NCBI GenBank assembly: GCA_903820745.1
Contig: CAIJIT010000049.1
Span: forward strand, 24,268 to 88,267
Length of the DNA: 64,000 nucleotides
Direction: 5' to 3'
DNA from: an uncultured Burkholderiales bacterium
GTDB lineage: Bacteria > Pseudomonadota > Gammaproteobacteria > Burkholderiales > Burkholderiaceae_C
Below are positions 1-64,000 of the stretch, in pieces. The position numbers and the translations under genes are program-made. The notes beneath the pieces are model-generated. The model had not been told where the DNA came from. It searched no databases and saw only the letters and a program-made list of their open reading frames with translations. Each line of letters starts with the position of its first letter. The first letter of the stretch is position 1.

Positions 1-2
1 CG

Positions 3-65
3 CTGATCTACCCGCAAGCCAAGGCCAGCCTGGCGCGGCTGAACCGATCGCTGCCAGCAAGCTGA
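3..65 (+). CDS. C-terminal tail of a CDS truncated by the window edge
   Basis: Open frame from the window start (…LIYPQAKASLARLNRSLPAS*) ending in TGA at 63-65; too short to identify. Confidence 0.35.
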   Translation: MIYPQAKASLARLNRSLPAS

Positions 66-170
66 CTCTGCCCTGTCGCATCCTGGCAGGGTAAAGCCTG
101 TCGGAAGGGCGCGGTCTCCCGGTGACAATGCCCGCTTCACGCGCGAGCGCGCCACCTCGAGGGTCACCCA

Positions 171-1649
<1,479 letters not shown>

Positions 1650-1668
1650 GATTTTTTCACTCAAAGCC

Positions 1669-1704
1669 ATCGAAGAAGCTGTTTTTAAACACAGTTTCTT
1701 CGAT
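1669..1704. terminator. Stem-loop between convergent genes, candidate bidirectional terminator
   Basis: ATCGAAGAAGCTGT-8 nt-ACAGTTTCTTCGAT: 14-nt arms with one G/U-type mismatch, between convergent ORFs ending at 1649 and 1720. Confidence 0.5.
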
Positions 1705-1719
1705 CATTCCTGCACATCA

Positions 1720-1986
1720 TCAGGGTGTCGTAGCCGACTCCATCCAGCCCAGCCATTGCATCGCTTGTTGACGGTTCTCACCGCACATCTGCAGTTCAGG
1801 TTGCAGCGACAGGCAGACAGCGGGCCGCTCAGGGCGGCCGAACAACTGGCAGCGGTCTTGCAGGTCGAGCTGAATGCAACGGACGCCAGCCGGCTTGGAG
1901 AAACCGTCGATGACCGGCATGCCGGGTATCGGTGAGCTGATGGAAGGCGCGATGCAACAAGCTGCGCAGTGGTCTCGACAGTGCAT
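1720..1986 (-). CDS. YkgJ-family cysteine cluster protein
   Basis: CRDHCAACC…GKPAGVRC-like…[15 protein letters not shown]…[12 protein letters not shown] pattern of the Zn/Fe-chelating YkgJ family. Confidence 0.8.
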
Positions 1987-2087
1987 CGACTATTGTCATG
2001 CAACGCGCAGCCAAGGCCCGGCCCAGCCGGTAAAATACAGGGTTTGTGGGCTGCGCAGCTGCGCCTCGCCACTCCCGACATACCCAG

Positions 2088-4109
2088 GTGAAGCCATTGC
2101 AATACCCGAAGGAATTCGACGTCATCGTGGTCGGCGGCGGTCACGCCGGGACTGAGGCCGCCCTGGCCGCAGCCAGGATGGGTTGCCGCACTTTGCTGTT
2201 GACCCACAATATCGAGACCCTGGGCCAGATGAGTTGCAACCCGTCGATCGGTGGCATCGGCAAAGGTCATCTGGTCAAGGAGCTCGATGCCCTGGGTGGC
2301 GCCATGGCTGCCGCGACCGATGAAGCCGGCATCCAGTTCCGAATACTCAACGACTCCAAGGGTCCGGCCGTGCGGGCGACCCGGGCGCAGGCCGACCGCG
2401 TGCTTTACAAGGCCGCGATCCGGCATCGCCTCGAAAACCAGCCGAACCTTTGGTTGTTCCAGCAGGCGGTCGACGACCTGCTGATCGAGTCAGACGGCGT
2501 CCAGGAACGCGTGGTCGGTGCGGTCACGCAGATCGGCTTGCAGTTCCGCGCTCGTGCGGTGGTGCTGACCGCCGGTACTTTTCTCGATGGCCGCATCCAT
2601 ATGGGTTTGCAGAACTACAGCGCCGGCCGCGCCGGTGACCCACCGGCAATCAGTTTGTCGGCAAGGCTGAAAGAGCTGAAACTGCCGCAGGGTCGGCTGA
2701 AGACCGGCACGCCGCCGCGACTCGATGGCCGCACGATCGACTTTTCGAAATGCCTTGAGCAGCCCGGCGACGGCATGGTTGCGGCTGACGGTACGCCGCC
2801 CAAACGCACGGTGCCGGTATTCAGTTTTCTCGGCCATGCGGCCCAGCATCCGGAACAGCGTCCTTGCTGGATCACCCAGACCACGGTGAAAACGCATGAA
2901 ATCATCCGCTCCGGTTTTGATCGCAGCCCGATGTTCACCGGCGTGATCGAGGGCGTCGGGCCGCGCTACTGCCCGAGCATCGAAGACAAGGTCAACCGCT
3001 TTGCCGACCGCGACAGCCACCAGATCTTCCTCGAGCCCGAAGGCCTGACAACGCATGAGTTCTATCCGAACGGCATTTCGACCTCCCTGCCCTTCGACAT
3101 CCAGCTCGCAGCCGTCAGGTCGATTCCGGGTCTTGAGAACGCGCATATCCTGCGGCCGGGCTATGCGATCGAGTACGATTATTTTGACCCGCGTGAACTG
3201 AAATCAAACTTCGAGACGCGTGCGATCGGCGGGCTGTTCTTTGCCGGGCAGATCAACGGCACGACCGGCTACGAAGAGGCCGCTGCCCAAGGCCTGTTTG
3301 CTGGATTGAATGCAGGTCTTCAGGTGCAAGGGCGCCCGGCTTGGTTGCCCGGCCGCGACCAGGCTTATCTGGGCGTCTTGGTCGACGACTTAATCACCAA
3401 GGGTGTGACCGAGCCCTATCGCATGTTCACCAGTCGCGCCGAGTTCCGGCTACAGCTGCGCGAAGACAACGCGGATGTTCGATTGACCGATTTCGGTCGC
3501 GAGCTCGGCCTGGTCGACGATAGTCGCTGGGCGGCATTCAACCGCAAGCGCGATGCTGTTTCACGTGAAACAGAACGCCTGAAGTCGACCTGGGTGCACC
3601 CTGCGATCCTGCCTGCAGTGGACGCTGAGCGTTTGGTCGGCAAGGCATTGGAACGCGAATATTCGCTGATCGACTTGTTGCGCCGGCCTGGCGTGGTTTT
3701 CGACAGTCTCGCCGAAATCGCAGCGATCGCAAGGCCGGAAGCCGGTGTTTCACGTGAAACACTCACTGCCGAACTGGGTGAGCCGCTGGCTGCCGCGGTG
3801 ATTGAGCAGATCGAGACCAGCGTCAAATACGCAGGCTACATCAACAAACAAGTCGATGACGTAGCCCGCGCAGCTCATTTCGAAAAGTTGAAGCTGCCAG
3901 ACGAACTTGACTATGGTCTCGTGACCGCCCTCTCCTTTGAGGCGAGGCAGAAGCTGAGCAAGCATAGGCCCGAGACTCTGGGCCAGGCATCGCGGATTTC
4001 CGGTGTGACTCCAGCGGCAATTTCTCTGCTGCTGGTGCATCTGAAGCGGGGCCGCTTCAAGGGTTTCGGCGGCGAAGCTTCAAGCCACCCGATGGCGAGT
4101 GCAACTTGA
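2088..4109 (+). CDS. mnmG: tRNA uridine-5-carboxymethylaminomethyl(34) synthesis enzyme MnmG
   Basis: [60 protein letters not shown] start at 2088 likely. Confidence 0.97.
3557..3572. promoter_or_regulatory. parS centromere-like site 1 (perfect palindrome) inside mnmG
   Basis: TGTTTCACGTGAAACA, 16/16 match to the canonical ParB/Spo0J parS. Confidence 0.95.
3746..3761. promoter_or_regulatory. parS site 2 (perfect palindrome) inside mnmG
   Basis: TGTTTCACGTGAAACA, 16/16 match. Confidence 0.95.
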
Positions 4110-4789
4110 GTCAGGCATCGAATCCTCTGCGCTCGCCGCTGGCGGCTGCAGCCGGGAAACTGGCGCTTGAGCTGAGCGACACGCAGCTCGATTTGTTGCT
4201 GGACTACCTGGCCCTGATCGCGAAATGGAACAAGGTCTACAACCTGACCTCGGTACGCGAGCCGCAAGCAATGTTGACCCAGCATCTCGTCGACAGCATG
4301 AGCTTGTTGCCTGCCTTGTGTCGCCATGCCGGTGGCAAGGCCATGCGCTTGCTCGATGTCGGCAGTGGCGGCGGCCTTCCCGGTGTTGTCATTGCCATCT
4401 GTGACCCTTCGATCGATGTCAGTTGCGTCGATGCAGTGGCCAAGAAAGCGAGCTTCATCAAGCAGGTCGCGGCAGAGCTGCATTTGCCAAATCTCCACGG
4501 CCTGCACTCACGCGTCGAGGACCTGAAGGTTCCCGCTTTCGACCTCATCACCTCTCGCGCCTTTGCTTCCTTGCTTGACTTCACCCAGTTGACGCGCAAA
4601 CTATTGAAACCAGATGCGATCTGGCTGGCGATGAAAGGTCAGCACCCGGCTGATGAATTGGCAGCATTGCCCGCGGATCTCGATGTGTTTCACGTGGAAC
4701 AACTGCAGGTACCAGGACTCGATGCAAAACGCTGCCTGGTATCGATTCGGTTGAAATCAGTTCACCTCGATCCGGGGCATTGCGATTAA
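4106..4789 (+). CDS. rsmG: 16S rRNA (guanine(527)-N(7))-methyltransferase RsmG
   Basis: [47 protein letters not shown] start overlapping mnmG end. Confidence 0.96.
4686..4701. promoter_or_regulatory. parS-like site 3 (one mismatch) inside rsmG
   Basis: TGTTTCACGTGGAACA, 15/16 match to canonical parS. Confidence 0.8.
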
Positions 4790-4815
4790 GCTGTCCAAAT
4801 CAACCAAGTAATCAA

Positions 4816-5586
4816 ATGGCCAAAATCTTCTGCGTCGCCAATCAAAAAGGTGGGGTCGGCAAAACAACCACCACCGTCAACCTGGCCGCAGGTTTGGCCA
4901 AGCTCGGCCAGCGGGTACTCGTCGTTGACCTTGACCCGCAAGGCAATGCGACGATGGGCTCGGGCATCGACAAACGCAAGTTGGAGTTGAGCGTCTACGA
5001 CGTGCTGCTTGAGTCGGCGAGCATTGCCGAAGCCAGACAGCGCGGTGAAAAATCAGGCTACGACGTTCTGGGCGCGAACCGCGAGTTAGCGGGTGCCGAG
5101 GTCGAACTCGTTGATCTGGAACGACGCGAGCGCCGCTTGAAAGCAGCTCTGGGCGAGGTCAGCAATGATTACGATTTCGTCCTGATCGATTGCCCACCCT
5201 CGCTGTCGATGCTGACCCTGAATGGTTTGTGCTGCGCCCATGGCGTGGTGGTGCCGATGCAATGCGAATATTTCGCACTCGAGGGTTTGTCGGACCTGGT
5301 CAACACGATCAAGCAGGTGCATGCCAACCTGAACCCCGACCTGCAGATCATCGGCCTGCTGCGCGTCATGTTCGACCCGCGCATCACGCTGCAGCAACAG
5401 GTCAGCCAGCAACTCAAGACCCATTTCGGCGACAAAGTTTTCGACACCGTGATTCCGCGTAATGTGCGTCTGGCCGAAGCGCCCAGCTACGGCCTGCCCG
5501 GCGTGATCTTTGACCCCTCATCGAAGGGTGCGTTGGCCTTTGTCGAATTTGCTCGCGAAATGGTGCGGCGAATCGATAGCATGTAA
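4816..5586 (+). CDS. parA: Chromosome partitioning ATPase ParA
   Basis: MAKIFCVANQKGGVGKTTTTVNLAAGLA deviant Walker A; DFVLIDCPPSLSMLTLN. Confidence 0.97.
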   Translation: MAKIFCVANQKGGVGKTTTTVNLAAGLAKLGQRVLVVDLDPQGNATMGSGIDKRKLELSVYDVLLESASIAEARQRGEKSGYDVLGANRELAGAEVELVDLERRERRLKAALGEVSNDYDFVLIDCPPSLSMLTLNGLCCAHGVVVPMQCEYFALEGLSDLVNTIKQVHANLNPDLQIIGLLRVMFDPRITLQQQVSQQLKTHFGDKVFDTVIPRNVRLAEAPSYGLPGVIFDPSSKGALAFVEFAREMVRRIDSM

Positions 5587-5670
5587 TCGGTCCTGGCCGA
5601 CTGGCCTGCAAACCTCGAGTCCGCCGCTGCAGCAAAGACGCTAGCAAAGGCAGCCTCGACTCGGTTCAAT

Positions 5671-5698
5671 CCCCCATCTGCACGCCCCCATCTGCACG
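5671..5698. repeat. Tandem 14-bp duplication CCCCCATCTGCACG x2
   Basis: CCCCCATCTGCACG at 5671-5684 and 5685-5698, followed by CCCCCA. Confidence 0.9.
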
Positions 5699-5728
5699 CC
5701 CCCAACCGCTGGGCGGGCCCGCTCCGTC

Positions 5729-5742
5729 TTGATAAATATCAT
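5729..5742. promoter_or_regulatory. FNR/ANR-type box upstream of the multicopper oxidase operon
   Basis: TTGATAAATATCAT matches 9 of the 10 defined bases of TTGATNNNNATCAA. Confidence 0.5.
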
Positions 5743-5743
5743 T

Positions 5744-5761
5744 TTTGATCAAGCGATCAAA
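5744..5761. repeat. Perfect inverted repeat, operator-like
   Basis: TTTGATC-AAGC-GATCAAA adjacent to the FNR-like box. Confidence 0.6.
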
Positions 5762-5913
5762 TTTACGCTGACAGCAAGCAGACAAGGGCCTTGACGCGCT
5801 GACTGCTTCACCCCCTAGCCCTACACCCTTGGTCTCATCAATCGGTTTTAGCGCGACTATTTATTTTCTATTTTAACTATTTTTATTAATTTAAATTAAC
5901 GAGCCAAATTCCC

Positions 5914-7860
5914 ATGATCGAACGCAGAACCTTCATCAAACAGGTCGCCGGTGTCGGCGCCAGTGCCGCTGTACCGGCCGCTTACCTTGCCGCCATGACA
6001 CCGGCCGTCGCTGCCACGGTGACCACGGCCAGCGTCACGACCGCAGCCGTGGTCAGCCTGCCGACCAGCGGCGGCAAGGCCCAGGCCAAAGCCGGCGGCA
6101 ACCCGGCCTTGGTCACGCTGCTGAATGCCAAGACCCATCCGAAGCTGGTGCAGCCCTTGCCCAATCCGCTCGACAGCATCAACAAGATGGCACCCAGCGC
6201 GGCGGTCGCGGGAGTCAACACCTACACCCTGTCGATCCAGGAGTTCGCTTCACTGACCGGACTGGTCGACACCAAGGGCAATGCCTTGAGCACGACGCTC
6301 TGGGGTTACAGCACGCCGGGCACCACCCCGACTTCGATCGGCCGCAGCTTCGACCTGCGCTCGGGCGTGGCGGTGCAGGTCAGTTATATCAATGCCCTGC
6401 TCAATGGCTCGACGCCGTTGCCGCACCGTCTGGGCGTCGACAACACCCTGGTCTGGGCCAATCCGGGCAATCTGGGAGGGCAGGCACCGGTACCGCTGGT
6501 CGCGCACCGACATGGCGGCTTGCAGGCCAGCGCCAGCGACGGCAACCCCGACGCCTGGGCCACCACCGATGCCAACAAGGACGGGAAGCCCGACTTCAAA
6601 GGCCGCTTGTTCAGCACGCCCTATTTGTTCTCGAACGCACAGGAAGCCGGCCACCTTTGGTACCACGACCATGCGCTGGGCGTCACACGGCTGAATGTGC
6701 AGATGGGCCTGGCCGGACATTACTTCTTGCGCGATGCCAACGAAGATTACCTGGTCGCCAACAAGATGCTGCCAGCGCCGGCGCAGGAGCTCCCCTTGTT
6801 GATCCAGGATCGCTGCTACGACTTGAACGGCCAGATCTTCGTGCCCACCACCGACCCGACCAATCCGAAAGCGCCTGCGGTCACCGTGCTGCCCGAGTTC
6901 TACGGCGATTTCATCACCGTCAACGGCGTCGCCTGGCCCAAGCGCGATGTCGAGCCCAGGCCTTACCGGCTGCGCGTCCTCAATGGCTCAGGCGCGCGCT
7001 TCTACAACCTGCGCTTCGTCGGCAAAGCCGGCACACCGATCGGCTTCCAGCAAGTCGGCACCGAACTCGGATTGATGAACGGCCCGGTGGCGCTGACCCA
7101 ACTGCTGCTGTCCCCAGGAGAGCGCGCCGACATCGTGGTCGACTTCAGCGCATTGGCCGGGCAGACCATCGTGCTGGGCAACAATGCTGCCTCACCGTTC
7201 CCGGCCGGGGTACCGGTCGTCGCGGGTGTCGACGACACCGTCATGGGGTTCTTCGTGACCCTGCCGCTGAACAAGGCGGTACCGATTCCGACCTTGCCGG
7301 TGTTTCTGCGGCCGCAGCTGGGCATGCTGCCGGCAGTCTCGACCACCGGAGCCACCTTGCGCAAGCTGCTGCTGCTTGAAGGTACCGACCCGTTCGGCCG
7401 CTTGCAGACGATGCTCGGCACGGTCAACCCGGCAGCAGGTAATCCGGTCTCGGCGCAGTCCGGTACTTTCTTCTATTCGGACCCGGTGACCGAAAACATC
7501 AAGGCCGGTTGCACCGAAATCTGGGAGCTGCACAACACCACCGTCGACGCCCACCCGATCCATCTGCATCTGGTCGATTTCCGGGTGCTGAACCGCCAGG
7601 CCTTCACCGGCACCGTGGTGCCCAAACCGATGGGCGCCAATGGCGGCTATACCGGCGGCTACCTGACCAAGGTGGCCCTGTCCGGAATCGCCCGACCGGC
7701 CGAAGCCAACGAAGCCGGCCGCAAGGACACCGTGATCTGCTATCCCGGCGAAATCACCCGCATCCTGGCCACCTTCCCGAGCAAGGGCGAATATGTCTGG
7801 CATTGCCACATCCTCTCGCATGAAGACCACGAGATGATGCGCAGCTTCATCGTTGCCTGA
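5914..7860 (+). CDS. CotA/bilirubin oxidase-like multicopper oxidase with Tat signal
   Basis: N-terminal RRTFIKQVAGVGASAAVPAAYLAA; copper motifs HRHGG, WYHDHALG, HPIHLHLVDF, WHCHILSHEDHEMMR. Confidence 0.93.
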   Translation: MIERRTFIKQVAGVGASAAVPAAYLAAMTPAVAATVTTASVTTAAVVSLPTSGGKAQAKAGGNPALVTLLNAKTHPKLVQPLPNPLDSINKMAPSAAVAGVNTYTLSIQEFASLTGLVDTKGNALSTTLWGYSTPGTTPTSIGRSFDLRSGVAVQVSYINALLNGSTPLPHRLGVDNTLVWANPGNLGGQAPVPLVAHRHGGLQASASDGNPDAWATTDANKDGKPDFKGRLFSTPYLFSNAQEAGHLWYHDHALGVTRLNVQMGLAGHYFLRDANEDYLVANKMLPAPAQELPLLIQDRCYDLNGQIFVPTTDPTNPKAPAVTVLPEFYGDFITVNGVAWPKRDVEPRPYRLRVLNGSGARFYNLRFVGKAGTPIGFQQVGTELGLMNGPVALTQLLLSPGERADIVVDFSALAGQTIVLGNNAASPFPAGVPVVAGVDDTVMGFFVTLPLNKAVPIPTLPVFLRPQLGMLPAVSTTGATLRKLLLLEGTDPFGRLQTMLGTVNPAAGNPVSAQSGTFFYSDPVTENIKAGCTEIWELHNTTVDAHPIHLHLVDFRVLNRQAFTGTVVPKPMGANGGYTGGYLTKVALSGIARPAEANEAGRKDTVICYPGEITRILATFPSKGEYVWHCHILSHEDHEMMRSFIVA

Positions 7861-7866
7861 GCCGGT

Positions 7867-8502
7867 ATGGAGGAACGGACCATACCCAGACGCCTGCTGG
7901 CTGGCGCTGCAGCCCTGCTGTTTGCCTGTTGTTCGCAGGCAAACAGCGCGCCGCCTGGCAGCCCGCCCGACGCCGAGATCTGCCACAGCGCCAGCGCCGA
8001 GGAGCTTGCCGCCTCGGGTGCACGCCAGGTCGATGTGACCTTGCCCAACGTGCTGCTGCAACCGATGCGCGGCGCGCCGGCAACTCTGACCCAGCGAATC
8101 CGCACCGCCGACGCGGTGCTGCTGAATTTCATCTACACGAGCTGCACCTCGATCTGTCCGCCAATGGCCCATATCTTCGCCACCGCACAGGAGCGCCTGG
8201 GAACGCGCGCCGCCGAGCTGCAACTGGTGTCGGTCTCGATCGACCCGGAACATGATTCGCCCAAGCGTTTGCAGGCCTATGCAACGCAATTCCGTGCCGG
8301 GCCGCAATGGAGTTTTCACACCGGTTCGCAAGCCGCTGTCGACAAGGTGCAGCGCGCCTTCCAGGTTTACCGCCCCGACAAGATGGGCCATCAACCGGTC
8401 ACTTTCATCAAGCCGCGCGGCCAGGATGGCTGGCTGCGGGTCGATGGACTGGCCAGGCCTGAGCAATTGCTCGCGCTGGCTCTGGGAAGTCCGGTGAAAT
8501 GA
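7867..8502 (+). CDS. SCO1/SenC/PrrC family copper chaperone-like protein
   Basis: LLNFIYTSCTSICPPMAHIFATAQERL … LVSVSIDPEHDSPKRLQAYA; Cys motif CTSIC; lipoprotein-like N-terminus. Confidence 0.9.
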   Translation: MEERTIPRRLLAGAAALLFACCSQANSAPPGSPPDAEICHSASAEELAASGARQVDVTLPNVLLQPMRGAPATLTQRIRTADAVLLNFIYTSCTSICPPMAHIFATAQERLGTRAAELQLVSVSIDPEHDSPKRLQAYATQFRAGPQWSFHTGSQAAVDKVQRAFQVYRPDKMGHQPVTFIKPRGQDGWLRVDGLARPEQLLALALGSPVK

Positions 8503-10163
8503 CGCGCTGGCGAGCTTGGCTGTCAGCATCAGGCTTGATGCTGGCGCTAGTGGCGTCTGCCCTCGCGCCGGCCGCCGCCGAGGCCTTGTCGGCCGCGGCC
8601 CAACGCGGCGCGGCGATCTACCGCGATGGCTTGCTGCCGTCAGGGCTTGCTTTGGCCGGAGCCAGGGCTGACGGCACGCCGGTAACCGGCCGCGCTGCGG
8701 CATGCATCAGCTGTCACCGCGCCAGCGGCATGGGCGGCGCCGAGGGCGCGGTCCTGGTTCCACCGGTCCAGGCAGCCTTGCTGTTCGCGCCAGGCCAGCG
8801 CAAATCCGGCAGGCAGCCCAGAGTCGCCGCAGGCCTGCAGCTGCAACTGCCCAATTTCCAGACCCGCCCTGCTTACGACTTGCAAAGCCTGCAGCTGGCG
8901 CTCAATCAGGGCCGCAGCGCCGACGGCACGGCTCTGGGCAGCCTGATGCCGCGCTATGCGATCAGCGCCGAAGACAATGCCAGCCTTGCGGCCTATCTGG
9001 CCAGCTTGCAATCCGGCAATCCGCCCGGTTTGAAGGGGCAGCCGATTCACCTCGCCAGCGTGATCGACAGCGAAGCCACGCCCAGACGGCGGCAAGCCTT
9101 GCTCAACACCTTGAGCGCCTGCCTGGGCCCGGAAGATTCGGCAGCGCCTGAACAGCCCCAAGCTCAGACCCCGCTGATCTGGCATCAATGGCCGGTCAGC
9201 GGTGCCCCTTCGACTTGGCCGGCTCAGCTGGCCCACCATCAGCAGCGCCAGTCGGTGTTCGCGCTGGTCTCGGGTCTGTCTGACCGGGCCTGGCAACCGG
9301 TACAGCAATTCTGCGAAAGCGAAAAGATGCCCTGCTTGCTACCCAACGCCCCCGGCGTCGATCCGGCACAGCCGGGTGACTGGAGCTTTCACTTTTCACG
9401 CGGTGTCGCGCTCGAGGCTTCGCTGATCGAAACCGACCTGCGTCTGGCCGCGCCCGGCGGCAGCTTGCTGCAACTGGTCGACAGCAGCGAAGCCGCCGCC
9501 ATGGCGGCCAGAGTGCTGGCCGAGCGGCTCAGCGATCTGGCGCAGGCCAACCAGCTGAGGACGCTGGACGACAACCGCGAGACGAGCTTGGCGACCGGCA
9601 AGATGATCGCCGCGCTGCAACCGGGCGACCAACTGGTGCTCTGGCTGGGTCCGGCCGAGCTGGCGGCGTTGACCGCTGCTTGGCCACCGCCGGTTGGCGT
9701 CACGGTCTACCTGTCGGGCGAGCTCGGCGGACTCGATGCCATCCCCCTGGCACCCGCTTGGCGCGAACAGGCCAAAGTCGCTTATGGCTATCAGGCGGCA
9801 GATCGGCGCATCGGCAGGCAGATTCTCAACGCGGGCTCGCTGCTTCGGGCCCAGGGCGATGCGATCGAAACTGACCTGGTGCTGCTGCAGGGCAACAGCT
9901 ATTCGGCCTGCGAGATGAGCGTCAGGTCGCTGCGGGTGATGGGCGAGCAGGTATCCAGGCGCTGGTTGCTGGAGCTGTTCGAGGCGGCCGACGAAAGCGC
10001 GCTTGCGACCGGCTACCCGCGCTTCACGCTCGGGCCAGGCCAAAGGGTCGGATCGCGCGGCGGCCATCTGATGCGCTTCGATCCACAGCGGCCGACGCGA
10101 CTGCAGCCCGTCAGCGACTGGATCGTTCCCGATTGGGCCGAGGTGGCCGATGCAAGACCATAA
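8499..10163 (+). CDS. Single-heme cytochrome c domain fused to a periplasmic-binding-protein-like domain
   Basis: Signal peptide, one CISCH heme motif (AACISCHRASGMGG), then about 370 aa resembling ABC-type periplasmic binding folds (HLASVIDSEATPRRRQAL…; ALVSGLSDRAWQPVQQFCESEKMPCLLP). Confidence 0.7.
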   Translation: MTRWRAWLSASGLMLALVASALAPAAAEALSAAAQRGAAIYRDGLLPSGLALAGARADGTPVTGRAAACISCHRASGMGGAEGAVLVPPVQAALLFAPGQRKSGRQPRVAAGLQLQLPNFQTRPAYDLQSLQLALNQGRSADGTALGSLMPRYAISAEDNASLAAYLASLQSGNPPGLKGQPIHLASVIDSEATPRRRQALLNTLSACLGPEDSAAPEQPQAQTPLIWHQWPVSGAPSTWPAQLAHHQQRQSVFALVSGLSDRAWQPVQQFCESEKMPCLLPNAPGVDPAQPGDWSFHFSRGVALEASLIETDLRLAAPGGSLLQLVDSSEAAAMAARVLAERLSDLAQANQLRTLDDNRETSLATGKMIAALQPGDQLVLWLGPAELAALTAAWPPPVGVTVYLSGELGGLDAIPLAPAWREQAKVAYGYQAADRRIGRQILNAGSLLRAQGDAIETDLVLLQGNSYSACEMSVRSLRVMGEQVSRRWLLELFEAADESALATGYPRFTLGPGQRVGSRGGHLMRFDPQRPTRLQPVSDWIVPDWAEVADARP

Positions 10164-10187
10164 GACGCTAAAACGCCCCGGGAGCGA

Positions 10188-11129
10188 TTAAAGGCCCAGA
10201 CCCTCATCAAGCCCCAGGTGCACATTCATCGACTGCACAGCGGCGCCGCTGGCCCCCTTGCCAAGGTTGTCTAGGCGGGCGATCAACAATGCCTGGGTCT
10301 CGCTACCGAACAAGAACAGGTCAACCCGGTTGCTGTCATTGCAGGCCTGGACATCAAAAAAGCCCGACTCCAGCGTCGCCGCATCGCGCATGGGCATCAC
10401 GCGGATGAAGCGTTCGCCCTCGTAATAGCTTGTCAGCGCCGAGTGCAGATCCTGCACCCCGGCACCCGCCCGGATCTGACTCAGATGCAACGGCACGCTG
10501 ACCGCCAGACCCTTGTAAAAAGGGCCGACGATGGGCATGAACACCGGCGGTTGCTGCAGTCCGGTATGCCTGGCCATCTCGGGCAAATGCTTGTGGTTCA
10601 AGCCCAAAGCATAAGGTCTTGGAGATGTAAGCTTGCGCTCACTTGTCGTTTCGTACTCGGAAATCATGCTTTTTCCGCCACCGGAATAGCCGGTGATCGA
10701 AGTTGCCGACAGCAAGGCGTCCGGGCTCAGCAGACCGGCATCGAGCAGCGGGCGCAGCGCCAGGATGAAGGCCGAGGCATGGCAACCGGGGTTGGCAATG
10801 CGCTTGGAAGCGCGGATCTTGTCGCGCTGGTCCGGCGCCAATTCGGGCAAACCGAAAGCCCAACCGGGGCTGATACGGTGCGCCGTGCTGGCATCGATCA
10901 GGCAGGTGCGGGGGTTGGTGATCATCGCGGCGGCTTCGCGCGACGCTGCGTCGGGCAGGCAAAGGAAAGCCACATCGGCAGCATTCAAGAGCCGCGCACG
11001 CTCGGCGGGATCCTTGCGCTTGTCGGCGTCAATGCGCAGCACCTCGATGTCGCTGCGAGCCGCCAGGTAGTCATGAATACGCAGACCGGTCGTACCCTCC
11101 TGGCCGTCTACAAACACCGCGTAAGTCAT
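10188..11129 (-). CDS. argC: N-acetyl-gamma-glutamyl-phosphate reductase (ArgC, type 2-like)
   Basis: [61 protein letters not shown]. Confidence 0.94.
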
Positions 11130-11181
11130 CAATCTTCTCCAGCACAATCAGCCCAAGGGACGCAAAGCATAAGGCAAGTAG

Positions 11182-11724
11182 ATGAAAACCGAACGGGTAT
11201 TGCTGTTGCCGGGCTGGATGAACTCGGCGGAAGATCATTGGCAAAGCCTTTGGGAACGTCAACTGGGACATCAACGCGTCGAGCAGTCTGACTGGGAATG
11301 GCCGCGGCGCGGTGACTGGATGGCAAGGCTGGAAGAAGTCCTGCTCGAAGATGATCGCCCCACCCTGCTGGTCGCGCATTCTCTCGGTTGCCACTTGGTG
11401 GCTGGCTGGGCCGAACATTCAAGCCAAAAGCGCAGGGTGACAGGCGCGCTGCTGGTGGCGCCACCCGACGCCAGCAGACTGCCCCCGCAATTGCACAACT
11501 GGCGCCAAGCCCACGAGGGTCAGGGGCGCAGCCGTCTACCCTTCCCCTCGATCACCGTGATCAGCAGCAACGATCCCTACTGCTCGCTTGAAGAAGGCTC
11601 CCGCCTCGCCGCAGACTGGGGCTCAAGGCTGGTGCTGGCGGGTTCCGCCGGGCATCTGAACGAAGCGGCAAGGCTCGGTGACTGGCCCGAGGGTCAGACC
11701 TTGTTGGCGCAACTGCACGGGTAA
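11182..11724 (+). CDS. RBBP9/YdeN family alpha/beta hydrolase
   Basis: VLLLPGWMNSAEDHWQSLWE, LLVAHSLGCHLVAGWAE nucleophile elbow, SAGHLNEAARLGDWPEG. Confidence 0.9.
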   Translation: MKTERVLLLPGWMNSAEDHWQSLWERQLGHQRVEQSDWEWPRRGDWMARLEEVLLEDDRPTLLVAHSLGCHLVAGWAEHSSQKRRVTGALLVAPPDASRLPPQLHNWRQAHEGQGRSRLPFPSITVISSNDPYCSLEEGSRLAADWGSRLVLAGSAGHLNEAARLGDWPEGQTLLAQLHG

Positions 11725-11737
11725 GGGACAATTACGC

Positions 11738-12640
11738 ATGGCGACAAAAAAACCCAAAGGCCTCGGCCTCGGTCTCGAAGCCCTGCTAGGGCCCAAAGTC
11801 AGCGACGCAGAAATTGCTGCTGCGCGCGATGGCGAGCCCAGCAGCTTGAGGCTGGAACAACTGCAGCCCGGCAAATACCAGCCGCGCACACGCATGGATG
11901 AAGGCTCGCTCTATGAGCTGGCCGAAAGCATCAAGGCGCAGGGCATCATGCAGCCAATCCTGGTGCGCCCAGTGGGCGAGGCGGCCGAGCGGCGCTATGA
12001 AATTATCGCCGGCGAGCGACGTTTCCGAGCTGCCAAGCTGGCCGGACTGCGCGATGTGCCGGTGCTGGTCAAGGCGGTGCCCGACGAGGCCGCAGCCGCG
12101 ATGGCCCTGATCGAGAATATCCAGCGCGAAGACCTGAATCCGCTTGAAGAGGCGCAAGGCCTGCACCGCCTGGTGACCGAATTCCACCTGACGCATGAAC
12201 AGGCCGCGCAGGCGGTCGGACGTTCGCGCAGCGCCGCAAGCAATCTGTTGCGCTTGCTGCACCTGACTGCACCGGTACAGAACATGCTGATGGCCGGCGA
12301 CATCGACATGGGCCATGCGCGCGCCCTGTTGCCGCTCGATGGTGCGCACCAGATCACTTGCGCCACCGAGATCGCCGCCAAGAAGCTCAGCGTGCGTGAA
12401 GCCGAGAAACTGGTCGCGCGCCAAGGCTTAGGCCGCCAGACACCGCTGCTGCGGGTCAAGAACGAAAAGAGCCGCGATCTGCTGCGCCTGGAACAAGACT
12501 TGTCCGACCTGCTCGCAACCACGGTGGAGATCCGCGTCAAGAAGCGCACCAAGCGCGGCGAACAAGGCGAACTGTCGATCCAGTTCAGCTCGCTCGACGA
12601 GCTCAGCGGCCTGCTCGACCGTCTGCGCCAACCGCGCTAG
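11738..12640 (+). CDS. parB: Chromosome partitioning protein ParB
   Basis: KGLGLGLEALLG, LQPGKYQPRTRMDEGSLYELAESIKAQGIMQPILVRP, YEIIAGERRFRAAKLAG, HTH region. Confidence 0.97.
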   Translation: MATKKPKGLGLGLEALLGPKVSDAEIAAARDGEPSSLRLEQLQPGKYQPRTRMDEGSLYELAESIKAQGIMQPILVRPVGEAAERRYEIIAGERRFRAAKLAGLRDVPVLVKAVPDEAAAAMALIENIQREDLNPLEEAQGLHRLVTEFHLTHEQAAQAVGRSRSAASNLLRLLHLTAPVQNMLMAGDIDMGHARALLPLDGAHQITCATEIAAKKLSVREAEKLVARQGLGRQTPLLRVKNEKSRDLLRLEQDLSDLLATTVEIRVKKRTKRGEQGELSIQFSSLDELSGLLDRLRQPR

Positions 12641-12919
12641 AACCCACCCGCGAAACGGGGGGCTGCCGGACTCCTAGGGGGGCGAGGCACAAGCCAACTC
12701 AAGGCCGTTTGCCGTAGCATCTTGGCAAGGATCGGTCACGTCAAACCTCCCCTGATAGCCAAAAGACGGTCCTGCCTTGGCCCTATGTTGACCCTCGGAA
12801 AGCTCTGATGACGCCCCGCCCGCAAGGGCCGCCCTGAACGATGCCAGGACGCCATCAGAACTTCCCGGAGTTGCAGGACGCGACATGCCCTGCGCCTTCG
12901 GGACCAACAGGAGGACAGC

Positions 12920-14842
12920 ATGGACGTGATCAGCAGCTTTGCCGCGCGCTATGAGCGCACCCGGGTCGAACAACTCAGCCTTGAGGAATACCTCGCCGAG
13001 TGCAAACGCAACCCGATGGCCTTTGCAAGCGCCGCCGAGCGCATGCTCAAGGCCATCGGTGCCCCGCAAATGGTCGACACCCGCAATGACCCGCGGCTGT
13101 CGCGTTTGTTCGCCAACAAGACGATCAAGCTCTACCCCGCTTTCGCCGAATTCTTCGGGCTCGAAGATCCGATCGAACAGGTGGTCAGCTATTTCCGCCA
13201 CGCAGCACAGGGACTGGAAGAAAAGAAGCAAATTCTCTACCTGCTCGGCCCGGTCGGCGGCGGCAAGAGCTCGATTGCCGAGCGGCTGAAACTGTTGATG
13301 GAGCAGGTTCCCTTCTATGCGTTGGAGGGTTCCCCGGTCAATGAATCGCCTCTGGGCCTTTTCGACCCCGCCGAGGATGGCCCGTTGCTCGAAAATGATT
13401 ACGGTATTCCGCGCCGTTACCTGACCCGCATTCTGAGCCCCTGGGCGGTCAAACGCCTGGAAGAATTCAATGGCGATATACGTCGCTTCAAGGTCATCAA
13501 ATGCTTCCCGAGCGTGCTCAGGCAGGTCGCCGTAGCCAAGACCGAGCCGGGTGACGAAAACAATCAGGACATCAGCTCGCTGGTCGGCAAGGTCGACATC
13601 CGCAAGCTTGAAACCTATGCCCAGGACGACCCCGATGCCTACAGCTACTCAGGCGGCCTCTGCCTGGCCAATCAGGGCCTGCTTGAATTTGTCGAAATGT
13701 TCAAGGCTCCGATCAAGGTGTTGCACCCCTTGCTGACCGCCACACAGGAGGGCAATTACAAGGGCACCGAGGGCTTCGGCGCGATCCCGTTCGACGGCAT
13801 TGTGCTGGCCCATAGCAACGAAAGCGAATGGAAGACCTTCCGCAACAACAAGAACAACGAAGCCTTCCTCGACCGCATCTACATCGTCAAGGTGCCCTAT
13901 TGCCTGCGCGTTTCCGAAGAGGTGAAGATCTACGAAAAGTTGATCCGTGGCAGCTCACTGGCCGATGCCAAATGTGCACCGGGCACCTTGAAGTTGATGA
14001 GCCAGTTCGCCATCCTGACAAGGCTGAAGGAGCCCGAGAACAGCTCGCTCTATTCGAAGATGCTGGTCTACGATGGCGAGAGCCTGAAGGACACCGACCC
14101 GCGCGCCAAGAGTTTTCAGGAATACCGCGACTACGCCGGCGTCGACGAAGGCATGAGCGGCATCTCGACCCGCTTCGCCTACAAGATCCTGTCCAAGGTC
14201 TTCAACTTCGACTCATCCGAAGTGGCAGCCAATCCGGTGCATCTGATGTATGTGCTCGAACAGCAGATCGCGCGCGAGCAGTTTCCCGCCGAGACCGAGC
14301 AGAAATACATCGGCTTCATCAAGGAGTTGCTGGCTCCTCGCTATGCCGAGTTCATCGGCAAGGAAATCCAGACGGCCTACCTGGAAAGCTATAGCGAATA
14401 TGGCCAGAACATCTTCGACCGCTACATCACCTATGCCGACTACTGGATCCAGGACCAGGAATACCGCGACACCGACACCGGCGAGGTCTTCGACCGCCAA
14501 GCCTTGAATGCCGAGCTCGAAAAGATCGAAAAGCCCGCTGGCATCAGCAATCCGAAGGATTTCCGCAACGAAATCGTCAATTTCGTGCTGCGCGCACGCG
14601 CCCAGCATTCGGGCAAGAACCCGTCTTGGACCAGCTACGAAAAACTGCGCACGGTGATCGAGAAGAAGATGTTTTCGAACACCGAGGAATTGCTGCCGGT
14701 CATCAGCTTCAACGCCAAAGCCAGCGCCGACGAGGCCAAGAAACATGCCAATTTTGTCCAGCGCATGGTTGACAAAGGCTATACCGCCAAGCAGGTCAGA
14801 TTGCTTTGCGAATGGTATTTGAGGGTACGCAAGAGCTCCTGA
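12920..14842 (+). CDS. PrkA/YeaG family serine protein kinase
   Basis: SSIAERLKLLMEQVPFYALEG, GPVGGGKSS P-loop, full-length PrkA-like ORF adjacent to YeaH and SpoVR homologues. Confidence 0.95.
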   Translation: MDVISSFAARYERTRVEQLSLEEYLAECKRNPMAFASAAERMLKAIGAPQMVDTRNDPRLSRLFANKTIKLYPAFAEFFGLEDPIEQVVSYFRHAAQGLEEKKQILYLLGPVGGGKSSIAERLKLLMEQVPFYALEGSPVNESPLGLFDPAEDGPLLENDYGIPRRYLTRILSPWAVKRLEEFNGDIRRFKVIKCFPSVLRQVAVAKTEPGDENNQDISSLVGKVDIRKLETYAQDDPDAYSYSGGLCLANQGLLEFVEMFKAPIKVLHPLLTATQEGNYKGTEGFGAIPFDGIVLAHSNESEWKTFRNNKNNEAFLDRIYIVKVPYCLRVSEEVKIYEKLIRGSSLADAKCAPGTLKLMSQFAILTRLKEPENSSLYSKMLVYDGESLKDTDPRAKSFQEYRDYAGVDEGMSGISTRFAYKILSKVFNFDSSEVAANPVHLMYVLEQQIAREQFPAETEQKYIGFIKELLAPRYAEFIGKEIQTAYLESYSEYGQNIFDRYITYADYWIQDQEYRDTDTGEVFDRQALNAELEKIEKPAGISNPKDFRNEIVNFVLRARAQHSGKNPSWTSYEKLRTVIEKKMFSNTEELLPVISFNAKASADEAKKHANFVQRMVDKGYTAKQVRLLCEWYLRVRKSS

Positions 14843-14869
14843 ACAACCCCCGACTGAACAAGGCGATCC

Positions 14870-16144
14870 ATGCTCAACCAAATCATCGACCGCAGACTCT
14901 CAGGCCGGCACAAGTCGATCGGCAACCGCGAACGCTTTCTGCAGCGCCACAAGCAGCAGATCCGTGAAGCTGTCAGGCGCGCAGTGGACGGCCGCGGCAT
15001 CCGCGACCTGGCGCAAGGCGAGGATGTGCATATCCCGAAGAGGGATCTGCACGAGCCGGTTTTCGGCCATGGCGAGGGCGGTACGCGCGAGTTGGTCAGG
15101 CCCGGCAATATCGAGCATCTGAAGGGCGACCGCCTGGCCAGGCCAAAAGGCGGTGGCACAGGGCAAGGCGGCAGCCAGGCCAGCGATAGCGGCGAAGGCG
15201 ATGACGACTTCATCTTCCACCTCAGCCGCGATGAATTCATGCAGGTCTTCTTCGATGATCTGGCTTTGCCGAATCTGGTGCGCAGCCAACTGGCTGAAAC
15301 ACCGATCTGGAAAACCCATCGTGCCGGGCTCACCAGCGATGGCACACCCACCAATCTGCATTTGCTGCGATCAATGCGCGGTGCCCTGGGCCGGCGGATT
15401 GCCCTGGGCACCAGCAAGCGCCGTGAGTTGCTCGAGCTTGAATCGAGGCTGGAGCAGTTAGAGCGGGATAACGACCCTGCGGCAAAAGCCCAATGGCTGA
15501 CCATCGAAGCCCGCATCAAACATCTGCGCCAGCGCATCGCTGCGATCCCGTTTCTCGATCCGATCGACCTGCGTTTTCGCAACCGCGTGCGTTTGCCGGT
15601 CCCGAACAGCCGGGCGGTGATGTTCTGCCTAATGGACGTCTCGGGATCGATGGACGAGAGCCGCAAAGAATTGGCCAAACGCTTTTTCATCCTGCTCTAT
15701 CTGTTCCTGACCCGTCATTACGACAAGATCGACGTCGTATTCATCCGCCACCATACCCAGGCCCAGGAGGTTGATGAGAAGAATTTCTTCCACTCCACCG
15801 AGACCGGCGGTACGGTCGTCTCGAGCGCATTGCTGCTGATGGAAGAAATCATCCACAAGCGCTACCCCCATGGGGAATGGAATATCTATGGCGCACAGGC
15901 CAGCGATGGCGACAACTGGCATCAGGACAGCGGTCGTTGCCGAGAATTGCTGGCTGCGACGATCCTGCCCCAATGCCGCTACTTCGCCTATGTCCAGGTG
16001 GCCGAGCAGGAGCAAAACCTCTGGACCGAATACGCCAAACTGAGCGAAGAAATCGCCCACTTTGCGATGCGTAAAGCCGTCACCTCAGCGCAGATCTATC
16101 CGGTTTTCCGCGACTTATTCAAGAAGGAAGGCGTCGGGCCATGA
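14870..16144 (+). CDS. YeaH/YhbH family protein (DUF444)
   Basis: LNQIIDRRLSGRHKSIGNRERFLQRHKQQIREAV, vWA-like FCLMDVSGSMDESRKELAKRFF, RHHTQAQEVDEKNFF. Confidence 0.95.
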   Translation: MLNQIIDRRLSGRHKSIGNRERFLQRHKQQIREAVRRAVDGRGIRDLAQGEDVHIPKRDLHEPVFGHGEGGTRELVRPGNIEHLKGDRLARPKGGGTGQGGSQASDSGEGDDDFIFHLSRDEFMQVFFDDLALPNLVRSQLAETPIWKTHRAGLTSDGTPTNLHLLRSMRGALGRRIALGTSKRRELLELESRLEQLERDNDPAAKAQWLTIEARIKHLRQRIAAIPFLDPIDLRFRNRVRLPVPNSRAVMFCLMDVSGSMDESRKELAKRFFILLYLFLTRHYDKIDVVFIRHHTQAQEVDEKNFFHSTETGGTVVSSALLLMEEIIHKRYPHGEWNIYGAQASDGDNWHQDSGRCRELLAATILPQCRYFAYVQVAEQEQNLWTEYAKLSEEIAHFAMRKAVTSAQIYPVFRDLFKKEGVGP

Positions 16145-17739
16145 CAGACATAGAAAACCGCCGGCAAGTCGGTGTCGGCCCGACCAGGTCGCAATATGGT
16201 GGCCGCCGAATCAGGCAGCCATTCAAGCAAATGCAGCCGCTGGCACAGCGTCCTGCAGAACCCTTGCCTTCACCCAGCGACTGGACTTTCGAACTGCTCA
16301 ACCAATATCACGAGGTGATCCGTCAGACGGCCGAACGCTTTGGTCTTGACACCTTCGCCAACCAACTGGAAATCATCACCGCCGAACAGATGATGGATGC
16401 TTATGCTTCGGTGGGCATGCCGGTCAATTACCGGCATTGGAGCTATGGCAAGGAATTCATTTCGACCGAGCGGAATTACCAGCGCGGCCAGATGGGTCTG
16501 GCCTATGAAATAGTCATCAATTCCGACCCCTGCATCGCTTATCTGATGGAGGAAAACACCATGGCCATGCAGGCTTTGGTGATCGCCCATGCCTGCTATG
16601 GCCACAACAGTTTTTTCAAGGGCAACTATCTGTTCCGCATGTGGACCGATGCCTCATCGATCATCGATTACCTGGTCTATGCGAAGAATTTCGTCGCTGA
16701 ATGCGAGAGCCGTCATGGGCTCGACCAGGTCGAGCAAATGCTCGACTCTTGCCATGCTTTGATGCCCCATGGTGTCGACCGCTACCGGCGCCCGACCCGT
16801 CTTTCACTGGACCAGGAAAATGCCCGCCGCACCGAGCGTGAGGCCCATGCCCAGCAGCAAATCAACGAGCTCTGGCGCACCTTGCCGTCTCGCGATATGA
16901 AGGCCGATGCGGCGGCCAAGCGCTTTCCCGCCGAAGCCCAAGAAAACCTGCTTTATTTCATCGAAAAGAACGCGCCGTTACTCGAACCTTGGCAGCGCGA
17001 AATCGTCCGCATCGTGCGCAAGATCGCACAGTATTTTTACCCCCAGCGGCAGACCCAGGTGATGAACGAAGGCTGGGCCACTTTCTGGCATCACCAGTTG
17101 CTGAACCAGATGTATGACGACGGGTATTTAAATGATGGTCTGATGATCGAATGGTTGAAGTCGCATACCAATGTGATCGCCCAGCCTCCGATGGCCAGGA
17201 TCAACCCTTATGCACTGGGTTTCGCGATGTACACCGACATCAAACGTATTTGCCAGCAACCGACCGAAGAAGACCGGCGCTGGTTCCCCGGCTTTGCTGG
17301 CGCAGATTGGTTGCCGACCATCGACCATGCCATGCGCAACTTCAAGGACGAAAGCTTCATCGGCCAATACCTGAGCCCCAAGCTGATGCGCGACTTCAGG
17401 CTGTTCGCCATCATCGACGATGAAAAGCAGCAGGACTATGAAATCTCGGCCATCCACGACGAGGCGGGTTACCAGCATATGCGCGAGGCGCTGGCGCGCC
17501 AGTACGACCTCAGCACCCGCGAACCCAATATCCAGGTCTGGAATGTCAATCTGCGCGGCGACCGATCATTGATCTTGCGCCATATCCAGCATATGAGCTG
17601 CCCCTTGCATGAGAGCACCCTCGAAGTGCTCAAGCATGTAGCTCGTCTCTGGGGCTTTGGCGTTCAACTCGAAAGCGTCGACGCTGATGACAGCGTCACC
17701 AAGAGTTGGAACATCGCGGCAGCAACGCAGCCTTTGTGA
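16141..17739 (+). CDS. SpoVR family protein (YcgB-like)
   Basis: MNEGWATFWHHQLLNQMYDDG, YRHWSYGKEFISTERNYQRGQMGLAYEIVINSDPCIAYLMEENTM. Confidence 0.95.
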   Translation: MTDIENRRQVGVGPTRSQYGGRRIRQPFKQMQPLAQRPAEPLPSPSDWTFELLNQYHEVIRQTAERFGLDTFANQLEIITAEQMMDAYASVGMPVNYRHWSYGKEFISTERNYQRGQMGLAYEIVINSDPCIAYLMEENTMAMQALVIAHACYGHNSFFKGNYLFRMWTDASSIIDYLVYAKNFVAECESRHGLDQVEQMLDSCHALMPHGVDRYRRPTRLSLDQENARRTEREAHAQQQINELWRTLPSRDMKADAAAKRFPAEAQENLLYFIEKNAPLLEPWQREIVRIVRKIAQYFYPQRQTQVMNEGWATFWHHQLLNQMYDDGYLNDGLMIEWLKSHTNVIAQPPMARINPYALGFAMYTDIKRICQQPTEEDRRWFPGFAGADWLPTIDHAMRNFKDESFIGQYLSPKLMRDFRLFAIIDDEKQQDYEISAIHDEAGYQHMREALARQYDLSTREPNIQVWNVNLRGDRSLILRHIQHMSCPLHESTLEVLKHVARLWGFGVQLESVDADDSVTKSWNIAAATQPL

Positions 17740-19161
17740 TCAAAGCTCGAAAATCTTGCCCGGATTCATGATGTTGTGCGGGTCCAGGGCCTGCTTCAGC
17801 AAACGCATGACCGCTACCGCGCCGACGCCCGCCTCTTCGATCAAGAACGCCTGCTTGTGCAGTCCGATACCATGCTCGCCGGTACAAGTTCCCTCGAGCC
17901 TGATCGCATGTTCGACCATACGCTGGCTCAAAGCTTCAGCGGTCGCGCGCTCGGAAGGGACTTGCGGATCGACCAGGTAACCGACATGGAAATTGCCATC
18001 GCCGACATGACCGACAACGTAATAAGGCAACCCGGTTGCTTCGACATCGAGCACCGAGGCATTGATGATTTCGGCCAAGCGTGAGATCGGCACGCAGGTG
18101 TCGGTGGTCACGCAGCGGCAACCCGGTTTGGTCTGCAGGCCGGCAAAATAGACGCTATGCCGGGCTTTCCAAAGCTTGTTGCGCGACTCCGGCGTGGTCG
18201 CCCAATCGAAATCTTCACCCCCGTGGTCGCGCGCGATGTCCTGCACGATTTGCGCCTGCTCGGCCACCGATGCCGGGCTGCCATGGAATTCCATCAACAA
18301 CATCGGCGCTTCGCGCAACCCGAGCTTGTCGTGAAGGTTGACCGCGCGCACCGAATTGATGTCAAGCAACTCGCAACGCGCAATCGGCACCCCCGTCTGG
18401 ATGATCTGTATCGTCGTTTTCACGGCCGCATCAATGCTGGGGAAAAAGCAGATCGCCGCCGACAACGCTTCGGGCAAGGGATAAAGCTTCAAGGTCAGCT
18501 CGCAAATCACGCCCAATGTGCCCTCGCTGCCGACATAAAGCCTTGTGAGGTCATAGCCGGCGCTGCTCTTTCTGGCGCGTGACCCGGTATGGATAGACCC
18601 ACCGGTAGCCGTCACCATGGTCAGACCGAGCACGTTCTCGCGCATCGTGCCGTAGCGCACGGCATTCGTGCCGCTGGCCCGGGTTGCCGCCATACCGCCC
18701 AGCGTGGCATCGGCGCCTGGGTCGATGGGGAAGAACAGGCCCTCGTGACGCAACTCGTTGTTAAGTTGGTTGCGCGTCACGCCGGCCTGCACCGTGACGG
18801 TCAAGTCCTCGGTGTTGATGCGAAGAATCCGGTTCATTCGCGTCATGTCGAGGCTGACTCCGCCTTGTACCGCCAGCAGATGACCCTCCAGCGATGAGCC
18901 GGCGCCAAACGGAATCACCGGTACCTGGTGTTCGTGAGCCAAAGCCACAACAAAAGCCACATCCTCGTTATCCTGAGCAAAGATGACGACCGCGGGCGGC
19001 GGCGCATCGAATGGCGACTCGTCGCGCCCATGTTGCTGACGCACCGCCAACGCGGTCGAACAGCGCTCCCCGAAACGGCCTTGCAGCCGTTCAAGCATCG
19101 CCTCCGGCATCAAGCGCGCAGGCATGTTTGAAAAGAATTCGGTCGGTGTCGCTGCGTTCAT
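17740..19161 (-). CDS. FAD-binding oxidoreductase, D-lactate dehydrogenase/glycolate oxidase type
   Basis: VPVIPFGAGSSLEGHLLAVQGGVSLDMTRMNRIL, SSAGYDLTRLYVGSEGTLGVICELTLKL, GEHGIGLHKQ. Confidence 0.92.
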   Translation of the reverse strand: MNAATPTEFFSNMPARLMPEAMLERLQGRFGERCSTALAVRQQHGRDESPFDAPPPAVVIFAQDNEDVAFVVALAHEHQVPVIPFGAGSSLEGHLLAVQGGVSLDMTRMNRILRINTEDLTVTVQAGVTRNQLNNELRHEGLFFPIDPGADATLGGMAATRASGTNAVRYGTMRENVLGLTMVTATGGSIHTGSRARKSSAGYDLTRLYVGSEGTLGVICELTLKLYPLPEALSAAICFFPSIDAAVKTTIQIIQTGVPIARCELLDINSVRAVNLHDKLGLREAPMLLMEFHGSPASVAEQAQIVQDIARDHGGEDFDWATTPESRNKLWKARHSVYFAGLQTKPGCRCVTTDTCVPISRLAEIINASVLDVEATGLPYYVVGHVGDGNFHVGYLVDPQVPSERATAEALSQRMVEHAIRLEGTCTGEHGIGLHKQAFLIEEAGVGAVAVMRLLKQALDPHNIMNPGKIFEL

Positions 19162-19232
19162 ATGGGTCTCCTCGGCCGGATTCTCCAACAAATCAGGCAA
19201 GATACTGCACTTCACCGCTGATAAACCGCATC

Positions 19233-19814
19233 ATGGCCAATCGACTCTCAGAAATCGCAACCCGTACCGGCGACGACGGCACAACCGGCCTTGGCGACGG
19301 CAGCCGGGTTCCGAAAGACCATTTGCGCGTCCACGCCATGGGTGAGGTCGACGAGTTGAACTCGCATATCGGCCTGCTGCTGGCTGAACCTTTGCCCGAC
19401 GACATCCGCGAACTGCTGATCGTGATCCAGCATGAATTGTTCAACCTCGGCGGTGAACTCTGCATGCCGGGGTTCGAACTGCTCAAGATCGATGCGGTGT
19501 TGCGACTCGACGATGCGCTGGCACATTACAACTCAGCCTTGCCCCGGTTGAAGGAGTTCATCCTTCCTGCCGGTAGCCGCAGCGCTTGCCAGGCCCATGT
19601 CTGCCGTACGGTGGCACGCCGCGCTGAACGCGCTGTCGTGACGCTGGCGGCCGCTGCGTCCATCAACGCAGCCCCGCGCCAATACCTGAACCGGCTGTCT
19701 GATCTGCTGTTTGTTCTGGCTCGCGTTCTCAACCGTGCCAACCTAGACGGTCTGGGTGGTGACGATGTCTATTGGCACAGCGAGCGGCTGCAACGGCAAG
19801 AAACTATTAAATGA
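19233..19814 (+). CDS. Cob(I)yrinic acid a,c-diamide adenosyltransferase, PduO type
   Basis: IATRTGDDGTTGLGDGSRVPKDHLRVHAMGEVDELNSHIG; LPAGSRSACQAHVCRTVARRAER. Confidence 0.95.
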   Translation: MANRLSEIATRTGDDGTTGLGDGSRVPKDHLRVHAMGEVDELNSHIGLLLAEPLPDDIRELLIVIQHELFNLGGELCMPGFELLKIDAVLRLDDALAHYNSALPRLKEFILPAGSRSACQAHVCRTVARRAERAVVTLAAAASINAAPRQYLNRLSDLLFVLARVLNRANLDGLGGDDVYWHSERLQRQETIK

Positions 19815-19820
19815 ATTTTT

Positions 19821-19843
19821 ACTAGCTCATCTTTTGAGCTAGT
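19821..19843. repeat. Perfect 9-bp-stem hairpin after the PduO-type gene
   Basis: ACTAGCTCA-TCTTT-TGAGCTAGT; no T-tract on either exit side. Confidence 0.7.
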
Positions 19844-19864
19844 TGGCGCGCAACATGGCTTCCA

Positions 19865-19884
19865 GGGTCACACAACAGTGACCC
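19865..19884. repeat. 7-bp-stem inverted repeat just upstream of the HNH-like CDS
   Basis: GGGTCAC-ACAACA-GTGACCC, 15 bp before ATG at 19900. Confidence 0.7.
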
Positions 19885-19899
19885 CCTCAGGAGCAAGCC

Positions 19900-20967
19900 A
19901 TGGAACAGATCGCAGCAATTCGGACCCGTGCAGATTCAACCCAATATGCGCTCGGATTTGATGAACAAGCAAGGCGCAAGCAGTCGGCCGCGCAAAGGCT
20001 GGGCATCGCGCTGGGTTGGGATTACGCCCATCATGGACTGACCCCGCCCGTCGAACATCTGTTTGCACAATCGCCGCTGCGACAGGGTTGGCAGGCCGGC
20101 AAAGCGACCTTTGGGCGCCGAACGCTGCGAGCCAATGGCTACACCCACCAATGGTTGTTACTGCGCAGCTACGCCTGGTCACAGGGCCGCAGCTTCGAAG
20201 ATGTGCAACTGACCCCGAATTACCTGCAACAAATCGATAGCGACCATTGCCCGGTGACGCGCCAGCCTTTGAACAAGCTCCATGGCGACAGCAATGAAAA
20301 ATCGATCGACCGCGTACACAACGACGCAGCCTATGCGGCGGGTAACCTGGCGCTGTTGAGCCGCGCTGCCAATCAGGCCAAGGGCAGACATGATTGGGTC
20401 AGCGCCCATGAAATAGCCTCACAGTTGCAGCCTGACGAAACCCAGGGGGGGCTCGACAAAAACCAATGGCAACGCATCGCACTGCTGTGCAGCTTCGTCA
20501 CCGAACTCCCGCATGCAAGGGCTGCGTTGCTGCCTTTGGTCATGCTGCCGCCGAATCGATTGCGCTTGTTCAACCCAGTCCAAGCCTTGCAAGTGTTGCT
20601 GACACGCCAATTTGCCAGCGCTGACTGGAGTCGACGTTTCGCCTTGATCGCGACTTTGCTGCCCGACGGCTCGGTAACCAGCGATTTCAACCGCTTCCTG
20701 ATGGCCCTGGCGCCGAGAGTTCTGGGCGTCAAGGACCTGCAATCAACCCAGCAAATCCGCTGGGCCCTGGAGGACGCCTGGCTGAATCCGCTGGTGCAAA
20801 AACGCTGGACCAGATTTGCGCTTCAATTGAATTCGCAACAGGCTGAAAAACTGCTGGCCTCGGCAGCTTCGAAATTCCCTTGCAAAATGAAAATCCAACA
20901 ATTCAGCCAGCCTTCTGCCACCGAGGGTTGGGCGCTTGAACAACAAGGTTTCTGCAGCGCCGGTTGA
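19900..20967 (+). CDS. Uncharacterised protein with HNH-endonuclease-like core
   Basis: CPVTRQPL…GDSNEKSIDRVHNDAAYAAGNLALLSRAANQAKG resembles the DR-N-G-Y-GN-N-K HNH core; C-terminal half has no recognised motif. Confidence 0.55.
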   Translation: MEQIAAIRTRADSTQYALGFDEQARRKQSAAQRLGIALGWDYAHHGLTPPVEHLFAQSPLRQGWQAGKATFGRRTLRANGYTHQWLLLRSYAWSQGRSFEDVQLTPNYLQQIDSDHCPVTRQPLNKLHGDSNEKSIDRVHNDAAYAAGNLALLSRAANQAKGRHDWVSAHEIASQLQPDETQGGLDKNQWQRIALLCSFVTELPHARAALLPLVMLPPNRLRLFNPVQALQVLLTRQFASADWSRRFALIATLLPDGSVTSDFNRFLMALAPRVLGVKDLQSTQQIRWALEDAWLNPLVQKRWTRFALQLNSQQAEKLLASAASKFPCKMKIQQFSQPSATEGWALEQQGFCSAG

Positions 20968-20980
20968 ACTTCTTAAAAGC

Positions 20981-21499
20981 TCACGAAACCGAACGCTGCA
21001 AGCGCAATTCCTCAACCCTTGTGCCACTGATATCGGTTGTCTTGGCGCTGCCCATTTCACGCTTGAACCCTGCCAGTTCGAAGAAGCGCAGGGCGCGTTG
21101 GTTGCGCAGGAAAACCCACAGCGTGACCTTGGTACAACCCTCTTCCTGAAGGCCATCGCGCGCTGCGTCCCACAGAGCCAGGCCAGCGCCCTTGTCCCAA
21201 TGGATCGGGTTGACATACATCGCCCAGATTTCACCAACGACCGAGGCCGTCCCTTTGTCGCGTGAACGATCGAAAGCGACGAAACCCATCATTTCGTTGT
21301 CGATATGAGCGACCAACAGTTGGGGCTCGGACAACTCGATGGCTTCGCGCCAGTAAGCCTGGCGCGTTTGCACCGACAAGGAATCCAGCATTGTTTCGGG
21401 AAGCAAGCCCTTGTAGGCTTCTTGCCAGGCTGCAACATGAATTTCTGCGATGCCCTTGGCATCACGCAGAGCGGCGGGACGAACCTGAATACTCGACAT
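20981..21499 (-). CDS. GNAT family N-acetyltransferase
   Basis: IQVRPAALRDAKGIAEIHVAAWQEAYKGLLP … GEIWAMYVNPIHWDKGAGLALWDAARDGL … FLRNQRALRFFELAGFKRE. Confidence 0.92.
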   Translation of the reverse strand: MSSIQVRPAALRDAKGIAEIHVAAWQEAYKGLLPETMLDSLSVQTRQAYWREAIELSEPQLLVAHIDNEMMGFVAFDRSRDKGTASVVGEIWAMYVNPIHWDKGAGLALWDAARDGLQEEGCTKVTLWVFLRNQRALRFFELAGFKREMGSAKTTDISGTRVEELRLQRSVS

Positions 21500-21602
21500 A
21501 AAAACCCTGATCAAACTAGAAATGGAAGGGCGGAATTGTCAGTGCCAAAGCATGTTTTTGTAAGCCTTGACAGCGTAATTTTTTAACGCCTAGTTTCAGC
21601 AG

Positions 21603-22259
21603 TCAGCATGGCCTGGTTGCAGAAGTATTGCCAAACTGCTGTACTGACCGGCTCAATCCAGACTTGCTGCTGCGCTGCATTTGCTGCAGCAATCGATGGT
21701 CAACCGCCTGTCCAGCCAGTTGTTTCGCAAACCTCTGCTTCACATCAGCCTGCATCTGCAGCAGCAAATAGGCTGTCGTCATCGCATCGGCCAAAGCCCT
21801 ATGGGCACGCCCGGTTGGTGGCAAGCGGTGATGTCTGGCCAGGGTGCCTAGCTTGCAGTTTTCCGCCTCCGGATAGAGGCGCCGAGCCAGCAGCAATGTG
21901 CAGATAAATTGATGTTCGGGATCTGGTTCGCATTCCGCGCGCAGCCACTCGGCTTGCCAAAACGCACGGTCAAAAGCAGCGTTGTGCGCCACCATCGGAC
22001 AGCCACGGGTAAAATTTGCCAACTCCCGCATGACCTGCCCGGCTTCGGGCGCTTCAGCCAACATTGCATTGCTGATGCCGGTCAACTGCTCGATGAACGC
22101 AGGCACCCTGGCACCGGTCTTCATCAAACTCTGGTACTGGCCAACGATTGCACCATCGCGCAGTAACACGACCGCGATTTCGGTGGCGCGGGCGCCAACG
22201 CCAGGTGACAAGCCTGTCGTTTCAAAGTCGATTACCGCCAGAGTCTGCATAGGCTTCAA
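21603..22259 (-). CDS. 3'-5' exonuclease, DnaQ/PolC epsilon-like
   Basis: LAVIDFETTGLSPGVGARATEIAVVLL, MVAHNAAFDRAFWQAE, AHRALADAMTTAYLL DEDDh motifs. Confidence 0.92.
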   Translation of the reverse strand: MKPMQTLAVIDFETTGLSPGVGARATEIAVVLLRDGAIVGQYQSLMKTGARVPAFIEQLTGISNAMLAEAPEAGQVMRELANFTRGCPMVAHNAAFDRAFWQAEWLRAECEPDPEHQFICTLLLARRLYPEAENCKLGTLARHHRLPPTGRAHRALADAMTTAYLLLQMQADVKQRFAKQLAGQAVDHRLLQQMQRSSKSGLSRSVQQFGNTSATRPC

Positions 22260-22570
22260 AGCGCTGGATGCTTCAGCGCATTCAGAACCAGTTTTTTCTC
22301 TACGGCAGCCTCTATGTCAACGGCGCAATGGTCAGCAATTTGAACCAGGTAAATCAGCACATCGGCAATTTCTTCACCCAAATGTTGATGCTTCTGCGGA
22401 TCGTCCTGGATTGCCTGCGATTGCTCGGGTGTCAGCCATTGAAAAATTTCCACCAGTTCGGCGGCTTCTACCACCATAGCCATTGCCAGATTTTTTGGTG
22501 TTTGATAAGGTTGCCAGTTGCGTGCAGCAGAAAATTGACGTAGGCGTTTTTGCAGGTTTTCTATGTTCAT
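22256..22570 (-). CDS. MazG-like nucleotide pyrophosphohydrolase
   Basis: FSAARNWQPYQTPKNLAMAMVVEAAELVEIFQWLTPEQS…LGEEIADVLIYLVQIAD. Confidence 0.9.
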   Translation of the reverse strand: MNIENLQKRLRQFSAARNWQPYQTPKNLAMAMVVEAAELVEIFQWLTPEQSQAIQDDPQKHQHLGEEIADVLIYLVQIADHCAVDIEAAVEKKLVLNALKHPAL

Positions 22571-22671
22571 GGGGCGCAAGTGTGGCATGAGTCTGCAGCG
22601 CTTCGAACTTTCTGTGCAAGCTCAAAAATTTCCCACTCTCTTCTAACTTATTGTCTTTCAAATTTTTAAGT

Positions 22672-22686
22672 TAGTAGTCATAGTAG
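22672..22686 (+). promoter_or_regulatory. DnaA-trio-like triplet array
   Basis: TAG TAG TCA TAG TAG in register, 14 bp before a perfect DnaA box. Confidence 0.4.
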
Positions 22687-22700
22687 AGCAGCCATTTTTC

Positions 22701-22709
22701 TGTGGATAA
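22701..22709 (-). promoter_or_regulatory. DnaA box 1
   Basis: TGTGGATAA (reverse complement TTATCCACA), perfect. Confidence 0.85.
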
Positions 22710-22819
22710 GTCTATTTTCTTCAATTTTGACAAGTACTTGCATGACCGAAAAGCCTGTGTGCCAGACCCTGTTGCTGCTGTCCGCGAAATGCGAACAAGT
22801 TCTGAAAACTTGCTCTCCC

Positions 22820-22828
22820 TGTGGATAA
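22820..22828 (-). promoter_or_regulatory. DnaA box 2
   Basis: TGTGGATAA, perfect. Confidence 0.85.
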
Positions 22829-22847
22829 GCATGCAGTTGTAAAAAAT

Positions 22848-22856
22848 TTATCCACA
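22848..22856 (+). promoter_or_regulatory. DnaA box 3
   Basis: TTATCCACA, perfect. Confidence 0.85.
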
Positions 22857-23016
22857 ACTTTGTTCCTTGACAAGACCAGTCAATGGAGCTTCTAAAAATG
22901 TTAATAAATTAACGGATATAAGTACGAATACCAAGACGAATCGAATGAAATGATTTATAAAGTGAGCTGCTTGTTGAAGCTCATTGCAAGATTCAGCCCG
23001 GTCTAAGGAAACGAAA

Positions 23017-24156
23017 ATGAAAAATTTACAAATTAGAATTTTTGCGCTCGCCGCCAGTCTGCTCTTGGCGGCTTGCGGTGGGGGCAGCACCGCCAACATC
23101 ACGCCGCGAACCAAGATTACGTCGGTCAAGGTGTTCGGCGACAGTCTGGCTGACTCGGGAACATTCGGTTACAAATTCACTGTTCAAGCAGTCGATGGCC
23201 TGATCTATCCGGAACGGATTGCCGCGACATATGGCGCCAGTCTGTGCAACTTCTATGTCTTTACCGGAGTGACCTTTGCGGCCAACTCGAAGGCTGGTTG
23301 TACCAACTATGCCATCGGCGGCGCGGTGATCAATCAGGCTGATCCCGCCAGCCCGCTCGGAATTCCGCTGCAATTTGCCAACGCCGTGGCTGGAGGCAAC
23401 TATGCGGCAACCGATCTTGCCTTGATCGATGGTGGCGGCAACGATGCATCGGCCTTGGTAGGGGCTTACCTTAAAGCGCCTTATGACGGCGGTGCCAGCC
23501 TGGCTGCGTTGCTGGGTACCAAGCTGACGCCGACACAAGTCGGAACCGCTTTGGCAGGCGGCGCAGCGGGCATCGCTGCCGGTGGCGTCACCTATATGCA
23601 GGCGCTGGCGGATTATTTTTCCAACAGCATCAAGACCAATGTGATCGGCAAGGGCGCCATGCAAGTCGCCATCCTGAACATGCCGGGCATCACGAACACA
23701 CCGCGATTTCAGATGGTGCTCGACAGCATTGCCACCGGCTATGGTGGTGGCACGGCGGGTGCTGCAGCAAGGGCGCAGTCAGAAGCTTTGTTCAAGAGCT
23801 GGGTGGCTGCCTTCAACACACAGTTGAGCGCGAACTTTGCGAGCGAATCGAAGGTCGTGGTGATTGATTTTTATACGTCCTTCAACGATCAAATTGCCAC
23901 GCCGGCGCAGTTCAGTTTAAGCAACGTCAAGACACCCGCCTGCCCGATCACGGGTGTCGGCTCGGATGGTCTGCCGGTTTACTCGTTCCCGACCTGCACT
24001 TCTGCCAGTTTGTCAGCCGCCATAACGGCGGGGTCAACCGATCCCAATTGGTGGAAATCCTATGGCTTTGCTGACAGCTTTCACCCGACGCCTTATGGCC
24101 ATCAACTGGTTGCACAGCTGATCTCCAAATCCTTGGCCATCAAGGGCTGGCTGTAA
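23017..24156 (+). CDS. SGNH/GDSL-family esterase lipoprotein
   Basis: Lipobox LLLAACGGG; VKVFGDSLADSGTFGY GDS motif; ALIDGGGNDASALVG; SFHPTPYGHQLVAQ Ser/His block. Confidence 0.88.
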   Translation: MKNLQIRIFALAASLLLAACGGGSTANITPRTKITSVKVFGDSLADSGTFGYKFTVQAVDGLIYPERIAATYGASLCNFYVFTGVTFAANSKAGCTNYAIGGAVINQADPASPLGIPLQFANAVAGGNYAATDLALIDGGGNDASALVGAYLKAPYDGGASLAALLGTKLTPTQVGTALAGGAAGIAAGGVTYMQALADYFSNSIKTNVIGKGAMQVAILNMPGITNTPRFQMVLDSIATGYGGGTAGAAARAQSEALFKSWVAAFNTQLSANFASESKVVVIDFYTSFNDQIATPAQFSLSNVKTPACPITGVGSDGLPVYSFPTCTSASLSAAITAGSTDPNWWKSYGFADSFHPTPYGHQLVAQLISKSLAIKGWL

Positions 24157-24177
24157 AGCCGAGCTAAAGGAAAACAT

Positions 24178-24846
24178 ATGAAAAACAACCTTTTTTGCAT
24201 CACTGCTTTGATCTTGATCGGCACAGGCGCAGCACAGGCCCAATCAGCCGGCAGCTTTACCTTGCGGGGCGGCGCTACCTTGATCGCTCCACAGGTATCG
24301 AGTGGCGATCTGAGCAGCCCCAGCTTTGCCGGTACCAAGGTCAATGTGCTTTCCGCCAGCCAGGTCAGCGGTGGTATCAACTACATGCTGACCGACAACA
24401 TCGCGGTTGATTTGCCTCTGGGCATCCCATTCAAGCATCAGATCATCGGTGCCGGTGCAATCGACAACACCGGCAAGCTGGCTGATGTCGACGCCTTGCC
24501 AGTCACGATGTTGCTTCAGTACAAGGCAGGTTCGCCGACCAGCGACTTGCGCCCTTTTGTCGGCGTTGGGTTGACGATGGCGAAATTCTCCAACACGCGC
24601 AGCACAGCCGCATTGACTGCATGGACCGGCGGTACAACGAGCAACCCGCCAACGATGTCGATGAAAGATACCAACGGCTCGACCTACCAGCTCGGCGTCG
24701 CCGCTAGGTTGGGCGGACGCTGGACGCTGGAGGTTTCAGCGACCAAGGTGATGTTGAAGACGATCGGCAAATTGTCGACCGGTCAGAGCATCGGTGTAAC
24801 CTTGAACCCAGTGGCCTTTTCAGCCGGCCTCGGTTATACCTTCTGA
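24178..24846 (+). CDS. OmpW family outer membrane protein
   Basis: Signal peptide; GSFTLRGGATLIAPQ, NYMLTDNIAVDLPLGIPFKHQIIG, LPVTMLLQYK, C-terminal aromatic (GLGYTF). Confidence 0.88.
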   Translation: MKNNLFCITALILIGTGAAQAQSAGSFTLRGGATLIAPQVSSGDLSSPSFAGTKVNVLSASQVSGGINYMLTDNIAVDLPLGIPFKHQIIGAGAIDNTGKLADVDALPVTMLLQYKAGSPTSDLRPFVGVGLTMAKFSNTRSTAALTAWTGGTTSNPPTMSMKDTNGSTYQLGVAARLGGRWTLEVSATKVMLKTIGKLSTGQSIGVTLNPVAFSAGLGYTF

Positions 24847-24865
24847 CAGACCACAAGCGTCGGCA

Positions 24866-25510
24866 TCAATCGATGCCGACCACCTTGTGCATCTGAATCG
24901 ACAAGCGCCATTGCGGATGTTCCATGCAATAGGCGGCGGCTTCGCGGCGATGCTGAGTTCTCAGCACGCTGTCGAGCGGCTGCAAAAAGAAATGTTCGAA
25001 GGCCAGTTGTTCGAAACGTTCGGGCTCGGCCAATGGCTGCGGGAACACCAGTTTCAGCTCACTCCCATGCGTCAACATTAGCTCGGCATCAGCCTTCGGG
25101 CTGACGCAGATCCAGTCCAGACCGGCCGGCGCGGCTTGGGTGCCATTGGTTTCAACCGCGATCTCGAAGCCCCTGGCATGCAATGCGTCGATCAACGCCG
25201 AGTCGACCTGCAGCAGCGGCTCACCGCCGGTGCAGACGACATAAGGCCGGCCGAGTTGCCCTTGGCTGTCCGACGGCCACAGCGTTGCGATCGCATCGGC
25301 CAGCGATTTGGCATCGGCGAACTTACCGCCTCCCTGGCCGTCGACGCCGACAAAATCGGTATCGCAAAAACTGCAGACAGCGTCCGCGCGATCCTGTTCG
25401 CGGCCGCTCCAGAGGTTGCAACCCGCGAAGCGACAGAACACCGCAGCCCGCCCGGCTTGCGCACCTTCGCCCTGCAGGGTGTAGAAGATTTCCTTGACAG
25501 AATAAGTCAT
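24866..25510 (-). CDS. queE: 7-carboxy-7-deazaguanine synthase QueE
   Basis: YSVKEIFYTLQGEGAQAGRAAVFCRFAGCNLWSGREQDRADAVCSFCDTDF; VVCTGGEPLLQVD. Confidence 0.94.
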   Translation of the reverse strand: MTYSVKEIFYTLQGEGAQAGRAAVFCRFAGCNLWSGREQDRADAVCSFCDTDFVGVDGQGGGKFADAKSLADAIATLWPSDSQGQLGRPYVVCTGGEPLLQVDSALIDALHARGFEIAVETNGTQAAPAGLDWICVSPKADAELMLTHGSELKLVFPQPLAEPERFEQLAFEHFFLQPLDSVLRTQHRREAAAYCMEHPQWRLSIQMHKVVGID

Positions 25511-25518
25511 CTTTGGCC

Positions 25519-26625
25519 TCAAACCGGGATCACTGGGCCATCGGTGTTTGCGCTCACTATCGCTCCACATCCCCTTGTTTCGTAAATGTCGATACGATCT
25601 AGTGGGGGCAACACCCACCGCGCCTTGGCCAGCACCCAAGCCGCCAGGCTGGCATTGTCGCCATCAATCAGCTCGGCGATCTCGTACAACGGTCGATGGT
25701 CGATCGCTTTGAAGATCGGGTCAAACAGGGTTTTGACGTCGCCGAAGTCGACCGTCCAGCCCATCAATTGGTCCAGCGCTGCGCTCAGGTGCAGGCGCAA
25801 GGTATAGGTGTGACCGTGGATGCCGCCGAGCAAATTGCCTGCCGGCGCATGCTTGAGTCGGGTCGCGCTGTCCAGCGTCAACTCCTTCCAGATGCGGTAA
25901 CGCTGGCCATCGTAATTGGCGCCGCAACTGCCGGTTTCGTACACGGTGATCCACGACAGTTCGGGCAGTTGGGGCTGCAATCGCTGCCACAACCAGGACG
26001 ACATCAACTCGCTGGTCGGGTTTTCAAGACCTTCGATTTCGTTCAGGCAATGGTAGTTGAGCAGGATCTGCAAGGGCGCCCAGATCTCGTCGAGATGGTC
26101 ATAGTCGATGCTGATGTCGCGCTCGCCAAGGTCCTGATTCGCGTGGATGATGACCTCGAAACCATGGCCATGCATGCGACCGCATTTGTGACCCAGCGCC
26201 ACATTGGGCAGTTGGTGGGCAGCCTGGAAGCGATAACGCCGCCAGACATGGGCCATGCCGTTTGCGTCGAGATCAACGCCTGAATGCTGGGTGCTCTGCA
26301 CGCCGACCTGCTGGATGCCCGGCACTTCGAACTCGGTCTCGAGGCGGTGACGGATCCAGCGCGCGATGTTCTCGTCGGTCGGTTGCTCGATCTGGTGGTT
26401 CAGCAGCGCATGGTCGAGCGGCGCCACACAAACCTCCAGGCGCCGCCTTAGTTCCTCGACTTCAGCTCCGGGGAATGGCGCCCAGTCTTGCGGCAGCAAG
26501 GCGCGCACGGTGGTGAAATAGCTGTGGCCATGCAGTTCGCGGCTGCGATGACCAGGCGGCAGCGCCGGGATCTGGCAGGCCGATTCGAAGCCGCATGAGG
26601 CAGCGTAGATTGTCTGGGTATGCAT
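25519..26625 (-). CDS. QueD/6-pyruvoyltetrahydropterin synthase family protein with three tandem T-fold domains
   Basis: Three HGH-containing repeats: RSRELHGHSY, GHKCGRMHGHGF, NLLGGIHGHTY; two C-terminal-type motifs VYETGSCGA and IYETRGCGA. Confidence 0.85.
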   Translation of the reverse strand: MHTQTIYAASCGFESACQIPALPPGHRSRELHGHSYFTTVRALLPQDWAPFPGAEVEELRRRLEVCVAPLDHALLNHQIEQPTDENIARWIRHRLETEFEVPGIQQVGVQSTQHSGVDLDANGMAHVWRRYRFQAAHQLPNVALGHKCGRMHGHGFEVIIHANQDLGERDISIDYDHLDEIWAPLQILLNYHCLNEIEGLENPTSELMSSWLWQRLQPQLPELSWITVYETGSCGANYDGQRYRIWKELTLDSATRLKHAPAGNLLGGIHGHTYTLRLHLSAALDQLMGWTVDFGDVKTLFDPIFKAIDHRPLYEIAELIDGDNASLAAWVLAKARWVLPPLDRIDIYETRGCGAIVSANTDGPVIPV

Positions 26626-26643
26626 CAGTCAAAGCGCGCCGAT

Positions 26644-28797
26644 TCAGCGGCGGCCCCTTATTTGCGAGAGCGGTTTCTTGCCTTTCAGATGGCGCTCGAT
26701 GCCGTCGTTGAGGCGGCCACGCAGGTCGACGACCGCCGCCAGATGGCCGTAAACGCCGGGGAAACGCAGATCCAGCCAGAGCCATAAGGTGCAGCTGCGT
26801 AGCGCCTGCTCCATCCGGTCGAGTCGGCTATTTTCGTCGACTTCCTGCAGGAACCAGGGCGCCCCGACTGCGCCAGTCAGCGCATGGCGGCTGGCCCAGT
26901 CGAGATATTCCTGCACCTGCGAATCGGTGCGGGTGTCGACCGGCGCTTGGGCGTAGATGAAGCGCATCTTCAGCGACAGGCGGCCGGCGGCGCGGTCGAG
27001 GCGGTCGGCCAGCTCGAGCATTTGCTCCAGTTCGGCCACTTCGAAATGCGCATCGTCGAGGCGTAACTGGTCCATGAAAACATCGAGCACCGCGCGCAGC
27101 CGGCTCAGCCCCAGGCGTGAGGCGATCGTGTCGACATGCCACCAGTTCGGCGCCACCGCGGCTTTGAACTCGCGCGGCGCACGTGGCGATTTCGGCAGCA
27201 ACTCTTTCAAGGTTCTGGCCGCCGAGGGTTCGGCTTCGCGCAGCACGCCGACAAAGCCTTCGTCATGCATGCCATAGCGCCCGGCGCGCCCGGCAATTTG
27301 GTGCACCTCGGAGACGCTCAGTACGCGGTCCTCGAGACCATCGAACTTGGTCATGGTGCTGAACAGGACGCGCCGGATCGGCAGATTCAAGCCCATGCCG
27401 ATCGCATCGGTCGCCACCAGAATATGGCTGGCGCCCTGGGCAAAGCGCTCGGCTTCGCGCCGCCTTACTTCGGGCGGCAAAGCCCCGTAAATCACCGAGA
27501 CCGGATGCCCGGCTGAAGCGATCTGGTCACGCAGCATCAGCACCTCGCGGCGGCTGAAAGCGACCACCGCATCGCCATGCTTGAGCATCGCGATCGGCAC
27601 CGCGGCCGGCAGCAATTGCACCTCCTGCTTGCGCTCGAAATGCCGCACTGTGCAGCGCTCGCCGCACAAGCCCAGCAGGTTCTCGATCGCCGGCACCGCA
27701 TAGGCCGAGCAAATGATGATCAGCTCGTTGGCCGGCACGGCCACGATCGCTTGCGTCCAGGCCCAGCCGCGGTACATGTCGAAGAGCATCTGCGCCTCGT
27801 CGATCACCGCCACATCGATCGCCTTGCTGGTGTTGACCATCTCGATCGTGCTCGAGACCACGCGCGCGGCCTCGGCCGGTACGTTTTCTTCGCCGGTCAG
27901 CAGCGAGCAGGGCACGCCGCGCCCGACCAGGCGATCGCGACCCTCCAGGGCCAGCAAGCGCAGCGGCGCCAGATAAGCGCCGTCATGGGCTTGCGCGAGC
28001 CGCTCGAAGGCCGCATGGGTCTTGCCGCTGTTCGGTGGGCCGACAAACAGCGTCACCGTGCGCTGCAGATGTCTTGCTGCTGGAAAGGTATCGGGGTAGC
28101 CCTGGAAGGCCAGTTCGCTGTTCAAGCCGGCCAGCATGTCGAGTTCGGCGACGCGGTTTTCCCAACGATCCTGGGCCCGCGTGCAGGCCGCTTTCAGCTC
28201 GGGAAATGCCTGCGGCGTCGCGCATTCGGCCTGCAATCGCGGCAGCAAGGATTCGAGATGTTCGACATGCCCCGAAGCGCTGCGCGCCAGCAGCAATTCC
28301 AGATGTTCGAGCAGTTCCTGGGCTTGTGCAAAGGCCGGTGCCGGCCCGACCGCGGCCTGCAGCGCGGCCAGATCGCCATTGCGATAGAAATCCCAGATGG
28401 CCGCATCGTCGACGGCCACGCGGAAAGCGATCGCCAACTGCCAACCCGGCTGCGACAGCTGCAAGGTATGGCTGCACAAGCGTTGCCAGAACTTGCCCAT
28501 GCGCGTCAGCCCGAGCGTTTCCAATTGAGCGCTGCGTTGTTGCATCAGCGCACGCACGGTCGGGGCGTTGCCCACCGCGTCGAGGTGGACCAAGGCGTTG
28601 GCCATCAAGCGCGGTTCGATCCAGCGGCTCGGGCGCGAGCCGGCGACGGCCTTTTGCAGCAGGATCAAACCCTGCTGATCGAGCTGATCTTCCTTGCCCT
28701 GTTCACCGGCAAAGTCGACCGGTGTGGTCACCTGTGGCAGTTGATAGGCGGACTGCCTGATGCGCAGCAATTGTTCGGGCCCGATGTCGGCCGGCAT
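26644..28797 (-). CDS. SUV3-like DExH RNA helicase
   Basis: VTLFVGPPNSGKTHAAFERL, VSSTIEMVNTSKAIDVAVIDEAQMLFD, ILVATDAIGMGLNLPIRRVLF, EVHQIAGRAGRYG; start chosen at internal Met (ORF open to 28962). Confidence 0.85.
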   Translation of the reverse strand: MPADIGPEQLLRIRQSAYQLPQVTTPVDFAGEQGKEDQLDQQGLILLQKAVAGSRPSRWIEPRLMANALVHLDAVGNAPTVRALMQQRSAQLETLGLTRMGKFWQRLCSHTLQLSQPGWQLAIAFRVAVDDAAIWDFYRNGDLAALQAAVGPAPAFAQAQELLEHLELLLARSASGHVEHLESLLPRLQAECATPQAFPELKAACTRAQDRWENRVAELDMLAGLNSELAFQGYPDTFPAARHLQRTVTLFVGPPNSGKTHAAFERLAQAHDGAYLAPLRLLALEGRDRLVGRGVPCSLLTGEENVPAEAARVVSSTIEMVNTSKAIDVAVIDEAQMLFDMYRGWAWTQAIVAVPANELIIICSAYAVPAIENLLGLCGERCTVRHFERKQEVQLLPAAVPIAMLKHGDAVVAFSRREVLMLRDQIASAGHPVSVIYGALPPEVRRREAERFAQGASHILVATDAIGMGLNLPIRRVLFSTMTKFDGLEDRVLSVSEVHQIAGRAGRYGMHDEGFVGVLREAEPSAARTLKELLPKSPRAPREFKAAVAPNWWHVDTIASRLGLSRLRAVLDVFMDQLRLDDAHFEVAELEQMLELADRLDRAAGRLSLKMRFIYAQAPVDTRTDSQVQEYLDWASRHALTGAVGAPWFLQEVDENSRLDRMEQALRSCTLWLWLDLRFPGVYGHLAAVVDLRGRLNDGIERHLKGKKPLSQIRGRR

Positions 28798-28933
28798 GCG
28801 GCTCTGATGGCGGGAAATGGGCAACGTCGGCGACGCTGCGACTGTCTTGATGATATGGGGCACCTTGAGAGTTGACCACAGGTTCATGACCCGATCAAAA
28901 CTGCTTGCTGCAGCGCCCGGGCAGCGGTTGATT

Positions 28934-30001
28934 TCAGCCGACGCGGCTGCCCTTTGCCGCATCGAACAGGTGGGCGGCAGCGGCAGGCCAGTTCAGCATC
29001 ACCGGGTCGCCAACGCGCTGCATGACCTTGCCGGGCACGCGGGCAGTCAACAGGCCCAGCGCGGTGTCGACCTTGACATAGGTTTCCGGGCCGGTCGGCT
29101 CGAGCATGCTCAAGCGCCCTGCCAGGCAGCCCTGGTCGGACAGCGCGATGTCCTCGGGCCGGATGCCGTAGCTGAACGAGGTGCCGGAACTGGCGATGAT
29201 CGCGGCGCTTTGGGTTTCATCCAGCGGCAATTGCTGGTGATGACAAACCAGACCAGCGCCGCTGCGCGAGGCTTCGATGAAGTTCATTGATGGCGAGCCG
29301 ATGAACTCGGCGACGAAACGGTTCGCCGGCCTTGCATAAATGTCGTCAGGCGAGCCGAGTTGCTGGACGCAGCCGTCCTTCATCACCGCAACCCGGTCGC
29401 CCAGGGTCATGGCCTCGACCTGATCATGGGTGACATAGACGGTGGTCGTCCTGGTGCGCTGGTGCAGCAACTTGATTTCAGCGCGCATCTCAACTCTCAA
29501 TTTGGCGTCGAGGTTGGACAGCGGCTCGTCGAAAAGGAACAGCGAAGGGTCCCGCGCCAACGCCCGCCCCATCGCCACGCGCTGGCGCTGTCCACCTGAC
29601 AACTGCCCCGGCTTGCGATCGAGTAAATGCGTGATCTGCAGCATCGCCGCGACCCGCTGCACCGCGGCATCGCGCTGCGGCTTGGGCACCTGGCGCATCT
29701 CCAGCGCGAAAGCAATGTTCTCCGCGACGCTCATGTTCGGGTACAGCGCATAGCTCTGGAACACCATCGCGATGTCGCGGTCGCGGCTGGGCAGGAAAGT
29801 GACATCGCGATCGGCCATATGGATGCTGCCCGAGCTCGGCGTTTCCAGCCCGGCGATCAGGTTCAGCAGCGTGCTCTTGCCGCAACCCGAGGGGCCGACC
29901 AGGATCAGGAACTCACCGGCCTCGACCTCGATGTCGATGCCTTTGAGCACTTCGACGGCGCCGAAGGTCTTGCGGATCTGGCGGATTGAAAGTGCGCCCA
30001 T
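28934..30001 (-). CDS. Sugar ABC transporter ATP-binding protein (MalK/UgpC type), system 1
   Basis: [19 protein letters not shown] Walker [33 protein letters not shown]. Confidence 0.95.
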   Translation of the reverse strand: MGALSIRQIRKTFGAVEVLKGIDIEVEAGEFLILVGPSGCGKSTLLNLIAGLETPSSGSIHMADRDVTFLPSRDRDIAMVFQSYALYPNMSVAENIAFALEMRQVPKPQRDAAVQRVAAMLQITHLLDRKPGQLSGGQRQRVAMGRALARDPSLFLFDEPLSNLDAKLRVEMRAEIKLLHQRTRTTTVYVTHDQVEAMTLGDRVAVMKDGCVQQLGSPDDIYARPANRFVAEFIGSPSMNFIEASRSGAGLVCHHQQLPLDETQSAAIIASSGTSFSYGIRPEDIALSDQGCLAGRLSMLEPTGPETYVKVDTALGLLTARVPGKVMQRVGDPVMLNWPAAAAHLFDAAKGSRVG

Positions 30002-30007
30002 GGATGT

Positions 30008-30868
30008 TCAGCCCTTTACTGCGCCGGCTGTCAGGCCGCGCACAAAATATTTGCCTGCCAGCGCATAGACGATCAGGGTCGGCAGCGCGGCGATCATGGC
30101 GGCAGCCATGTCGACGTTGTATTCCTTCACCGAACTCGAGGTGTTGGCCAGATTGTTCAGGCCCACGGTGATCGGCTTGCTGTCGCCCCCCGAGAACACC
30201 ACGCCGTAGAGAAAATCATTCCACACATTGGTGAATTGCCAGATCAGCGTGACGACCAGAATCGGTGCCGACAAGGGCAGCATGATGCGGGTGAAGATCT
30301 GCCAGAACGAAGCGCCGTCGAGCGTGGCTGCCTTGACCAACTCGTTGGGTAGGCCGGCATAGTAATTGCGGAAGAACAGCGTCGTCGAAGGAATGCCGGC
30401 GATCACATGGACGACGATCAAACCCCAGATCGAACTGGCCAGCCCGAACCAGCCGAGCACCTGGCTCATCGGCAGCAGTACCACCTGCATTGGCATAAAG
30501 ACGCCGAACAGCATCAAGGCGAACATCAGCTCGCTGCCACGAAAACGCCATTGGGTCAGTACATAGCCGTTGATCGCACCGATGGCGGTCGAGACCGCCA
30601 CCGCCGGCACCACCATCAACACCGAGTTCATGAAAAAGGGTTGCAAACCTCCGCAATCGGTACCGGTGCAAGCGCTTGACCAGGCTTTGGACCAGGCGGC
30701 AAAGCCGGGTTTGACCGGCAGCGAAACCAGGCTGCTGTTGCGGATTTCGTCCATGTCTTTGAGCGAAGCGCACAGCATCACATAGAGCGGCGTCAAGAAA
30801 AACACCGCAAAGGCCAGCAGCAAAGCCAGCAGCAGCAAGCGTTGCAGGCTGAACCGGTGGCGGGTCAT
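30008..30868 (-). CDS. Carbohydrate ABC transporter permease (MalG type), system 1
   Basis: EAA-loop region ELVKAATLDGASFWQIFTRIMLPLSAP; conserved FVRGLTAGAVKG C-terminus. Confidence 0.94.
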   Translation of the reverse strand: MTRHRFSLQRLLLLALLLAFAVFFLTPLYVMLCASLKDMDEIRNSSLVSLPVKPGFAAWSKAWSSACTGTDCGGLQPFFMNSVLMVVPAVAVSTAIGAINGYVLTQWRFRGSELMFALMLFGVFMPMQVVLLPMSQVLGWFGLASSIWGLIVVHVIAGIPSTTLFFRNYYAGLPNELVKAATLDGASFWQIFTRIMLPLSAPILVVTLIWQFTNVWNDFLYGVVFSGGDSKPITVGLNNLANTSSSVKEYNVDMAAAMIAALPTLIVYALAGKYFVRGLTAGAVKG

Positions 30869-31743
30869 TTCCGCACCCGCAATTCTGAATAAAGGTAGGG
30901 CACGACGATCGCCGCGACGGTAGCCAGCATGAAGGTCGCGCTGGCCGCGCCCAGACCGATCTGGCCGCGCGAAAACGCCATCGTGTACATATAGGTGGCC
31001 GGCATGTCGGTGGCATAACCCGGCCCCCCGGCGGTCAATGCCATCACCAGATCAAAACTCTTGATCGCCAGATGGCTGACCACCATCAGCGTTGAAAAGA
31101 ACACCGGCCGCAGGCTCGGAATGATGATGCGCCAGTAGATCAAGGGCAGGCTCGCCCCATCGACCTGCGCGGCCTTGATGATGTTGTCGTCAATGCTGCG
31201 CAGTCCGGCCAGAAACAGCGCCATCACGAAGCCTGCGCTTTGCCAGACGGCGGCGATCACCAGGCAGTAAATGGCTTTGTCAGGGTCAACCAGCCAGCCA
31301 AAGCTGAAGTCGCTGAAGCCCCATTGCTGCATCAGCAACTCGAAGCCGGTGCCGGGGTTCAGGATCCATTTCCAGGCGGTGCCGGTGACGATGAAACTCA
31401 GTGCCATCGGATACAGGTAAATCGTCCGCAGCAAGCCTTCAGCGCGCAGCTTCTGATCGAGCAAGATCGCCAGCAGCAGGCCCAGACCCATGCCGCCGCC
31501 GATGAACAATCCGCCGAAGATCAGCAGATTCTTCATCGCCACCCACCAGCGCTCGGATTTGAACAGCGCTGCATATTGCTGCAAGCCGGCGAACTCGTAG
31601 CTGGGCAGCATGCGCGAATCGGACAGCGATAGATAGCCATTCCAGGCCATCAATCCATAGATGAACAAGAAGGACAGCAAGAAGGTCGGCGCGATCACAA
31701 GCCGCGGCAGCCACGGGCTGCGTGGCGGGTGATGAGGATGCAT
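30865..31743 (-). CDS. Sugar ABC transporter permease (MalF type), system 1
   Basis: NIIKAAQVDGASLPLIYWRIIIPSLRPVFFSTLMVV EAA loop; overlaps downstream permease by ATGA. Confidence 0.94.
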   Translation of the reverse strand: MHPHHPPRSPWLPRLVIAPTFLLSFLFIYGLMAWNGYLSLSDSRMLPSYEFAGLQQYAALFKSERWWVAMKNLLIFGGLFIGGGMGLGLLLAILLDQKLRAEGLLRTIYLYPMALSFIVTGTAWKWILNPGTGFELLMQQWGFSDFSFGWLVDPDKAIYCLVIAAVWQSAGFVMALFLAGLRSIDDNIIKAAQVDGASLPLIYWRIIIPSLRPVFFSTLMVVSHLAIKSFDLVMALTAGGPGYATDMPATYMYTMAFSRGQIGLGAASATFMLATVAAIVVPYLYSELRVRK

Positions 31744-31752
31744 GGCGGGTGA

Positions 31753-33021
31753 CTATTTGGTCCGCGCCGCCGTTGCGATCTGCTGCATCGCTTCGCGGGC
31801 GCTCATGCGGTCGCTGTTCCAGAATTGGCTGATCGCATCCTTGATCGCGCCTTCAACAGCTGAAGGGACTGCCATGCCATGCGCAATCGAGGGCAGCAAT
31901 GTGCCGGCTTTGGCGCTGCTGCCGAAGTCGCTCGAGGATTGCTTGGCGCATTCGTCGAACTTGTCCATCTTGACGCCCACGCGCACCGGGATCGAACCTT
32001 TGTTGAGGCTGAAGGTCTCCTGGAATTCCGGCCCCATGATGGTTGCTGCGAGGTCTTTTTGGGCCAAACTATTGGCCTCGTTTTTCAGCTTGAACATCGC
32101 AAACGAATCGATGTTGTAGGTGAAGGCCTTGGCGCTGCCTGGAGAAGGTGTGCAGATGAAGTCCTTGCCAGGCACCTTGCCCGCAGCGATGAACTCGCCC
32201 TTGGCCCAGTCGCCCATGAACTGCATGCCGGCTTCGCCCTTGATGACCATCGCGCTGGCCAGATTCCAGTCGCGGCCGGGCGAATTCTTGTCGGTATAGG
32301 CTTTTACCCGCTTGAAAGTGCCCAGCACTTTTTCCATCGTGGCACTGTTCAGCGCGGCCTGGTCGAGTTGCACCAGCGCCAGGCGATAAAAGTCACTGCC
32401 ACCGACGCCGAGTGCGACATCCTCGAACAGGGTCAGGTCCTGCCAGTTCTGGCCGCCATGAGCGACCGGTATCAGGCCGGCTTTTTTCAAGGCTTCAGCA
32501 GCCACGAAGAATTCATCCCAGTTGTTTGGCGCTTTGGCACCGGCGCGCTTGAAGGCTTGCGGGTTGATCCACAACCAATTGACGCGGTGCACATTCACCG
32601 GCACAGCGATATAGCTGCCTTTGAACTTCATCTGGTCGCTGACCACTTTGGGCAACAGATCGTCCCAATGTCCGGCCTTGGCCACATCGTCGATATTGGC
32701 CAGCACGCCTTCGCGCGCCCAGTCCTGCAGTGAGGGGCCCTTGATCTGCGCGGCGGCCGGCGCATTGCCTGAGACCACGCGCGACTTCAGCACGGTCATC
32801 GCCGAATCGCCACCACCGCCGGCAACCGCAAAATCCTTCCAGCTATGTCCCTTCAACTGCAAGCTGGCCTTGAGCGACTGCGCGGCCTTGGCTTCGCCGC
32901 CACTGGTCCACCAATGCAGCACTTCAACTTCGCCAGCGCAGACGGGCAGGGCGATGAAGTTGATCGCGGCGATTGCGGCCAAGGCTTTGCGACTGAACGC
33001 TCGTTTGCATGCTTTTGTCAT
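31753..33021 (-). CDS. Sugar ABC transporter substrate-binding protein, system 1
   Basis: Signal peptide; EVEVLHWWTSGGEAKAAQSLK; GEAGMQFMGDWAKGEF. Confidence 0.93.
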   Translation of the reverse strand: MTKACKRAFSRKALAAIAAINFIALPVCAGEVEVLHWWTSGGEAKAAQSLKASLQLKGHSWKDFAVAGGGGDSAMTVLKSRVVSGNAPAAAQIKGPSLQDWAREGVLANIDDVAKAGHWDDLLPKVVSDQMKFKGSYIAVPVNVHRVNWLWINPQAFKRAGAKAPNNWDEFFVAAEALKKAGLIPVAHGGQNWQDLTLFEDVALGVGGSDFYRLALVQLDQAALNSATMEKVLGTFKRVKAYTDKNSPGRDWNLASAMVIKGEAGMQFMGDWAKGEFIAAGKVPGKDFICTPSPGSAKAFTYNIDSFAMFKLKNEANSLAQKDLAATIMGPEFQETFSLNKGSIPVRVGVKMDKFDECAKQSSSDFGSSAKAGTLLPSIAHGMAVPSAVEGAIKDAISQFWNSDRMSAREAMQQIATAARTK

Positions 33022-33074
33022 CGATCGAGATCTCCTGGCGCAAGCCTGACCCGCAAGGTTGCGCGCCCCAATTA

Positions 33075-33090
33075 TTAACGAAAAATTAAC
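33075..33090 (+). promoter_or_regulatory. Direct-repeat box A: TTAAC-GAAAAA-TTAAC
   Basis: 54 bp upstream of the system 1 SBP start (33021, minus). Confidence 0.5.
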
Positions 33091-33106
33091 ACCGTGTAAG
33101 AAGGGG

Positions 33107-34597
33107 TTAACCCGCTGCCGGCAGCTTGACCCTGGCCAGCAGGCCGGTCGGCTGCACCGGCAGCAGTTCGACGCTGCCTGAATGGCGCTCGACGATTTCG
33201 CGCACGATGGCCAAACCCAGGCCGCAACCGGTGCCGTCCTCGGTGCCGCGCACAAAGCGCTCGAACAGATGGTCGCGCTCGGACTCGGGCACGCCCGGGC
33301 CGTTGTCTTCAACTTCGAGCAGCAACTCCCTGCCTTGCCCATGCACGCGCACGGTCACCGTCGCGCCCCGTCCTGCATAGCGGACCGCATTGTCGATCAG
33401 GTTGATCAGCACCTCGCCGAGCAGCAAGCCGATGCCGCGGACTTCGGCCGGCCGCGGTGGTGGCCGGTCTTGCTCATCACCATCGGGCTCGTCAAAGCCC
33501 AGATCAACGCCAGCCAGCAAAGCGCGCGGCACCATCTCGGCGGTGACATCGCGGGCCAGTTGTCGCAGATCGACCGGCAAGCGGTTTTGCAAGCTGGCTG
33601 ATTCGGGCTCGGCCCTGGCCAAGGTCAGCAACTGGTTGACCAGGTGGGCGCTGCGTACCGCGCTTTCATGCACGCGCTTGAGCCTGGCGATCAAGGACGG
33701 CTCGGTCGCTTCCATCAAGGCCAGTTCGGTCTGGCTTTTCAGCCCGGCCAGTGGCGTTCGTAGCTGATGCGCGGCATCGCTGATGAAGCGTTTTTGTGCA
33801 GCGACATGGTGGTGGACTTCGCCGAGCAAGGTGTTCATCGCTCGGGCCAAGGCCCGTACTTCCAGCGGAGCGGCATTCAGCTGAATTGGCGTCAGGTCAT
33901 TGAGCGCCCGGCCTTCGACCTTGCCCCGCAGCAAGGCCAGCGGCGCCAACCCGGCGCGGATGCCGGCCCAGACGACCATCGTCATCAGCGCGATCAAGGC
34001 CGACAAAGGCAGCACCAGATCGAGCATGATCTGGCGCGCCAGCTCTTCCCGGTTGGTGCTCGAGCGGGCCACCTGCACCAGCATGGTCTGACCGGGCGAG
34101 TCGGCATCTCCATAGCGCAAATAAAGCGCAGCCACCCTGACGCGCTCGGACTTGTCGGCCCCGGCATTGGGCTGGTTCAAGATGCCATCGTAGAAATAAG
34201 GCTCGCCCATCACAGGATCGGTGATCGTTGGCCGCGGCGGCAGGTTGCGGTTGCCGAGGATGAACTGCCCTGGCGGCGTGCTGACCGTGTAGAGCACGCG
34301 GTCGCTCGGGTCGGATTCGAGGATGTCCTGGGCGGCTCGTGGAAAGTCGATCAGCAGCCCGTTGCCCTGCGGCTTGACCTGGCGCGCCAAGGCTCTTGAG
34401 GCCTGCGACAGCGTGGCGTCGACCGCCTGGTTGGCATAGCGAGCCGCCAGGTTGTAGGTGAACAAGCCGGCTGCCAGCCACAGGATGATCTGCGGCAGCA
34501 GCAGCCAGATGAACAATTGCCGGTGCAGCGATGGGGCGCCGGTGGCTGCGCCGGGAAGGGCGGCCCACCAGCCAAGGCGCAGGAATTTTTTGTCCAT
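33107..34597 (-). CDS. TctE-like two-component sensor histidine kinase
   Basis: RFISDAAHQLRTPLAGLKSQTELAL H-box; NLIDNAVRYA N-box; VEDNGPGVPESERDHLFERFVRG; N-terminal sensor domain between TM helices. Confidence 0.94.
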   Translation of the reverse strand: MDKKFLRLGWWAALPGAATGAPSLHRQLFIWLLLPQIILWLAAGLFTYNLAARYANQAVDATLSQASRALARQVKPQGNGLLIDFPRAAQDILESDPSDRVLYTVSTPPGQFILGNRNLPPRPTITDPVMGEPYFYDGILNQPNAGADKSERVRVAALYLRYGDADSPGQTMLVQVARSSTNREELARQIMLDLVLPLSALIALMTMVVWAGIRAGLAPLALLRGKVEGRALNDLTPIQLNAAPLEVRALARAMNTLLGEVHHHVAAQKRFISDAAHQLRTPLAGLKSQTELALMEATEPSLIARLKRVHESAVRSAHLVNQLLTLARAEPESASLQNRLPVDLRQLARDVTAEMVPRALLAGVDLGFDEPDGDEQDRPPPRPAEVRGIGLLLGEVLINLIDNAVRYAGRGATVTVRVHGQGRELLLEVEDNGPGVPESERDHLFERFVRGTEDGTGCGLGLAIVREIVERHSGSVELLPVQPTGLLARVKLPAAG

Positions 34598-34692
34598 AGC
34601 AAATCAGGGATAGCTTCAGCCGCGAGCATAGCTGCCGCGGCCCTCAAAGCAAGCAGCGAATACCAGCGCTTATCCGCCTCGCAAGCAATTGA

Positions 34693-34708
34693 TTAACAAT
34701 TCATGAAC
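34693..34708 (+). promoter_or_regulatory. Direct-repeat box B: TTAAC-AATTCA-TGAAC
   Basis: 96 bp upstream of histidine kinase start (34597, minus). Confidence 0.45.
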
Positions 34709-34732
34709 ATCGACGATTGGGCGTTTCCGCCT

Positions 34733-35557
34733 TCAGCGCGGTGCCTGATAAACGCGCACATGGTCGACTTCCAGCGTCGTCGGAAAGATTGCGTCGTCGA
34801 CCGGACCTCCGAGGTCGCCGCCGATGGCCAGATTGAGGATCAGGAATTGCGGCGCATCGAAAGGCCAGGCCGCGACGCCGGTCTTCGGGTTGGCATAGCT
34901 GAAATGCTCGACCCCATCGACACCGAAGCGGATCAGCTCATGGGTCCAGAGCATCTGGTAGTTGTGGAACGCCTTGCAGGCATCGGGCAACTGCCGGCCA
35001 TTGCCAACGCCATTGCCGCCGCTGCCGGCGCTTCGGTGCACGGTGCTGAAGATCCGTTCGGGGTCTTTACCGAGCTGCTCGAGGATGTCGAGCTCGCCAT
35101 CGGCGGGCCAGCTGCCGGCGCTGCCCAGCGTCCAGATCGCCGGCCAGGTGCCCTTGCCGCAGGGCATCTTGGCGCGGATCTCGAAAAATCCATAGGTCCA
35201 GTCGCCCTTGCCCCTTGTAATCAAACGGGCCGAGCTGTACTGCTGACCGCCCCAGTCGGGTTCGTTCTTCAAGTCCTCGCGGGTTGCGGCGATCAGCAAT
35301 TTGCCCTGGCTTGCCCTTGCATTTTCAGCCCGCGGGCCGGCGTAATACTGCTGCTCGTTGTTGTACCAGCCGTCCTTGTTGCGCGACTTGTCATGCAGCC
35401 ATTTCGCCGGGTCGGGCAGGCCATCCTGCGTGAATTCATCGGCCCAGACCAGCTTGTAGCCGGGTGGCAAGGTGAGCGGCGCCGGCGCTGCATGGGTGGC
35501 CCCGCAGGCCAGCAGGGCCAGGCCGCAGAGCAGGCGGCGGCTGAGAGAGAAATCCAT
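34733..35557 (-). CDS. Glycoside hydrolase family 16 (endo-beta-glucanase/laminarinase-like)
   Basis: Signal peptide; YKLVWADEFTQDGLPDPAKW; catalytic GELDILEQLG; FHNYQMLWTHELIRFGVDG. Confidence 0.93.
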   Translation of the reverse strand: MDFSLSRRLLCGLALLACGATHAAPAPLTLPPGYKLVWADEFTQDGLPDPAKWLHDKSRNKDGWYNNEQQYYAGPRAENARASQGKLLIAATREDLKNEPDWGGQQYSSARLITRGKGDWTYGFFEIRAKMPCGKGTWPAIWTLGSAGSWPADGELDILEQLGKDPERIFSTVHRSAGSGGNGVGNGRQLPDACKAFHNYQMLWTHELIRFGVDGVEHFSYANPKTGVAAWPFDAPQFLILNLAIGGDLGGPVDDAIFPTTLEVDHVRVYQAPR

Positions 35558-35592
35558 CTTGTTTCCTTTTGAAATTGCTTTGCCGGCCACCG

Positions 35593-36654
35593 TCAGTTCA
35601 GCAGACAACCCGCAACATCGAAACCGATGGCCTGTCCAGCCAGCGGCTTCAGCCACAGCGTTTGACCGGCTTGCAGATGGCTCAGCTCGCTGCCGACCTT
35701 GGCATTGAGCAGTCCATCTTGTCCGTCCACTTTCAGGTGCAGGATCGACGCATCGCCCAGATGTTCGGCCAGCACCAAGGTTGCCGGCACCGCCGTTGAG
35801 TCAAGCGCGGTCAATACCTGCAGCTGCTCGGCGCGCAAGCCGGCGCAGCTTGCCTGTGGGGCGATTGATGCGCTCAGCGCGGCCCACAAGGCCAGTTGCG
35901 CCGCGCTGGCATCCGCTGCGGGGCGGTCGATCAGGTTGATCCGCGGCGCGCCCAGAAATGCCGCGACAAATTTGGTCGCGGGGCGGCTGTACAAGGCCAT
36001 CGGTGCGCCTTGCTGCTCGATGCGGCCCTGATGGAAGACGGCGATGCGGTCGCCCAAGGTCATCGCTTCGACCTGATCATGGGTCACATAGATCATCGTC
36101 GTGCCCAGCTCCTGGTGCAGGCGCGAGAGCTCGATCCGCATCTCCACCCGCAAGGCGGCGTCGAGGTTGGACAGCGGCTCGTCAAACAGGAAGACCTTGG
36201 GCTTGCGAACGATGGCGCGGCCGATCGCAACCCGTTGGCGCTGGCCGCCTGAGAGCTCCTTGGGGAAGCGGGAGAGCAACTCAGTGATGCGCAGCGCCTC
36301 GGCGGTGCGGCCCACTTGCTGCTGGCGCTCACGCTTTGAAACCCCTGCCATGTGCAGTGCGAAACCCATGTTTTCGGCCACCGTCATATGCGGGTAGAGC
36401 GCATAGCTCTGGAACACCATCGCCGCGCCGCGGTCGGCCGGGCGCAGTTCATTGGCGCGCTGGCCGTCGATCAGCAATTCGCCGCGGTCGATGCTTTCCA
36501 GCCCGGCAATCATGCGCAGCAGCGTCGACTTGCCGCAGCCCGATGGCCCGACAAAGACGATGAATTCGCCGTCCTCAACCTCCAGGTCAACGCCCTGGAT
36601 CACGTCGACCGCACCGAAACTCTTGTGGATGCCGCGCAGGCTTACCTGGCCCAT
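35593..36654 (-). CDS. Sugar ABC transporter ATP-binding protein, system 2
   Basis: [51 protein letters not shown]. Confidence 0.95.
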
Positions 36655-36655
36655 A

Positions 36656-38020
36656 TCAAACCCTCGCCCTGTGGTCAGCAGCGTGACAGCGCTGCAGAAA
36701 TTCCCGATACCAATGCGCGCTGTCTTTGAGCCGGCGTTGCTGCGTGGCGTAGTCGACATGGACCAGGCCGAAGCGCTTCTCATAGCCGCTGGCCCATTCG
36801 AAGTTGTCCATCAGGCTCCAGACCATATAGCCGGCCATCGGCACGCCCTGGTCGAGCGCATCGGCGACCGCGGCGATATGGGTCTGCAGATAGTCCTTGC
36901 GGTCGGCGTCATGCACCTGGCCGTCGCTCAGCGGGTCCTTGAAGGCGCCGCCGTTCTCGGTGATGTAGAGCGGCGGCAAGACATGGCTGCGGTGCAGCCT
37001 CAGCAGCAATTCGGTCAGCCCTTGCGGGTAGATCTCCCAATCCATCTCGGTGACCGGCAGACCCAGCGCCTTGGCATCGAAAGGCTGGCCGGCGCTGGCA
37101 ACATAACGGGTGTAGTAATTGATGCCGAGGTAATCCATCGGCGTGGCGATATGGGCCATGTCGCCGGCTTCGATCAGCGGCGCATCGGGCCCCAGTTCGG
37201 CCAGCACTTCCGCTGGGTAGGCGGCGTTGAAAAGCGGGTCGGTATACCAGCGCAGGTCGCGCGCATCGTGCATCTGTGCCATGGCCAGATCTGCGGCGCT
37301 GTCGGTGGCCGGCATCGCCGGCGACATGTTCAGCACGATTCCCAGCTTGGCTTTGCACCCATCGGCGCGTAGCGCCTGCAGCGCCAGGCCATGGCTGAGC
37401 AGCAGATGGTGCGAGACCTGGGCGGCGACCGCACGGCTCTTGATGCCGGGCGCAAAGATGCCCAGTTGATGGCCCAGCACCGCCATCACCCAGGGCTCGT
37501 TATGGGTGGTGATGCCGGTCAGGCGATCGCCCAGGCGCTGGTTGATGCCGCGGGCATAGTCGACGAAGTGATGCACGGTGGCGCGTGCGGCCCAGCCGCC
37601 CTGCTCCTGCAGCGCTTGCGGCAGGTCCCAATGGTTCAGCGTCAGCCAAGGCTGGATGCCGCGCGCCAGCAAACCGTCGACCAGGCGTTCGTAAAAGTCC
37701 AGCCCGGCCGGGTTCCAGGCCCCGGCGCCGAGCGGTTGAACGCGCGGCCAGGAGACCGAGAAGCGGTAGGCGTCGACGCCCAGCGAGGCGATCAGGTCGA
37801 GGTCGGACTCAAGCCGGTGGTAATGGTCACAGGCGATGTCGCCATTGCTGCCATCCTTGATGGCGCCCGGAAGCTGACAGAACAGGTCCCAGATCGAGGC
37901 GCCCTTGCCATCGGTGGCAGCAGCGCCTTCGATCTGGAAAGCACTGGTGGCCACGCCCCAGCAGAAGTCGGCCGGAAACCGGTGGTGCAGCAGCGAAACG
38001 GCGGAAACGGCAATCGTCAT
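36656..38020 (-). CDS. GH1 beta-glucosidase
   Basis: [19 protein letters not shown], acid/base THNEPW, nucleophile [10 protein letters not shown]. Confidence 0.95.
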
Positions 38021-38055
38021 GGGGTCAATCAGGCAAGGGTGAGTCGGCGCGGCGG

Positions 38056-38877
38056 CTATTTGACGGCGCCGGCGGTCAGCCCGGCGATCAATTGGCGCGA
38101 GAAGATGAAGAACAGCAGCAGCAGCGGCACCGTGGCGATGGCCGAACCGGCCATCAGCGCCCCCCATTCGGTGTTTTCCGGGCTCTGGATGCTGCGCAGG
38201 GCCAGCGGCAAGGTGAAGGAGTCGGCGCTGCGCATCACGATCAGCGGACCGATGAAGTTGTTCCAGGAACTGATGAAGGTGATCAGCCCCAAGGTGCCCA
38301 GGGCCGGTTTCAGCAAGGGCAGCACGATGCGCCAGTAGATGCTGAATTCGCCGCAACCATCCATCCGTGCGGCTTCGAGCAGCTCGCGGGGAATCGCGCT
38401 GAGGGCGAATTGCCGCATCAGGAAAATGCCGAAAGCGCTGGCGGCGCCGGGAATATAGAGCGCCCGATGCTGGTCGATCCAGCCCAGCGCATCCATGATC
38501 ATGAAGCTCGGGATCATGCTCATGAAGGAAGGCAGCAGCATGGTTGCCATCACCAGGCCGAACAGCGTCTGCTTGTGGCGAAACTCGAACATTGCGAAGG
38601 CATAGCCGGCCAGCGAACAGAAGAACAGCGTCAGCAGCGTCGAGGCGATCGCCACATAGACGCTCCAGCCGACATTGCGCCAGAACGGCAGCCTTGCGTT
38701 GAGGATTTCCAGATTGGCCTGGAACGAATGGCTGAAGAACAGCGGCAGCGGCTGGCTGAAAATCTCGGTGCGCGTGTGGGTGGCGAACACGAACATGAAG
38801 TAAAAAGGCGCCAGCATCAGCAAGGCCCCGCAACCGACCAGCAGATAAGCCGGCCAGGTTTTCATTGGAGCCTTCAT
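38056..38877 (-). CDS. Carbohydrate ABC transporter permease (MalG type), system 2
   Basis: ELLEAARMDGCGEFSIYWRIVLPLLKPALGTLGL EAA loop. Confidence 0.94.
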   Translation of the reverse strand: MKAPMKTWPAYLLVGCGALLMLAPFYFMFVFATHTRTEIFSQPLPLFFSHSFQANLEILNARLPFWRNVGWSVYVAIASTLLTLFFCSLAGYAFAMFEFRHKQTLFGLVMATMLLPSFMSMIPSFMIMDALGWIDQHRALYIPGAASAFGIFLMRQFALSAIPRELLEAARMDGCGEFSIYWRIVLPLLKPALGTLGLITFISSWNNFIGPLIVMRSADSFTLPLALRSIQSPENTEWGALMAGSAIATVPLLLLFFIFSRQLIAGLTAGAVK

Positions 38878-39773
38878 GCCGCTGACGTCCTGGCGCTGAA
38901 GGCGCGGTTGGTCAACCAGGTCAGCATCGCCACGATCAGGAACAAGATCCAGCTCATCGCGCTCGAGCCGCCGAAGTCGTTGAAGTCAAAGGCCATGCGG
39001 TACAGGTAGACCGCCGAGGTCATCGCCGATTGGTCCGGGCCGCCCTTGCCATTGGTGAGGATGAACGGCTCTTCGAACAACTGCAGCCCGCCGATGACGC
39101 TGAGCATCACGCCGAAATAGATCATCGGTTTCAGGCTCGGCAAGGTGATGCGCCAGAACTGCTGCCAGCGGCCGGCGCCGTCCATCTCGGCGGCCTCGTA
39201 AAGGTCTTTCGGGATCGTCTGCAGCGCCGCCATATAGAGCACCAAATTGAAGCCGAGGTAACGCCAGAAGACGATCAGGGCGATCGCCGGCTTGATCGTG
39301 CCGGGCTTGTTCAGCCAGTCGATCGGCGCCAGGCCGAACAAGCGGTCGAGGCCCAGATTGACCAGACCATAGTCGCGCGAGAACAGCGAGCTGAACATGA
39401 TCGCGATTGCCACGCTGGAGGTGATGTAGGGCAGGAAATAGGCGCCGATCCAGAAATCCCGGCTGCGCGTGAACGACTGGTGGATGAACACCGCCAGCGG
39501 AATTGCCACCAGATGCTGGGGCAGCCCGGAGGCCAGCGCCAACCAGAGCGTATTGCCCAGCGACTTCCAGAACCAGGCGTCGCCAATGGCGAAGTAGAAG
39601 TTCTCCAGCCCGACATATTGCATCGCGCCCAGTCCGCTGGTCGGCTCCCAGGACTGGAAGGCCAGATAGAGCGAGAACAGCAGCGGGAAGACGCCGAACA
39701 AGGCGAACAGGGCCAGGAATGGGCTGATGAACAGATAAGGGGCCCAGCGGGGCGAAAGTCTCGGCATCTGCAT
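38874..39773 (-). CDS. Sugar ABC transporter permease (MalF type), system 2
   Basis: DLYEAAEMDGAGRWQQFWRITLPSLKPMIYFGVMLS. Confidence 0.94.
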   Translation of the reverse strand: MQMPRLSPRWAPYLFISPFLALFALFGVFPLLFSLYLAFQSWEPTSGLGAMQYVGLENFYFAIGDAWFWKSLGNTLWLALASGLPQHLVAIPLAVFIHQSFTRSRDFWIGAYFLPYITSSVAIAIMFSSLFSRDYGLVNLGLDRLFGLAPIDWLNKPGTIKPAIALIVFWRYLGFNLVLYMAALQTIPKDLYEAAEMDGAGRWQQFWRITLPSLKPMIYFGVMLSVIGGLQLFEEPFILTNGKGGPDQSAMTSAVYLYRMAFDFNDFGGSSAMSWILFLIVAMLTWLTNRAFSARTSAA

Positions 39774-39775
39774 GC

Positions 39776-41041
39776 TCAGCGGTGGGCCCGGCGTGCGATC
39801 AGGCGGCCGGCATCGGCCAGCGCCTGCTCGATGCCCTTGCCCTCGTCGAGCACATGGTCGAGTTCGGCGCTGATCACTTCATCGGCGAAATTGTTCTGCT
39901 TGTGCACCTGCACGGCAGTGATGCGGCGCGCCGCTTCGCGCCAGATCAGGCGCGCCTTTTGACCGCCGAGGAAGGGTAGACCTTCCTCGAAAAACGGATC
40001 GTCATAGGTCTCGACCAGCGCGGGAAAGGAATCCTGGGCCTTGAAAGCGGCGAACTGCAGTTCGCGGTCGAGCGTCATCATCCGGATGAACTCCCAGGCC
40101 AGGTCCTTGTTCGCCGCTGCGGAATGGCGCGGAATCGCGTAGAAACTGCCGCCATAGGCAGCGAAGGCGTTCTCGGGCAGTTGGGCCGCACGCCACAGGC
40201 CGCGGGTGGCTGGCGCGACCCAGTTGTTGAGCTGGCCGACCAGCCAGGCACCGCCCAGTTCGGTCGCCAGATGGCCGCGCTTGAGGCCTTCGGCCCAGTC
40301 GTTCGACCAGGCGCCGACGCGGGCATCGAGCTGGTTCTGCCGCACTTTGCGGGCGACTTCAAAGGCGCGCATGAAGCGCGGCGAGGTCACCAGCACGCGC
40401 GAATCCTGGTCGAAGTAAAGGCCCTGGCCGGGCTGGATGCCGGTGCGCAGCAGGATGTCCTTGATCTCCTGGACATTGGCGATCAAGTAGGCGCCGGTGC
40501 GGCGCTTGATGTCGATGCCGGCTTCGACATAGCTGTCCCAGCTGCGCGTCAGCTGCTCGACGCTGACCCCCGCTTTGTTCAGGATGTCGGCGCGGTACAG
40601 CATCGTGCCCGGGCCGATGTCGGCCGGTGCTGCGACCACCGCGCCGCTGCGATTGGTCGCCTGGTCATAGGCGAAACCGGCATAGCGCTGGCGAACGGCG
40701 CCGATGTTGTACGGAGCTTTCGCCAGATCGTCGAGGCCTGCGCCATGGGCGAAGCGACCGACATAGCTGACCTCCAGCGCCATCACGTCGGGCAGGTAGA
40801 CCGCTGTCGACAAGGCCGTCGTCATCGCCGTGTGGTGGTCGCTGTAAGGGCGGCTGACCACCTTGATCTCGACCTCGGGGTGCAAGCGGCGCCAATGGGG
40901 GATCGCCGCCTCGACGATCTTGTCGACCAGCGGGAAGGCAGCCACCGTCAATTGCTTGCTGGCGGCGGCTTGCACGCCAGCGCCAGCCAGCAAGCCTGCG
41001 CCCATGACGGCGCGGCGCGACAGCTCACCGGGGGCTGTCAT
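39776..41041 (-). CDS. Sugar ABC transporter substrate-binding protein, system 2
   Basis: Family 1 extracellular binding protein-like: HWRRLHPEVEIKVVSRPYSDHHTAMTTALS; twin-Arg-like N-terminus SRRAVMGAGLLAG. Confidence 0.88.
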   Translation of the reverse strand: MTAPGELSRRAVMGAGLLAGAGVQAAASKQLTVAAFPLVDKIVEAAIPHWRRLHPEVEIKVVSRPYSDHHTAMTTALSTAVYLPDVMALEVSYVGRFAHGAGLDDLAKAPYNIGAVRQRYAGFAYDQATNRSGAVVAAPADIGPGTMLYRADILNKAGVSVEQLTRSWDSYVEAGIDIKRRTGAYLIANVQEIKDILLRTGIQPGQGLYFDQDSRVLVTSPRFMRAFEVARKVRQNQLDARVGAWSNDWAEGLKRGHLATELGGAWLVGQLNNWVAPATRGLWRAAQLPENAFAAYGGSFYAIPRHSAAANKDLAWEFIRMMTLDRELQFAAFKAQDSFPALVETYDDPFFEEGLPFLGGQKARLIWREAARRITAVQVHKQNNFADEVISAELDHVLDEGKGIEQALADAGRLIARRAHR

Positions 41042-41095
41042 CTTGGTAATTCCTGGGTCGGTCGGCTGGCTGACATCAAGGGTTCGGCTTGAATA

Positions 41096-41111
41096 TTAAT
41101 TTATTATTAAT
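41096..41111 (+). promoter_or_regulatory. Direct-repeat box C: TTAAT-TTATTA-TTAAT
   Basis: 55 bp upstream of the system 2 SBP start (41041, minus); also part of palindrome ATATTAAT-N5-ATTAATAT (41093-41113). Confidence 0.45.
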
Positions 41112-41179
41112 ATCTTAAAGCCTGATGCCGAGCCTGGCTATGGGCACAAACCTTGAGGCCGGCGGACCGACGGCGAAGT

Positions 41180-41857
41180 TCAGGGGTTCAGCGTGCCGGT
41201 TTCGAGCAGATAGCCCAGGCCGCGCACTGTGCGGATCGACAGGCCGGAGCCTTCGAGTTTGCGCCGCAAGCGATGGATATAGACCTCGATCGAGCCGGCC
41301 CCGTTGTTCTCGCCGCGGTCCTGGGCCCAGGTCTGGCTGATCTGTTCCTTGGTGACCACCCGGGCGAGTTGCATCAGCAACAAGTCCAGCAAGTCCCACT
41401 CGCGCGGACTGAGCTCGAGTGCTTCACCGCGCAAGCTTGCACGGTGCGCGTCGCGGTCGAAAACCAGCGCGCCGAACGCGATCCCACCAGAGACCGGCGG
41501 ACCGCGCCGCAACAAGGCATAGAGCCTGGCCTCGAGTTCAGGAAAATCAAAAGGCTTGGTCAGATAGTCATCCGCACCGGCATTCAGTCCGGCCACCCGG
41601 TCATCAAGGCTGTCCAGCGCCGTCAGCACCAGCACCGGCAGCTTGCGTTTGGCTTCACGCAAGCGCTTCAGCACCGTCAGTCCATCGATCATCGGCAGCC
41701 CCAGATCGAGGATGGCGATGTCGAAGGGTTGCTTGAGCAGCAAATATTCGGCCACCGCGCCGTTTGCCGCATGTTCGACTTCGAAACCGGCCAGCCGTAA
41801 TTGAGCCGTCAAGGCATCGGCAAGGATCGCGTCGTCTTCAGCCAGAAGTAGGTTCAT
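41180..41857 (-). CDS. OmpR/TctD-family response regulator
   Basis: MNLLLAEDDAILADALTAQLRLAG, IAILDLGLPMIDG, GADDYLTKPFDFPEL; winged-helix VYIHRLRRKLEGSGLSIRTVRGLGYLL. Confidence 0.95.
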   Translation of the reverse strand: MNLLLAEDDAILADALTAQLRLAGFEVEHAANGAVAEYLLLKQPFDIAILDLGLPMIDGLTVLKRLREAKRKLPVLVLTALDSLDDRVAGLNAGADDYLTKPFDFPELEARLYALLRRGPPVSGGIAFGALVFDRDAHRASLRGEALELSPREWDLLDLLLMQLARVVTKEQISQTWAQDRGENNGAGSIEVYIHRLRRKLEGSGLSIRTVRGLGYLLETGTLNP

Positions 41858-41908
41858 CGCTGCATTCACCTTGTTGAACCCCACCGTCGCAATTTTGCAA
41901 CCCAAGGG

Positions 41909-41924
41909 TTAACGATAAATTAAT
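41909..41924 (+). promoter_or_regulatory. Direct-repeat box D: TTAAC-GATAAA-TTAAT
   Basis: 52 bp upstream of the response regulator start (41857, minus). Confidence 0.5.
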
Positions 41925-41927
41925 AAT

Positions 41928-41943
41928 GTTCAAAATTCGTTAA
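41928..41943 (-). promoter_or_regulatory. Direct-repeat box E (minus strand): TTAAC-GAATTT-TGAAC
   Basis: 98 bp upstream of the TonB-dependent receptor start (42041, plus). Confidence 0.5.
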
Positions 41944-42040
41944 GAATACGCCTGACGCTTGCTGATGCCGTCTGGCGGCCCAGTGTACTGTCCGAGCCAC
42001 AACGCAAGAGACTCGCCTCGCGAGTCACAGGAGACACCCA

Positions 42041-44839
42041 ATGAATAGTTCCATCAAGCTGCGCAAACCAGCCCGTCGCCATCAGGCGCTCCAGATCAAT
42101 CCGATCGCGGCCGCTTGCGCCTTGCTCTTGTTCGCAGCGGGCGCTGCCCAGGCGCAGCAAGCAGCCAATGTGCTCGATACGGTGTCCGTGACGGGCATCC
42201 GTCGTGGCATCGAGTCATCGATTGCAGCCAAGAGAAATTCCGATTCGATCGTCGAGGCCATTTCGGCCGAGGACATCGGCAAGCTGCCGGACATCAGCAT
42301 CGCCGAGGCGCTGTCGCGCCTGCCTGGTTTGACGGCTCAGCGCGTCGACGGCCGGGCCCAGGTCATCGCCATTCGCGGCATGTCACCTGACTTCGCGGGC
42401 ACAACCCTGAATGGCCGTGAACAGACCACCACCGGGACCAACCGCGGGGTTGAATTCGACCAATATCCGGCCGAACTGATCTCTGGCGCCCTGGTTTACA
42501 AGACACCGAATGCGAGCGTGCTGGGTCAAGGCCTGTCCGGCACGATCGACCTGAAAACCATCCGTCCGCTTGATGTTGCCGGCAAGACGGTAGTCTTCAA
42601 TGCACGGGGCGAGCACAACTCCAACGGCGCTTTGAACGGTAATTACGGTGACACATCGGCTAACGGCGGCCGTTTCAGCGCCTCTTATATCGATCAGTCG
42701 GCCGACCGCACGCTTGGCATCGCCCTGGGTTTTGCGCATCTGGATGCGCCAGGCCAGCAACTCCACTACAAGGCCTGGGGCTTCGGCAAGGAGAATCCGG
42801 ATTGCCTGGCCCACGTTGCCGACTGGGGTTGTGGACCGATGGTCGGTCTGCCAGCCGGTGCGACCACGCTGAACGGTTTCGAAGTCACCGCAGTTTCGCG
42901 CCACCAGAAGCGCGACGGTTTGATGGGCGTGCTTGAGTACAGGCCGAACGCAGACTTGCACAGCACGGTCGACCTGTATTACTCGACCTTCAACCAGACC
43001 GAAGTGATGCGCGGCCTGATGGGCAGCATTGGTGATGGCTGGGGTGGTGCCACATCGGGCAGTACCTTCAGCAATGTGGCGACAACGCCGGTCGGCGGCT
43101 CGACGCTGGTGACATCGGCCACCGTCAAAGGCGGCCCGACCCTGCTGGTGCGCAATGACTACAACACCCGCAAGGACACGCTGTCATCGATCGGCTGGAA
43201 TACCGAGGCCAAGCTTGGCAGTTGGAAAGGCATTGCCGACCTCAGTTATTCGGGCGCCAAGCGCGACGAAACGCTGTTTGAGACCTATGCCGGATCGACT
43301 GCTGCGACCAGCCTTGGTTTCAATACGCCGACGACGAATGGTTTTCCGACCTTCACATCGGCGCTCAATTACGCTGACGTGACCAAGATCGCTTTGAGCG
43401 ATCCGGCCGGTTGGGGCCATGTGGGTCGTCAGCAGTTGACCAAGCAGGATGACACCTTGAAGGCGATCAACCTGCATGCCAAGCATGAGCTTGGTGGCAT
43501 CTTCAGCGAGATGGACGCCGGCGTGAATTTTTCGCAGCGCGACAAGAACCGCGATTTCCTGGTCAATATGGCCGCCTTGAAGACCGGTAGCTCGCAGTTG
43601 CTTACCTCAGCGCAGGCGATGGCGCCGGTGTCGCTCGGCTTTGCCGGCATTCCGGGGGTGCTGAGCTACGACGTCAATGCGATTGCCGGCCAGTACTACA
43701 CCATGACCAAGAACATGAGCACCGGCCCAGGTTCGGACATGTCCAAAGACTTCGGCGTGCATGAAAAGATCACCACGGCCTATGCCAAGGCTGACATCGA
43801 CACCAAGATTGGCGGCATGCCCTTGCGCGGCAACCTCGGCGTGCAAGCGGTTCACACCACGCAGAGCTCCAATGCCTTCGCCTTCGATCCTACCCATGGC
43901 AATGCGGTGATGGGGACGTTCACAGCCGGTACCAGCTACAGCGACTTCCTGCCTAGCTTGAATCTGGTGGGGGACCTCGGCGGCGACAAGCTGGTTCGTT
44001 TGGGTGTGGCCAAAACCATGGCCAGGCCGCGTATCGACGACATGAATGCTTCGTCGTCGGCCGGTGTTGATCCGATCACCAAAGTCTGGAGTGGCAGCGG
44101 CGGCAATCCGCAACTGCAACCCTGGCGCGCGACTTCGTTTGACTTGTCGTTCGAGAAGTATTTCGGCAAGCGTAGCTATGTTGCGGTGGCAGCCTTCTAC
44201 AAGGATCTGGCGAGCTATATCTACAACAAGACAATTCCGTACAACTTCAGCGGCTATATCAACCCAACGCCGACGGTGACCCCTGCGGGCATGATGGGCA
44301 CGTACACCACCCAGGCCAATGGCACCGGCGGCAATATGCATGGCATCGAATTCAGCGCTGCGCTTGAAGGCAAGATGCTGAGCCCGAGCTTGGATGGATT
44401 TGGCGGTTTGTTCACGGCTTCTGCCACCGACAGCTCAATCCAGGTCAACGGCCCGGGTACGGCCAACACGCCGATGTGGGCGACGCTGCCGGGTCTGTCG
44501 AAGACTGTGGCCGGGTTGACGCTGTACTACGAAAAGAGCGGTTACTCATTCCGGATCGCGGAGCGCTATCGCTCTGACTTCCGCGGTGAATACACGCAAC
44601 TGTTTGGCAACACCTCGGTCTTGAGAACGCTCGCTCAGACCACGGTTGACCTTCAGGCCAGCTATGAAGTTCAGCAAGGGCGCGCAAAGGGCCTGACCTA
44701 TATCATCCAGGTGGTCAATGCGACCAATGCGGCTGACCGCAACCTCCAGGATGGCAGTGGTTTCGGTACGGCCTCGGCACCGCAGGAGAATAATGTCTTC
44801 GGTCGTCAGTTCCTGTTCGGGGTGAGCTACAAGCTCTGA
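42041..44839 (+). CDS. TonB-dependent receptor (Caulobacter-type carbohydrate receptor)
   Basis: Signal peptide; plug VTGIRRGIESSIAAKRNSDSIVEAISAEDIGKLPDISIAEALSRLPGLTAQRVDGRAQVIAIRGM; C-terminal FGRQFLFGVSYKL. Confidence 0.95.
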   Translation: MNSSIKLRKPARRHQALQINPIAAACALLLFAAGAAQAQQAANVLDTVSVTGIRRGIESSIAAKRNSDSIVEAISAEDIGKLPDISIAEALSRLPGLTAQRVDGRAQVIAIRGMSPDFAGTTLNGREQTTTGTNRGVEFDQYPAELISGALVYKTPNASVLGQGLSGTIDLKTIRPLDVAGKTVVFNARGEHNSNGALNGNYGDTSANGGRFSASYIDQSADRTLGIALGFAHLDAPGQQLHYKAWGFGKENPDCLAHVADWGCGPMVGLPAGATTLNGFEVTAVSRHQKRDGLMGVLEYRPNADLHSTVDLYYSTFNQTEVMRGLMGSIGDGWGGATSGSTFSNVATTPVGGSTLVTSATVKGGPTLLVRNDYNTRKDTLSSIGWNTEAKLGSWKGIADLSYSGAKRDETLFETYAGSTAATSLGFNTPTTNGFPTFTSALNYADVTKIALSDPAGWGHVGRQQLTKQDDTLKAINLHAKHELGGIFSEMDAGVNFSQRDKNRDFLVNMAALKTGSSQLLTSAQAMAPVSLGFAGIPGVLSYDVNAIAGQYYTMTKNMSTGPGSDMSKDFGVHEKITTAYAKADIDTKIGGMPLRGNLGVQAVHTTQSSNAFAFDPTHGNAVMGTFTAGTSYSDFLPSLNLVGDLGGDKLVRLGVAKTMARPRIDDMNASSSAGVDPITKVWSGSGGNPQLQPWRATSFDLSFEKYFGKRSYVAVAAFYKDLASYIYNKTIPYNFSGYINPTPTVTPAGMMGTYTTQANGTGGNMHGIEFSAALEGKMLSPSLDGFGGLFTASATDSSIQVNGPGTANTPMWATLPGLSKTVAGLTLYYEKSGYSFRIAERYRSDFRGEYTQLFGNTSVLRTLAQTTVDLQASYEVQQGRAKGLTYIIQVVNATNAADRNLQDGSGFGTASAPQENNVFGRQFLFGVSYKL

Positions 44840-44856
44840 GCCATGTCAGCCGGGCG

Positions 44857-47475
44857 GTGATGCAGCCGCCCTGCCTGCAATCCCGACCCCTGCCGCACCC
44901 CCGGCAGGGGTTTCCATTTCCGGCCCTGGGCCGCCGTTTTCCGATGCCAGTAGTTCCACGGCTCCCAGACTGCAACCGGCTACGGCTTCTGGCTGTGACG
45001 GGTTTCTTGCTGCTTGTTGCTTCCAGCTTTGCTGCATCGCCGGCAGACTGGCCGCAGATCCACAGCGCGATCCGCCAGGATCCGGCGGAGGAATCCCGCA
45101 TTGCCGCCATCGTGGCGCAAATGACGCTGGCGCAGAAGATCGGGCAGATGACCCAGCCCGAGATCAAGTTCATCACGCCGGATGAGGTCAAGCGCTTCTA
45201 TATCGGCTCGGTGCTCAACGGCGGCGGTTCCTGGCCAGGCAATGACAAGCGGGCTTCAGCCAGCGATTGGCTGCAACTCGCCGATGCTTATTGGGCTGCA
45301 TCGATGGCCACCGATGCGGCGGTCCAGCTGCCGCTGATCTGGGGCACCGACGCGGTCCATGGCCACAACAATGTACGCGGCGCCACGCTCTTTCCGCACA
45401 ATATTGGCCTTGGCGCGACGGCCGATGCCAAGCTGGTCGAGGCGATCGGCGCGGCCACGGCCAAGGCGGTTCGGGCCACCGGCATCCAATGGGTTTTTGC
45501 GCCGACGCTGGCGGTGGCCCAGGACATGAACTGGGGCCGCAGCTACGAGAGCTATTCCTCCGATCCGGCGCTGGTGGCGCGGCTCGGCGCGGCCTATGTG
45601 CGCGGCCTGCAAGGGCAGCTCAAGGATGACGCCAATGTCGTCGCCACGGCCAAACATTGGCTGGGCGATGGCGGCACCGACCAGGGCCGCGACCAGGGCG
45701 TCACCCTGGCCAGCCGCGAGCAGATGATAGCCATCCACTTGCAGGGCTATGTCGGCGCGATTGGCGCCGGCGCCCAGACGGTGATGGCTTCGTTCAATAG
45801 CTGGAACGATGTCAAGCAGGGCGTTAATTACGGCAAGATGCATGGCAGCCGCGCGCTGCTGACCGATGTGCTGAAGACAGCGATCGGTTTCGACGGCTTC
45901 GTCGTCTCCGACTGGAACGGCATCGGCCAGATTCCTGGCTGCAGCAATGCCAGCTGCGCCCAGGCGATCAATGCCGGCATCGACATGGTGATGGTGCCCG
46001 AGGAATGGCGCGCCTTCATCAAGAACACGATGGTGCAGGTCGAGCGCGGAGAAATCCCGATCGCGCGCATCGACGATGCGGTCAGCCGCATCCTGCGCGT
46101 CAAGCTGCGCGCCGGCTTGTTCGAGCAGTCGCCGGGCAAGAATGCCTGGGCCGGCCGGGCCGATGCGCTGCAGGACCGGGCGCTGGCGCGGCGCGCGGTG
46201 CGCCAGTCCCTGGTGCTGCTGAAGAACCAGCAGCAGGCGTTGCCGCTGCGCGCCGGCCAGCGTTTGCTGGTGGTCGGCAATAGCGCAGATAGCCTTGAAA
46301 ATCAGAGTGGCGGCTGGTCGCGGACCTGGCAGGGCAACGACAACAAGAACAGCGATTTCCCCGCCGGCCAGACGATCCTGTCCGCTGTTCGCGCGGCTGC
46401 GGGCGAGGGCCAAGTCAGCTTCAGCAAGACCGCCGCCGGCATCGACGTCAGGGCTTTCGACGCGGTAATTGCCGTGATCGGCGAGGCGCCTTATGCCGAG
46501 GGCAATGGCGATATTCCACCTTCGGGCACCTTGCGCCATTCGAGCCGCTATCCGCAAGACCTGGCGCTGCTCGACGCGGTGTGGGGCAAGGGCCCGAAGG
46601 TGATCACGGTTTTCGTCGCGGGCCGCCCGCTTTACACCAATGATTTGCTGAACCGCTCCGATGCCTTTGTGATGGCCTGGTTGCCCGGCACCGAGGGCGG
46701 CGGCGTGGCCGACTTGCTGTTCGCCAGTAGCGCCGGGGCTGACTTCAGCGGTCGCCTGCCCTTCGCCTGGCCGCAGGCCGCCTGCGCGGGTGGTAGGCCC
46801 TTGTTTGCTGCTGGTTATGGCCTGGCTTATGGCTCGGCCGGCGAAGTGGGCCGCCTTGCCGAGGAGATTCCGTCGGGCGGCTGTGGCGCGAGAAACGAGA
46901 TACAGATCTTCAGGCAAGCGGCGGTACCGCCCTATACCTTCGAAGTCGGCAGCGCGGTGGGCCGCTGGCAGGGGCGATCGATTCCGGACGATCCGAATCA
47001 GCGCCTGGCCATGCCGGCCCAGGGCGCGCCGGACATCGAGGTGTCGACGGTACAGATCCATACCCAGCAGGATGCCAAACGAATCGCCTGGTCGGGCCCG
47101 GCAAGGTTTTCGGCCTGGGGTTTGCAAAAAACTGATCTGAGCACCTTCCCTGAGGCCGCACTATTGTTTGACACTCGGGTCGAGCAGCCGCCACAGGCTC
47201 CGGTGACGCTGACGATGATCTGCGGCAGCGCTTGCCAGGGCTCGCTCGACCTCACCGATCTGTTCAAGCGCATGGCTTCGCAGCCGCCGCGCACCATCAA
47301 GATTGCGCTGGCCTGTTTTGCGGCGCGTGGCGTCTTGTTGAACCAGGTCGAAGTGCCTTGGCGCATCACCACGACCGGGCCTTTCATCGCCGCTTTTGCC
47401 AATATCCGTATCGCCGCCGGCGCCGCTCGCGACGCCGATGCCTTACCCTGCAATTCATTCCCCACCCTCCCATGA
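44857..47475 (+). CDS. GH3 beta-glucosidase / glucan glucohydrolase (ExoP-like C-terminus)
   Basis: AQKIGQMTQPE, GTDAVHGHNNV, nucleophile GFVVSDWNG; start may be 44944. Confidence 0.93.
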   Translation: MMQPPCLQSRPLPHPRQGFPFPALGRRFPMPVVPRLPDCNRLRLLAVTGFLLLVASSFAASPADWPQIHSAIRQDPAEESRIAAIVAQMTLAQKIGQMTQPEIKFITPDEVKRFYIGSVLNGGGSWPGNDKRASASDWLQLADAYWAASMATDAAVQLPLIWGTDAVHGHNNVRGATLFPHNIGLGATADAKLVEAIGAATAKAVRATGIQWVFAPTLAVAQDMNWGRSYESYSSDPALVARLGAAYVRGLQGQLKDDANVVATAKHWLGDGGTDQGRDQGVTLASREQMIAIHLQGYVGAIGAGAQTVMASFNSWNDVKQGVNYGKMHGSRALLTDVLKTAIGFDGFVVSDWNGIGQIPGCSNASCAQAINAGIDMVMVPEEWRAFIKNTMVQVERGEIPIARIDDAVSRILRVKLRAGLFEQSPGKNAWAGRADALQDRALARRAVRQSLVLLKNQQQALPLRAGQRLLVVGNSADSLENQSGGWSRTWQGNDNKNSDFPAGQTILSAVRAAAGEGQVSFSKTAAGIDVRAFDAVIAVIGEAPYAEGNGDIPPSGTLRHSSRYPQDLALLDAVWGKGPKVITVFVAGRPLYTNDLLNRSDAFVMAWLPGTEGGGVADLLFASSAGADFSGRLPFAWPQAACAGGRPLFAAGYGLAYGSAGEVGRLAEEIPSGGCGARNEIQIFRQAAVPPYTFEVGSAVGRWQGRSIPDDPNQRLAMPAQGAPDIEVSTVQIHTQQDAKRIAWSGPARFSAWGLQKTDLSTFPEAALLFDTRVEQPPQAPVTLTMICGSACQGSLDLTDLFKRMASQPPRTIKIALACFAARGVLLNQVEVPWRITTTGPFIAAFANIRIAAGAARDADALPCNSFPTLP

Positions 47476-48836
47476 CAGCCACCCACTTGCCCGCCATCAG
47501 CCGCAGCCAATTTCCCGCCGATTTCCGCTGGGGCTGCTCAACCTCCTCCTACCAGATCGAGGGCGCTGCCTTCGAGGATGGCCGCGGCGAATCGATCTGG
47601 GATCGCTTTTGCGCCACGCCTGGCCATATCCGCGACGGCAGCAGCGGCGCGGTCGCCTGCGACCATTACCACCGCTGGCCCGAAGACCTCGATCTGGCGC
47701 AAAGCCTCGGCGTCAATGCCTACCGCTTCTCGATCGCTTGGCCGCGCATCCTGCCAAGCGGCCGCAGCGCGATCAATCAAAAAGGCCTGGATTTCTATTC
47801 GCGCCTGGTCGACGGCATGCTCGAGCGCGGGCTGCAACCCTGGGCGACGCTGTACCACTGGGACCTGCCGCAGGCTTTGCAGGATCAAGGCGGCTGGGCC
47901 AGCCGTGAAACCGTCGATGCCTTTGTCGAATACACCGATGTGGTGACGAGATCGCTGGGCGACCGCGTCAAGCATTGGATCACCCACAACGAGCCTTGGT
48001 GCACCGCCTTTCTGGGCAACCATGGCGGTGGCCATGCGCCGGGCTTGAACAGCTACAAGACGGCCCTGCAGGTCTGTCACCATCTGTTGCTCTCGCATGG
48101 CATGGCGCTGCCGGTCATCCGTCGCAATGTGCCTGAAGCCCAGGCCGGCATCACCCTGAGCCTGCACCCGATCGTTGCGGCCACCGACAGCCCCGCCGAT
48201 GTCGCGGCGGCCTTGCGCCATGACGGCATGCGCAACCGCTGGTTCCTGGATCCTTTGTTCGGCCGTGGTTACCCGGCTGATGTGCTGCCCTTGCTGGGTG
48301 CCGACGCCCCCGATATGCATCACAGTGACCTGGCGCTGATCGCCACGCCCTGCGATTTTCTCGGCGTCAATTACTACTTTCCGGAGCGGGTCGGCGACGC
48401 GGCGGGCGACGGGCAGGACCATGGGCCGATCGCCACAACCGTGGTCTCGGCCCCCGATGTCGAGCGCACTGCGTTCGGCTGGGAGGTCGCACCCCAGGGC
48501 ATGGTCAGCTTGCTGCAGCGGGTTCAGCGCGACTATGCGCCGGCACAGATCTACCTGACCGAAAACGGTTCGACCTATGACGATGTGGTGAGCCCGGACG
48601 GCAGCATCGATGACCCGCAGCGGCGCAGCTATCTGGCCCGCCATCTGCTGGCGGCCCGCCAAGCCGTCGAGGCCGGTGTGCCGCTGAAAGGCTATTTCGC
48701 CTGGAGCCTGCTCGACAACTTCGAATGGGCCGAAGGCTATCTGCGCCGCTTCGGCCTGACCTATGTCGATTACGCGACCCAGCAGCGCCGGCTCAAGGCC
48801 AGCGGGGTCTGGTACCGCGAGTTCTTGCACCGCTGA
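47472..48836 (+). CDS. GH1 beta-glucosidase
   Basis: FPADFRWGCSTSSYQIEGA, THNEPW, IYLTENGSTY. Confidence 0.95.
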   Translation: MTATHLPAISRSQFPADFRWGCSTSSYQIEGAAFEDGRGESIWDRFCATPGHIRDGSSGAVACDHYHRWPEDLDLAQSLGVNAYRFSIAWPRILPSGRSAINQKGLDFYSRLVDGMLERGLQPWATLYHWDLPQALQDQGGWASRETVDAFVEYTDVVTRSLGDRVKHWITHNEPWCTAFLGNHGGGHAPGLNSYKTALQVCHHLLLSHGMALPVIRRNVPEAQAGITLSLHPIVAATDSPADVAAALRHDGMRNRWFLDPLFGRGYPADVLPLLGADAPDMHHSDLALIATPCDFLGVNYYFPERVGDAAGDGQDHGPIATTVVSAPDVERTAFGWEVAPQGMVSLLQRVQRDYAPAQIYLTENGSTYDDVVSPDGSIDDPQRRSYLARHLLAARQAVEAGVPLKGYFAWSLLDNFEWAEGYLRRFGLTYVDYATQQRRLKASGVWYREFLHR

Positions 48837-48842
48837 CCGGCC

Positions 48843-50072
48843 ATGGCTCGACTCCTGAAACTCGCGGCCATCGGCCTGGCCTTGCTGGCCGGTACGGTGC
48901 AGGCCCAGGCACTCAGGGCCGAAGTGATCCATTGGTGGACCGCAGGCGGTGAATCGGCAGCGGTAAAAACGCTGGCCGAAGCCTACCGCGCTGCAGGGGG
49001 TGTCTGGGTTGACAACGCGGTGGCTTTGGGCGAGCAGGCCCGGGCGGTGGCGATCAACCGCATCGTCGGCGGCAACCCGTCGACTGCGGCCCAGTTCAAC
49101 ACCTCGAGGCAGTTTCTCGATCTGGTCGAGCAGGGCATGTTGAACAACGTCGACGCGGTGGCGCTGCAGGGCGGCTGGGACAAGTTCCTGCCCGAGACGG
49201 TGCTCAGCGTGATCAAGGTCAACGGGCATTTCTATGCCGCACCGGTCAGCATCCATATGCCGACCTGGATCTGGACTTCGAAAGCCGCTTTCAGGAAAGC
49301 CGGCATCGCGACCGAGCCGCGCACGATGGACGAGTTGTTCGCTGCGCTCGACAAGCTCAAAGCCGCCGGCCTGGTGCCGCTAGCCCATGGCGGCCAGGCC
49401 TGGCAGGACAATATTGTTTTTACCGCTGTGCTGGCCAATCTTGGCGGGCGCGAGTTGTATTTGAAAGTGCTGCGCGATCGCGACCCGAAGGCGATTCAGT
49501 CCGATGCTTTCAAGCAGGTGTTGCTGACCTTCAAGCGGCTGCAGACCTATGTCGACGAAGGCTCGCCCGGGCGCAACTGGAACGACGCGACCGCGCTGTT
49601 GATCAAGGGACAGGCCGGCGTCCAGTTCATGGGTGACTGGGCCAAGGGCGAGTTCGGTCTGGCCGGCCAGCGGCCGGGCCGCGACTATGCTTGCATCCCC
49701 GGCTTTGGCGCCAACTCGCCCTACATCATCCAGGGCGATGTTTTCGTCTTCCCCAAGACCAATAAACCCGAGCAGATCAAGGCGCAGCAACTGCTGGCCA
49801 GCGTGATCACTGCGCCGGCCACGCAGGTGGCGTTCGCAGCGCGCAAGGGCTCGATCCCGATCCGCAGCGATGTCGATGTCGGCCGGCTCGACGAATGTGC
49901 GCGTCAGGGCGTGACGATCATGAAGGACAAGGCCCGACAACTGGGCAATGGCGAGGTCTATCTGACGCCCGACCAGAACGGTGCCCTGACCGACATCCTG
50001 ACCGCCTACTGGAATCGCAAGACGCCGGTCGAGAAGGTGCAAAAGGACATCGCGGCGGCGCTGAAACCATGA
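48843..50072 (+). CDS. Sugar ABC transporter substrate-binding protein, system 3
   Basis: EVIHWWTAGGESAAVKTLAEAY; GQAGVQFMGDWAKGEFG; paralogous to system 1 SBP. Confidence 0.93.
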   Translation: MARLLKLAAIGLALLAGTVQAQALRAEVIHWWTAGGESAAVKTLAEAYRAAGGVWVDNAVALGEQARAVAINRIVGGNPSTAAQFNTSRQFLDLVEQGMLNNVDAVALQGGWDKFLPETVLSVIKVNGHFYAAPVSIHMPTWIWTSKAAFRKAGIATEPRTMDELFAALDKLKAAGLVPLAHGGQAWQDNIVFTAVLANLGGRELYLKVLRDRDPKAIQSDAFKQVLLTFKRLQTYVDEGSPGRNWNDATALLIKGQAGVQFMGDWAKGEFGLAGQRPGRDYACIPGFGANSPYIIQGDVFVFPKTNKPEQIKAQQLLASVITAPATQVAFAARKGSIPIRSDVDVGRLDECARQGVTIMKDKARQLGNGEVYLTPDQNGALTDILTAYWNRKTPVEKVQKDIAAALKP

Positions 50073-50938
50073 AGCTGCGGCCCGGCATGGCCTGGTTCGC
50101 GCTGTTGCCGATGGCGGTGACGGTGCTGCTGGTCTATCTGGGCACGGTCTTGTGGTCGCTGCGGGTGTCGCTGAGCAGTTCGCGCACCTTCCCCAAGGAT
50201 GATTTCGTCGGTCTGGCGCAATACACCCGCTTGTTCGACAACGAACGCTGGCTGACCTCGCTGCAGAACCTGGCCGTCTACGGCCTGTTGTTCATCCTGG
50301 CCAGCATGGTGATCGGCTTTTTGCTGGCTGTATTCATTGATCAAAAGGTCAAGGCCGAAAGCTTGTTGCGCAGCGCTTTTCTCTACCCTTATGCAATGTC
50401 CTTCGTCGCGACCGGTCTGGTCTGGCAATGGGTGTTGAACCCCGGCCAGGGCATCCAGCATGCGCTGCGGCAATGGGGTTGGCGCGAGTTCAGCTTCGAC
50501 TGGATCGTCGACCAGGACAAGGTGATCTATACCGTCGTCATCGCCAGCGTCTGGCAGGCAGCGGGCCTGGTGATGGCGCTGCTGCTGGCCGGCCTGCGCG
50601 GTATCGACGAAGAGCTCTGGCGCGCCACGCGGATCGACGGCATCCCGGCATGGCGTGTCTATCTGTCGGTGGTGCTGCCGATGCTGGCCCCCACCTTGGC
50701 CACGGTCTTCGTGCTGCTGGCAACCGGCGTGATCAAGGTCTTCGACATGGTCGTGGCGATGACGCAGGGCGGCCCCGGCATTGCCAGCGAACTGCCGGCC
50801 AAATTCATCATGGACCATCTGTTCGGCCGCGCCAATATCGCGCTGGCCTCGGCCGGCGCCATCACGTTGTTGCTGACCGTGCTGGCGCTGGCCGCGCCGC
50901 TGCTTTACGCGCGCCGCCGCAGTCAGGCCCGGGCATGA
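50069..50938 (+). CDS. Sugar ABC transporter permease (MalF type), system 3
   Basis: ELWRATRIDGIPAWRVYLSVVLPMLAPTLATVFVLL; ATGA overlaps on both sides. Confidence 0.94.
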   Translation: MKLRPGMAWFALLPMAVTVLLVYLGTVLWSLRVSLSSSRTFPKDDFVGLAQYTRLFDNERWLTSLQNLAVYGLLFILASMVIGFLLAVFIDQKVKAESLLRSAFLYPYAMSFVATGLVWQWVLNPGQGIQHALRQWGWREFSFDWIVDQDKVIYTVVIASVWQAAGLVMALLLAGLRGIDEELWRATRIDGIPAWRVYLSVVLPMLAPTLATVFVLLATGVIKVFDMVVAMTQGGPGIASELPAKFIMDHLFGRANIALASAGAITLLLTVLALAAPLLYARRRSQARA

Positions 50939-51783
50939 AGCAGATCGGCCGTCTCGGTGTCTATGCCTTCCTGGTCGGCGCGGCGCTGTTCTTCCTCGCG
51001 CCGCTCTACATCATGGTCATCACCTCGCTGAAATCGATGGAAGAAATCCGCGCCGGACAGCTCTTTTCGTTGCCACTCGAGCTGACGCTGGCGCCCTGGC
51101 GCGCCGCCTGGAGCGAGGCTTGCACCGGTCTGTCCTGCGAAGGCGTCAGCGTCGGCTTCTGGAACTCGGTCAGCATCGTCATCCCGGCCACGATCCTGCC
51201 GATTCTGCTCGGCGCCTTGAATGGTTATGCCTTGAGTTGCTGGCGCCCGCGTGGCGCCGATGCGCTGTTCGCCTTGTTGATGCTCGGGGCTTTCATTCCG
51301 GTGCAGGTGATGATCTACCCGCTGGTCAAGATGCTCGCTGCGGTCGGCCTGTTCGGCTCGCTGCCCGGCATCGTGCTGGTCCACATCATCTTCAGCATGC
51401 CGGTGATGACGCTGCTGTTCCGCAACTATTACCTGGCGATTCCGCGGGAGTTGTTCAATGCCGCAAGGATCGACGGCGGAGGCTTCTGGCGCATCTTTGT
51501 CGAGCTGATGCTGCCGATGTCGACACCGATCATCATCGTTGCGGCGATCATGCAGGTGACCGGTGTCTGGAAGGACTACATCCTCGGCCTGGTCTTCGCT
51601 GGCCACGACAACCTGCCGATGACGGTGCAGCTGAACAATGTCATCAACACCACCACTGGCGAGCGCCTTTACAACGTCAATATGGCCGCCACCCTGCTCA
51701 CTTCGATGCTGCCCTTGCTGGTCTATTTCGTCTCGGGGCGCTGGTTTGTCCGTGGCATCACGGCTGGCGCGGTGAAGGGCTGA
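50935..51783 (+). CDS. Carbohydrate ABC transporter permease (MalG type), system 3
   Basis: ELFNAARIDGGGFWRIFVELMLPMSTPIIIV; FVRGITAGAVKG C-terminus like system 1. Confidence 0.94.
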   Translation: MKQIGRLGVYAFLVGAALFFLAPLYIMVITSLKSMEEIRAGQLFSLPLELTLAPWRAAWSEACTGLSCEGVSVGFWNSVSIVIPATILPILLGALNGYALSCWRPRGADALFALLMLGAFIPVQVMIYPLVKMLAAVGLFGSLPGIVLVHIIFSMPVMTLLFRNYYLAIPRELFNAARIDGGGFWRIFVELMLPMSTPIIIVAAIMQVTGVWKDYILGLVFAGHDNLPMTVQLNNVINTTTGERLYNVNMAATLLTSMLPLLVYFVSGRWFVRGITAGAVKG

Positions 51784-51790
51784 GACAGCG

Positions 51791-52888
51791 ATGAAGCACA
51801 CCGACCCGTCCCGCAAGAACGCCGTCAAGGTCAGCCGGCTGGCCATCAATTTTGGCGCCAGCCAGGTCATCAAGGGGCTCGATCTGGAAGTTGCCGAGGG
51901 CGAATTCCTGGTGCTGCTGGGCCCGTCGGGTTGCGGCAAATCGACCTTGCTGAACGGCATTGCCGGCTTGATCGAGGTTGCCGAAGGCCGCATCGAAATC
52001 GGCGGACAGGACATGGCGCAGGCCGACCCGAGCTTGCGCGGGATCGGCATGGTTTTCCAGTCCTATGCGCTTTACCCGACGATGACGGTCGAGCGCAATA
52101 TCTCTTTCGCACTGCGCGTCAGCGGCTGCCCGAAGCCGGAAATCGCCCAGCGCGTGCAGCAGGTCGCGCAACTGCTGCAACTCGAGCCGCTGCTGCAGCG
52201 CCGACCGGCGCAGTTGTCGGGTGGCCAGCGCCAACGGGTGGCGATCGGCCGCGCGCTGGTGCGCCAGGCCAAGGTGCTGCTGTTCGACGAGCCGCTCTCG
52301 AACCTCGACGCCAAGCTGCGCACCGAACTGCGCCGCGAGCTCAAGCTGCTGCACAAGAAGCTCGGCTCGACGATGATTTATGTCACCCATGACCAGGTCG
52401 AAGCAATGACGCTGGCGAGCCGCATCGTCGTCATGCGCGAGGGTCAGATCCAGCAGATCGGCGCACCGGCCGAGGTTTACGACAGGCCCGCCAACCGGTT
52501 CGTCGCCGGCTTTCTCGGCGCCCCGGGGATGAACTTCATCGCTGGCCAGATGCAACTGGCCTCGTCTGGCGCTGCTTCGCTGGCATTGCCGTTGGCAGTC
52601 GACCTGTCAGCCTATGCCTTCGAGGCGCGGCCGCTGCAAAATCAGCCGATCTTGCTGGGCATCAGGCCCGAGCATGTGCTGATCAGCGCTGACGGAGACT
52701 TTGCGGGCAAGGTCCAGCTGATCGAGCCCATGGGCAACCACCAGGTGCTCTGGATCGAGTCGGCCGGGCAGACAATGGCCGCAGTCACCCACGAAGCAAT
52801 GAACCTGACCGTCGACAGCGAATTGCGCTTCAGCTTTGACCCCGCCCGCTTCTCGCTGTTTGACCCGGCCTCCGGACAACGGATTTGA
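51791..52888 (+). CDS. Sugar ABC transporter ATP-binding protein, system 3
   Basis: [51 protein letters not shown]. Confidence 0.95.
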   Translation: MKHTDPSRKNAVKVSRLAINFGASQVIKGLDLEVAEGEFLVLLGPSGCGKSTLLNGIAGLIEVAEGRIEIGGQDMAQADPSLRGIGMVFQSYALYPTMTVERNISFALRVSGCPKPEIAQRVQQVAQLLQLEPLLQRRPAQLSGGQRQRVAIGRALVRQAKVLLFDEPLSNLDAKLRTELRRELKLLHKKLGSTMIYVTHDQVEAMTLASRIVVMREGQIQQIGAPAEVYDRPANRFVAGFLGAPGMNFIAGQMQLASSGAASLALPLAVDLSAYAFEARPLQNQPILLGIRPEHVLISADGDFAGKVQLIEPMGNHQVLWIESAGQTMAAVTHEAMNLTVDSELRFSFDPARFSLFDPASGQRI

Positions 52889-52898
52889 AAGGAAAAGT

Positions 52899-54416
52899 AT
52901 GAGCCTCCATCCCCTGAAAAAAATCGTCGTCGTCGGCGGCGGAACGGCCGGCTGGATGACGGCTGCGATGCTGTCCAAGCTGCTGACGCCGACTTACCAG
53001 GTGCGGCTGATCGAGTCTGACGAGATCGGCATCATCGGCGTCGGTGAGGCCACCATCCCGCATATCCGCGCCTTCAATCTGGCCTTGGGCATCGACGAAG
53101 ACGAGTTCGTTCGTGCCACCCAGGGCACCTTCAAACTCGGCATCGAGTTCGTCAACTGGGGTGCGATCGGCGATCGCTATATCCACGGTTTCGGCAAGGT
53201 CGGCCAGGAACTCGACGCGATTTCCTTTCACCATTACTGGCTGCGCCTGCTCGGCGAAGGCAGCCGCCAGGCTGGCGACCTGAGTGAATACTCACTTAAC
53301 ACGATGGCGCCCAAACATGCGAAGTTCATGCGCGCACGGCCCGACATGGCCGGCTCGCCGCTGGCCGACCTGAACAGCGCCTTCCATTTCGACGCCAGCC
53401 TCTACGCACGCTTTCTGCGCGGCTTTGCCGAGCAGCGCGGCGTGCAGCGCACCGAAGGCAAGATCGAGCAGGTCCTGCAGCGCGAGCCCGACGGCCATAT
53501 CAGCGCCTTGCGCCTGGCCAGCGGCGAGCTGATCGAGGGCGATTTCTTCATTGACTGCTCGGGCATCCGCGCCCTGCTGATCGAGCAGACCTTGAAAACA
53601 GGCCATGAAGACTGGACCCATTGGCTGCCCTGCGACCGCGCTTATGCCGTGCCCTGTGCATCGGCCGGCCCTTTGCTGCCGATGACGCGCTCGACCGCCC
53701 ATGGCTCTGGCTGGCAATGGCGGATTCCGCTGCAGCACCGTACCGGCAATGGCCATGTCTATTCGAGCCGCTTCATGGGCGACGACGAAGCCAAGGCCAT
53801 CCTGCTGGCCAACCTCGACGGCGAGCCGCTGGCCGAACCGCGCCAGGTGAAGTTCGTCACCGGCCGGCGGCGCCAGTTCTGGAACGGCAATTGCGTCGCG
53901 ATCGGCCTGTCGAGCGGCTTTCTCGAGCCGCTCGAGTCGACCAGCATCCACCTGATCCAAATGGGCATCACAAGGCTGATGGCGATGTTCCCTCATGCCG
54001 GGCTCGACCAGGCCGACATCGACGAATACAACCGCCAGACCAGGTCCGAATACGAAAGCATCCGCGACTTCATCATCCTGCATTACAAGGCCACCGAGCG
54101 CAGTGACACCCCGTTCTGGAACTATTGCCGCACCATGTCCGTCCCCGAATCGCTGCAGCGCAAGATCGATCTGTTCAGCAGCAACGCGCGCTTTTTCCGC
54201 GATGGCAACGAGTTGTTCACCGAGCTGAGCTGGTTGCAGGTGTTGATCGGCCAGCGCATCCGCCCGCGCGGCTACCACCCCTTTGTCGACCACCGGCCGC
54301 GCGCCGAGGTTGAGGAATTCGTCAGCAATATCCGCGAGGTGATCCAGCGCTGCGTTGCGGTGATGCCGACGCAAGCTGATTTCATCGCCGCCAATTGCAC
54401 GGCCAAGCCGCTATGA
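52899..54416 (+). CDS. Tryptophan halogenase family flavoprotein, copy 1
   Basis: GGGTAGWMTAAML, TFKLGIEFVNWG, GWQWRIPLQHR (WxWxIP), SGFLEPLESTSIHLIQ. Confidence 0.93.
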   Translation: MSLHPLKKIVVVGGGTAGWMTAAMLSKLLTPTYQVRLIESDEIGIIGVGEATIPHIRAFNLALGIDEDEFVRATQGTFKLGIEFVNWGAIGDRYIHGFGKVGQELDAISFHHYWLRLLGEGSRQAGDLSEYSLNTMAPKHAKFMRARPDMAGSPLADLNSAFHFDASLYARFLRGFAEQRGVQRTEGKIEQVLQREPDGHISALRLASGELIEGDFFIDCSGIRALLIEQTLKTGHEDWTHWLPCDRAYAVPCASAGPLLPMTRSTAHGSGWQWRIPLQHRTGNGHVYSSRFMGDDEAKAILLANLDGEPLAEPRQVKFVTGRRRQFWNGNCVAIGLSSGFLEPLESTSIHLIQMGITRLMAMFPHAGLDQADIDEYNRQTRSEYESIRDFIILHYKATERSDTPFWNYCRTMSVPESLQRKIDLFSSNARFFRDGNELFTELSWLQVLIGQRIRPRGYHPFVDHRPRAEVEEFVSNIREVIQRCVAVMPTQADFIAANCTAKPL

Positions 54417-55924
54417 CCCATCCGACCGCGCTCAATATCGTCATCGTCGGAGGCGGCACGGCAGGCTGGATGACGGCGGCGGCGCTGTCCAAACGGCTCG
54501 GCGATCAGTACCGGATCCAGCTGGTTGAATCGGACGAAATCGGCACCATCGGTGTGGGTGAAGCGACGATTCCGAACATCAAGAACTTCAACGCGACCTT
54601 GGAAATCGACGAGGACGATTTCATCCGCGCCACCCAGGGTACGTTCAAGCTGGGCATCGAGTTCGTCGACTGGGGCGCCATCGGTGACCGCTATATCCAT
54701 GGGTTTGGCAAGGTCGGGCAGGAATTCGACGCCCTGGCCTTTCACCATTACTGGCTGCGCCTGCGCCGGCAGGGGCTGGCCAGCGATCTGGGCGACTATT
54801 CGATCAACACGGTGGCGCCGTTGCAGGCCAAGTTCATGCGCCCGCGCCCCGAGATGGCCGGCTCGCCGCTGGCTGAGATCGCCTATGCCTACCATTTCGA
54901 TGCCAGCCTGTATGCGCGCTTTCTGCGCGACTATGCCCAAAAGCGTGGTGTGCTGCGCAGCGAAGGTCGGGTCGTCGAGGTGCTGCAACGTGAGCCCGAT
55001 GGTCACATCACCGGCGTCAGGCTCGCTGGCGGCGAATTGATCAGCGGTGATTTTTTCATCGACTGTTCGGGCATCTGCGCGCTGCTGATCGAGCAGACCT
55101 TGCCTTGCGGTTATGACGATTGGCGCCATGGGTTGCCCTGCGACCGTGCGATCGCCCTGCCCTGCGCCAGCGCCGGGCCCCTGTTGCCGATCACGCGCTC
55201 GACTGCGCGCAGCGCCGGCTGGCAATGGCGCATCCCCTTGCAGCACAGGATCGGCAACGACCCTGTCTATTCCAGCCGCTTCATGGGCGACGAAGAAGCC
55301 GGCGCCATCCTGCTTGCCAACCTGGACGCCGATCCCTTGGCCGAACCGCGCACGATCGCCTATGTACCCGGCAGGCGCAAGCAGTTCTGGAACCGCAACT
55401 GTGTCGCGATCGGACTGGCCGCCGGATTCTTCGAGCCAATTGAATCGACCAATATCCAGCTGATACAGACCGCCCTGGCGCGGCTGATCGCCTTCTTTCC
55501 GCATGCCGGCATCGAGCCGGCCGATGTCGACGAGTACAACCGGCAAACCGAGTTTGAATATGAGCGCATTCGCGACTTCATCATCCTGCATTACAAGGCG
55601 ACCACCCGCGACGATTCGGCCTGCTGGAACGACTGCCGCGGGATGGACATCCCGGACACCCTGCAGCGCAAGATCGACCTCTATGCCAGCAACGGACGCA
55701 TCTTCCGCGAGGGCGGCGAGTTGTTCGCCGAGCTGAGCTGGTTGCAGGTCATCCAGGGTCAGGGTATCGAGCCGAGGGGCTATCACCCCTTCACCGACAA
55801 ACTGCCGCAGCAAGACCTGCTTGAATTTAGGGCCAATGTGAAGGATGGGATCAAGCGCTGCGCCAAGGTGATGCCGGATCAAGCTGAGTTCATCAAGGAA
55901 CACTGCGTGGCGGGGCAGCGATGA
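54413..55924 (+). CDS. Tryptophan halogenase family flavoprotein, copy 2
   Basis: GGGTAGWMTAAAL, TFKLGIEFVDWG, GWQWRIPLQHR, AGFFEPIESTNIQLIQ; clear paralogue of copy 1. Confidence 0.93.
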   Translation: MTHPTALNIVIVGGGTAGWMTAAALSKRLGDQYRIQLVESDEIGTIGVGEATIPNIKNFNATLEIDEDDFIRATQGTFKLGIEFVDWGAIGDRYIHGFGKVGQEFDALAFHHYWLRLRRQGLASDLGDYSINTVAPLQAKFMRPRPEMAGSPLAEIAYAYHFDASLYARFLRDYAQKRGVLRSEGRVVEVLQREPDGHITGVRLAGGELISGDFFIDCSGICALLIEQTLPCGYDDWRHGLPCDRAIALPCASAGPLLPITRSTARSAGWQWRIPLQHRIGNDPVYSSRFMGDEEAGAILLANLDADPLAEPRTIAYVPGRRKQFWNRNCVAIGLAAGFFEPIESTNIQLIQTALARLIAFFPHAGIEPADVDEYNRQTEFEYERIRDFIILHYKATTRDDSACWNDCRGMDIPDTLQRKIDLYASNGRIFREGGELFAELSWLQVIQGQGIEPRGYHPFTDKLPQQDLLEFRANVKDGIKRCAKVMPDQAEFIKEHCVAGQR

Positions 55925-56769
55925 GGCCGGCGCTGAGGCTGCTGGCCTGCTGGCTGGCCCTGGTCGTGCCAGCGGCCTTTGCTGTCGATGCAGCGCAGCC
56001 CTTCAACGTCGCCACCTACAACTTGCGGCTCAATCTCGCCCAGGATGGCGTCAACGCCTGGCCCAAGCGCAAGGAGGCGGTCAAGGCCTTGATCCGCTAT
56101 CACGAGTTCGACATTTTCGGCACCCAGGAAGGCCTGCCCTTGCAGATTGACGAGCTGGCCGAGATGGCCGAGTTTGCCTATGTCGGCGTTGGCCGCGATG
56201 ACGGCCAGCGCGCCGGCGAACATGCGGCGATCTTCTTTCGCAAGGCGCGCTTCAAGGCCTTGAAACATGGCGACTTCTGGTTCAGCGAAACACCAGACCG
56301 GCCGTCGAAGGGCTGGGATGGACGCTGCTGCAACCGGCTGGCCAGCTGGGTGCAGTTGCACGACCGGCTCAGCGGCCGCAGCTTCTATGTTTTCAGCTCG
56401 CATTTCGACCATGAGGGCGTGCAGGCCAGGCGCGAGTCGGCCAGGCTGCTGCTGCGCAAGATCGCCGAGATCGCGGCCGATTCACCGGTGATCAATCTGG
56501 GCGATTTCAACTCGACGCCCGAGACTGAGCAGATTCAACTGATGCAAGCGGCGCTGCGTGATGCCTACCGGGTCAGCGAGACCGCGCCCTATGGTCCGGT
56601 CGGTACCTTCAACGATTTCAAGATCGACGCCGCCATGGCCGAGCGCATCGACTATGTCTTTCTCAGCCCCGGCTTTCGGGTGCTCAAGTACGCCGTGCTC
56701 AGCGACTCCTACGCCGGGCGCTTCCCTTCTGACCATCATCCGGTCGCGGTGCGGCTGAGCCTGGACTGA
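55921..56769 (+). CDS. Endonuclease/exonuclease/phosphatase (EEP) family protein, secreted
   Basis: Signal peptide; VATYNLRLN, FDIFGTQEGLPLQIDEL, SSHFDHEGVQARRESARLL, NLGDFNSTPE, RIDYVFLSPGF, SDHHPVAVRL. Confidence 0.92.
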   Translation: MRPALRLLACWLALVVPAAFAVDAAQPFNVATYNLRLNLAQDGVNAWPKRKEAVKALIRYHEFDIFGTQEGLPLQIDELAEMAEFAYVGVGRDDGQRAGEHAAIFFRKARFKALKHGDFWFSETPDRPSKGWDGRCCNRLASWVQLHDRLSGRSFYVFSSHFDHEGVQARRESARLLLRKIAEIAADSPVINLGDFNSTPETEQIQLMQAALRDAYRVSETAPYGPVGTFNDFKIDAAMAERIDYVFLSPGFRVLKYAVLSDSYAGRFPSDHHPVAVRLSLD

Positions 56770-56770
56770 G

Positions 56771-59020
56771 ATGCTCGTCTTGGACTCAAAACAGGCGCGT
56801 CATTGCGCAGCAGCCTTGCTGCTCTTCACCCTGACCCTGGGCGCCAAAGCACAGACCTTGCAGGACAAGGCCGAGCGCCTGCTGCAGCAGATGACGGTCG
56901 AGGAAAAGATCGGTCAGTTGACCCAATATTCGGGCGACTGGCGAGCCACCGGTCCGGTGACTTTCAAGGGCAACCATGAAGAGGGCATCCGGGGTGGCCA
57001 GATCGGCGCGATGTTGAATGTGCTGGGCGCCAATTCAACCCGCGCCTACCAGCAGATTGCGATGCAGTCGCGCCTGAAGATCCCGCTGCTGTTCGGCCAG
57101 GACGTGATCCATGGCTACAAGACCACCTTCCCGATTCCGCTGGCCGAAGCCGCCAGCTTTGACCTCGAAGCGATCGAGCGTTCGGCGCGAATTGCCGCCA
57201 CCGAAGCTGCCGCCAGCGGCGTCCACTGGACATTCGCGCCGATGGTCGACATCGCCCGCGATCCGCGCTGGGGCCGGGTGATGGAAGGCGCTGGCGAGGA
57301 CAGCTGGCTGGGGTCGAAAATCGCCTATGCCCGTGTGAAGGGATTCCAGGGGCGCCAGCTCGGCGACACCGATGCGGTGATGGCCACGGTCAAGCATTTC
57401 GCCGCCTATGGCGCCGCGGCTGCCGGCCGCGATTACAACTCGGTCGACATGAGCGAGCGGATGCTCTGGGAAACCTATCTGCCGCCGTTCAAGGCAGCGC
57501 TCGACGCGGGTGCCGCGACCTTCATGAACGCCTTCAACGATTTGAACGGCATCCCGGCCAGTGGCAGCCAATACCTGCAGCGCGAGATCCTCAAAGGGCG
57601 CTGGGGCTTCAGCGGCTTTGTCGTCTCTGACTGGGGTTCGATCGGCGAGATGGTCCCGCATGGCTATGCCAAGGACGCCAGGGGCGCGGCGCTGGCTGCG
57701 ATCAAGGCCGGCAGCGACATGGACATGGAGAGCAACGCCTACCGCAACCACCTCGGGTCATTGATCGCTGACGGCCTGGTGCCGGCAACGCTGCTCGACG
57801 ATGCGGTGCGCCGGATCCTGCGCAAGAAGTTCGAGCTCGGCCTGTTCGACGATCCCTATCGCTTCAGCGATGCCAAGCGCGAGCTGGCGATGTTGAACCA
57901 GCCTGCGCACCGCCAGGCGGCACGCGATATGGCGGCCAAAAGCATCGTGCTGCTGAAGAACAAGCCGCGCATCCTGCCCTTGAGCGCCAGCGGCAAGACC
58001 ATTGCCTTCATCGGGCCGTTGGTCAAGGCCGTCGAAGACAACCTGGGCGCCTGGTCGGTGAAGCTGCCTGATGTCGACTATTCGAAGTTCATCGTCTCGC
58101 AATGGGAAGGTGTGAAAAACCGTCTCGGCCCGGGCAGTAAATTGCTCTACGCCAAAGGCTGCGACATCGAGGGCGAACGGCGCGACGGCTTCAAGGAAGC
58201 GGTAGCCGCAGCGCTGCAGGCCGATGTCGTGGTGGTCAGCGTTGGCGAGAGCGCCGGCATGAGCGGCGAGGCCAAGAGCCGCGCCAGGATCGGCCTGCCC
58301 GGCGTGCAGGAAGAGCTGATCAAGGCCCTGCATGCCACCGGCAAACCGATCGTCGTGCTGATCAACGCCGGCCGGCCGCTGATCTTCAACTGGACTGCCG
58401 AGCATGCGCATGCGATTCTCTACACCTGGTGGCTGGGTAGCGAGGCCGGCAACGCCATCGCCGATGTGCTGTTCGGCGCGCACAACCCTTCGGCGCGTCT
58501 GCCGATCAGCTTCCCGCGTGCGGAAGGCCAGATTCCGATCTATTACAACCATTTCAATACCGGCCGTCCGGTATCGGCTGACACGCAGGACGCCTTCAAG
58601 TCCGGCTATATCGACCTGCAGAATTCGCCGCAATACCCCTTCGGTTTCGGCCTCAGCTACAGCGACTTCGAATATGCCGATTTGAAGCAAGACCGGCAGA
58701 AAATTGCCGGCCAGGACAAGCTCACCGTTTCGTTGAAAGTCAGCAACACGGGGCGACTGGCCGGCGACGAATTGGTGCAGCTTTATCTGCGCGATCGGGT
58801 CGCTTCGGTGGTGCGGCCGGTCAAGGAATTGCGCGGTTTTCGGCGCATCCATCTGCAGCCGGGCCAGACCCGCGAGCTCAGCTTTGTGATCGACCGCGAA
58901 CAGCTGTCATTCTTCAACGAGCGCCTGCAATGGGCGGCCGAGCCCGGCGAGTTCGACCTGATGATCGGTGCGAGTTCAGCTGACATCAGGCTGCGCAGCA
59001 GCTTCGAGCTCACTGAATGA
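56771..59020 (+). CDS. GH3 beta-glucosidase (BglX-like)
   Basis: VEEKIGQLTQYSGDW, QDVIHGYKTTFPIPLAEAAS, WGFSGFVVSDWGSIGEMVPHG; fibronectin III-like C-terminus. Confidence 0.95.
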   Translation: MLVLDSKQARHCAAALLLFTLTLGAKAQTLQDKAERLLQQMTVEEKIGQLTQYSGDWRATGPVTFKGNHEEGIRGGQIGAMLNVLGANSTRAYQQIAMQSRLKIPLLFGQDVIHGYKTTFPIPLAEAASFDLEAIERSARIAATEAAASGVHWTFAPMVDIARDPRWGRVMEGAGEDSWLGSKIAYARVKGFQGRQLGDTDAVMATVKHFAAYGAAAAGRDYNSVDMSERMLWETYLPPFKAALDAGAATFMNAFNDLNGIPASGSQYLQREILKGRWGFSGFVVSDWGSIGEMVPHGYAKDARGAALAAIKAGSDMDMESNAYRNHLGSLIADGLVPATLLDDAVRRILRKKFELGLFDDPYRFSDAKRELAMLNQPAHRQAARDMAAKSIVLLKNKPRILPLSASGKTIAFIGPLVKAVEDNLGAWSVKLPDVDYSKFIVSQWEGVKNRLGPGSKLLYAKGCDIEGERRDGFKEAVAAALQADVVVVSVGESAGMSGEAKSRARIGLPGVQEELIKALHATGKPIVVLINAGRPLIFNWTAEHAHAILYTWWLGSEAGNAIADVLFGAHNPSARLPISFPRAEGQIPIYYNHFNTGRPVSADTQDAFKSGYIDLQNSPQYPFGFGLSYSDFEYADLKQDRQKIAGQDKLTVSLKVSNTGRLAGDELVQLYLRDRVASVVRPVKELRGFRRIHLQPGQTRELSFVIDREQLSFFNERLQWAAEPGEFDLMIGASSADIRLRSSFELTE

Positions 59021-59050
59021 GCTACCGTATGAGCTACCGTATGAGCTACC
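59017..59050 (+). repeat. 12-bp tandem repeat ATGAGCTACCGT at the GH2 start codon
   Basis: ATGAGCTACCGT ATGAGCTACCGT ATGAGCTACC giving MSYRMSYRMSYQ. Confidence 0.95.
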
Positions 59051-60888
59051 AAATTTTGCGCTCGTTGATGCTGTTGCTGGCGCTGCTCGTCCTGCGGCCC
59101 TGCCAAGCGCTGGAACAGCCTTTGTTGACCAATCTGGCGAACCGTCAGACGATCTCGCTGAACGGTGCCTGGCAGGCCATCGTCGACCCTTATGAAGCCG
59201 GCTATTACAACTATCGGCGCGAGCCCTATGACCGGCAAACGCAGCGATCAAATTCGGCCTTTTACAGCAACCATCATGCAGCGGACAAGGCGGAGCTGGT
59301 CGAATATGACTTCGACAAATCGCCGACGCTGAACGTGCCCGGCGACTGGAATTCGCAAAGCGAAAAGCTCTTTTACTACGAGGGCAATGTCTGGTTGAAG
59401 CGCAGCTTTGACTTCAGCCCCAGCCAGCAAGGCGGGCGGATATTCATCCATTTCGGCGCCGTCAGCCAGCGCGCCGAGGTCTACCTGAACGGCACCAAGC
59501 TCGGCGTTCATGACGGGGGGTTCACGCCCTTCAATTTCGAGGTCACGGCCTGGCTCCAACCGAAGGGGAATTTCCTTGTCGTCAAGGTTGACAACATCCG
59601 GCGCGCCGAAGCCGTGCCGACCAGCAGCACCGACTGGTGGAACTACGGCGGCATCACCCGCGATGTCACGCTGATCGAAGAACGCAAAACTTTTATCGAA
59701 GACCATGTCCTGCAGTTGAAGCCGGGCACGCTGCAGACGCTGGCCGGGGCCATCCGTTTGAATGGCGCAACCGGCAGCGAGCGGGTGACGGTCAGCATCC
59801 CCGAACTGCATCTCGAGAGGGTCGTCAGCGTTGATCGCGCCGGCTTGGCCAGTTACGAGATCGAAGCGCCGGGCCTGAGCCTCTGGTCGCCGGCCCGGCC
59901 CAAGCTCTACGCGGTGGTCGTCACGCTCGGTGCGCAAGCCTTGCGCGACGCGATCGGCTTTCGCAGCATCGCAACGCACGGCGCTGAGATCCTGCTGAAC
60001 GGGCAGCCGATCTTCCTGCGCGGCATTTCGATCCACGAAGAAAACGCGCTGCAAGGCCGGCGTGCCTACAGCGAGGCCGATGCGCGGCAGGCCTTGAGCT
60101 GGGCCAAAGAGCTCGGCTGCAACTATGTGCGTCTGGCCCATTACCCGCACAACGAAGCGATGCTGCGGCTTGCCGACCAAATGGGCTTGATGGTCTGGGA
60201 GGAAATCCCGGTCTACTGGACCATCGCCTTCAGCAATCCCGCCACCTTGGCCAATGCCAGCGAACAGCTGGCGGCCATGATCCGGCGCGACCGCAACCGC
60301 GCCTCGGTGATCATTTGGTCAGTGGCGAATGAAACGCCGCCGGGTGCGGCGCGCAATGCCTTTCTCGCCCACCTGATCGATCAGACCCGCCGACAGGATC
60401 CGGGCCGGTTGGTCAGCGCGGCGCTCGAAACCCATCAGGAAGGCGAGGTGACGGTCGTCTCGGACCCGATGGGCGAGTTGCTGGACATCGTCGCCTTCAA
60501 CCAATACCGCGGCTGGTATGGCGGCAGCCTTGATGATGCGCCGCAGGCGCGCTGGGAGATCCGCTCTGACAAGCCGGTGCTGGTGTCGGAATTTGGCGGC
60601 GGCGCGCTGCAGGGCCTGCATGGCCCGCGCGAGCAGCGCTGGACCGAGGAATACCAGGCCTATCTGTACCAGCAGAACCTGGCGATGCTGGAAAAAATCC
60701 CGAATCTGCGCGGCCTGAGCCCCTGGATTCTGGCCGACTTCCGCTCACCAAGGCGGGTCTTGCCCGGCATCCAGGACGGCTACAACCGCAAGGGCCTGAT
60801 CTCCAATCAGGGCATCAGGAAGCAGGCATTTTTCACGCTGCAGGATTTCTATCGAAAGATCGCGGCGCGCGGCTCGCAAGCCGAATAG
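59017..60888 (+). CDS. GH2 family glycoside hydrolase
   Basis: Sugar-binding/Ig/TIM organisation; FLRGISIHEENALQGRRAYSEADARQALSWAKELGCNYVRLAHYPHNE; acid/base SVANETP; nucleophile-like VLVSEFGGG. Confidence 0.9.
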   Translation: MSYRMSYRMSYQILRSLMLLLALLVLRPCQALEQPLLTNLANRQTISLNGAWQAIVDPYEAGYYNYRREPYDRQTQRSNSAFYSNHHAADKAELVEYDFDKSPTLNVPGDWNSQSEKLFYYEGNVWLKRSFDFSPSQQGGRIFIHFGAVSQRAEVYLNGTKLGVHDGGFTPFNFEVTAWLQPKGNFLVVKVDNIRRAEAVPTSSTDWWNYGGITRDVTLIEERKTFIEDHVLQLKPGTLQTLAGAIRLNGATGSERVTVSIPELHLERVVSVDRAGLASYEIEAPGLSLWSPARPKLYAVVVTLGAQALRDAIGFRSIATHGAEILLNGQPIFLRGISIHEENALQGRRAYSEADARQALSWAKELGCNYVRLAHYPHNEAMLRLADQMGLMVWEEIPVYWTIAFSNPATLANASEQLAAMIRRDRNRASVIIWSVANETPPGAARNAFLAHLIDQTRRQDPGRLVSAALETHQEGEVTVVSDPMGELLDIVAFNQYRGWYGGSLDDAPQARWEIRSDKPVLVSEFGGGALQGLHGPREQRWTEEYQAYLYQQNLAMLEKIPNLRGLSPWILADFRSPRRVLPGIQDGYNRKGLISNQGIRKQAFFTLQDFYRKIAARGSQAE

Positions 60889-60921
60889 AAGTCCCTGGAC
60901 CAACCTCGACAGCAACTCTGT

Positions 60922-62391
60922 ATGACCAAACCCTTGCTCCTGCGCCACTTATTACGCGGCCTGCCGGCCATCCTGGTGCTGGCCGCTGGTTGCGGTTCGG
61001 GCGGATCCTCTTCGGCCGGTGCCGGCAACCCGCTCAGCGGCCTGCAGGTGCAGGCCTGGGTGACCAGCGCCGACAAGACGCTGCTACTGGCCCGCGTGGC
61101 CGACCCGGTTTTCACGGAGTTGCAGCCGGTGGCTTTGACGATCGATGTCGATGCGAGCCAGCGCTTCCAGACCATGGCCGGCTTCGGTGCGGCGATCACT
61201 GATGCCTCGGCCTGGCTGATCCAGAACCGCATGAGCGAGCCGCAGCGCGATGCCTTGTTGCGGGAGTTGTTCGGCCGCGGGCCCGATGGCATCGGCTTTG
61301 ATTTCGCCCGCCTGACGATCGCTGCTTCGGACTATTCGCTCTCCCATTACAGCTTCGACGATCTGCCAGCCGGCCAGACCGACATGGCCTTGGCGGGCTT
61401 TTCGATCGACCCGCTGCGTGCTGCAACGCTGCCGGTCGTCAAGCGCGCACTGGCCGTGAATCCACAGCTGCAGTTGATGGCTTCGCCCTGGAGCGCGCCG
61501 GCCTGGATGAAATCCAGCGGCAGCATGATCAAGGGCAGCCTGAAGCCCGAGATGTACGGCGTTTATGCCGCCTATCTGGGGCGCTATCTGGATGCGATGG
61601 CAGCCGAGGGTGTGCCGATTTTTGCTTTGACCTTGCAGAATGAGCCTGATTTCGAGCCCGGCGACTACCCCGGCATGCGCGTCGATGCGGCGGCCAGGGC
61701 TGCCTTGATCGGCCAGCATTTGGGTCCCTTGCTGGCCAGCCGCAGCCTGAAGACCCGCTTGTTCGATTGGGACCATAACTGGGACCAGCCGCAATCGCCG
61801 CTGGCGGTGCTCGGCGATCCGATTGCAAGGCCCTTTGTTGCCGGCGTGGCCTGGCATTGCTATGCCGGCGATGTCTCGGCCCAGAGCCAGGTGCATGACG
61901 CCTACCCCGACAAGGAAGCCTGGTTCACCGAATGCGCCGGTGGCGATTGGGCGCCGAACTGGGCGGTCAGCCTGCCCTGGCTGATGCATAACCTGGTCAT
62001 CGGCAGCACCCGGGCCTGGGCCAAGGGCGTGCTGATGTGGAACCTGGCGCTGGACGAAAACCATGGGCCGCATCTCGGCGGCTGCAAGGACTGCCGCGGC
62101 GTTGTCACGATCGATTCGAAAAGCGGCGCGGTGACCCGCAATCTCGAGTATTACGGTCTGGCCCATGCCAGCAAGTTCGTGCGTCAGGGGGCACAGCGCA
62201 TCGCCTCGTCGGCTGCCCAGGACGGGGTCGAATCGGTGGCCTTCCGCAATGCTGATGATGGGTCCATCGCCTTGATCGTCTGCAATAACGAGGCCCAACC
62301 GCGCAGCTTTGCCGTGCGTTTTGCCGGTCGGCAATTCACGCAGCAGTTGCCGCCGCAGAGCGTCGCCACCTATACCTGGGCGGCACCCTGA
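60922..62391 (+). CDS. GH30 glycoside hydrolase lipoprotein (glucosylceramidase / endo-beta-1,6-glucanase-like)
   Basis: Lipobox LAAGCGSGG; TMAGFGAAITDASAWLIQ; acid/base LQNEPDFEPGDYPGM; nucleophile WFTECAGGDW. Confidence 0.93.
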   Translation: MTKPLLLRHLLRGLPAILVLAAGCGSGGSSSAGAGNPLSGLQVQAWVTSADKTLLLARVADPVFTELQPVALTIDVDASQRFQTMAGFGAAITDASAWLIQNRMSEPQRDALLRELFGRGPDGIGFDFARLTIAASDYSLSHYSFDDLPAGQTDMALAGFSIDPLRAATLPVVKRALAVNPQLQLMASPWSAPAWMKSSGSMIKGSLKPEMYGVYAAYLGRYLDAMAAEGVPIFALTLQNEPDFEPGDYPGMRVDAAARAALIGQHLGPLLASRSLKTRLFDWDHNWDQPQSPLAVLGDPIARPFVAGVAWHCYAGDVSAQSQVHDAYPDKEAWFTECAGGDWAPNWAVSLPWLMHNLVIGSTRAWAKGVLMWNLALDENHGPHLGGCKDCRGVVTIDSKSGAVTRNLEYYGLAHASKFVRQGAQRIASSAAQDGVESVAFRNADDGSIALIVCNNEAQPRSFAVRFAGRQFTQQLPPQSVATYTWAAP

Positions 62392-62406
62392 ACGGCACCC
62401 TGAGCG

Positions 62407-62673
62407 GCGCCAAGGGGCCAGCCCTTGCTCGGTTTCACGATTGCCGGCGCTGCGCAGATCTTCCGGCCGGCTCAAGCAAGCTTCGTTGATGACCGCGTGA
62501 TCGCCTCGCATCCGCAATTGCGCCATCCGCAAGCAGTGCGTTTCGGTTGGATCGACAACCCGCAGGAAAGCAATCTTTTCAACAGCGCCGCCCTGCCCGC
62601 TGCACCCTTCCGCATTGATGGCTGGCCGCTGTTGACGCAAGGGGTATTGCTCCCGCGGGTCGACTTCGACTGA
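62407..62673 (+). pseudogene. C-terminal remnant of a sialate O-acetylesterase-like gene
   Basis: In-frame GQPLLGFTIAGAAQIFRPAQASFVDDRVIASHPQLRHPQAVRFGWIDNPQESNLFNSAALPAAPFRIDGWP resembles the family C-terminus; catalytic N-terminal part absent. Confidence 0.7.
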
Positions 62674-62796
62674 CCGGCTGTCAACCGTGGGGAATATGGC
62701 CCTCAGAAAAATTTGCGCAACAATCCGGCCGGACGCCGTCAACCGCAGAATCACTTCTGGCGTGCTGCCGGTGATGATGCATGCTCGCTCCATCCG

Positions 62797-63855
62797 ATGT
62801 GGGAGAACCTATTGACGCCGCCTGCCACCGCCTTGCCGCAGTCGAAGCTCGCGAAAGTTGCTCATCTTGTGATCAAGATTTTGCCTGGGTGCGCATTGGC
62901 GGGCGTGATCGCCATGGCGGCCACCTTGGTCTCAACCCTGCATGGTGGACCGCAACTGCTTTATGCCTTGTTTTTCGGCGTGGCGTTTCACTTTCTCAGT
63001 TCGGACCGCAAAGCAAAGCCCGGGATCGAGTTCTGCTCACGCACGGTCTTGCGCCTGGGTGTGGGCTTGCTGGGCGCAAGAATCACGGGCGCGCAGATCG
63101 CGGGGCTGGGTTGGTCAACGGCTGCGATCGTGATCGGTGCTGTGCTGTCGACCCTGTTCCTGGGCTATCTGCTGGGAAAACGTCTCGGACTGCCGCGCGC
63201 TCAAGGCGTGTTGTCGGGCGGGTCTGTGGCCATCTGCGGTGCATCGGCAGCGCTGGCCATTTCAGCGGTCTTGCCGCGAACCAAGGAAAACGAGCGCTTT
63301 ACCCTGATGGTGGTGGTCACCGTGACCGTCTTGTCCACGGTCGCCATGGTGACCTACCCATTGATTGCGAAGTTTTTGCATTTGCCACCTGAGTTGGCGG
63401 GCTTATTTCTGGGCGGAACGATTCACGATGTCGCCCAGGTGGTGGGCGCCGGTTATATGTTGAATCATGAAACAGGCGACTACGCGACCATCGTCAAATT
63501 GTTTCGTGTCTCGATGCTGGCCGTCGTCGTCGTCGTTATATCCAGCATGTTCAAGGCCGAACGAGAACGGGTTGGCAGTGGTACCTCGACGGCAAAGCAA
63601 GCCATGGTTCCCTGGTTTTTATGGGTATTTGTCGCGCTGGTGGCGCTCAACTCATTGGGGGGCGTATCCACAGCAGTTCAGCATGGTTTAAATACGGTGT
63701 CGCGGTTGTGCTTGGTCGTGGCAATTGCGGCTTTGGGTATCAAGACCTCATTTCGTCAATTGTCCAAAGCAGGCTGGCGCCCCTTCACTCTGTTGCTGGT
63801 GGAAACTGTCTGGATGGCCGCCTTTGTACTTGCCGCAATCTATTTGCGCAGCTAA
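62797..63855 (+). CDS. YeiH family putative sulfate exporter
   Basis: FCSRTVLRLGVGLLGARITGAQI, QGVLSGGSVAICGASAALAISAVLP, GTIHDVAQVVGAGYML. Confidence 0.92.
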   Translation: MWENLLTPPATALPQSKLAKVAHLVIKILPGCALAGVIAMAATLVSTLHGGPQLLYALFFGVAFHFLSSDRKAKPGIEFCSRTVLRLGVGLLGARITGAQIAGLGWSTAAIVIGAVLSTLFLGYLLGKRLGLPRAQGVLSGGSVAICGASAALAISAVLPRTKENERFTLMVVVTVTVLSTVAMVTYPLIAKFLHLPPELAGLFLGGTIHDVAQVVGAGYMLNHETGDYATIVKLFRVSMLAVVVVVISSMFKAERERVGSGTSTAKQAMVPWFLWVFVALVALNSLGGVSTAVQHGLNTVSRLCLVVAIAALGIKTSFRQLSKAGWRPFTLLLVETVWMAAFVLAAIYLRS

Positions 63856-63926
63856 GGGCAATACTGTTCAGATAGTGATTTTTCATTGATAATCCATTCT
63901 CATCGAAACCAAGATGGGAATGACAG

Positions 63927-64000
63927 ATGGCAAGAACGCGCAAGACGCTGCCGGCACGAGTTGACATTGCACACTTGATCAGCGCTGGGGTGCTGGCCAG
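63927..64000 (+). CDS. Start of an unidentified CDS truncated by the window end
   Basis: ATG followed by open frame MARTRKTLPARVDIAHLISAGVLA to the window end; preceded by hairpin 63895-63922. Confidence 0.3.
   Translation, partial: MARTRKTLPARVDIAHLISAGVLA

Follow-up and report, generated by a model that had tools for sequence, protein, structure and literature searches.

The overlapping genes HAL-A and HAL-B, located in a glucan operon of an uncultured Burkholderiales bacterium, are a real and correctly described feature that belongs to an already known halogenase family. Neighbourhood counts across genomes revealed that the constant partner of these halogenases is a subfamily of outer-membrane receptors and not a metabolite pathway. 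We consider it rather probable that the two genes represent old group C paralogues serving receptor-based uptake in general, with HAL-A being the working copy and HAL-B being redundant and probably failing in this genome. The pairing of family members in tandem is ordinary, whereas the consistent partnership with the receptor is the part that needs an explanation. Group C halogenases are carried by many bacteria, and this partnership narrows the search for their natural substrate.

Halogenase genes and glucan operon

The window, i.e. the whole stretch of 64,000 nucleotides that was analysed, contains an operon extending from the TonB receptor gene at position 42041 to the end of the GH30 gene at position 62391. 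The following features were assigned in this region:

42041-44839, plus strand: TonB-dependent receptor of the TonB-Xanth-Caul subfamily (TIGR01782; NCBIfam 569 bits, cut-off 310)
44995-47475, plus strand: GH3 glycosidase with ExoP galactose-binding C-terminal domain (PF00933, PF01915, PF18559; start from a codon-usage gene caller)
47472-48836, plus strand: GH1-type beta-glucosidase (gene call; family named from the sequence; seven orthologous operons have copies with 73-78% identity)
48843-50072, plus strand: ABC sugar-binding protein (Pfam SBP_bac_1)
50069-50938 and 50935-51783, plus strand: two ABC permease genes (names based on sequence and context; copies in orthologous operons are 80-84% identical)
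51791-52888, plus strand: MalK/UgpC-like ABC ATPase (Pfam ABC_tran, TOBE_2; NCBIfam UgpC 424 bits, just below the cut-off of 432)
52899-54416, plus strand: HAL-A, intact group C member of the flavin-dependent halogenase family (505 aa; PF04820 653 bits)
54413-55924, plus strand: HAL-B, group C paralogue of HAL-A that is probably impaired here (503 aa; PF04820 624 bits)
55921-56769, plus strand: EEP-family protein (PF03372; accompanies the B-type halogenase in the sister operons L037, L038 and L042-L044)
56771-59020, plus strand: GH3 beta-glucosidase BglX (NCBIfam 820 bits, over the cut-off of 666)
59017-60888, plus strand: GH2 glycosidase (PF02836, PF02837)
60922-62391, plus strand: GH30 protein, nearest model endo-1,6-beta-glucanase (PF02055; NF053856 323 bits, under the cut-off of 700)
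62413-62640, plus strand: remnant of an acetylesterase-type gene, about 76 codons (57% tblastn match to L037 protein residues 579-654; gene intact in sister operons)

The glucan-uptake setting proposed in the initial annotation is borne out by the presence of the TonB receptor, an ABC sugar transporter and GH3, GH1, GH2 and GH30 genes in one operon. Beta-1,6-glucan is the putative target of the operon, given that the best model for the GH30 protein is endo-1,6-beta-glucanase, though with a score below its cut-off. With a receptor beside glycosidases and a sugar transporter, the region has the make-up of a TonB-receptor carbohydrate locus and resembles the CUT loci (Blanvillain 2007, PMC1790865) that likewise combine a receptor, glycoside hydrolases and inner-membrane transport. 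It differs from these in that the halogenase is an extra and widespread component here, the word halogenase being absent from PMC1790865. As also noted initially, the halogenase genes are flanked by the ABC ATPase gene on the 5' side and by the EEP and GH3 (bglX) genes on the 3' side, and the ORF lists of the window contain no ORF of NRPS/PKS size. Just upstream of the operon, two more sugar ABC transporter clusters, one of them with a GH1-like gene, are located on the minus strand (25500-41041).

HAL-A and HAL-B overlap by 4 bp (ATGA), as do HAL-B and the EEP gene at position 55921, and the deduced halogenases are 69% identical. Both fill the Pfam Trp_halogenase profile (PF04820, cut-off 21 bits) over its full length (profile positions 1-457/458). 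All motifs quoted in the initial annotation were located in both proteins: GGGTAGW at residue 13, with G13-G18 forming the GxGxxG pattern, the catalytic lysine K79, WQWRIP at residue 272 of HAL-A (W272/W274/I276/P277) and residue 270 of HAL-B, and the catalytic glutamate E346 of HAL-A or E344 of HAL-B, the numbering of HAL-B being offset by two residues after about position 120. The halide-binding loop is kept as EST-S in HAL-A and as EST-N in HAL-B. Among 140 homologues, Lys79, Glu346, Ser347 and WxWxIP are invariant, and Thr348 is present in 139.

The sequences of HAL-A and HAL-B place them among the non-tryptophan "group C" halogenases such as BrvH and Xcc4156. A comparison by eye with the motif table of PMC8269204 detected the group C motif types ATxPxx (ATIPHI/ATIPNI) and HxFGx (HGFGK) and, in neither sequence, a Trp4 motif (YYHG..YS-type loop). 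The Phe and Ser residues named as indole contacts of BrvH are also kept in both proteins (ELFTELSW at 438 in HAL-A, ELFAELSW at 436 in HAL-B).

The closest solved structures are 9luq, Xcc4156 (6y1w) and BrvH (6frl). The closest in sequence is 9luq, a 'tryptophan halogenase' with 569 bits to HAL-A, on which no paper was found in the literature collection searched. Xcc4156 from Xanthomonas campestris shows full-length homology (517 bits to HAL-A, 511 bits to HAL-B) and shares the EST-N loop (T-N pair) with HAL-B, but has been reported as brominating only; it acts on indoles and not on tryptophan, and its native substrate is unknown (PMC7336383). The Brevundimonas indole halogenase BrvH (PMC5945002) is homologous over its full length (479 bits to HAL-A), with the same catalytic Lys and Glu residues and the T-S halide pair of HAL-A, and is devoid of the Trp-binding loop; its pocket was noted as open and similar in this respect to the one of MibH, a peptide halogenase. 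Next to the BrvH gene lies a further halogenase gene, although the two products are only 42.7% identical, as compared with 69% for HAL-A and HAL-B. BrvH originates from a marine alphaproteobacterium, and its published description is silent on TonB receptors (PMC5945002). Both BrvH and Xcc4156 are active brominating halogenases. Free indoles, but not tryptophan, are halogenated by BrvH and by the Xanthomonas enzymes, all of which either prefer bromide or depend on it and lack a known natural substrate (PMC5945002, PMC7336383). The tryptophan 7-halogenases PrnA and RebH belong to the same fold family, and K79 and E346 of HAL-A coincide with the PrnA numbering, but the match is far weaker (about 289 bits or less) and the residues binding free tryptophan are not retained in group C.

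Association of halogenases with TonB-dependent receptors

The link between halogenases and TonB receptors that had been noted for Caulobacter and Xanthomonas was supported by two neighbourhood counts. A survey of 18 members of the genus yielded 78 halogenase-family matches and, among the matches listed, 115 TonB-Xanth-Caul receptors over the family cut-off. A receptor is located within 8 kb of 58 of the 78 halogenases, compared to 2.3 expected by random placement, an expectation that presumes uniform placement. Many of the halogenases without this linkage lie at contig ends or belong to the long glucan operon itself. Two genomes of the genus lack halogenases, one of them (G015) being devoid of TonB-Xanth-Caul receptors and the other (G010) having three. 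Outside the genus, the 80 loci best by similarity, which are not a random sample, stem from alpha-, beta- and gammaproteobacteria and include 61 with a receptor within 8 kb and 41 with a receptor directly upstream.

The hydrolases encoded beside the halogenases are diverse and include amylases (GH13), GH30, GH43, GH2, GH9 and GH92 enzymes, mannosidases, xylosidases and others, and sugar transport is provided by either MFS or ABC systems. Since the sugar enzymes vary and the receptor is constant, a halogenase activity in service of the receptor system is favoured, and the neighbourhoods are best read as pointing to a role connected with the receptor and not with the sugar. The third halogenase gene of this genome is split between the ends of the contigs C287 and C299 (L004, L075), as indicated by an exact protein overlap, and adjoins another TonB receptor together with an amylase-type protein, assigned by the resemblance of the locus to L045.

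Halogenase-linked receptors cluster on the receptor tree, with 5 label changes compared to 18.3 in shuffles. Halogenase and receptor distances are correlated (r = 0.88 for 31 loci, 0.68 for 35 loci), which partly reflects the common inheritance of whole loci. When the linked receptors were searched for a diagnostic aromatic residue, Trp458 turned out to be shared by the 48 linked members of the main clade and replaced by Tyr in four unlinked receptors, but two more receptors counted as unlinked also carry Trp, and it is absent from other linked ones. The receptor of the window is only about 60% identical to that of the orthologous operon in the close relative G014, while HAL-A is nearly unchanged, which speaks against the halogenase being closely matched to its particular receptor. 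The receptor has diverged as if under diversifying pressure or by recombination: when the window (42041-44839) is aligned with the G014 operon (L036, 1954-4731), the identity falls from 95% in the N-terminal part to about 40% in the barrel, with most of the operon at 95-100%.

Possible roles of the halogenases

According to the reading that we favour, FADH2 delivered by a reductase encoded elsewhere would react with O2 to form a flavin hydroperoxide, which would oxidise bromide or chloride to HOX. The latter would travel through the tunnel to Lys79 and, with Glu346, modify an indole or phenol exposed on a cytoplasmic substrate larger than free tryptophan. Candidates for this substrate include peptides, proteins and small molecules. 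The reaction is placed in the cytoplasm because no signal peptide is evident by eye at the N-terminus of the HAL proteins. Halogenation in vivo, the substrate and the link of the halogenase activity to the receptor are inferred, and the activity would serve the receptor uptake system in general and not the chemistry of one sugar. Two results count against this reading: no flavin reductase was found among the scanned operon proteins or among the 25 commonest neighbour families, and HAL-A does not closely track the receptor in the comparison with G014.

A bolder and rather unlikely version is that halogenases, SapC and Cupin_8 proteins form a toolkit modifying TonB receptors or a receptor-bound peptide by bromination or oxidation of aromatic residues, thereby tuning sugar uptake. 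If true, this would be post-translational halogenation within primary metabolism. The literature collection searched contained no work tying halogenase, SapC, cupin and TonB together. Genes encoding SapC (PF07277), usually followed by Cupin_8 (PF13621), were observed between or before receptor-linked halogenase genes in L067 (9253-10972), L056, L060, L065, L068 and L071, the halogenase of L067 having an additional C-terminal domain of about 250 aa.

Alternatively, the enzymes might be flavin monooxygenases in vivo, with the in vitro halogenation by their relatives being a side reaction. The low activity of these relatives, their bromide preference and the lack of a known natural substrate are in line with this assumption, as is the occurrence of Cupin_8 and DUF6445-type proteins, which resemble oxygenases, at receptor-linked loci. 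However, the strict conservation of Lys79, Glu346, Ser347 and WxWxIP, together with the almost invariant Thr348, is hard to explain without halide chemistry, and WxWxIP is thought to prevent monooxygenation, so that we regard a purely oxygenating function as improbable. The halogenation of aromatic aglycones or aryl glucosides freed from plant or fungal glucans, for detoxification or nutrition, would fit the several beta-glucosidase-type enzymes of the operon and the acceptance of free indoles by related enzymes, but is quite improbable, as the same halogenases accompany amylases, mannosidases, xylosidases and other enzymes at loci that share no aromatic substrate, and no aromatic catabolism gene was found among the scanned operon proteins.

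Lineages of the two copies and the condition of HAL-B

The orthologous operons of sister species separate the two halogenases. The A-type gene occurs alone in G025 and G004, with no EEP gene after it, and the B-type gene occurs alone in G005, G001, G009, G012 and G013, followed by the EEP gene; both types are found together only in this genome and in G014. A fresh local duplication was ruled out by the halogenase tree and by the rejection of a one-clade constraint on the four A and B sequences (p-AU 0.0019), although the fork on the B side of the tree has moderate support only (81/97). HAL-A and HAL-B are thus deduced to be two old lineages. They derive either from an ancestral pair that was reciprocally lost or from the recombination of two operon types, and both origins imply that one copy suffices.

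The initial annotation took the two retained copies as a hint of a heterodimer or of two substrates, and sequential action on the latter may be envisaged. This view is compatible with the 4-bp overlap and the joint retention in two species, with arrays of two to five halogenase genes in 13 of the 80 outside loci, most of them adjoining a receptor, and with the halogenase neighbour of BrvH. It further gains from a fusion protein in the species G017, a counter-hint to redundancy: immediately downstream of a TonB receptor gene, a single in-frame ORF of at least 944 aa (L059, G017:C238, 3144-5975), open to the contig end, encodes two halogenase domains that belong to different subfamilies. However, joint retention, as expected for an obligate heterodimer, is not the rule, since seven sister operons manage with a lone A-type or B-type gene, and the HAL-B copy of this genome lacks an otherwise invariant glycine and has evolved under relaxed constraint. 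The two types therefore look interchangeable, redundancy fits better, and a heterodimer or a division of substrates is a distinctly unlikely explanation of the pair. Arrays of four or five halogenase genes by a TonB receptor were observed in alphaproteobacteria and Alteromonadaceae (L138, L128, L130, L133, L141, L142, L151 and L153).

The suggestion that both enzymes look catalytically competent did not hold for HAL-B, whose catalytic motifs are intact but which carries radical substitutions elsewhere. Relative to their G014 counterparts, HAL-A has 4 changed residues and HAL-B has 24. Outgroup polarisation assigned 15 silent and 18 replacement changes in HAL-B to the branch of this genome, compared to 11 and 1 on the G014 branch; the respective numbers for HAL-A are 11 and 2 compared to 25 and 0. 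HAL-B carries G283D at a position occupied by Gly in 139 of 139 homologues, and W240G, H284P, R222C, H231P, F404C, M447I and M473R are likewise seen in none of the 139. HAL-A, by contrast, shows no deviation at any of the 113 alignment columns for which conservation among the 140 homologues is 95% or higher. HAL-B thus fails a test for freedom from disabling changes, as judged from the sequence, and the branch counts along with the changes absent from its relatives suggest that it is probably decaying in this strain. The changes may reflect an assembly error, but this error would need to leave HAL-A untouched. Two copies accordingly do not equal two functions, one of the pair in the window probably failing.

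Gene loss is also apparent in the G014 operon, which is devoid of the ABC transporter genes but has kept a 236-bp remnant of the binding-protein gene, a decayed 5' portion located between the GH1 gene and HAL-A (L036, 8800-9034).
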